From the IMG/VR virus record IMGVR_UViG_3300017751_000159, positions 1 to 27,972 of that record: a DNA stretch of 27,972 nucleotides. One strand, written 5' to 3'. The position numbers were made by a program, and so were the translations under genes. Under the pieces are notes generated by a model that saw nothing but the letters and a program-made list of their open reading frames with translations, was not told the origin of the DNA and ran no database searches. This DNA is from a virus. Position 1 is the stretch's first letter, and every line of letters starts with the position of its first letter. Below, one piece after another: positions 1-27,972 of this stretch.

Positions 1-351
1 GGAACTTTTAGGTATCAAACACTGGATTCACAAAGTGAAGCAGTAGTAACAACTGTTGCTACAAATAGTGTTGCCTTAAACCTTGTTATCGATGAAGATC
101 AGTTCTTTGGAACTGGTGTAGGCGCAAGTCCAATCATTGAAAAAGGATTATTTGGAACAAGTAATGAAAAAACTGAAGTAGACTTTAGAATATATTTTGA
201 AGGTTCTACTGTAACAGGTAACAAATACATAGATGGAACAGGATTTATTACTGGGTTAACACCTACAGTAAATCCAGGTTCACCATTATGGGTTACACCG
301 GTTACTATTGAAGTTAATGGAGAGTTAACAGAGGGTGAAATCACTGCTTAG
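1..351 (+). CDS. Probable major tail tube protein (C-terminal part)
   Basis: The window opens inside this reading frame; 116 residues remain before TAG. The visible part is rich in beta-forming residues and Gly/Thr/Val, with short strands such as VTPVTIEVNGELTEGEITA at the very end, as in tail-tube subunits that stack into the tube of long-tailed phages. The main argument is position: it sits just before the tail assembly chaperones and the tape measure, where siphophages keep the tube gene. A hairpin with a short T run follows (373-407), which fits a strongly expressed gene separated from weaker downstream ones. No catalytic motif is visible. It could instead be another head-tail or tail structural protein. 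The start lies outside the window. Confidence 0.6.
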   Translation, partial: GTFRYQTLDSQSEAVVTTVATNSVALNLVIDEDQFFGTGVGASPIIEKGLFGTSNEKTEVDFRIYFEGSTVTGNKYIDGTGFITGLTPTVNPGSPLWVTPVTIEVNGELTEGEITA

Positions 352-372
352 TGATTGACCACAAATAACTTT

Positions 373-407
373 AGTGAGCTACTCTTTCAAGAGGGTAGCA
401 CTCTTTT
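373..407 (+). terminator. Candidate hairpin terminator/attenuator after the tail tube gene
   Basis: AGTG (373-376) pairs with CACT (399-402), and CTACTCT (379-385) pairs with AGGGTAG (392-398) with one G-T pair; CTTTT follows at 403-407. The stem has a two-base bulge, so termination may be partial. Its place between the tube gene and the chaperone genes suits step-down of expression. It also contains the only AGCT I found in the window (377-380). Confidence 0.45.
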
Positions 408-422
408 ATACAGGAGTTCAGC

Positions 423-698
423 ATGGAACATAAATGGATGAGACTATACAAAGATGGTGTATGGACAGGCAGAGAAGACAGAATAGTCACTGTTAAAGAC
501 GGAAGCCAACACAGTATAGATGATTTAGCAAAGAAGCACGGTATAGAGTTACCTGATTCCTCACCTAAACCAAAGGCAAAAGCCAAAAAAACAATAAATA
601 AAGATATAGATATACAGGAGAATAGACATGAAGATATGGAAGGAACACTCGACAGAGGACATACTGAAGAGCATGATGGAGGAGACGGCGAAGGCTAA
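423..698 (+). CDS. Small hypothetical protein in the tail module
   Basis: This 91-residue ORF begins at an ATG with AGGAG six bases upstream. The N-terminal half looks like a folded domain (MRLYKDGVWTGREDRIVTV..., then a short helical DDLAKKHGI segment). The rest is a lysine/proline-rich linker and an acidic, histidine- and glycine-rich tail. The last 71 bases overlap the next ORF, which has its own strong ribosome site, so the C-terminal tail may be little constrained. It lies between the tube and the chaperones. I do not recognise the family. Confidence 0.65.
   Translation: MEHKWMRLYKDGVWTGREDRIVTVKDGSQHSIDDLAKKHGIELPDSSPKPKAKAKKTINKDIDIQENRHEDMEGTLDRGHTEEHDGGDGEG
593..600 (+). promoter_or_regulatory. 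AATAAATA, possible late-promoter-like octamer inside a gene
   Basis: This octamer differs by one base from the GATAAATA/TATAAATA motifs found in the non-coding gaps. It lies 28 bases before the ATG at 628. It is inside a coding sequence and no clear inverted repeat follows it, so chance is a real alternative. Confidence 0.25.
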
Positions 699-813
699 AG
701 CAGAACTTCGTTGCGCCACCAAAGATATAGAGAAAGCATCAAACAGATTAAGTTTTTGTTTGAGTGCTATAAACCACTTAACACAAGGAGATATACAGAA
801 TGAAACTAAGTGA
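628..813 (+). CDS. Small helical hypothetical protein
   Basis: This 61-residue ORF starts at an ATG preceded by AGGAG at seven-base spacing. It overlaps the preceding ORF by 71 bases and the tail chaperone ORF by 14. Residues about 8-45 are rich in Glu, Lys and Ala with heptad-like spacing, consistent with one long amphipathic or coiled-coil helix. No known family is evident. The ribosome site and its place in an unbroken chain of tail genes favour a real gene, but the long overlap is unusual. Confidence 0.6.
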   Translation: MKIWKEHSTEDILKSMMEETAKAKAELRCATKDIEKASNRLSFCLSAINHLTQGDIQNETK

Positions 814-1096
814 AATAGCGAAAGCACCAAAACTAATCAAAATAGTTTTAGATAAAGACAAAATAGTAGAAGAATATGGAGAGCCATTAGAGTTTTACAT
901 ATACGACAGACAACCATTAGAAGTTTTTGGAAGATTGGCAAATGCTGAAAAAGAAGACTTCTCACAAATAGCAAACCTAATGAAAGACTTAATCCTTGAT
1001 GAGGAAGGTAAACCTGTGATGGAAGAAGACAAGCAGTTACCGTTTGATATTGTGGTAGAAACAATGGGCGAGGTTAGTAAATACCTGGGGAAGTAA
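800..1096 (+). CDS. Tail assembly chaperone, short form (lambda gpG-like role)
   Basis: The 98-residue protein starts at ATG 800 behind AAGGAG. It is a small acidic, helical protein (KIVEEYGEPLEFYIYDRQPLE, later EEGKPVMEEDKQLPF), typical in size and charge of the short tail chaperone that coats the tape measure protein during tail assembly. The strongest evidence is the 3' end: CTG GGG AAG TAA is followed by an open -1 frame without a sensible start. This is the G/GT arrangement of lambda-type phages. The overlap of the two frames is only 1081-1096, so any shift must occur at the GGGG run. The family is assigned by context, not by visible sequence motif. Confidence 0.78.
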   Translation: MKLSEIAKAPKLIKIVLDKDKIVEEYGEPLEFYIYDRQPLEVFGRLANAEKEDFSQIANLMKDLILDEEGKPVMEEDKQLPFDIVVETMGEVSKYLGK

Positions 1097-1112
1097 CTAA
1101 CCATCCGGTTAG
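1087..1112 (+). other. Programmed -1 ribosomal frameshift site with stimulatory stem-loop
   Basis: The heptamer GGGGAAG (1087-1093) is read as CTG GGG AAG TAA in the zero frame. The tRNA on GGG at 1088-1090 can slip back one base onto GGG at 1087-1089 with full pairing. A perfect six-base stem CTAACC/GGTTAG (1097-1102 with 1107-1112, loop ATCC) follows right after the stop codon. In the -1 frame, stop codons lie at 1075 and 1078, so the shift is confined to 16 bases. The site resembles lambda's G-GGA-AAG but depends on P-site slippage. Confidence 0.75.
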
Positions 1113-1392
1113 ACCAGGACATTCGGATACAAACTTTATCTTGTTATTAGATACACTTGCTACAAGATACAGCAAGTTACCTTCTCAAGTAATAGTAGAA
1201 GGAGATAGTTTTGATTTAATGGTAATGGATGTAGCATTAACCTACGAGAAATACCAAAGAGACAAAGAAGGCGGAAATATAGATACAGGAATGTATGATA
1301 TGGACGCATTACAACAAGCGGCAAATAAGGCCAAAGAGAATCATGAGAATAGACAGCAGAGTATTTCAGAAAAGAATGAAAGCACTAAGTAA
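1090..1392 (+). CDS. Tail assembly chaperone, frameshift extension (gpT-like part)
   Basis: This -1 frame segment is reached by the frameshift from the upstream chaperone and adds 100 residues, giving a fusion of about 197 residues. It reads LLLDTLATRYSKLPSQVIVE then a helical region (ALTYEKYQRD) and a polar C-terminus. In lambda, the T extension of GT contacts the tail tube subunit while the G part binds the tape measure; the same role is inferred here. An in-frame TTG at 1141 could be taken as a start, but it has no ribosome site and would leave the open, conserved-looking codons 1090-1140 unexplained. The end overlaps the next gene by 50 bases. Confidence 0.72.
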   Translation, partial: EVTNHPVRPGHSDTNFILLLDTLATRYSKLPSQVIVEGDSFDLMVMDVALTYEKYQRDKEGGNIDTGMYDMDALQQAANKAKENHENRQQSISEKNESTK

Positions 1393-1624
1393 AGTGCCAG
1401 ATCAACTGTTAAAGAATGCTGAACAAGAACTCAAAGCCAATACACCTGTTAAATCAGGTAATGCCCGTAATAAAACAAAGTTGCGTGGAGATAAGATCCG
1501 CAGTAACTATCCGTATGCTGGAAGATTAGATAGTGGGTGGAGTAAACAAGCACCAAATGGTTTTACAGAACCCACTATAGACTTCATGGGTAAGAATATA
1601 GATAAACTAACAAAGAGAATATAA
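1343..1624 (+). CDS. Minor tail / tail-completion protein, HK97 gp10-like pattern
   Basis: I place the start at ATG 1343 (93 residues, basic), because the longer frame from 1295 lacks a ribosome site and is fully inside the chaperone extension. The sequence has the pattern NTPVKSGNARN, then NYPYAGRLDSGWSKQAPNGF and a final hydrophobic motif TEPTIDFM. That resembles the TPVdTG...Y...fG...aPnGF..P arrangement of HK97 gp10-type proteins, which finish the tail end or connect to the head. The position just before the tape measure is later than usual for that family. Assigned from pattern and context; moderate certainty. Confidence 0.6.
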   Translation: MRIDSRVFQKRMKALSKVPDQLLKNAEQELKANTPVKSGNARNKTKLRGDKIRSNYPYAGRLDSGWSKQAPNGFTEPTIDFMGKNIDKLTKRI

Positions 1625-1625
1625 C

Positions 1626-3956
1626 ATGGCTAAAGATATCAGTGTAGCATTAGAGTTAGACAGTAAACAGTTTAATCAAGGTATTAAACAAAGCACTACT
1701 TCAGTAAAACAGTTTGGCGATGAATCAAAAGCCAGTTTTGCTAAGTCAGCCGCGGCAGCCGCCGCACTTGCTGGAGCATTTGCTGGATTGCGTAAAGGCT
1801 TAAATGTAGCCGCAACATTCCAAGACTTACAAAGTAGTTTGAATACTGTATTTGGTAGTGTTGATGCTGGAACAGCCGCATTCAAAAGAGTTACTGATAT
1901 AGCAAGTCAAACACAGTTCTCTGTTCAAGATATCACAAAGGCATTTATAGCACTAAAAGGTTCAGGCATTGAACCCACAGAAGATACCATACTAACATTT
2001 GCCAAAGCGGCGGCTGTTACCATAGACCAAATAGGCTCATTTGAGGCAGCCATTAGACTGTTATCAAGAAGTTTTGCTGGTGGTGTTGGATTAGAAGAAC
2101 TAAACGCACTAAATGACAGAGGTGTCCCAGTATTCACAATCCTCAAAGAAAAGTTAAACATAACAAAAGATGAAATAAATGCGTTCTCCAAAACAGCAGG
2201 TGGAACAGCAAAAATCATTGAAGCATTAGGTGAAGGTATCAATGAAAAGTTTGGTGATGCGTTAGCAAATAGATTAGAAAACACAAACCAAAGAATAAGC
2301 AACTTCAATGACCAGTTAAGCATACTGGCAAACAATGCCTTATCAGATACCAATGAAGGTTTTGGTGAACTGTTAAAGAACTTAACTGAAACCATATCAA
2401 ACTTAAACAGTAATGTAGAAAAAATAACCAAAGTTACTGATGCCTTTATTGATTTAGCAAAAGCAATAGGCTTATTGTTTATAGGTAACAAGATAGGTAA
2501 GTTCACAGGTTCATTTGTGACCAACTTAGGCAGAGTAAATGCTTCAACATTAAAATCAGCAACAGGATTCACCGCACTTAAGACAGGATTAACAGCACTT
2601 GGTAGACAGTTTGGCTTTATATCAATGAAAACAGCAAAACTAAGCACAGGAGCAAGACTTATATTAGGTTTTGGTGCTTCTATAAGTGGTTTACTAACTG
2701 GAACAGCAATAATAATGGGGTTAGTAGCCGCATTTACGGCACTAAATGCCATATTATCAGATTCACCATCAGAGTTTGATGTGATGAAGGATGCTATAGA
2801 CAAGGCATCAGGCGCATATGACAGAATAAATGACAGATTACTGATAGCACAAGAAAGATTAAAGCATTATCAAGAACAAGGTGACAGAGGTAAGTTTGGT
2901 GGTGGCACCAGTTACATTGAAAATGCTCAAAAACAAGTTGATAGACTAACTGACTTATTAGCAGAAAGTAAAAAAGAACTAACAGCACTACAAGAAAAAT
3001 ACCAACAAGCGGCAGGCATGGTAGGACCACCATTACCACTTGGATTTGTTAGAAAAACCAATGATGAAAAAGAAACAAGCAAGTTCTTAGATGACCTTAA
3101 TGCTAAAATAGAAGGTGTTAATGACAACTTCCGTAGCACAAAACAGTTCAAGATATACATAGACAGTCTCAAAGAGATTGAAAGCCAAATAACCAGCAAT
3201 GAAGAATGGATAGAATATGAAAAAGCCATAAGAAAAGTTGAAACAGCATTTAATATGAGTGTAAAAGATCTTGAAGTAGTAAAAACAAGATATCAAGAAC
3301 TAAATGATGAAATAGGCCAAGTAGATGACTTTGAATCATATAATGCTATGCTTGACACTATCAATGAAGCATTGAAAGATGGTGATATCAACTTAGCACA
3401 ATACAAGTTAGCAGTTAGTTTACTCAAAGACAGTTTATCAGAATCAGAAGTAGGCATGGCAGTATTCTTAAATGGTATAGCAGATATTGATACGGCTATA
3501 TCAAATGATTTAGCAAACGCATTATTTGAAGGTGAAAATGCCATAGACAGTCTAAAAGCCACATTCAAAGACGCAATCAAACAAATGATAGCAGACACAA
3601 TAAGATTAATGGTAGTCCAAACAGCCTTAAAAGCAATATTTGGATTCTTTGGATACACGGCAGACTTTGCTCCAACAGGAGGCATAAGCAGTCTTGAAAA
3701 GAGAGCAAGTGGTGGTCCAGTAATGAAAAACAAACCATACATAGTAGGTGAAAAAGGACCAGAACTATTTGTGCCAGGAGCAAGTGGTGGTATAGTGCCT
3801 AATCATCAAATAGGTGGTGGCAGTCAAACTATTAACTATAATATAAATGCTATAGACACAGCCTCATTCCAGGCAAGAATAGCACAAGATCCTCAGTTCT
3901 TACATGCTGTGGTAAGCAAAGGCGCAAATGATTTACCATCAGGTAGGAGATTTTAA
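1626..3956 (+). CDS. Tail tape measure protein
   Basis: This 776-residue protein sets tail length and passes into the host envelope during DNA ejection. The N-terminus (ISVALELDSKQFNQGIKQST) is the usual start of this family. An alanine-rich helical stretch follows, then hydrophobic segments near residues 278-289 and 347-375 (GASISGLLTGTAIIMGLVAA), long coiled-coil-like regions (about 390-560) and a C-terminal domain with GGPVMKNKPYIVGEKGPELF near 695-712, a hallmark of lambda-like tape measures. No peptidase or lysozyme domain is visible. With the usual rule of about 1.5 angstroms per residue, a tail of roughly 115 nm is inferred. The stop overlaps the next ATG by one base (TAATG). Confidence 0.95.
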   Translation: MAKDISVALELDSKQFNQGIKQSTTSVKQFGDESKASFAKSAAAAAALAGAFAGLRKGLNVAATFQDLQSSLNTVFGSVDAGTAAFKRVTDIASQTQFSVQDITKAFIALKGSGIEPTEDTILTFAKAAAVTIDQIGSFEAAIRLLSRSFAGGVGLEELNALNDRGVPVFTILKEKLNITKDEINAFSKTAGGTAKIIEALGEGINEKFGDALANRLENTNQRISNFNDQLSILANNALSDTNEGFGELLKNLTETISNLNSNVEKITKVTDAFIDLAKAIGLLFIGNKIGKFTGSFVTNLGRVNASTLKSATGFTALKTGLTALGRQFGFISMKTAKLSTGARLILGFGASISGLLTGTAIIMGLVAAFTALNAILSDSPSEFDVMKDAIDKASGAYDRINDRLLIAQERLKHYQEQGDRGKFGGGTSYIENAQKQVDRLTDLLAESKKELTALQEKYQQAAGMVGPPLPLGFVRKTNDEKETSKFLDDLNAKIEGVNDNFRSTKQFKIYIDSLKEIESQITSNEEWIEYEKAIRKVETAFNMSVKDLEVVKTRYQELNDEIGQVDDFESYNAMLDTINEALKDGDINLAQYKLAVSLLKDSLSESEVGMAVFLNGIADIDTAISNDLANALFEGENAIDSLKATFKDAIKQMIADTIRLMVVQTALKAIFGFFGYTADFAPTGGISSLEKRASGGPVMKNKPYIVGEKGPELFVPGASGGIVPNHQIGGGSQTINYNINAIDTASFQARIAQDPQFLHAVVSKGANDLPSGRRF

Positions 3957-4621
3957 TGAGTTTTCAAACAATAATAAACAATAGCACAAACATAACCATA
4001 AACAATATGCCTATTACAGGTGCTGTCATGAGTAGAAGTCAAAGATTAAAGACAGCAAGTAGAGGCCCTGCTATATACACATTTGAAGTTAATGTAGCAA
4101 GAGCATTTGAATGGAGTGGTGCTAACAGAGGTATGTTAAAGGTATTAAAAACAAAGAAAAACACCACAGAAGAAGAAATAAAACTCAGTGCCACAACTGG
4201 TATGGGTTATATCATGGGCTATGCTGGAACAGTGGCTAACTCAGAACTTGCTAAGTTTGATATATTCTCATTTACTGGATCAACAATGGTTATAGATATT
4301 AATGCCGCAACTATATCAGCGGCAGATACCATATTTGATGTAGGTGATTACATACAACCAGCAAACAGCAGATACACATATCAAGTAAAACAAGCAGTAT
4401 TAGGATCAGAAATAGTAGCAGGACAGTTTACTTTACAGTTAAACAGAAATGTATTACCAAGTTCATCAGATGGTTTTGTTAACATAGTAGGACAAGCACT
4501 AAATGTTGCTAACAACTGTACTTTTCATGTTAAATGCTTAAAGATGCCTACTCACACATTAATGCCAGGTAAGTTATTTACATTTGATGGCAGTTTTCAG
4601 TTCGTAGAGGTAATATTATAA
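3956..4621 (+). CDS. Minor tail protein (lambda M / distal-tail position)
   Basis: This 221-residue protein is translationally coupled to the tape measure through TAATG. It starts with polar, strand-forming repeats (TIINNSTNITINNMPITGAV) and contains an ERR-like N-terminal domain (FEVNVARAFEWSGANRGMLKVLK). The middle strands surround VGDYIQPANSRYTYQVK, and the end (MPTHTLMPGKLFTFDGSFQFVEVIL) resembles a domain that closes on the tail tip ring. Position right after the tape measure matches lambda gpM or the distal tail protein of other siphophages, which link the tube end to the tip complex. No specific family motif is certain. Confidence 0.65.
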   Translation: MSFQTIINNSTNITINNMPITGAVMSRSQRLKTASRGPAIYTFEVNVARAFEWSGANRGMLKVLKTKKNTTEEEIKLSATTGMGYIMGYAGTVANSELAKFDIFSFTGSTMVIDINAATISAADTIFDVGDYIQPANSRYTYQVKQAVLGSEIVAGQFTLQLNRNVLPSSSDGFVNIVGQALNVANNCTFHVKCLKMPTHTLMPGKLFTFDGSFQFVEVIL

Positions 4622-4622
4622 A

Positions 4623-5276
4623 ATGGCAACAACAATAACACCAGTAGTAGGAGCAACAGACATACAAACAGTTATGTTTATAGAGTTAGGCCCTATAGAA
4701 GGCACAACTTACTACATAGCAAACACATATAAGCCTTACACAATAGGCACAACCACTTATACAGCACTTGGCAGTCTTGTAGGTATGACAAATATCAAAG
4801 ATGAGTTGCGTGTTAGTAATGGTGATATAGGTGTGGTGTTTAGTGGTATACCCACAGACCAAGACTATGTAAACTTGGTGTTAAACAGCAAAGTAAAGGG
4901 TGCTCCAATAAAGATCAGCAGAGGATTTATTGACAATAATGGTAACCTTGAAGGCAATACTGTATACACAAGATTTAATGGTATTATACATAACTACAGT
5001 ATTTCAGAAAGCAGAGAACAGTTTAGCACAGAAACTTATCATAGTGTAACTCTACAATGCTCTAACATAAACACTATATTAGAAAATAGAATAGCAGGTA
5101 GAAAAACCAATGAACAAGGTATGAAAGCATACTATCCAAATGATGGCAGTTTTGACAGAGTAGCAACACTTATGTCAACAGCATTTGATTTTGGTAAACC
5201 AGCAAACTCAAATGGCACAGGTAGTGCTGGTAGTGGCAGAGGTGGTGGTAATAATAGATCATCCTCGTCAAAATAA
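4623..5276 (+). CDS. Minor tail / tip hub protein (lambda L position, DUF2163-like pattern)
   Basis: This 217-residue protein opens one base after the previous stop. The central region (IKISRGFIDNNGN...TRFNGIIHNYSISE) followed by TLQCSNINTILENRIAGRKT and YYPNDGSFDRVATLMSTAFDFGKP is a pattern seen in tail-tip hub proteins where strands of a barrel are followed by a GRkTN..... and pgD..f..v segment. The last 25 residues are a flexible Gly/Ser tail. Lambda gpL carries an iron-sulphur cysteine cluster; this protein has only one cysteine in view, so it is not a close gpL copy. Role by context: connects the distal tail ring to the tip protein. Confidence 0.65.
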   Translation: MATTITPVVGATDIQTVMFIELGPIEGTTYYIANTYKPYTIGTTTYTALGSLVGMTNIKDELRVSNGDIGVVFSGIPTDQDYVNLVLNSKVKGAPIKISRGFIDNNGNLEGNTVYTRFNGIIHNYSISESREQFSTETYHSVTLQCSNINTILENRIAGRKTNEQGMKAYYPNDGSFDRVATLMSTAFDFGKPANSNGTGSAGSGRGGGNNRSSSSK

Positions 5277-5300
5277 TGAATAGAAAAAGGATATACAGAT

Positions 5301-5765
5301 ATGAAAGTGAGACCAGCAACACAGGCAGATGATGATGCCATTATTGAAATATTAAAACAGTTTGCGGAAGAACAACCATTTGGTAAACTGAAAATACATG
5401 CTTCAGCATACAATGATCACCATGTTAGAAAGGTGTTAAGTGCTATAAGAACAGGTGGATTATGCTTGTTAGCAACAGAAAAAGAACAAATAGTAGGTGT
5501 GTTCATGAGCGTGGTATTACCAGATATGTGGTTACCAAATATGCGTATCATGAATGAACTTGTTTGGTGGGTTGATCCACAGTATAGAGATACCAGTGCT
5601 GGATTAAGATTACTAAAAGAATATACAAAGGTAGGAGAGAAAATGGTAAACAAAGGTGACATTCACACATTTACACTAACCCTGTTAGAAAACTCCCCTA
5701 AACTAAACATTGAAAAAAGAGGTTGGTCACCAGTAGAGACTAACTATGTATTTGGAGAAAAATAG
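5301..5765 (+). CDS. GNAT-family N-acyltransferase inside the tail module
   Basis: This 154-residue protein begins MKVRPATQADDDAIIEILKQ, the usual first strand and helix of the GNAT fold. It has a central strand (GLCLLATEKEQIVGVFMSVV, about 53-72) and the acyl-CoA binding strand-loop-helix ELVWWVDPQYRDTSAGLRLL (86-105), where the Q-x-x-x-x-x-G/A type loop binds the pantetheine phosphate. A final strand region is near residue 120. The ribosome site is AAAAAGGA. The substrate cannot be read. It lies where lambda has its K peptidase, between tip genes, so it may modify a virion protein or a host target delivered late. A GNAT beside tail genes is known in several marine phages. Confidence 0.85.
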   Translation: MKVRPATQADDDAIIEILKQFAEEQPFGKLKIHASAYNDHHVRKVLSAIRTGGLCLLATEKEQIVGVFMSVVLPDMWLPNMRIMNELVWWVDPQYRDTSAGLRLLKEYTKVGEKMVNKGDIHTFTLTLLENSPKLNIEKRGWSPVETNYVFGEK

Positions 5766-8700
5766 ATGGCAGTATTCTCAGCAATAGCGGCTACATTTAA
5801 CTACTTGGTATACACAGGTATTGTGTTAGTAGGTGCCGGTGGCGCAGGAACATTATTGGCTATTCAAGCCACAGCCGCATTACTTACAGGTGCTATAGTT
5901 AGTGGTGTTAGTAAAGGTATAGGTAAAATGCTTATGCCAGACTTCCCCACAGGAACAACAGGCACAAATGCTGGAGTAAGAGTTCAGTTAGCACCAGATA
6001 CAGGATATAGAGTTCCTGTAGTATATGGTTCAGCATTTCAAAATGGTATTATAACAGATGCCGCAATAAGTTCAGACAATCAAACAATGACCTATGTGTT
6101 AACATTAGGTGAAAAAACAGATGGTAATACCACATGTGGTGATATATTCTGGAATGACAAGAAGTTGGTATTTGGCAGTTCAACATCACCAAATGTAACA
6201 AGCACAATAGACGAAGATGGCACAACAAGCACAGATTATGCTAACAATGTAGAAGTATATGTGTATGATGGCTTTGGCGATAACCCAATAAGAGGAACAG
6301 TAGATGCTTACACATTGGTAGACCATTGGACAAGCACAGAAAAGAACTCAGGCACAATATTTGCTATCATAAAAGTAACATATGATCCAGAAGCACAACT
6401 TACTGGCTTGGGCACAATGACTTTTCACCTCACTAACAGCATAAACAATCCAGCAGATGTATTTGATGACTTTTTAACTAACACAAGATATGGTGCCGGC
6501 ATAGCCTCTGGTGATATAGACAGCACTTCATTACAACAACTTAGAAGTTACAGTAATGAACTAATAGATTACACTGACCAAAATGGTGCCGCACAACAAC
6601 AAGCAAGATACACTATAAATGGTGTGGTAAACACAGCAGAAGACTGTAGAACAACCATTGATAGACTGTTAACAGCATGTAACAGTTTCTTTACATATGA
6701 TGCCAAAATAGGCAAATGGAAAATAACACCAAATAAAACACAAAGCACAAACAATATACCTGTGTTCAATGATGACAATGTGTTATCAGAATATAAGTTT
6801 TCAAGCACAGCACTTGAATCAGCATTCAATAGTGTAGAAGTAGAGTTTCCAGACAAAGATCAAAAAGACAAAAACAACTATGTGACCATAGACTTACCTG
6901 CTAACTTGCGTGAAACCAATGAACCAGACAATGGCATGACATTGAGAATGGAGTTTGTTAACAATAATGTTCAAGCAGAGTATTTGGCAAATCAACAACT
7001 AAGACAAACCAGAGATGATTTAGTTGTGATGTTCACAGCAGATTATACCACATTAGGCATAGACGCAGGTGATCTTGTTAAGATATTTGAAGATCAAGTA
7101 TATGGGCAAAACAACAAAGTATACAGAGTAGTTCAAACAGTAGAAAAAGAAGCAGACAATGGTATGCTCACAGTAGAGTTTACATGTCTTGAGTATAACT
7201 CAGATGTATACACAGTAGAACCAATAACAGAGTTTACACCAGCACCTAACAGTGATATTACACTATTTAACCGTGTAGGAACGCCTACAACGCCCACTGT
7301 TGACAATGAAAGAAGTTTACTTAGTTTACCCGCATTTGATATAAACACTAACACACCAGCAAGTGGCATATACACAAGAGCAGAAGCATGGTTTGACACA
7401 AACAGTAACATGTCAAGTAAAAAACTGTTAGCAACATATAGATCACCAACAACTATAGGCACAGGCACAGAAGTAGAGTTCACAATCAAAGGTTTAGCCA
7501 GTGGCACATACTATTATCAAACCAGAGTAGGTAATGATGAGGCATTTGGACCATACAGTAGCACATCAAGTGCTCACAACTGGACAGCCAATGTATTAAT
7601 CAATCCTATTACTATTATAGACAGCAATGAACCAGTGCTAACAGCAGTTAATGGTAACTTGGTTGTTAACTCAGGCAGTATTGGCACAACATACTTAGAT
7701 AGTGCTGTTAATACCATATTAACCAATGCGGCCAGTGCCGTAGTAGTGCCAACATATAACTATTTCACAACTACAAATGCCGCGGCACCAAGTGATAGTG
7801 TGTTTAACAGTCAAGTAGGTAGAGATCCTATTGAAGATGACATAGTTGTAGCAACTAAGAGTGGTGACACAACAGTTCAAAAAGGTTATATACACAATGG
7901 CACAAACTTTGTTGAAAACACAAACTTCTTTAGTGGTGGCTTAATCACAGACGGAACTATAGGCGCAGATGCCATAGTTGCTAACACTATTACCACAGAT
8001 AAACTTAACTTTACTCCAGTTACTTCAGTAGCAGGTGTAACAGGTGCTTCAATATCAACAGCACAACTTAGCACCGCAGGTCTTAGGTTTACCACAGACG
8101 CAGTAGCATCAAGTTTATTATCAGGCACAGTTGATGTAGCAAATGGTGGAACAGGCAGAACATCAACAAGTTCATATGTAGCAGACTTAAATGCTCAAGG
8201 TTTGAGATTAACATCAGAAACAGTTGACACAGGATTACTAACAGGTAGTGCTATACCAGAAAGTCTCGGTGGCACAGGTGTTACATCAAGAAGTGCTATG
8301 TATTCAGCAGATGGTGTTAGATTAACATCACAAACAGTTCCTCTAAGTCAAACAACAGGTGTATTACCAACAGGACAAGGTGGAACAGGATCAAATAGTT
8401 TAAGTGCTATGTTCACAGCAGAAGGCGTGAGATTAGACAGTCAATCAGTTCCTTTTGCTGATGTAACAGGATCAGTGCCAGAGTCACAAGGAGGCACAGG
8501 AGCAACAAGTTTAAGTGCGGCCTTAACAGCAGAAGGTGTTAGATTCACATCACAAACTATACCATTTGGTGAAATAACAGGCACAGTTCCTCAAAACCAA
8601 GGTGGAACAGGCTCAACAAGTTTTGCTTCAGCCTTAACAGCACAAGGTGTAGGTTTTGTTAGTGGTTCAAACGCAAACTTAGGTGCTTTAGCATCTTTAG

Positions 8701-9536
8701 ACAACATAACACTTGCTAAAGTAACAGATTCAGGCACATTAGCAGGATTAAATAACGCAGTATTAGGCACAAATACATCAGGCACATTACCTGAAGGACA
8801 AGGTGGAACTGGACAAACTTCAGATAGTGCTTATGCTTCACATTTAAGTTCACAAGGACTTATTGTCACAGAAGTAGCAGGTAGCACAGGTGCTATAAGT
8901 GCCGCAACACTTATATCAGCAGGTAGTCTTGCTGTTATAGGACAAGATATATCAGACTTTAACAATGACACAGGCTTTACAACAGGTGCTGGTGTTAATG
9001 CTAATGTTACAAGTATAAGTGGCGGAACTATTACAACAGGCACAATCAACTCTGATAGAATAAATGCTGGCACACTAAATGTAGAACATTTTGGAGATGT
9101 TAGTGCTGATATTGTTTCACATACTGGATCTACAGTTCCATTAAGCACATTTAGTAGTGCTTTCCAAAGAGGCTCAACAAACTTTACAACTCAAACACAA
9201 TCAACAGGCACATATTTGGCTCACGCAACATCGGATGTAAGAAATGGCGCAACATATAATGTTATATGGACAGGTGTATACGGAGATTGTACCAATGGGG
9301 TATTAGAATATAGTGTAAATGGCGGTTCAACTTATGTTCAAGCACAAGGTGGTATACAGTATGTTACTTTTAATGTAGGAACATTTAGAACTTATGTGTT
9401 TAGTTACAATGGCACTATATCAGGACTACCAACAACAGGAACAAATGCCAATAAAGTATATTGGAGAGTAAGATGGATAACAAAACTGAGAAGCACATAC
9501 CAATCAATGTATGTGAATATAGATAACACGCATTAA
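5766..9536 (+). CDS. Giant tail tip / receptor-binding protein (lambda I+J-like with fibre repeats)
   Basis: This 1256-residue protein begins immediately after the preceding stop. Residues about 12-52 are hydrophobic and Gly/Ala-rich, like the N-terminus of lambda gpI. Then comes a J-like core (GYRVPVVYGSAFQNGIITDAA; GDNPIRGTV; RTTIDRLLTACNSFFTYDAK near 290-315). A fibronectin-III-like region lies about 510-610 (SGIYTRAEAWFDT... SGTYYYQTRVG). The part from about 790 to 1020 is built of GGTG-headed repeats, and a C-terminal beta domain (NGGSTYVQAQGGIQYVTFNV) ends in an aromatic tail. It likely closes the tail tip, opens on receptor contact and carries a fused side or central fibre. Lambda J is 1132 residues, so the extension is modest. 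Confidence 0.85.
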   Translation: MAVFSAIAATFNYLVYTGIVLVGAGGAGTLLAIQATAALLTGAIVSGVSKGIGKMLMPDFPTGTTGTNAGVRVQLAPDTGYRVPVVYGSAFQNGIITDAAISSDNQTMTYVLTLGEKTDGNTTCGDIFWNDKKLVFGSSTSPNVTSTIDEDGTTSTDYANNVEVYVYDGFGDNPIRGTVDAYTLVDHWTSTEKNSGTIFAIIKVTYDPEAQLTGLGTMTFHLTNSINNPADVFDDFLTNTRYGAGIASGDIDSTSLQQLRSYSNELIDYTDQNGAAQQQARYTINGVVNTAEDCRTTIDRLLTACNSFFTYDAKIGKWKITPNKTQSTNNIPVFNDDNVLSEYKFSSTALESAFNSVEVEFPDKDQKDKNNYVTIDLPANLRETNEPDNGMTLRMEFVNNNVQAEYLANQQLRQTRDDLVVMFTADYTTLGIDAGDLVKIFEDQVYGQNNKVYRVVQTVEKEADNGMLTVEFTCLEYNSDVYTVEPITEFTPAPNSDITLFNRVGTPTTPTVDNERSLLSLPAFDINTNTPASGIYTRAEAWFDTNSNMSSKKLLATYRSPTTIGTGTEVEFTIKGLASGTYYYQTRVGNDEAFGPYSSTSSAHNWTANVLINPITIIDSNEPVLTAVNGNLVVNSGSIGTTYLDSAVNTILTNAASAVVVPTYNYFTTTNAAAPSDSVFNSQVGRDPIEDDIVVATKSGDTTVQKGYIHNGTNFVENTNFFSGGLITDGTIGADAIVANTITTDKLNFTPVTSVAGVTGASISTAQLSTAGLRFTTDAVASSLLSGTVDVANGGTGRTSTSSYVADLNAQGLRLTSETVDTGLLTGSAIPESLGGTGVTSRSAMYSADGVRLTSQTVPLSQTTGVLPTGQGGTGSNSLSAMFTAEGVRLDSQSVPFADVTGSVPESQGGTGATSLSAALTAEGVRFTSQTIPFGEITGTVPQNQGGTGSTSFASALTAQGVGFVSGSNANLGALASLDNITLAKVTDSGTLAGLNNAVLGTNTSGTLPEGQGGTGQTSDSAYASHLSSQGLIVTEVAGSTGAISAATLISAGSLAVIGQDISDFNNDTGFTTGAGVNANVTSISGGTITTGTINSDRINAGTLNVEHFGDVSADIVSHTGSTVPLSTFSSAFQRGSTNFTTQTQSTGTYLAHATSDVRNGATYNVIWTGVYGDCTNGVLEYSVNGGSTYVQAQGGIQYVTFNVGTFRTYVFSYNGTISGLPTTGTNANKVYWRVRWITKLRSTYQSMYVNIDNTH
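8145..8840 (+). repeat. GGTG-headed fibre repeats, 37-residue (111-base) period
   Basis: GGTGG-type heads (GGTG x T S) start at 8145, 8268, 8379, 8490, 8601 and 8802. Four successive heads, 8268 to 8601, are spaced exactly 111 bases; the outer spacings are 123 and 201. Each unit reads GGTG-TS--A----GVR-TSQTVP----TG-VP--Q. Such units usually form trimeric triple-beta or coiled fibre shafts. DNA copies differ at many synonymous positions, so these are old protein repeats and not recent duplications. Confidence 0.8.
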
Positions 9537-9540
9537 TATT

Positions 9541-9906
9541 ATGATAGAATATACAAAATACAATACAACAACAGGTGAAATATTAGAAGGTGGTAGCACA
9601 GGTGCTTTACTCACTGATATACCTTTAGAAGAAGGTCAAAGCATTATAGAAGGCATATATGATGTAGGCACATACAAAATCATAGACGGTGTAGCAGTAG
9701 AACAAAGCATTGATATATGGCAAGGCGCAAGATTTGAACGCAATACACTACTAACAGAAAGTGATTGGACACAAATGCCAGATTCTCCATTAAGCAGTAG
9801 TAAAAAAACAGAATGGGCAACATACAGACAAGTATTGAGAGATTTGCCTTCAACAAGTAGTGCCGCAACATATGAAGATATAGTTTGGCCAACAGAACCT
9901 TCATAA
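9541..9906 (+). CDS. Fibre/tail assembly chaperone-like protein (Phage_tail_APC pattern)
   Basis: This 121-residue acidic protein has the C-terminal pattern ARFERNTLLTESDWTQMPDSPLSSSK, then WATYRQVLRDLP and a final VWPTEP. That R-x-x-RN-x-LL-x-x-SDW-TQ ... Y-RQ-x-LRD-P ... WP-x-P arrangement is well known from small phage proteins annotated as tail assembly chaperone (PF16778) and encoded next to tail fibres. The N-terminal half (TGEILEGGSTG; DGVAVE) is variable. It follows the giant tip protein by four bases and has only a weak ribosome site, so translation may depend on the upstream gene. Confidence 0.8.
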   Translation: MIEYTKYNTTTGEILEGGSTGALLTDIPLEEGQSIIEGIYDVGTYKIIDGVAVEQSIDIWQGARFERNTLLTESDWTQMPDSPLSSSKKTEWATYRQVLRDLPSTSSAATYEDIVWPTEPS

Positions 9907-9921
9907 CACAACAAAAAACTG

Positions 9922-9942
9922 TAGTTGTGGTAAATACAACTA
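9922..9942 (+). promoter_or_regulatory. Hairpin in the gap before the second fibre cluster
   Basis: TAGTTGT (9922-9928) pairs with ACAACTA (9936-9942), seven perfect base pairs with a seven-base loop. GGTAAATA overlaps the loop (9929-9936), a degenerate version of the late-promoter-like motif. There is no T run, so it is not a clear terminator. It lies in the 97-base gap between two virion gene blocks and may be an mRNA processing or stability element. Confidence 0.35.
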
Positions 9943-10003
9943 TAACATAAAAAGGCTATGATACCACAGTATTATACGCCATAATCCTACAGGAGATACC
10001 AAA

Positions 10004-10516
10004 ATGTCAAAACTTTTAGATTGGAAATCATTTATTGGCGGCGCCGATAATATTATTGCGATGGACATGTTCCCCGCAGAACAACAAACATTCACATATC
10101 AGTTTGGAGCAGTAGATGTAACAAACTATATATGGGACATAGATTACCAAACAGTGGTAATAGATCAAGTTGCTTTTAACCGTAATACTGGTGAACCTAA
10201 CTACACTGATAGCACAGTAAGTGGTTTTTTTCAAGTTCAACAAAGTCCAGTAAACACTTATGTAGATACTTCAGATGCCGCAAATGGTAATGTTGCTATC
10301 ACAATACAAGCAAATAGATACACAGGCCAGTTACTGCCAAACAGCAGACTAAAAGTTCCAACCACATGTTTTAGTGTGAAATGGACTGACACAGCATCTC
10401 CAGCCACCACAAATATTCACAGATATATTATATCAGAAAGATACACGGCAGAAGTGCCTATTGGAGACCCAACACTTGAAACAACCGCACAAGGCGGATT
10501 CACAGCAATAACATAA
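10004..10516 (+). CDS. Virion-associated protein before the tail fibre (unknown)
   Basis: This 170-residue protein has a ribosome site AGGAG at about eight-base spacing. It contains DNIIAMDMFPAEQQTFTYQF and repeated strand-forming segments such as YIWDIDYQTVVIDQVAFNRN and VSGFFQVQQSPVNTYVD, then NVAITIQANRYTGQLLPNSR. The composition (Thr, Asn, Val, few Lys) matches the neighbouring fibre proteins. The strand-rich fold suggests a baseplate/fibre collar or attachment protein. No recognised domain. It is ten bases before the large fibre gene, so it probably helps mount or assemble that fibre. Confidence 0.6.
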   Translation: MSKLLDWKSFIGGADNIIAMDMFPAEQQTFTYQFGAVDVTNYIWDIDYQTVVIDQVAFNRNTGEPNYTDSTVSGFFQVQQSPVNTYVDTSDAANGNVAITIQANRYTGQLLPNSRLKVPTTCFSVKWTDTASPATTNIHRYIISERYTAEVPIGDPTLETTAQGGFTAIT

Positions 10517-10526
10517 GGAGTAGGAT

Positions 10527-13500
10527 ATGGCTAATGTAACAGTAGTAACTTCTAATCCAGCAGTTACAGTTGACTCAACAACAAACACAATAAATGTAGG
10601 CACAACTCAAGCAAATGTAGTTGTAGGTGCTACAGTAAATGGCACACTTGCTAACACAATAGCAACATCAGGTAGATTCAGCACATTACAAGTAGGTAAT
10701 GGGTCCGCAGTTCAATACACATTTCCAACAACAGATGGTAGTGCTAACCAAATATTAAAAACAAATGGTTCTGGTGTGTTAACATTCGTAGAAGACGATG
10801 GCGCAGTAGATAGTGTAAATGGACAAGTAGGCACAGTTGTTTTATCAACCAGTGATATAGCAGAAGGCACTAATGAATACTTTACTACAGCAAGAAGTAG
10901 AGCAAGTATAAGTGCTACTTCACCAGCATTATATGATGCCTCAACAGGTGTTATCTCAATAAGCAGTAGTGCTTTATTCACAGGTAAAACCACAGATGAC
11001 CTCACAGAAGGTTCAACAAACTTATATTTCACTGACGCAAGAGGTGACGCAAGAGTAAATCTTCAAACAGGCACTAACTTAGATCTTTCAAGCAAAGACA
11101 CAGGTGATTTAAGTGAAGGCACTAACTTATACTACACTGATGCCAGAGTAGATGGTAGATTAAGTTCAGGTAGTATATCAACAGCAATCAAAACAACAAA
11201 TGCTGTTCACACTAACAGTATTATACCTATAACTGGCGGTAATGTTACTATAACAGGTAACTTAGAAGTCAGCGGAAATATCAACAGCGTTCAAGTTGAA
11301 GATGTTTTAGTTAAAGATCACAAAATAGTATTAAACTATGGTAATGCCACAGCCAGAGACGCCTTTATCACAGTAGATAGAAGTGGTAGTAGTTTAACAA
11401 ACGCAAGTATACAGTGGAATGAAACAGATGACAAGTTTACAACAACTAATGATTTAGATGTCACAGGCACACTTACAGCAACCACAGTAACAGATGGCAC
11501 TGGTTCAATAACTGGTGGTGTAGGCACAGGATTTAGTTCAATAACATCAACAGCCTTAGTAGGTAACTTAACAGGTGATGTAACAGGTGCTACAACTGGC
11601 ACACACACTGGAGCAGTAACAGGTGATGTAACAGGTAACCTAACAGGAGATGTAACTGGTAACTTAACTGGTGATACAACTGGCACACATACAGGTGCTG
11701 TAACAGGTGATGTAACAGGTAACCTAACTGGTGATAGCACAGGAACGCACACAGGTGCTGTAACTGGAGATGTAACAGGTAACTTAACAGGAGATGTAAC
11801 AGGTAATGTAACTGGTAACACAACAGGTGATGTAAACACAGATTTAATCCAACCAGACCAAGACACAGTGGTAAACACCAAAGGTGTAGGTTTAGGTGGT
11901 ATTCAAACAAGTTTATTAGGTAGTGCTGATCCTTGGAGAACAGGGGCAAACGCAAATGAGCAAAACTGGGGACGCATAGCATTTGCTGGTCACAGTTTTA
12001 GATCTTCTAACGCACCAGTATACGCAGGAAACTCTGCTATACCAGGCACATATGGCTTTAACCACAAAGCAACAGCAGGTTCACCCACAGTTGAAATACA
12101 TGGTGTAGAATCAGCCGCAGGATTTATTGGTGGAAATAATGCTGTTGGTTATAGCACAAACCAAACTGACATTGATAACGCACTTAACGACATAGGTATA
12201 GGCAGTATTGTTAGTAATGCTGTAGAAAAAATGGGCACAACAGGAGATCAAGGATTTGATCAACCATTAGCACCAGCAACATTAACAGTTGTGTCAATGG
12301 ACATGACAGTAACTCCAAGAACAGTTACACTAAGTCAAAATGCTGACAGAGACATTGATCTCAGCACAAATAATCCAGTAAGTGGTCGTAGTTTAACTAT
12401 AGGACCAGGTTTTTACTCATCTTCAACAGGCATGATGGTAGCAGTATTAAATGGTGTAGATGTAGATGATGGTTCAGGTAGTCCAACAACAAGCCAAGTT
12501 GGGTATGTATCACCAATGACCAGAGATATATTTGGACATACACAATATGCTTTACCAAGTGACTTTACCACAGCAAATAATGCCGCAAATGGTTCATCGT
12601 TAGACTTATCACAGTTTAGTTCAAGCAATAATAACCAACCTTTCTTTGAAGGAACATCAAAAATAACATATGAGCCTAACGCAACGCAACTATCATTTGG
12701 TGGCACAATGCCAGCACCAGTTGTTAACTCACCTCATAACATCACAATAGGGCCAGAAACAAACACTGGTAACAGAGCATTCAATGATACATTTAGAGCA
12801 TTTGGTTTAACAACTGGTTATAACGGTAAGTTAGACTCAGGCACATTTAGTAGACCACCTGTTGTTCATAATCAGATATTCCAGCATGTAAAAGATAGTG
12901 CTATGGTAAACAATGCTTATTTCAGAGATGTAGCAGGTCCAAGATTATTCTTAGCAGTAGCAGATGGTGACACAGATACACCTCTAAACCAACAGTTTGC
13001 TAAACAAGGTGATGAGTTAGGTAGATTACAAGCATGGGGTAGATCAGAAAGTATATCCGCACCAAGCACATATTATGCTAACCACAAAATAGGCTTTAAC
13101 GCATCAGACTTTAGTGGCACTAACACAGCAGGTGAAGTAACTATTGCTACCACTAACGAAAACGCAGGCTTAAAATCAGTATTTGGCACAGACAATGGTC
13201 AACTACAACAATCCGGCTTAATGACTTATATAAATGGAGCACAAGTTCATCAGAAAGCATATGTTTTCAATGACGGCAGATATAGAAGTGCTTTAGGAAC
13301 CAGTAAACACTCTGTTACTGTAGCAACCAAAGACAATCAAACTACTGGAGCAATAGGTAGTGGTTCTATATTAAAAGTGTGTCACGGTTCTGAAAGTAGA
13401 CCAGATGTTATTGGAGACCTCAAGTTAGGTATTCAGCGAGGCCTTGAAGGCAACAAAGATTGGGTAATGAAACTTGACAGAGGAACTTTTACAAGTAACA

Positions 13501-15023
13501 CTGGCGGCACAATGAATAACCAAAACTGGTATCCATATTTTTACTTGGGTAACTTTGGTGATGGTATAAGATTCAACTCCACTAACAAATACAACACTTT
13601 CCCAGAAGACTGGACTGATGGTATGGAAATACAACTTGATGGATATAGTGGTGCCTTTGGAACAGCAGTAAATGGTAACAACTATTACGGTAAGTTAGCA
13701 TTTGGTGTTATCATGACATTATACACTGATGCGGCATTAACACAACCATATAGAACATTATCCAGTTCAATAGCATTCGGCACAGACATTGATGCTGACA
13801 AAACAGGCACAATAAGAATATTAAGCAGTAACTTCTCAAATCAACAAACACTTGATGAACAATCATATTTTTGGAAGTTAGCACAGGCTGATGATAGATT
13901 ACAGTTAGTAGATAGAAGATTTGGCACAGATTATGAAGTGTTAAACTATGATCCATTTGATAGAAGTTCAGCAACACTTGGTAAGTTCACATTCTTAAGA
14001 GATGTAGAAACAGCAAACACAATCACTTCAGGTGGTTTTGTAGGTGACATAGACGGTGCTGTAACACTTGATGTTAGAAATGACACAAGTTCAGCATTAT
14101 CAAAAGGCACAGCAGTTACATTAACAGGTGCTAACACAGGTGATATACCGCATATAGACTTCACAGAAGCCAATGATGCCGCTAAAATGCCTGCTATAGG
14201 CTTAGTCAAAGAAGATATACCAGCAAACAGCAATGGTGTTGTGGTAACATCAGGTGTGCTAATCAATACCAATCATGGACATTCAGTAGGCAGTGACTTG
14301 TATTTAGGTGTTGCTAACGGTAGTTTGGTAACAACAAGACCATCAGGTGAAACAGAGTTAGTTCAAAAGATTGGTAAAGCAATATCGGCTGATGCTATAC
14401 TGGTTCAAGGTGCGGGAAGAGCAAATGACACACCTAACTTGGATCAAGGTAACATTTTTATTGGTAACAACAGTGGTTTAGTTGAGACTGCCACATTAGA
14501 TACCAGCATAGTTACAGAAAACACTAACTTATACTATACAACAACAAGACAAAACACAGATTTTGACACAAGACTTGCTACAAAGACCACAAATGATATA
14601 CCTGAAGGCACTGACTTATATTATACAGATGCCAGAGTAGATCAGAGAGTAAGCAGTGGATCAGTAGCAACAATCAATGCTAACAATACTGTGTTAAAAC
14701 AGTTTAATGAAACCAAAGTAGCATTAGGCAATCAAAGTGGTGATATAAGTGCTTTATTAGATGCTCAAGATGGTAGTATATTCACAGTTACAGCAACAGG
14801 TGATATAACCATAAACAGTTTTGCTAATCCAAACACAGGCGCAAGTTTTACTGTTATAGTAACACAAGATAACACTGGTAGTAGACTGTTAACAGCAGGA
14901 TCAAACATTAAATGGGCAGGTGGTATAAAAACACTTAGCACAACAGCAGATGCCACAGATGTTATAAGTGTGATATATGACGGTAGCACATACTGGGCAA
15001 GTTTAGGCAGAGGATATGTTTAA
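10527..15023 (+). CDS. Long tail fibre protein
   Basis: This 1498-residue protein is a Thr/Asn/Gly/Ser-rich fibre. The LYYTDAR motif and variants (NLYFTDAR, NLYYTDAR, DLYYTDAR) recur near residues 165, 198 and 1362, as in many environmental phage fibres. A tetrapeptide x-TG-x repeat fills about residues 344-437. A large globular, less repetitive part follows (about 450-1150). The last 130 residues (ITINSFANPNTGASFTVIVT ... KWAGGIKTLSTTADATDVIS) are a beta-sandwich ending seen in marine fibre proteins. It likely contacts the host surface. Its stop overlaps the next ATG (TAATG), coupling it to the glycine-rich protein. Confidence 0.85.
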   Translation: MANVTVVTSNPAVTVDSTTNTINVGTTQANVVVGATVNGTLANTIATSGRFSTLQVGNGSAVQYTFPTTDGSANQILKTNGSGVLTFVEDDGAVDSVNGQVGTVVLSTSDIAEGTNEYFTTARSRASISATSPALYDASTGVISISSSALFTGKTTDDLTEGSTNLYFTDARGDARVNLQTGTNLDLSSKDTGDLSEGTNLYYTDARVDGRLSSGSISTAIKTTNAVHTNSIIPITGGNVTITGNLEVSGNINSVQVEDVLVKDHKIVLNYGNATARDAFITVDRSGSSLTNASIQWNETDDKFTTTNDLDVTGTLTATTVTDGTGSITGGVGTGFSSITSTALVGNLTGDVTGATTGTHTGAVTGDVTGNLTGDVTGNLTGDTTGTHTGAVTGDVTGNLTGDSTGTHTGAVTGDVTGNLTGDVTGNVTGNTTGDVNTDLIQPDQDTVVNTKGVGLGGIQTSLLGSADPWRTGANANEQNWGRIAFAGHSFRSSNAPVYAGNSAIPGTYGFNHKATAGSPTVEIHGVESAAGFIGGNNAVGYSTNQTDIDNALNDIGIGSIVSNAVEKMGTTGDQGFDQPLAPATLTVVSMDMTVTPRTVTLSQNADRDIDLSTNNPVSGRSLTIGPGFYSSSTGMMVAVLNGVDVDDGSGSPTTSQVGYVSPMTRDIFGHTQYALPSDFTTANNAANGSSLDLSQFSSSNNNQPFFEGTSKITYEPNATQLSFGGTMPAPVVNSPHNITIGPETNTGNRAFNDTFRAFGLTTGYNGKLDSGTFSRPPVVHNQIFQHVKDSAMVNNAYFRDVAGPRLFLAVADGDTDTPLNQQFAKQGDELGRLQAWGRSESISAPSTYYANHKIGFNASDFSGTNTAGEVTIATTNENAGLKSVFGTDNGQLQQSGLMTYINGAQVHQKAYVFNDGRYRSALGTSKHSVTVATKDNQTTGAIGSGSILKVCHGSESRPDVIGDLKLGIQRGLEGNKDWVMKLDRGTFTSNTGGTMNNQNWYPYFYLGNFGDGIRFNSTNKYNTFPEDWTDGMEIQLDGYSGAFGTAVNGNNYYGKLAFGVIMTLYTDAALTQPYRTLSSSIAFGTDIDADKTGTIRILSSNFSNQQTLDEQSYFWKLAQADDRLQLVDRRFGTDYEVLNYDPFDRSSATLGKFTFLRDVETANTITSGGFVGDIDGAVTLDVRNDTSSALSKGTAVTLTGANTGDIPHIDFTEANDAAKMPAIGLVKEDIPANSNGVVVTSGVLINTNHGHSVGSDLYLGVANGSLVTTRPSGETELVQKIGKAISADAILVQGAGRANDTPNLDQGNIFIGNNSGLVETATLDTSIVTENTNLYYTTTRQNTDFDTRLATKTTNDIPEGTDLYYTDARVDQRVSSGSVATINANNTVLKQFNETKVALGNQSGDISALLDAQDGSIFTVTATGDITINSFANPNTGASFTVIVTQDNTGSRLLTAGSNIKWAGGIKTLSTTADATDVISVIYDGSTYWASLGRGYV
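11558..11836 (+). repeat. x-TG-x tetrapeptide repeat tract in the tail fibre
   Basis: The coded protein is a run of tetrapeptides such as LTGD, VTGN, LTGD, TTGT, HTGA, VTGD for about 93 residues. The 12-base units are kept in frame but vary between ACAGGT, ACTGGT and ACAGGA, so they are diverged. Such tracts usually form a regular beta shaft. The repeat also creates a long, low-complexity open frame on the opposite strand. Confidence 0.8.
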
Positions 15024-15877
15024 TGCCATTTAGTGCCAAGCAAGGATTTATATCTGGTGCTTCACAATGGGCAGAAGGCTCAGGTGGTAATACCACATCA
15101 AGTGTAACATATGATGGTGTAAACTATAATAGATATGATTTCACAGGATCAGGCAACTTCACAGTAACTACACCAGGCGTATTGTATATAATGGCCATTG
15201 GTGGCGGTGGATCAGGCGGTGATGCTTTTGATATCACATCAAATCCAGCAGGTGCCAAAGGTGGCGGTGGTGGAGCAGGTGAGTTTTGGGAAGGCTTATA
15301 CAACTCATGGGATCTAAACGGAGATCTTGATGGAGGAACTATTTCAATAGGTATTGGAGCAGGTGGCCCACATAGATCAGGAACTGTAGACGCAGAAAAT
15401 GGTGGAGTTACCACAGTAGGCACTGGCCTAACCGTTATAGGCGGTGGAGGTGGTGCTGGACTACAAGGTGGTTCAGGTGGTGGCGGAATGGCATACTCAA
15501 ACACAGGCACTCACAATGATCAAGGCGCAACATCAAACATAACCAATCAAAACGGTAGAGGCAACTCAGGTGCTGATGGTGTTATTAACAGTATTGGCGG
15601 AGGCGGTGGCGGAGCAGGTGCTTCAGCAACATCAAGTGTAGGTGCCGATGGATATCAATGGATAGATGGCACATACTACGCCGGAGGCGGTGGTGGTGGA
15701 GATAGTGTATTCAGTAGTTCAGGCTCAGGCTCATTTGGAGGCTTAGGAGGCGGTGGTAAAGGCCGTGGTTCAAGTTCAGGTGTCAACAAAGGTGGTGGAG
15801 AATCAGGCTTTGGTGGCGGTGGTGGTGCCGGCTGGGTAGGTGGCGCAGGCCGTGTAGTAATATTAGTGAGAACATAA
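15023..15877 (+). CDS. Glycine-rich tail fibre tip / adhesin-like protein
   Basis: This 284-residue protein has an N-terminal region (MPFSAKQGFISGASQWAEGS) and a strand-rich domain ending VTTPGVLYIMAIGGGGSGGD. Beyond this it is dominated by poly-glycine blocks (GGGGGAGEFW, VIGGGGGAG, IGGGGGGAGA, GGGGGGDS, GGLGGGGKGRG). This resembles glycine-rich receptor-binding adhesins at fibre tips of T-even phages, where glycine helices present variable loops. The variable segments between Gly blocks would be the receptor-contact loops. Coupled to the fibre gene by TAATG and to the next gene by another TAATG. GC content is higher here because of GGN codons. Confidence 0.75.
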   Translation: MPFSAKQGFISGASQWAEGSGGNTTSSVTYDGVNYNRYDFTGSGNFTVTTPGVLYIMAIGGGGSGGDAFDITSNPAGAKGGGGGAGEFWEGLYNSWDLNGDLDGGTISIGIGAGGPHRSGTVDAENGGVTTVGTGLTVIGGGGGAGLQGGSGGGGMAYSNTGTHNDQGATSNITNQNGRGNSGADGVINSIGGGGGGAGASATSSVGADGYQWIDGTYYAGGGGGGDSVFSSSGSGSFGGLGGGGKGRGSSSGVNKGGGESGFGGGGGAGWVGGAGRVVILVRT

Positions 15878-16113
15878 TGGCATATTTCGCAAAAGTAGTA
15901 GAAGGTAGAGTAGAAAGAGTTTGTAGAGTAGAAGATTCAGACTGTGGTAATGAAGAATACCCGGCGTCAGACAGCATAGGAGCCCAGCACATGAACGATA
16001 GTGGCTTCCCAGGAACTTGGCTACAGACCAGCAAAGATAACCAGTTTAGAGGCGTATTTGCCGGTGCTGGATATACATATAATAGTGAAACAGATACATT
16101 TAGCAAGGAGTAA
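15877..16113 (+). CDS. Small conserved-type phage protein after the fibres
   Basis: This 78-residue protein has an end pattern TWLQTSKDNQFRGVFAGAGYTYNSETDTF. The W-x-x-T....R..FAG.GYTY....D.F arrangement is common in small proteins encoded beside marine phage fibre genes, usually listed as hypothetical. The N-terminal strand MAYFAKVVEGRVERVCRVED fits a small beta domain. Translation is coupled to the glycine-rich protein through TAATG. Probably an accessory fibre protein. Confidence 0.75.
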   Translation: MAYFAKVVEGRVERVCRVEDSDCGNEEYPASDSIGAQHMNDSGFPGTWLQTSKDNQFRGVFAGAGYTYNSETDTFSKE

Positions 16114-16115
16114 AC

Positions 16116-16205
16116 ATGCCAAAAGGAACTAAAAGCAGAGGAACAACAAAAGCAAACCCTTACATGAAGAAGAAGAAAAAGAAGGGTGCTAAGAAAAGAG
16201 GTTAA
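16116..16205 (+). CDS. 29-residue lysine-rich microprotein
   Basis: ATG at 16116 is preceded by AAGGAG at five-base spacing, one of the best ribosome sites in the window. The product is MPKGTKSRGTTKANPYMKKK and ends KKKGAKKRG: about 45 percent Lys/Arg, no acidic residues. It could bind nucleic acid or be packaged with the DNA. The tail of the frame overlaps the start of the next gene by 20 bases. The family is unknown to me, but short basic 'PKG...NPYMKKKKKKGAKKR' proteins fit the pattern of marine phage microproteins. Confidence 0.65.
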   Translation: MPKGTKSRGTTKANPYMKKKKKKGAKKRG

Positions 16206-16569
16206 CTGGCAAGAATACTATGCTCATATAAAGAGCGTATGTCCTTGGAGTTACAAAGCATATATGAATGATAACATATTAGTGTGGGAGAACGCAACTT
16301 CAAACACATGGCAAACTGTTAGTGCTGTTTTTGATAGCACAAACTTTGAAGCCATAGTGTATAGATTTGACAACCACACACCTAAACAGTTAGAACAGTT
16401 AGTGGATAAAATGACAGAACGCAGACCAAACTCAGAGTTTTTGTGGAGTCATCCAGACGCTGATTCAGGAGATGGTAACAGCACACCAGTGCCAGTTATC
16501 ATACAACAAAACAAAGAGGCACTTAATGACCTCAGACATAAACTAAAAGGAGCACACAATGGCAACTAA
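16186..16569 (+). CDS. Hypothetical protein, virion/late operon
   Basis: This 127-residue ORF reads from GTG 16186 (start inside the preceding microprotein) through WQEYYAHIKSVCPWSYKAYM, NTWQTVSAVFDSTNFEAIVY, and a helical C-terminus LNDLRHKLKG. The first ATG in frame is 27 codons later and would lose a well-formed aromatic segment, so GTG is preferred; the region upstream is purine-rich but lacks a clean AGGAG. I do not recognise a family. It overlaps the next small gene by 11 bases, typical of co-translation. Confidence 0.65.
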   Translation: MLRKEVNWQEYYAHIKSVCPWSYKAYMNDNILVWENATSNTWQTVSAVFDSTNFEAIVYRFDNHTPKQLEQLVDKMTERRPNSEFLWSHPDADSGDGNSTPVPVIIQQNKEALNDLRHKLKGAHNGN

Positions 16570-16717
16570 TGAAAGCAGAATAGCATTATTAGAATGGTTA
16601 TATGAGAATCATGAAGGCGCAATATACTACAATGACATGTTGAGCAGAATAACCATAGATGAGATTACCACACAAGCACAACTCACAGAAGCAATAGCAA
16701 GTTACACTAACTTATAA
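16559..16717 (+). CDS. 52-residue hypothetical protein
   Basis: ATG 16559 has AAAAGGAG seven bases upstream and lies in the end of the preceding gene. The product begins MATNESRIALLEWLYENHEG and ends QLTEAIASYTNL. It is acidic and probably helical. No family recognised. The ribosome site and tight overlaps support it as real. Confidence 0.7.
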   Translation: MATNESRIALLEWLYENHEGAIYYNDMLSRITIDEITTQAQLTEAIASYTNL

Positions 16718-16741
16718 TAATATAACAAGGGAATCAATCAA

Positions 16742-16981
16742 ATGACAAACAAAAGAGTAACAACTACTCAAGTTCACAATGAACTAAAAGGCTATGTGGC
16801 CAACAACACGCATGAACACAAACAGTTACATGCTCGTGTAACAGAACTGGGAGATGCTGTAAAAGAAAACCGTAAGTTCTTTATTGAGCGTATGGATAGG
16901 TTAGATCACAGAATATGGGCAATAGTTATGTTAACACTTGGTTCACTGTTAGCCAGTGTGCTCACCATGATTGTGTCATAA
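16742..16981 (+). CDS. XhlA-like membrane-anchored protein, possible lysis helper
   Basis: This 79-residue protein has a polar, helical N-terminal part with His and Lys (THEHKQLHARVTELGDAVKE), a charged stretch (ERMDRLDHR) and one C-terminal membrane helix (IWAIVMLTLGSLLASVLTMIVS, about 58-79). That order, helix-charged-linker-membrane helix at the end, matches XhlA-type proteins, which act with a holin in host lysis, and small holin-like proteins. It is the last gene of the virion operon, where lysis genes often lie. No partner endolysin is seen in the window. It may also be another tail-anchored small protein. Confidence 0.6.
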   Translation: MTNKRVTTTQVHNELKGYVANNTHEHKQLHARVTELGDAVKENRKFFIERMDRLDHRIWAIVMLTLGSLLASVLTMIVS

Positions 16982-17005
16982 AAACAAACTAAAATCACCT
17001 AAAAG

Positions 17006-17013
17006 GATAAATA
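17006..17013 (+). promoter_or_regulatory. Late-promoter-like motif 1 (GATAAATA) before putative RNA 1
   Basis: GATAAATA is one base from the T4-type late promoter TATAAATA. With T4 spacing (motif at -13 to -6), transcription would begin at G 17019, which is exactly where the ten-base inverted repeat GTAACAAGTT begins. No protein gene lies within the next 500 bases. There is no obvious -35 box. Confidence 0.6.
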
Positions 17014-17018
17014 ATACT

Positions 17019-17200
17019 GTAACAAGTTATATTCCCAAGTGCTTTTATCGAGGCACTTTATATAATATCCGACATTGTGGCCAATAGAAGAACTTGTTAC
17101 GCATAACATTAATGTTATGCCATTAAACTCTGTTAGACGCACATCTAACATAGTGATTTATCCTAAATAAAGGTGAAGAACACACTTCGGTGTGTTTTTT
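17019..17200 (+). ncRNA. Putative structured small RNA 1 with terminator
   Basis: From the predicted start G 17019, GTAACAAGTT (17019-17028) pairs perfectly with AACTTGTTAC (17091-17100). Inside lie AAGTGC/GCACTT (17037-17042 with 17053-17058) and ATTG/CAAT (17074-17077 with 17082-17085), making a three-way junction. Next come a 20-base perfect palindrome GCATAACATTAATGTTATGC (17101-17120), hairpin TGTTAGA/TCTAACA (17131-17137 with 17144-17150) and a standard terminator at 17179-17200. No ORF of note is present. The RNA would be about 180 bases. It could also be the 3' end of the virion operon. Function unknown. Confidence 0.5.
17179..17200 (+). terminator. Rho-independent terminator with TTCG loop
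   Basis: AACACAC (17179-17185), loop TTCG, GTGTGTT (17190-17196) followed by TTTT. Seven perfect pairs, a very stable tetraloop and a T run. This is the clearest terminator in the window. It ends the virion operon read-through and putative RNA 1. Confidence 0.9.
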
Positions 17201-17240
17201 GCTGAATAGCCATACTATTTGTGATAAATGCCATACAATA

Positions 17241-17248
17241 GATAAATA
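17241..17248 (+). promoter_or_regulatory. Late-promoter-like motif 2 (GATAAATA) before putative RNA 2
   Basis: With T4 spacing the start would be T 17254, the first base of the twelve-base inverted repeat TGTAGCAAGAAA. It lies 41 bases after the strong terminator, as expected for an independent transcript. Confidence 0.6.
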
Positions 17249-17253
17249 TTAGT

Positions 17254-17420
17254 TGTAGCAAGAAAGAAATAAACACTAAATGTTTTCATAACATTTAATA
17301 ACTTGTTATACAACTCAGTTGTGTAGCAGTTACTCTATAGTCCTCAAAAACTATATTAGTTCATTTCCTTTGTTTTTCATATACATACTTAAAAGTTGCC
17401 ACTTTTTGTTTCTTGCTACA
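17254..17420 (+). ncRNA. Putative structured small RNA 2, closed by a 12-base-pair stem
   Basis: TGTAGCAAGAAA (17254-17265) is the perfect reverse complement of TTTCTTGCTACA (17409-17420). The enclosed 143 bases hold four hairpins: AAATGTT/AACATTT (17278-17284 with 17290-17296), TATACAAC/GTTGTGTA (17307-17314 with 17318-17325, one G-T), TATAGT/ACTATA (17336-17341 with 17350-17355) and AAAAGT/ACTTTT (17391-17396 with 17401-17406). This is a multibranch loop closed by the two ends, starting at the predicted start of promoter motif 2. A run of six T follows shortly after. No plus-strand ORF. Function unknown. Confidence 0.5.
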
Positions 17421-17456
17421 TTTACACCTTTTTTCTGTTTCATATTCACTGTATTA

Positions 17457-17464
17457 GATAAATA
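17457..17464 (+). promoter_or_regulatory. Late-promoter-like motif 3 (GATAAATA) with 5' hairpin
   Basis: The context is GATAAATAAAACTGTAAC. The predicted start is G 17470. CTGTAAC (17468-17474) pairs with GTTACAG (17501-17507), placing a hairpin at the very 5' end of the mRNA of the next two genes. The 3' arm touches the weak ribosome site of the gene at 17517, so it could affect translation. The sequence is almost identical to the minus-strand motif at 23841-23848. Confidence 0.6.
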
Positions 17465-17516
17465 AAACTGTAACACGATCATGTAGGCAACACATAGACA
17501 GTTACAGAGATATAAT

Positions 17517-17663
17517 ATGAAAAACAATACAGAAAAGAAAACACTTGACCAAGACAAAATAGCCTCAGTTGCTAAGTTTCTTTATGGACACACCAACATA
17601 AACAGTCTTACACCTAAACAGTTAGCCATAGTCAAATCATGTATAAAGGATAACATACTGTGA
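17517..17663 (+). CDS. 48-residue hypothetical protein
   Basis: ATG 17517 follows promoter motif 3 with a 47-base leader. The product, MKNNTEKKTLDQDKIASVAK... ending QLAIVKSCIKDNIL, is charged and helical. The ribosome site is only GAGAT-like. Its TGA overlaps the next GTG (GTGA), so the two genes are co-translated. No family recognised. Confidence 0.65.
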   Translation: MKNNTEKKTLDQDKIASVAKFLYGHTNINSLTPKQLAIVKSCIKDNIL

Positions 17664-18151
17664 AGAAAAGTGTAAAACAAAGAAAAGCGGCTAATAGAGC
17701 AATATATCATGCTGTTCAACAGCAGAAACAAGCAGATGCCATAGAAGGCATTAACCAAACAATAGAAAAAGATCTATATGGACCACAAAGACAAGTGGCA
17801 TTAGATAGAATAGTAAAAACCCAAGCAACAAAAACAAAAATACAAAAAGCAAATAGCATTGATCAAGTTATTGCTGTGAGCAAAGATCCAATACACGACA
17901 GTATAGGACGCAGAAGTGATTACGGTAGTAGCAAAGTCAGTAGCAAACAACAAACACAACAACTTGTCAAACAAGTAGTTGAAACATGGCAAAACACATC
18001 ATGGCCCATTTCAGGCAAATACAAAAACAAACAACTAAAACAACTACCACTCTCATATTTAGGGTGGGTGATTGATAACTTTCAAGAACACAGTATAGGC
18101 TACAAGTTAGCAAAACAAGAACTTGAAAGTAGATATCACAACATGGCATAA
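17660..18151 (+). CDS. Protein with C-terminal DUF3820 / ExoX-C-like domain
   Basis: This 163-residue protein starts at GTG inside the GTGA overlap. The first 110 residues are basic, Gln/Lys-rich and look helical or disordered (HAVQQQKQADAIEGINQTIE). The last 50 residues (WPISGKYKNKQLKQLPLSYL, then GWVIDNFQEHSIGYKLAKQE) fit the small domain G-K-x-K-x-x-x-l-x-x-l-P-x-x-Y-L-x-W-v found in DUF3820 proteins and at the C-terminus of ExoX-like nucleases. That domain accompanies nucleases and DNA-handling proteins in phages. No nuclease active site is visible here. Probably a DNA-metabolism accessory; moderate certainty for the domain. Confidence 0.7.
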   Translation: MKKSVKQRKAANRAIYHAVQQQKQADAIEGINQTIEKDLYGPQRQVALDRIVKTQATKTKIQKANSIDQVIAVSKDPIHDSIGRRSDYGSSKVSSKQQTQQLVKQVVETWQNTSWPISGKYKNKQLKQLPLSYLGWVIDNFQEHSIGYKLAKQELESRYHNMA

Positions 18152-18411
18152 ACTCAGAACCCTACATAAAATCCCTATAATGCGAAAACATGGTGACGCA
18201 GTGGAAAAGACGGTCGGAAAGGTCACATCACACTTAGTAGAGTAAACTACAAAAAACATACAAGCAAAAACAGTTATGTTATTGACACGAGAACATAACA
18301 CACACTTATAATGTATTATAAGCAAAGTCGTTACAGGTTGGAAAAGAACAGAGTCCATTGCTAATCAGTATGTATAAACAAATACCTGTTGTTTGAAAGA
18401 CTGTGATACTC

Positions 18412-18434
18412 ACATAATGTATCCTTTTAAGAGA
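18412..18434 (+). repeat. Direct repeat copy A (ACATAAT..ATC..TTTTAAGAGA)
   Basis: ACATAATGTATCC followed by TTTTAAGAGA. The second copy at 18471-18492 differs by one base change and one deletion. Spacing start to start is 59 bases. A 12-base-pair hairpin begins inside the end of this copy. Confidence 0.7.
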
Positions 18435-18457
18435 ACACTATACAGTAGTGTTTTCTT
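18429..18457 (+). terminator. 12-base-pair hairpin with T-rich 3' arm
   Basis: AAGAGAACACTA (18429-18440) pairs with TAGTGTTTTCTT (18446-18457) through one G-T pair, loop TACAG. The T-rich 3' arm suggests a terminator for the 17517-18151 operon, although a clean T run after the stem is missing. Confidence 0.45.
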
Positions 18458-18470
18458 GACTGAAATATCT

Positions 18471-18492
18471 ACATAATATATCTTTTAAGAGA
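18471..18492 (+). repeat. Direct repeat copy B
   Basis: ACATAATATATC followed by TTTTAAGAGA, partner of the copy at 18412-18434. ATCTTTTAAGAGAT within it is almost palindromic. Confidence 0.7.
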
Positions 18493-18743
18493 TGTAAATC
18501 ATAAGCAAGTAAGCAACTACACGAGTGTAACGAGTGTTTGCTACTTGGTTTGAGTAAACGCAGTTTGCTCATGTAAGTTGACTCAATAATACTTCTCACT
18601 TAGTCTTGTTTAATGCTTCGCATTAACCAAAAACAAGTCACAACCACTAAAGTGGAGTTGTTGACTTGTTTAAGTTACTCCGTAATCACTATTTGAGTAT
18701 ATCTTTGCTGTCATGACTTAAATATATGCTGTAGGAGACACAC

Positions 18744-19022
18744 ATGAGCAGTTATATATTAAATGATCCTCGTTATGACACCAGAGGAATAGCAGATACT
18801 CATCAAGGTTGGTGTAGGGATTTGCCAGAACAACTAACAGAACAACAAGAGGAAACACTACAGTGGTTATATGACACATCACCACCAAAACAACGCAAAT
18901 ATGTTATAATAGATGACATACTGGTGGAATGTTGCGTTAACAGAGTGCTATACCGTAAACATCATGAGTTTGGATGGTGTAAGGTGACCTCTAACGGTGG
19001 CTATATACAGGTTAAAGGATAA
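18744..19022 (+). CDS. Hypothetical protein before terminase small subunit
   Basis: This 92-residue ORF starts at ATG 18744 with AGGAG at seven- to eight-base spacing. It contains RYDTRGIADTHQGWCRDLPE, a Gln/Glu-rich helix (QLTEQQEETLQWLYDT) and a beta C-terminus with KYVIIDDILVECCVNRVLYR. Three cysteines and two histidines occur, but not in a clear metal-binding spacing. I do not recognise the family. It is the first gene of the packaging block, and its stop codon overlaps promoter motif 4. Confidence 0.65.
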   Translation: MSSYILNDPRYDTRGIADTHQGWCRDLPEQLTEQQEETLQWLYDTSPPKQRKYVIIDDILVECCVNRVLYRKHHEFGWCKVTSNGGYIQVKG

Positions 19023-19025
19023 ATA
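19018..19025 (+). promoter_or_regulatory. Late-promoter-like motif 4 (GATAAATA) before terminase small subunit
   Basis: The octamer overlaps the stop codon of the preceding gene. The predicted start is about 19031, giving a leader of 36 bases. A short hairpin CAGT/ACTG (19037-19049) lies in the leader; here the hairpin is offset from the start by about six bases. AGGAG follows for the gene at 19067. Confidence 0.5.
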
Positions 19026-19066
19026 AACAGAACATCACAGTATTACACTGATTTACAGGAGACATT

Positions 19067-19465
19067 ATGTCTAATGAACATGACAACAACCCAACACCAC
19101 CATATCAAGTAAAAAACATAAAACGCGGTGAGAAAACAGTCACGGGTAGAGTAGTAGGTAGAGCAAAAACAGTTATACCTGAAGATGAGTTCTATCAAAT
19201 GGCTTGCCTTTTCTCCACTTGGAAAGACTTTTCAGAGTATTATTCAGTGCCAGAAAGCACACTCAGAGACAACTTTCGCGATTTATACATAAAAGCAAGA
19301 CAAACCACAAAACGCAAGTTGCGTAGTAAAATGTTGGAAACAGCATTGAACGGTGATAGAGTCATGATGATCTGGTTGAGTAAACAATGGTTAGATATGA
19401 GTGACTCACCTGAAAAAGGTTCAGAGAGTGATATCTTACCGTGGAATGAGGAAACAAATGAATAG
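19067..19465 (+). CDS. Terminase small subunit (probable)
   Basis: This 132-residue protein is placed one small gene cluster before the large terminase. It has a helix-turn-helix-like segment (FSTWKDFSEYYSVPESTLRD, about 46-65) for DNA binding and the C-terminal pattern KMLETALNGDRVMMIWLSKQWLDMSD. That A..G....miwL.KqwL...d motif is typical of small terminase-like proteins in environmental phages, where it precedes oligomerisation. It would recognise the packaging start site and load the large subunit. Its end overlaps the next tiny gene by eight bases. Confidence 0.8.
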   Translation: MSNEHDNNPTPPYQVKNIKRGEKTVTGRVVGRAKTVIPEDEFYQMACLFSTWKDFSEYYSVPESTLRDNFRDLYIKARQTTKRKLRSKMLETALNGDRVMMIWLSKQWLDMSDSPEKGSESDILPWNEETNE

Positions 19466-19574
19466 CGTATATGAAGCAATCAAACAGTATTGGAAACTAA
19501 CACACAATCAAACACTATGGGCAATAGCCGGCATAGGTTTTGTGATAGCAAGTATCATAGCATTAGTGCTATAA
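19458..19574 (+). CDS. 38-residue single-pass membrane microprotein
   Basis: ATG 19458 with GAGGA upstream. MNSVYEAIKQYWKLTHNQTL is followed by one hydrophobic helix (WAIAGIGFVIASIIALVL) that runs to the last residue. It lies between the terminase subunits. Could be a holin-like or host-membrane-acting protein. The family is unknown; short length is the main doubt. Confidence 0.6.
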   Translation: MNSVYEAIKQYWKLTHNQTLWAIAGIGFVIASIIALVL

Positions 19575-19720
19575 TCAGTTGTAAGTCCTGCTGATGCGTA
19601 TATAAGCCTTTATTGCCATTTAGGTTATTTCCCCGCTCAGCAGGCAACCCCAGCACCTCAAAAACAGCCAAAAAACACCATTATTGTATAAATAGTATTA
19701 TCGATAAAGGAGATATAGAT
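19575..19720 (+). other. Structured gap with C-rich tract between small membrane genes
   Basis: CCTGCTGA (19587-19594) pairs with TCAGCAGG (19637-19644), eight perfect pairs. TTGCC (19613-19617), in the loop, is complementary to GGCAA (19643-19647) just after the stem, so a pseudoknot or alternative fold is possible. The stretch 19631-19658 is unusually C-rich for this genome. TATAAATA follows at 19687. An operon end, regulatory RNA or packaging signal are all possible. Confidence 0.4.
19687..19694 (+). promoter_or_regulatory. Late-promoter-like motif 5 (TATAAATA, exact T4 consensus)
   Basis: This copy is identical to the T4 late promoter core. The predicted start is about 19700, giving a short leader before the gene at 19721 that contains AAAGGAG. 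It would drive the small membrane protein and the large terminase. Confidence 0.55.
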
Positions 19721-19912
19721 ATGAAGATGAACTTTTCAGAAGAAAAAACCAGATACATTAACACAATGAGCCTATGTGGACTTAGTCTACTTTGGGGTCA
19801 AATGTTGGGAATGATATCACCATGGTTCACACCATTAACTGTGCTAACAATCATTATTGGATATGGTTCAGAACTAAACAAACCAAAAGAATCCACAAAC
19901 AGCATACACTAA
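19721..19912 (+). CDS. Small membrane protein upstream of terminase
   Basis: I choose ATG 19721 (63 residues), since AAAGGAG stands eight bases upstream; a longer frame from 19613 would read through the structured gap and the promoter motif. The product has a polar start (MKMNFSEEKTRYINT), hydrophobic helices from about residue 16 to 45 (MSLCGLSLLWGQMLG, FTPLTVLTIIIGYG) and a polar end. Probably inserts into the inner membrane with one or two helices. The second membrane microprotein beside the terminase genes; a lysis role is possible but unproven. One base separates its stop from the terminase GTG. Confidence 0.7.
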   Translation: MKMNFSEEKTRYINTMSLCGLSLLWGQMLGMISPWFTPLTVLTIIIGYGSELNKPKESTNSIH

Positions 19913-19913
19913 G

Positions 19914-21152
19914 GTGAAACTCACCCCACCACAAAGGATTATATCAGATGATCCAAATAGATTCCGTGTTGCGGCATGTGGGAGGCGTTTTGGTAAAAGT
20001 TTCTTGAGCATCAATGAACTTGCCAAATACAGTAGACACCCTAATCAAAAGTGTTTGTATGTGGCACCAACTTACCGCCAGGCAAAGCAAGTTATATGGG
20101 ATGAACTAAAGAATAGATTATATGCTGTAAAGTGGATAAAAAAGGTCAATGAAAGTGATCTCAACATACAGTTAAAGAATGGTTCAGTTATATACTTGCG
20201 TAGTGCTGACAACAGAGAAGCATTGAGGGGAGCAAAGTATAACTTCATAGTAATGGATGAGTGTGCTGATATACATGAAGAAACATGGCATCAAATACTT
20301 AGACCCACACTAAGTGACACACAAGGACATGCTTTATTCATTGGTTCACCAAAAGGGCGTAACTGGTTCTTTGACTTATACAGTTTAAGTGGTGAAGAAG
20401 GTTGGCAATCATGGCAGTTCACCACAGAAGAAGGTGGCAATGTGCCCTTAGAAGAAATAGAAGCGGCAAAAAGAGATTTAGACGCCAAAACCTATGAGCA
20501 AGAATACTTATCGCAGTTTGTTAGTTATTCAGGTGTGTGTTACTACAGTTTCACAGAAGACAATGTGTTACCACCACCTAAAACATTACCCACTAACACC
20601 CCTATACACATAGGCATGGACTTTAACATAGATCCAATGAGTGCTGTGGTATGTGTAACAGATCAACAAGACAATGCTTGGGTAATAGATGAAATAACCA
20701 TATACAGTTCAAACACCAATGAAATGGCAGAAGAAATAAAAGCCAGATACGGTAATAGACCAGTGTTTGTGTATCCTGATGCTACTGGACTTAGACGCAC
20801 AACTAACAGCACAGGCATGAGTGATCACCTCATACTACAACATCATGGATTCAAACTGATAACTGGCAAAAGCAATCCGCCAGTAGCAGAACGCATAAGT
20901 AGTGTGAACGCAAGGTTATGTAACAACACAGGTGAACGCAAACTGTTTGTGTCACCACAATGTAAACAACTCAGAGATGGCTTAATCAAAATGACATACC
21001 GTGAAGGCACAAGACAACCAGATAAAAGCACAGGACATGATCATATCACAGATGCTTTAGGCTACTACATACAGAGAACATGGCCTATAATGGGCAAAGC
21101 ACCAGAACCATACAGAAGCACAAGGCGTAGCACAGGAGGCAGTTTAAGATGA
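19914..21152 (+). CDS. terL: Terminase large subunit
   Basis: This 412-residue ATPase-nuclease drives DNA into the prohead and cuts it. Walker A is CGRRFGKS (22-29) and Walker B FIVMDEC with catalytic D115/E116; the coupling motif is FIGSPKG (142-148). The RNase-H-like nuclease half has the acidic residues D236 (IGMDFN), D289 (VYPDATG) and D376/D380 (GHDHITDALGYY). Length is at the short end for the family, as is common for compact marine phages. The start is GTG 19914, two bases after the preceding stop, with AAGGTG overlapping as a weak ribosome site. The last bases overlap the next ATG (ATGA). Confidence 0.97.
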   Translation: MKLTPPQRIISDDPNRFRVAACGRRFGKSFLSINELAKYSRHPNQKCLYVAPTYRQAKQVIWDELKNRLYAVKWIKKVNESDLNIQLKNGSVIYLRSADNREALRGAKYNFIVMDECADIHEETWHQILRPTLSDTQGHALFIGSPKGRNWFFDLYSLSGEEGWQSWQFTTEEGGNVPLEEIEAAKRDLDAKTYEQEYLSQFVSYSGVCYYSFTEDNVLPPPKTLPTNTPIHIGMDFNIDPMSAVVCVTDQQDNAWVIDEITIYSSNTNEMAEEIKARYGNRPVFVYPDATGLRRTTNSTGMSDHLILQHHGFKLITGKSNPPVAERISSVNARLCNNTGERKLFVSPQCKQLRDGLIKMTYREGTRQPDKSTGHDHITDALGYYIQRTWPIMGKAPEPYRSTRRSTGGSLR

Positions 21153-21394
21153 GCAAAAACAAAGACAAACAATGGATAGCAAATGAGAAGATCATTGCCA
21201 AAGATCCTGTATTACGAGGAGCCAGAGACACAGCAGAAGGTTTCAAGCCAAGTTCAGGTATAACCACAGGCAGTAATGATGCTGAATACAAAGCAGGATA
21301 TGACAAAATAAAATGGAACAAGGATAAGAAACAAAAGCCAAAGTTCAAAGTAAGAGTAAACGGTGTGCTACAATACCCAGAAGATGAAGAATAA
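21149..21394 (+). CDS. Small basic hypothetical protein after terminase
   Basis: This 81-residue, Lys-rich protein begins in the ATGA overlap with the terminase. It reads MSKNKDKQWIANEKIIAKDP then GFKPSSGITTGSNDAEYKAG and ends with a small strand-like segment FKVRVNGVLQYPEDEE. It appears largely disordered except for the C-terminus. No family recognised. Coupling to the terminase suggests a packaging or head-related role. Confidence 0.7.
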   Translation: MSKNKDKQWIANEKIIAKDPVLRGARDTAEGFKPSSGITTGSNDAEYKAGYDKIKWNKDKKQKPKFKVRVNGVLQYPEDEE

Positions 21395-21695
21395 GTTTAA
21401 CAAATCAACATATAGGCCATTGCCAGAAGGCTTAACCATAAAAGCCAGTAACATAGACGGACTTGGCTTGTATGCTACTAACATGATACCGGCTGGAACT
21501 AACTTGGGTATTACACATCATTATACACTAAGTAATACTATAAGAACACCGCTTGGAGGCTTTATTAATCATTCAGATACTCCTAACTGTTATATCACTG
21601 TAGAAGAACAACATAACATATTACACACAGTCACAACCATAGGCGCAGGTGAAGAACTAACTGTGTGTTATAGATTGGAGTTATCAGATGACTGA
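21384..21695 (+). CDS. SET-domain protein lysine methyltransferase-like protein
   Basis: Start at ATG 21384 (103 residues), overlapping the previous gene by 11 bases. Family motifs: an opening strand and GLGLYAT (26-32, the R/GxGvfA start), IPAGT (35-39), the catalytic core GFINHSDTPNC (59-69, equivalent to NHSC.PN), and GEELTVCY (89-96, equivalent to GEELt.dY with the active tyrosine Y96). SET domains transfer methyl groups from S-adenosylmethionine to lysine side chains. This is a minimal form without pre- or post-SET cysteine clusters. The target, perhaps a virion or host protein, is unknown. Confidence 0.88.
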   Translation: MKNKFNKSTYRPLPEGLTIKASNIDGLGLYATNMIPAGTNLGITHHYTLSNTIRTPLGGFINHSDTPNCYITVEEQHNILHTVTTIGAGEELTVCYRLELSDD

Positions 21696-21840
21696 ACACT
21701 ATAAACAAACACATGGCGGCAAAGGCTCAGCAAGGCGTAATGCCAATGATAAGGCGTATGCTGATAACTGGGATAAGATATTTGGCAAAAAGTCAAAGAA
21801 ACCACAAAGTGAGGAAAAAGAGCATGACAGAAAGAGATAA
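21688..21840 (+). CDS. Small conserved-type phage protein (GGKGS...NWDKIFGKK)
   Basis: ATG 21688 lies in the end of the SET gene. The 50-residue product contains HGGKGSARRNANDKAYADNW then DKIFGKKSKK. The GGKGS.R......F/Y...W..IFGK pattern is a familiar short protein in T7-like and marine podoviruses and siphoviruses, usually beside the terminase. Function is unknown; the N-terminal basic motif may bind nucleic acid. It overlaps the next gene by 17 bases. Confidence 0.8.
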   Translation: MTEHYKQTHGGKGSARRNANDKAYADNWDKIFGKKSKKPQSEEKEHDRKR

Positions 21841-22093
21841 TAAAGGATATGATGACATAAACAGTTACGACCATCCTGGTGTAGCAATGTTTATGAAGTT
21901 TCAAAGTGATTGGCACACACTAAGTGAATATCAACAACAGTTAGCCACAGAGAACAACAGTATAATATACAAGAGATACCGTTTAAGCCAGAAATATGGC
22001 AAACATGTGTATAACTATCTCACAAATGGTGGCATACGCAAGTATAATGATAAGTATGTTGTGCTGTGGGACAGTTCAGACTCTAATCAATAG
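21824..22093 (+). CDS. Hypothetical protein, end of packaging block
   Basis: Start at ATG 21824 (89 residues), after a purine-rich GAGGAAAAAGAG; the longer frame from 21713 lies within the preceding gene and is rejected. The protein has a helical middle (DWHTLSEYQQQLATENNSII) and ends with Tyr-rich YLTNGGIRKYNDKYVVLWDS. No known family. It is the last plus-strand gene before the convergent hairpin. Confidence 0.65.
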   Translation: MTERDNKGYDDINSYDHPGVAMFMKFQSDWHTLSEYQQQLATENNSIIYKRYRLSQKYGKHVYNYLTNGGIRKYNDKYVVLWDSSDSNQ

Positions 22094-22116
22094 GTAGGTA
22101 GTAGGAGTAACTGGTA

Positions 22117-22162
22117 GGCCTAATGTGCTGTAACTATCGTAAGGTTACAGCCAGCATTAGCC
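22117..22162. terminator. Convergent long hairpin between opposing operons
   Basis: GG and CTAATG (22117-22125, bulged C) pair with CATTAG and CC (22155-22162); CTGTAAC (22128-22134) pairs with GTTACAG (22144-22150), with a short internal loop. The total is about 15 base pairs around a nine-base loop. It lies between two convergent gene ends, and its 3' arm includes the stop codon of the minus-strand gene at 22157. There is no strong T run, so termination may be partial or the hairpin may protect 3' ends of both mRNAs. Confidence 0.6.
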
Positions 22163-22657
22163 GTTTATACTGCCATCAATCAGTTTACCATCCCAATCAT
22201 AGTTTATAACCTTATACCACAAGTTAAGACATTTCTTAACTGATTCAAGGTCTCTACAATCAGTGTTGATACTTTCTTGATGTATTTCAACAGGCCTTAT
22301 AGGTATTTGAACACGCTCACGGTTTCTGGCTTTATACCAGGTATCAGAAGGTCTACGGAAGCCACATTCAAACTCTAACTCTTCATCCCATACTTCAGTG
22401 ATGTATTTGTTTACCAACAAGTGACCATTGTTACATAATGTTCTTGCCGCATTGTTGTATAATACTATGTAAGGTTCACGCTCATTAACACCTGCTGGTT
22501 CTGGTATAATAAACTCTGTTCTCACATTACCGTGTGTGGTATAACTAAAGCCTAACTCAGTGGCTATGTCTATGATAGCAGTTGTTCTTTGAGCAGGATT
22601 TAAGTCATTTGCGTATATGTGTGGTGTGAGTTCTTTGAGGTAAGCAAGTGGATTCAT
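22157..22657 (-). CDS. Hypothetical protein, minus-strand block gene 3
   Basis: This 166-residue protein begins MNPLAYLKELTPHIYANDLN in an ATGA overlap with the gene upstream. The middle reads DIATELGFSYTTHGNVRTEF then EPYIVLYNNAARTLCNNGH, a mix of helix and strand that looks folded. RRPSDTWYKARNRERVQIPI follows, and the end is WYKVINYDWDGKLIDG. I recognise no domain. It is the last of three co-directional genes. Confidence 0.75.
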   Translation of the reverse strand: MNPLAYLKELTPHIYANDLNPAQRTTAIIDIATELGFSYTTHGNVRTEFIIPEPAGVNEREPYIVLYNNAARTLCNNGHLLVNKYITEVWDEELEFECGFRRPSDTWYKARNRERVQIPIRPVEIHQESINTDCRDLESVKKCLNLWYKVINYDWDGKLIDGSING

Positions 22658-23067
22658 TTGAGATCCTCTAAGTTAAAGAATGTGCTCATTGAAGCAACTT
22701 TCCAACATGACTGATCTTGCCAGTTTACAGGCGCAGTAAATCTACCTTTATTCCAAATGCCAATATATGCTGGTGACTCATGATATACATCACCGTAACG
22801 CCTTTCTCTGCCGGCCACAGTGATAGGATGTATGCCCAGTTCATGTGCTAACTCTACAATAGTCTTGTTATACTTCTTTTCCCAGAATGTTATTTGTTTA
22901 CGCCTTTGAAATGGGTTACCAAAGTTACGCACTCTCATGTGTATAGCATCTGGTGTGATACCTTCGTGCTCTGCTAATGCTTTGGCACTAATACCCCATT
23001 TGTGTTCAAAGCCTGTTATTTTATTGCCCGTTACTGGGCATATTACTTTGTTTGATCCTTTTGTCAT
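22654..23067 (-). CDS. DNA-binding-like protein with two tandem helix-turn-helix repeats
   Basis: This 137-residue protein has an internal duplication. Residues 24-56 read WGISAKALAEHEGITPDAIH with following RVRNFG; residues 66-95 read YNKTIVELAHELGIHPITVA with following RERRYG. Both fit the pattern ELA...GI.P..V..R.R.yG, i.e. helix-turn-helix followed by a basic patch. The N-terminus has a C-P-x-TG motif. It may be a transcription regulator or a DNA-targeting partner. Its ATG lies in an overlap with the upstream gene, and its stop overlaps the next start. Confidence 0.75.
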   Translation of the reverse strand: MTKGSNKVICPVTGNKITGFEHKWGISAKALAEHEGITPDAIHMRVRNFGNPFQRRKQITFWEKKYNKTIVELAHELGIHPITVAGRERRYGDVYHESPAYIGIWNKGRFTAPVNWQDQSCWKVASMSTFFNLEDLK

Positions 23068-23789
23068 AGTGTTATTGTTCTCCCTTTTTCTTCTTCATCA
23101 GTAAAGTCTACGCCATACGCACTTAGTTCTTTGCTGTAATGATAAAAATGTATTGGCATAAGAGGTGGATTTTTTCTACTTGTTTTCTTGATAAAGCCAA
23201 CATCTGTGTCTGTGAGTATTCTTTCTTGTTTGATACTGTCATGATATCCACACAAGAACCACCATGCCATCCAGTATACATGTTCTATGAATGTCATTTG
23301 TGCTTTGTTGAACACAGCATATTCTCCGTTAGCCAAAAAGTTTCTGCGTAATCCTGCTATCATTGTGAGTGTGGTATTGCCTGTGCCTACTGCTTCATGT
23401 GTGCTACAGTGGTTAATAGGCTGTAAGAAGTATTTGAAGCATGTGTCAAAATGTGCCATACTTTTGTGGCATAGTTCATTTTCCATGCGTTCTAACCAAT
23501 ACATTATGTAATCTGTATCACCTTTGGTAAAGTTAACAAACAGTTCATGTTTGTTGTTCTTGTCATACACATAAGGTATACACATATGGTTAACCATAAA
23601 GTATTTGTCTGTTTCATGTGGCATAGCCAATGCGTTTGCCGGGTCATTAATGCCTATATCCTGGAAAAAGCCTGTGGCATGTTCTTCTTTGCCAGATGTT
23701 TTCATTGATCCAGGCATTGTTAGTCTCTGAAATGGTTTTCTTTGCTTGACTTTTTTTGGTCTATGTTTTTTTGTTCTTTTCTTGGTCAT
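23064..23789 (-). CDS. Hypothetical protein, minus-strand block gene 1
   Basis: This 241-residue protein has a strongly basic N-terminus (MTKKRTKKHRPKKVKQRKPF), a region with CFKYFLQPINHCSTHEAVG, and aromatic-rich VYWMAWWFLCGYHDS. Cysteines and histidines are frequent but not in a known metal-binding spacing. The ribosome site is CAGGAG at six-base spacing. Promoter motif 7 starts the transcript 46 bases upstream. No domain recognised. The basic tail suggests contact with nucleic acid. Confidence 0.75.
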   Translation of the reverse strand: MTKKRTKKHRPKKVKQRKPFQRLTMPGSMKTSGKEEHATGFFQDIGINDPANALAMPHETDKYFMVNHMCIPYVYDKNNKHELFVNFTKGDTDYIMYWLERMENELCHKSMAHFDTCFKYFLQPINHCSTHEAVGTGNTTLTMIAGLRRNFLANGEYAVFNKAQMTFIEHVYWMAWWFLCGYHDSIKQERILTDTDVGFIKKTSRKNPPLMPIHFYHYSKELSAYGVDFTDEEEKGRTITL

Positions 23790-23840
23790 TCTATCTCCTG
23801 TGTTGTTAAGTTGCCTGTAATATGTTTAGTATTACAGTTT

Positions 23841-23848
23841 TATTTATC
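23841..23848 (-). promoter_or_regulatory. Late-promoter-like motif 7, minus strand, with 5' hairpin
   Basis: On the minus strand the site reads GATAAATAAAACTGTAATA, almost the same as motif 3. The predicted start is at 23835. From there GTAATA pairs with TATTAC (CTGTAATA/TATTACAG, plus-strand 23815-23822 with 23830-23837), a hairpin at the 5' end of the minus-strand operon mRNA. Confidence 0.6.
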
Positions 23849-23936
23849 ACTATTAGCATAAAAAACGGTTAGAATAGGCACAAAAACCACTATGTAATAC
23901 TTTTGTTCACTTAGAGCCTATAAAACCTCACATTTG

Positions 23937-23944
23937 GATAAATA
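23937..23944 (+). promoter_or_regulatory. Late-promoter-like motif 6 (GATAAATA) before portal gene
   Basis: The predicted start is T 23950. The perfect 12-base palindrome TTGATATATCAA occupies 23949-23960, at the start of the leader. AAGGAG at 23968-23973 serves the portal TTG. This motif and motif 7 fire divergently from the 192-base gap 23790-23981, which holds no gene. Confidence 0.6.
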
Positions 23945-23981
23945 TACATTGATATATCAAATACATTAAGGAGATTCCACA

Positions 23982-25664
23982 TTGAGTGACTCTTATCGCG
24001 ATTACATTGTAGGCGTTCATAGCCTATATAACAAATACGAGCAGGATTGGCAACTGGCCAGAGACAGTTATTTTGGCGGAGTTGAAATCCGTGATGGAAA
24101 GTATCTTAAGGCTTATGCTGTAGATATGAATACTCCTGCTGAAACAGTAAACACTTATACCACAGACTCAAATGGTTATGTTAAAACCAGCAAAGCCAGA
24201 GTTGAGAATGTAAGCACAAAAGCAGAAGCACACAGAGGTGAAGACACCATAGATGGCGGAACCTTTTATGCTGAGAAACTAAACAACACACCATACTTAA
24301 ACTACTTGCGCCTAATAACCGCAGAGTATAACAGTATCCTATTCAAAAACCCACCAGTTAGAACTGTTGGAGAACAACCAGACATGGATGAGTTCTTAAA
24401 CAATGTAAATGGTGAAGAAGACAATATCAATGAGTTCATGGCAACAGTTGATCTATACAGTTTCATATATGGAACAGCATGGATTAGTTGTGTAAAACCA
24501 ATAGGCTCAGATATACCAAAATGGAAAATCCATACACCGTTAGATGTTACAAACTGGCACTACGGTTACGATGGAAGAGGCGATCTAAACTTGAAGAGCA
24601 TAGTGATCAAACTTCATGAAGACGCAGAGGAAACAGTTTATAGATATATGACACCGGAGTCAATAGAAACTGTTTGGGTAGGAGAAGAGGACGATTATGT
24701 CCCAGATGTAGCAGATAGCAATCTCATAAAAGAAGATGGTTATTGGAGAGTCATAGAAGAAAATGAACTCGGCTATATTCCAGTGGTGCCAGTTTACCAG
24801 GGTCTAAAAATATACAACGGCATAGGTGCTACACCAAGTTTTGATTTAGCACAAATACAAAGAAGTGTATATTCAGATATGGCTGAGATATATAGTGTGA
24901 TCTCATATGGAGCACATGGTTCATTAATAGTTGATGAAGCCACAGACAGTCTCAATGACGGAGCCATTTCAGCAGAACCAGGAAGTGTAGTAAGAGTGCC
25001 AGCAGGATTAGGTGAAGCACCTAACTATGTGTATGAGTTTGTTACACCAGCCTTAACAGCAGTAACAGAGATCCGTGAACTAATAGATCAAAAAATAACC
25101 AAAATGACTGAGATAGCAATGATCCGCAGTGATGATTTAATCAAAAGCAGTCGTTCAGGTGAACAGTTAGAACAGTATGACTCAAAGTTAGAAGCATTTG
25201 TGCGTAGAAAGGCACAAAACTTAGAAAACGCAGAAGCAAAACTGTTTAACATATGGTATGATTGGACAAACACACAAAAGCCAGAAGAGTTTAGTGTTAG
25301 TTACAATCGCCAATACAGTAAGAAGGCACTACAGCATGAAGTTGCTGAAATAGATAGCCTATTAAAGACTTACCAAGATTATCAAAGTGTATTCTCAACA
25401 GACTACACTATACAAGAATATGCTACACAGGCAGAAGCAGAAAGTGTAGCAAACAGTTTAGGTGGTAGTGGTTTTCATACTCATGAAAATGAAGAAGGAA
25501 TCACTGTTTATATGCCGTTCAATACTCATCCAGAGTATGATGCGGCAGTAGAAGCCATCAAGAAGGGCGGAGAAGACGCCGGATTTGTAGAAGAAATGCG
25601 AGACAAACTACGCAAAAGACTCAGTCAGTTAGTAGAATCATCTACCACTGATAACGGCCTTTAA
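23982..25664 (+). CDS. Portal protein
   Basis: This 560-residue protein forms the twelve-fold ring at the head vertex through which DNA passes. It opens SDSYRDYIVGVHSLYNKYEQ, followed by a folded wing/stem region with YLNYLRLITAEYNSILFKNP (typical early helix and NPP). A clip/stem region has VPVYQGLKIYNGIGATPSFD, and long helices follow near residues 360-430 (EIRELIDQKITKMTEIAMIR; KLEAFVRRKAQNLENAEAKL), as in SPP1 gp6-like portals. The start is TTG 23982, eight bases after AAGGAG; no better ATG is near. Position beside terminase, scaffold and capsid supports the call. Confidence 0.88.
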   Translation: MSDSYRDYIVGVHSLYNKYEQDWQLARDSYFGGVEIRDGKYLKAYAVDMNTPAETVNTYTTDSNGYVKTSKARVENVSTKAEAHRGEDTIDGGTFYAEKLNNTPYLNYLRLITAEYNSILFKNPPVRTVGEQPDMDEFLNNVNGEEDNINEFMATVDLYSFIYGTAWISCVKPIGSDIPKWKIHTPLDVTNWHYGYDGRGDLNLKSIVIKLHEDAEETVYRYMTPESIETVWVGEEDDYVPDVADSNLIKEDGYWRVIEENELGYIPVVPVYQGLKIYNGIGATPSFDLAQIQRSVYSDMAEIYSVISYGAHGSLIVDEATDSLNDGAISAEPGSVVRVPAGLGEAPNYVYEFVTPALTAVTEIRELIDQKITKMTEIAMIRSDDLIKSSRSGEQLEQYDSKLEAFVRRKAQNLENAEAKLFNIWYDWTNTQKPEEFSVSYNRQYSKKALQHEVAEIDSLLKTYQDYQSVFSTDYTIQEYATQAEAESVANSLGGSGFHTHENEEGITVYMPFNTHPEYDAAVEAIKKGGEDAGFVEEMRDKLRKRLSQLVESSTTDNGL

Positions 25665-25709
25665 TAGTTTGATTTACGACAACTTCTATCGTTAATAAAG
25701 GAGAATAAG

Positions 25710-26573
25710 ATGCCAGAGATGGATACAGATACACCAGTTGCGGGTGTTAACACGCAACCACTACACACAGATAGTGATGTTGGAGATAAAACTCCAGTAG
25801 AATCTGAAACAGCAACAGTGGAGAAATCCAGTGTTCCTACAGTTGAAAACCGTGATGGTAAACTGTTTGTAGACGGAGTTAGAGTTTTCACTCGTGATGA
25901 CACTAACAGAATAGCCGCTAAGGCTAAGACTGAGGTAGAGTCAAATCTACTAAAGGAACTTAATGTTGATTCATTAAAGCAGGTTAAGACAGTTGTTAAT
26001 CAACTACAAACCGCAAATATAGATGAATCAGAAGGCAATCTAAATGTTAACGCACTTAGAGACGCTGTTAAGAAGCGTGAACAAACCGTAGAAGAGTTGC
26101 GTAATGAACTACATGAAGTCAAAACTCAAGCAGTAATGACAAATCATTTAGGTAAGTTACAAAATGAAATGCCAACTTCATGGGCAAGTGAACAGAAGAC
26201 TGCCGTTATTGATTTAATGAAAGCCAGAAACATGTTTGCCATTGAAGGAGATAGTTTCCAACTAAGAAATGGTGATGATTACATTACCACAGATGGTGAA
26301 ACACCAGATTACAAGTCAGCAGTTGAAATGGTTGGCAAGAACTTGGGATTACCGTTTGCTAAAAAAGGAGCATCAGTTGTAGACGCAGATGGAGGTAGCA
26401 GTTCAGTTACTAAGGGCAAAAGTGCTGTCAATGACGCACTCATTTCAAGTGACCCAGAGTATAGAAACGCATACTTAAACATCCGCGAACAGAATAAGAC
26501 TTTGATGAAATCAGATATCACAGATACCATGGTTACAAACAGAGTCAAAAAAATAAGAGATTTGAGAACATAG
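25710..26573 (+). CDS. Capsid scaffold protein (probable)
   Basis: This 287-residue acidic protein has a disordered N-terminus (Thr/Glu/Asp/Val-rich) and a central helical region with heptads (LRDAVKKREQTVEELRNELH). It lies between the portal and capsid genes, the classical place of the scaffold that shapes the prohead. No serine protease motif is visible, so this is probably a simple scaffold, not a protease-scaffold fusion. The C-terminus (SDPEYRNAYLNIREQNKTLM) is helical and would bind the capsid protein. The ribosome site is AAAGGAG. Confidence 0.82.
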   Translation: MPEMDTDTPVAGVNTQPLHTDSDVGDKTPVESETATVEKSSVPTVENRDGKLFVDGVRVFTRDDTNRIAAKAKTEVESNLLKELNVDSLKQVKTVVNQLQTANIDESEGNLNVNALRDAVKKREQTVEELRNELHEVKTQAVMTNHLGKLQNEMPTSWASEQKTAVIDLMKARNMFAIEGDSFQLRNGDDYITTDGETPDYKSAVEMVGKNLGLPFAKKGASVVDADGGSSSVTKGKSAVNDALISSDPEYRNAYLNIREQNKTLMKSDITDTMVTNRVKKIRDLRT

Positions 26574-26617
26574 GCGTTTTCAGACTCATTAATATAACTA
26601 TAATATAAGGAGACATT

Positions 26618-27583
26618 ATGTCAACAAATAGTGCTAACCTATTAAATAAGTTATTTGAAGAAGTATCAGGCGATCTTATTGCTCATTATGACAACTCAGT
26701 CTTAATGCCTTCATCAGAACTTATTTCAAACTCTTACAACTTAGTAGGAGCGGTTGGGAACTCAATGAGAATCCCAGTCACAAACGCATGGGCAACTGGC
26801 GCATCAGGAATCGGCGAATCAGTAGATATCGCAGGTGCCACTGGAGCAGTCCAAGATTTTAACCCAACAGCAGTAGATTTACCAGTCGGAAAAAGAGGAG
26901 CATTCTCTTATGTAACGGCTGAGGCCTTAGAAGACGGTGGACTAAGCACGGTTTCTAACGCAGTTTCAACAAGATTAGCAAGAAGTATTGCTCAATCCAC
27001 AGACCAAAGTGCGTTCAAATACATGCTAAACAACACTGATGTAGCACCAGCAACAGCAGACTTACTTGACGGAGCAGACAGCAATGTTGAACTTGTCAAT
27101 AACACATTAACAGGTAACTTGGACATTTGTCCTGTTTTCTCACCAGAAGCAATGGCTTACTGTGTCAAAAGACAACCTGAACTAAAAATGTGGGAAGATG
27201 TGAAGTTTGACCAAACATCAATGGTAGCAACAATGAGAAACGGTTTTGCTCAAATCCAAAGAGATTTCATCAAAGCAGTTGGCGGCAACACAGCCGTTGG
27301 AGCAACAGCACAAAAGGCTACTTTAGCCGCATTTGCTGAAGCAGTTGCTAAACTAAGAAGTGAAAACGCACCAACAGACGCGGCAGGATTCTATTTTGCG
27401 GCTATATCACCAGCGATTGAACTACAACTTGTAGATCAGTTAACACATATTGCTAACGGCGGAACAGTTGGTTCTTTAAGTAGCACAGGTGATAGAGTGC
27501 TTATGGATTCTTTAGTAGGACAAGCAGTCGGCATCCGCTACCTGCGTTCTAACAATATTGTTAAAGGTATAGCGGCATCATAA
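26618..27583 (+). CDS. Major capsid protein
   Basis: This 321-residue protein follows the scaffold and has a ribosome site AAGGAG. The N-terminus (LLNKLFEEVSGDLIAHYDNS) is helical and short, followed by an extended loop (MRIPVTNAWATGASGIGESV) and the spine/strand segments with VDLPVGKRGAFSYVTAEALE. The late segment FYFAAISPAIELQLVDQLTH contains the shell-forming beta sheet, and the end is QAVGIRYLRSNNIVKGIAAS. The pattern matches HK97-fold capsid proteins of marine siphophages. Its codon use is richer in C-ending codons (ATC, GTC, AAC) than neighbours, which fits high expression. Confidence 0.88.
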   Translation: MSTNSANLLNKLFEEVSGDLIAHYDNSVLMPSSELISNSYNLVGAVGNSMRIPVTNAWATGASGIGESVDIAGATGAVQDFNPTAVDLPVGKRGAFSYVTAEALEDGGLSTVSNAVSTRLARSIAQSTDQSAFKYMLNNTDVAPATADLLDGADSNVELVNNTLTGNLDICPVFSPEAMAYCVKRQPELKMWEDVKFDQTSMVATMRNGFAQIQRDFIKAVGGNTAVGATAQKATLAAFAEAVAKLRSENAPTDAAGFYFAAISPAIELQLVDQLTHIANGGTVGSLSSTGDRVLMDSLVGQAVGIRYLRSNNIVKGIAAS

Positions 27584-27598
27584 GCCTAAGGAGATAAT

Positions 27599-27972
27599 AT
27601 GGCATTCGTAACTAATGTAAACGGTAATGTAATAGCATACTGTGAAGCGGCAGATATCAGAGATAAAGATCAAAGGGTTTTTGAATCCAATGAGATTAAC
27701 TTTGCTGACGCACCTACAACGCCAACATCTCTTGATGAATATTTAGAAGACTTATCAATCAAAGCATTTGCTCGTATAAATGAAAAAATACGGGCAAGTG
27801 CCAAGTGGAGAAGTTACTTGGGTTATACAAATAATAGTGCCTTAACTGGCAATACTATTCCAGGTATAAACGCTGACCGTATAGTAGGAAGGAAATCAGA
27901 TATTACTGATCTTGCTACTTACTATGTGTTAAAAGAATACCTGTTACCTAAAGTAGCAGATTTTGGAGATGA
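27599..27972 (+). CDS. Head-completion / connector protein (partial, runs off the window)
   Basis: ATG 27599 has AAGGAG at seven-base spacing. The first 124 residues are visible: MAFVTNVNGNVIAYCEAADI, SLDEYLEDLSIKAFARINEK, and KSDITDLATYYVLKEYLLPK before the sequence ends. The small helical pattern with paired segments and position right after the capsid gene suit a head-tail connector (gp15/gp6-like). The far end lies outside the window, so size and C-terminus are unknown. Confidence 0.65.
   Translation, partial: MAFVTNVNGNVIAYCEAADIRDKDQRVFESNEINFADAPTTPTSLDEYLEDLSIKAFARINEKIRASAKWRSYLGYTNNSALTGNTIPGINADRIVGRKSDITDLATYYVLKEYLLPKVADFGD

Follow-up and report, generated by a model that had tools for sequence, protein, structure and literature searches.

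Which specificity factor reads the promoters of a small tailed phage whose gene gaps carry the core of the T4 late promoter? The question is raised by one stretch of viral DNA (27,972 nucleotides, hereafter the window), in which an initial annotation had proposed a family of T4-like late promoters with inverted repeats at the predicted mRNA starts, in a phage with siphoviral virion genes and no late sigma gene in view.

A T4-late-type core is enriched in gene gaps

Scanning the window recovered the seven claimed [GT]ATAAATA sites at exactly the reported positions and strands, and no further one, but an eighth site of the core, AATAAATA, had been overlooked (Table 1). Six of the seven lie wholly in gaps and the seventh runs over the stop codon of ORF 18744-19022, as described, and the motifs at 17457 and 23841(-) do share GATAAATAAAACTGTAA. 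Since the whole-window count is unremarkable by itself (7 sites against 4.2 expected, with 17 of 100 shuffles as high), gap and orientation tests were used instead. Gaps make up 2,112 bases, or 7.5% of the window, and hold six complete sites where 0.95 would be expected, a number reached in 2 of 2,000 simulations.

Across 22 relatives, no 7-mer is as strongly enriched in gene gaps as ATAAATA. It was seen 105 times against 2.7 expected, a roughly 40-fold excess over the coding expectation, nearly always points toward the next gene and is kept at the same gene gaps in relatives. The nearest sequenced relative, phage DSL-LC06 (29.8 kb, from Dishui Lake, with an IMG/VR cluster of its own), shares the motif. 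This gap bias and conservation support the proposed promoter family, and we infer from them that the motif family is a promoter family in a group of ~29-kb siphophages. That the motif instead only reflects the AT-richness of gaps, or is some other kind of binding site, seems very improbable: the nonsignificant window-wide count would fit, but the gap enrichment, the strong co-directionality with genes and, as set out below, the fixed distance from motif to RNA stem starts, the purine at +1 and the fixed upstream spacing all speak against it.

Table 1 Positions of predicted promoter cores, candidate RNAs and a candidate regulator in the window
Feature	Position	Strand	Evidence
Eighth NATAAATA site (AATAAATA)	593..600	+	In 3' end of ORF 423-698, before tail genes; same site and context in G002, G004
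Predicted promoter core GATAAATA of small RNA 1	17006..17013	+	Scan; conserved in G001-G004
Candidate small non-coding RNA 1	17019..17200	+	Fold z = -5.0; homologues with changed but paired stems
Predicted promoter core GATAAATA of small RNA 2	17241..17248	+	Scan; comparison with relatives
Candidate small non-coding RNA 2	17254..17420	+	z = -6.4 for the fold of 17254-17436; covariation of the closing stem across 13 homologues
Predicted promoter core GATAAATA of genes 17518-18151	17457..17464	+	Has the -43 CC and the -39 T-tract
Short leader hairpin CTGTAAC/GTTACAG enclosing GGCAAC	17468..17507	+	Weak, z = -1.5
Third conserved non-coding stretch	18151..18744	+	z = -3.6; nhmmer matches in many relatives
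Predicted promoter core GATAAATA before small terminase gene 19067-19465	19018..19025	+	Overlaps stop codon; scan, relatives
Predicted promoter core TATAAATA before 19722-19912 and large terminase gene 19914-21152	19687..19694	+	Scan, relatives
Protein with tandem helix-turn-helix repeats, sole candidate for a DNA-binding regulator	22654..23067	-	In 7/22 family genomes; no sigma-like match
Leader hairpin CTGTAATA/TATTACAG, then GGCAAC	23815..23837	-	Stem test
Predicted promoter core GATAAATA of minus-strand genes 23789-22157	23841..23848	-	Scan, relatives
Predicted promoter core GATAAATA before portal gene 23982-25664	23937..23944	+	Scan, relatives

Start register and upstream architecture

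Stems of at least 9 bp begin at offset 5 in 22 of 181 distinct gap sites in the family, against 0-2 at offsets 9-19. Hairpin arms of the family peak 5-6 bases after the motif, which argues that the predicted start site is right. Judged from sequence only, through stem starts and base frequencies, the start would fall 5-6 bases downstream of the core at a purine, and this register lends support to the T4-like motif-to-start spacing that had been assumed.

Further upstream, the family promoters carry A/T tracts phased at about -18/-28/-39/-50, with a period of ~10.7 bases, a CC at -43 and no -35 hexamer. Phasing was present in 55% of 163 family promoters against 10% of the 50 late promoters sampled from contigs with gp55, and phased tracts together with the CC step were absent in T4, S-PM2, HTVC008M, P-RSM6 and those 50 late promoters. 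The T4-late comparison thus holds for the core, which is TATAAATA-like and centred near -10, and probably for the spacing, but not for the upstream region, where T4 late promoters have no conserved sequence.

T4 gp55 is a sigma factor without a -35-reading domain, and the core found here appears to be of the kind that it recognizes. In the mechanism we propose, NATAAATA at -13 to -6, the phased A/T tracts and the CC step at -43 would together form the main promoter of the family. The tracts probably replace the -35 box or T4's clamp, either by contacting the alpha subunits of RNA polymerase or by bending DNA. Transcripts would begin with a purine at +1, and at several loci a long stem would be closed by their first bases, yielding two free-standing small RNAs along with structured leaders.

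Candidate structured RNAs at predicted transcript starts

The repeats at the predicted starts 17019 (GTAACAAGTT, 10 bp) and 17254 (TGTAGCAAGAAA, 12 bp) are perfect, as the initial annotation had stated, and the repeat placed within two bases of 17470 begins at 17468, two before the predicted start. Other placements were revised. On the minus strand, the repeat begins at 23837, two bases before the predicted start, and not exactly at 23835; the inverted repeat at site 23937 is a palindrome, TGATATATCA, without room for a loop and hence not a usable RNA hairpin; and no hairpin was found at site 19018, where a repeat about six bases off 19031 had been suggested. Site 19687, credited with no clear repeat at 19700, indeed has none. 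Absent at some promoters, the hairpin is no general promoter part, and the notion of core and 5' hairpin as one defined unit needs correcting; the 5' hairpins belong mostly to specific RNAs, namely the products of two candidate genes for small non-coding RNAs and several leaders related to them.

In RNA 1, a closing stem GTAACAAGTT/AACTTGTTAC starts from the predicted +1 and is followed by a hairpin with a TTTTATCGAG loop, a palindromic hairpin and an intrinsic terminator at about 17176-17200. RNA 2 has the closing stem TGTAGCAAGAAA/TTTCTTGCTACA, contains GTTGCC and precedes a T-run at about 17428-17435. MAFFT aligned RNA elements of unequal length poorly, and the test was therefore made on the closing stems themselves. 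Covariation scored 75 of 78 pairs for the RNA 2 closing stem (re-dealt mean 41.8, maximum 62) and 219 of 220 pairs for RNA 1 and the leader elements (re-dealt mean 141.3, maximum 169). The third conserved stretch, before which G001-G003 have a separate TATAAATA, is probably a long structured RNA as well. Rfam 15 covariance models matched neither the 17-18.7 kb region nor any of six loci of relatives, and searches for tRNA and tmRNA were negative. A hammerhead ribozyme was rejected by eye for the TGACGATTGGTCTCCGA block, in which the required A after GA and C before UGA both vary.

Gene content and the source of the factor

Capsid, terminase, portal and tail genes are all present in the window, in agreement with the siphoviral setting described initially. 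A gp55-type sigma (phrog_234) was found neither in the window nor in about 20 relatives, the T4 control being positive, and a gp45-type clamp (phrog_223) was likewise missing from both, with T4, S-PM2, HTVC008M and P-RSM6 positive. The reported lack of a late sigma gene is therefore borne out, and a sliding clamp is lacking as well. The window is about 97% of the phage genome, short of some 730 bases between 27972 and 1, and the missing sigma gene characterizes the entire family and does not stem from incomplete coverage. The non-virion proteins of the complete genomes of DSL-LC06, G030 and G011 yielded no polymerase, helicase, primase, sigma or integrase families; no recognizable replication or integrase genes appeared among the scanned window ORFs or in the complete relatives, and no clear origin in the GC skew.

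With neither a gene for the promoter-reading factor nor recognizable replication genes in the family, both functions are probably provided from elsewhere in the cell. Our central proposal, on which we are evenly divided, is that this is a gp55-type main promoter of ~29-kb siphophages whose factor would not be phage-encoded but provided in trans, either from the host or from a T4-like phage infecting the same cell. We infer both the gp55-type reading and the outside origin of the factor, the latter from absence in genomes whose ORFs still include small unrecognized proteins.

Such proteins could hide a promoter-specificity factor of the phage itself, too diverged or small to recognize, for example an unannotated short protein, although we consider this rather unlikely. 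Many short phage proteins do lack a family match, and the 22654-23067(-) protein has two helix-turn-helix repeats. Yet this protein occurs in just 7 of the 22 genomes and has no sigma-like fold match, leaving a sigma identity unsupported, as it is for the conserved 16186-16569 protein, whose fold is alpha/beta and not that of an all-helical sigma. Outside the virion genes, the small terminase alone is common to all 22 motif-carrying genomes, which again speaks against a factor of the phage's own.

A host factor is a credible source, though less than an even prospect. It could be an alternative sigma, or the housekeeping RNA polymerase acting on an unusual -10 with the help of phased A/T tracts, in Campylobacter-like fashion. 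The ~10.7-base phasing and the lack of a -35 hexamer fit, as does the periodic signal without a -35 box ascribed to Campylobacter jejuni RpoD promoters (Petersen et al. 2003, as relayed in PMC3353397). Several relatives, however, carry classic sigma-70 promoters (TTGACA-17-TATAAT) on accessory genes, indicating that the main sigma of the host reads a different sequence; the idea that all promoters are late-type thus fits the window but not the relatives. Moreover, a bacterial sigma whose core is TATAAATA is not known to us, and a host search with the large terminase across 84,980 bacterial and archaeal genomes returned nothing above 44% and no family member.

A special case of the in-trans explanation, to which we give appreciable but minority weight, is a T4-like helper that provides late transcription of the gp55 type together with replication, the family being virion-building satellites that share the helper's late promoter. 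The core matches the T4/cyanophage late promoter NATAAATA exactly (PMC2984593), virion genes are present while replication genes are not recognized, genes for replication or recombination (DnaD; primosomal protein, ERF, exonuclease) occur in sister phages that lack the motif, and virion-encoding satellites have precedent (PMC10690885). Against this stands the difference in A/T phasing given above: the upstream architecture is unlike all sampled T4-like late sets, which speaks against a simple takeover of machinery from a known helper. Nor did a candidate helper emerge, and the sigma-70 promoters imply that several relatives can start some transcription alone. A 17-nt block was searched for as a possible trace of T4-like helpers; all 22 contigs found carry relatives of this phage itself. 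The only gene shared with T4-like phages is a small SET-domain ORF (matching P-RSM6 and P-SSM7), a weak link because it also matches the Pelagibacter siphophage Kolga. Searches of the literature library used found no satellites with a T4 late promoter.

Comparison with known systems

Together, these analyses define an extended T4-late-type promoter in siphophages without T4 late machinery or recognizable replication genes, and make the supplier of sigma factor and replisome a testable question. The family consists of small aquatic tailed phages whose promoter core is identical to that of the T4 late promoter and whose transcripts are predicted often to open with a folded RNA; two or three of these structured phage RNAs were previously unknown, are strongly conserved and have predicted start sites. 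Should a helper phage prove to be the source, the family would stand for a class of virion-encoding satellites that is common in marine and fresh water yet has been overlooked; should it be the host, a host sigma with T4-late specificity would follow.

The T4 late promoter (TATAAATA; gp55/gp33/gp45) and the cyanomyovirus NATAAATA of S-PM2 and Syn9 resemble the family promoters in core, position before virion genes, inferred spacing to a purine start and lack of a -35 hexamer. They differ in that, here, G rather than T is preferred at -13, G is as frequent as A at +1, phased A/T tracts and a CC at -43 lie upstream, and the setting is a siphovirus of ~29 kb without gp55 or gp45. Campylobacter jejuni RpoD promoters share the helically periodic upstream A/T signal in place of the -35 box, but have a TATAAT -10 box where the family has NATAAATA (ATAAATA), and the relatives studied here use ordinary -35/-10 promoters for other genes. 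The Pelagibacter phages HTVC111P/026P/202P/112P and DSL-LC06 have a related large terminase and virion gene order; in the four Pelagibacter phages, however, neither GATAAATA nor TATAAATA is enriched in gaps, and three of them have a DnaD-type replication gene not found in the motif family.

The Streptomyces satellites Mulch and Flayer have their own encapsidation machinery but lack key replication genes (PMC10690885). The present family likewise has its own capsid, terminase, portal and tail genes and no recognizable replication family in three complete relatives or the scanned window ORFs, where unrecognized ones may exist. The hosts are unrelated, the helper is known there but not here, and promoter sharing is not reported for Mulch and Flayer in the main text of that study. 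Virophages (Sputnik, Mavirus), in turn, carry the late promoter of their giant virus (PMC6723459), and are similar in being small viruses with promoters matching the late promoter of a larger one; they differ from this bacterial tailed phage, whose upstream promoter part is not shared with the sampled T4-like phages and whose dependence is only proposed. Tentatively, and as a less than even prospect, the family could be to bacteria what virophages are to giant-virus hosts: satellite siphophages that assemble complete virions of their own, use the gp55-type late transcription complex and replisome of a T4-like co-infector and express structured RNAs from the same promoters.

A conserved putative promoter motif concentrated in gaps

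The [GT]ATAAATA motif is real. All seven sites that the initial annotation had listed in the window were recovered, with one more, AATAAATA, at position 593. Six of the seven lie wholly inside gaps (2,112 bases in total; 0.95 sites expected) and one overlaps a stop codon. In relatives, the corresponding gaps hold the same sites, with altered flanking sequence. In a de novo 7-mer count across 22 motif-bearing genomes (the family), ATAAATA was the most enriched word of co-directional gaps (105 occurrences versus 2.7 expected from coding sequence), exceeding the Shine-Dalgarno words. In higher-GC relatives, mostly at ~50% identity, 54 gap sites point toward the next gene and 4 away. Neither GATAAATA nor TATAAATA showed gap enrichment in low-GC sister phages or the four pelagiphages.

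Transcription starts had been predicted by assuming T4 late spacing, and this assumption agrees with two counts: among 181 distinct gap sites, 22 stems of at least 9 bp begin at offset 5 past the motif, compared with 0-2 at offsets 9-19, and a purine occupies position +6 past the motif in 73% of sites. Because both fit that spacing, the hairpin reported at the predicted start is supported as a family-level property, present at some promoters only.

Candidate structured RNAs behind the promoters

The hairpins mostly belong to candidate RNA genes. A transcript from 17006 would begin at G17019; its first bases, GTAACAAGTT, are closed by AACTTGTTAC. Two further hairpins and an intrinsic terminator complete this candidate small RNA (RNA 1), which folds at -50.3 kcal/mol versus -30.6 in shuffles (z = -5.0). 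Four diverged relatives have homologues of it that retain the TTTTATCGAG loop and the terminator, with stems altered yet paired. RNA 2, from the promoter at 17241, has a closing stem TGTAGCAAGAAA/TTTCTTGCTACA and a fold z of -6.4. Across 13 homologues, this stem kept 75 of its 78 pairs at variable positions (re-dealt arms: mean 41.8, maximum 62), and 22 RNA 1 and leader elements kept 219 of 220 (mean 141.3, maximum 169). As arms were picked for pairing, re-dealing tests covariation, while the stem-offset count over the 181 sites tests detection. A 17-base block, TGACGATTGGTCTCCGA, occurs within such elements in 22 contigs, all family members, always a short distance 3' of NATAAATA.

A third non-coding stretch (~590 bases) is kept in many relatives, weakly detected in more distant ones, and has its own upstream TATAAATA in relatives G001-G003. 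Rfam returned no match for RNA 1, RNA 2 or this stretch. GTTGCC in RNA 2 (17394-17410) complements GGCAAC, which two other NATAAATA transcripts carry in their leaders (17480-17495, 23805-23815). Of all orderings of these six letters, GGCAAC is the most frequent in family leaders (31 of 192 versus a median of 4). We treat this possible pairing as a lead only, as the start codon context ATGGCAA can explain part of the excess.

Positions of annotated features in the window
Feature	Position	Strand	Remark
Tape measure	1626-3956
Tail tip protein J-like	5766-9536
Very basic ORF	16117-16205	+	~29 residues, lysine runs; directly after tail-end genes
RNA 1	17019-17200		Terminator end approximate
RNA 2	17254-17420
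Third non-coding stretch	18151-18744
Large terminase	19914-21152
SET-domain ORF	21384-21695	+	Small
Tandem-HTH protein	22654-23067		In 7 of 22 family genomes
Portal	23982-25664
Major head protein	26618-27583
PYLIS_2 match (Rfam)	26745-26838	+	Inside head protein gene; 28 bits, below gathering threshold of 36; most likely chance

Genome context

The window, an IMG/VR virus record (27,972 bases, GC 38%), carries a siphovirus gene set. Two relatives, G002 and G004, link its two ends: past the head protein, the gene matching window 27599-27970 is separated by 729 bases from the gene equivalent to 1-351. The window is therefore ~97% of a genome of ~28.7 kb. The other long relatives measure 28.8-31.2 kb. 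By large terminase, the closest named motif-bearing relative is DSL-LC06, a circular, metagenome-assembled genome of 29,811 bases from Dishui Lake, and Pelagibacter phages HTVC111P, 026P, 112P and 202P form sister lines. The SET-domain ORF has relatives in two T4-like cyanophages, P-RSM6 and P-SSM7, as well as in the Pelagibacter siphophage Kolga; no counterpart was found in any other family genome examined.

Search for the reading factor and replication genes

As the initial annotation had noted for the late sigma factor, gp55 (phrog_234) was not found in the window, nor in 20 relatives, with T4 as positive control; the sliding clamp gp45 (phrog_223), proposed as a further check, was not found in the family, while four T4-like phages were positive. 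Among non-virion proteins of complete DSL-LC06, G030 and G011, Pfam detected no polymerase, helicase, primase, single-strand binding protein, sigma factor or integrase, and none of these classes appeared among the best 25 PHROG families listed. Sister phages lacking the motif encode primosomal, ERF, exonuclease and ParB-like genes; DnaD is present in three of four pelagiphages and was not found in the family. Genes common across the set are virion genes and the small terminase only, the latter being the sole gene found in all 22 genomes, some of whose records are fragments. Neither of two window proteins was supported as a sigma candidate: the tandem-HTH protein resembles no sigma, and that at 16186-16569 is alpha/beta. 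The cargo of DSL-LC06 (1732-9017) comprises glycosyltransferases, methyltransferases, a PacI-like restriction enzyme and HNH nucleases, the phage having no recognisable replication genes.

Most likely, the NATAAATA promoters are read by a gp55-type factor from outside the phage: RNA polymerase carrying such a factor would fire them, the factor being supplied by a co-infecting T4-like phage or the host. We assign about one third of the probability to the helper phage, which the promoter core shared with T4-type late promoters and the lack of recognisable replication genes both favor, and a like share to the host; slightly less than one third goes to an unrecognised protein of the phage itself.

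Upstream architecture and possible early promoters

A simple version of the helper explanation is opposed by the family's distinct upstream architecture, the feature in which it departs most clearly from the T4 system. Alignment of 163 family promoters on the predicted start revealed A/T tetrad peaks at -50, -39, -28 and -18 (36, 58, 66 and 32% of promoters; troughs 2-10%) and maxima for CC at -43 (29%) and -31 (18%), features seen in both GC classes of the family. This pattern is absent from late promoters of T4, S-PM2, HTVC008M and P-RSM6. The joint signature marks 55% of family promoters versus 10% of 50 late promoters drawn from 80 gp55-bearing IMG/VR contigs. In the latter set, unlike in the family, the preferred base is T at position -13 and A at position +1. 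The phased A/T tracts probably assist polymerase recruitment, by contacting its alpha subunits or bending DNA; Campylobacter RpoD promoters are described as having a helically phased A/T signal in place of the -35 box (Petersen et al. 2003, as cited in PMC3353397).

Sigma-70 promoters in relatives likewise speak against a simple helper. Textbook TTGACA-17-TATAAT promoters precede accessory genes of several relatives, mostly opposite the virion genes; each accessory gene lies behind one in L093 (4599-11643), L098 (5409-8686) and L207 (2619-10142), where several accessory proteins share the N-terminal tag KEIK(Q/T)YAKEHKCSIREAQRQLGE. An early phase driven by the host enzyme, followed by virion gene expression from NATAAATA, is therefore plausible in these relatives. 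The window's gaps hold three strong matches, none preceding a gene on its strand.

Comparison with known systems

The promoter core is already known, but we found no description of its setting, extended architecture or RNA units in the literature reached. If a T4-like helper supplies the factor, the family would be satellite phages in the Mulch/Flayer sense (PMC10690885) and would parallel virophages, which share promoters with a larger virus (PMC6723459).
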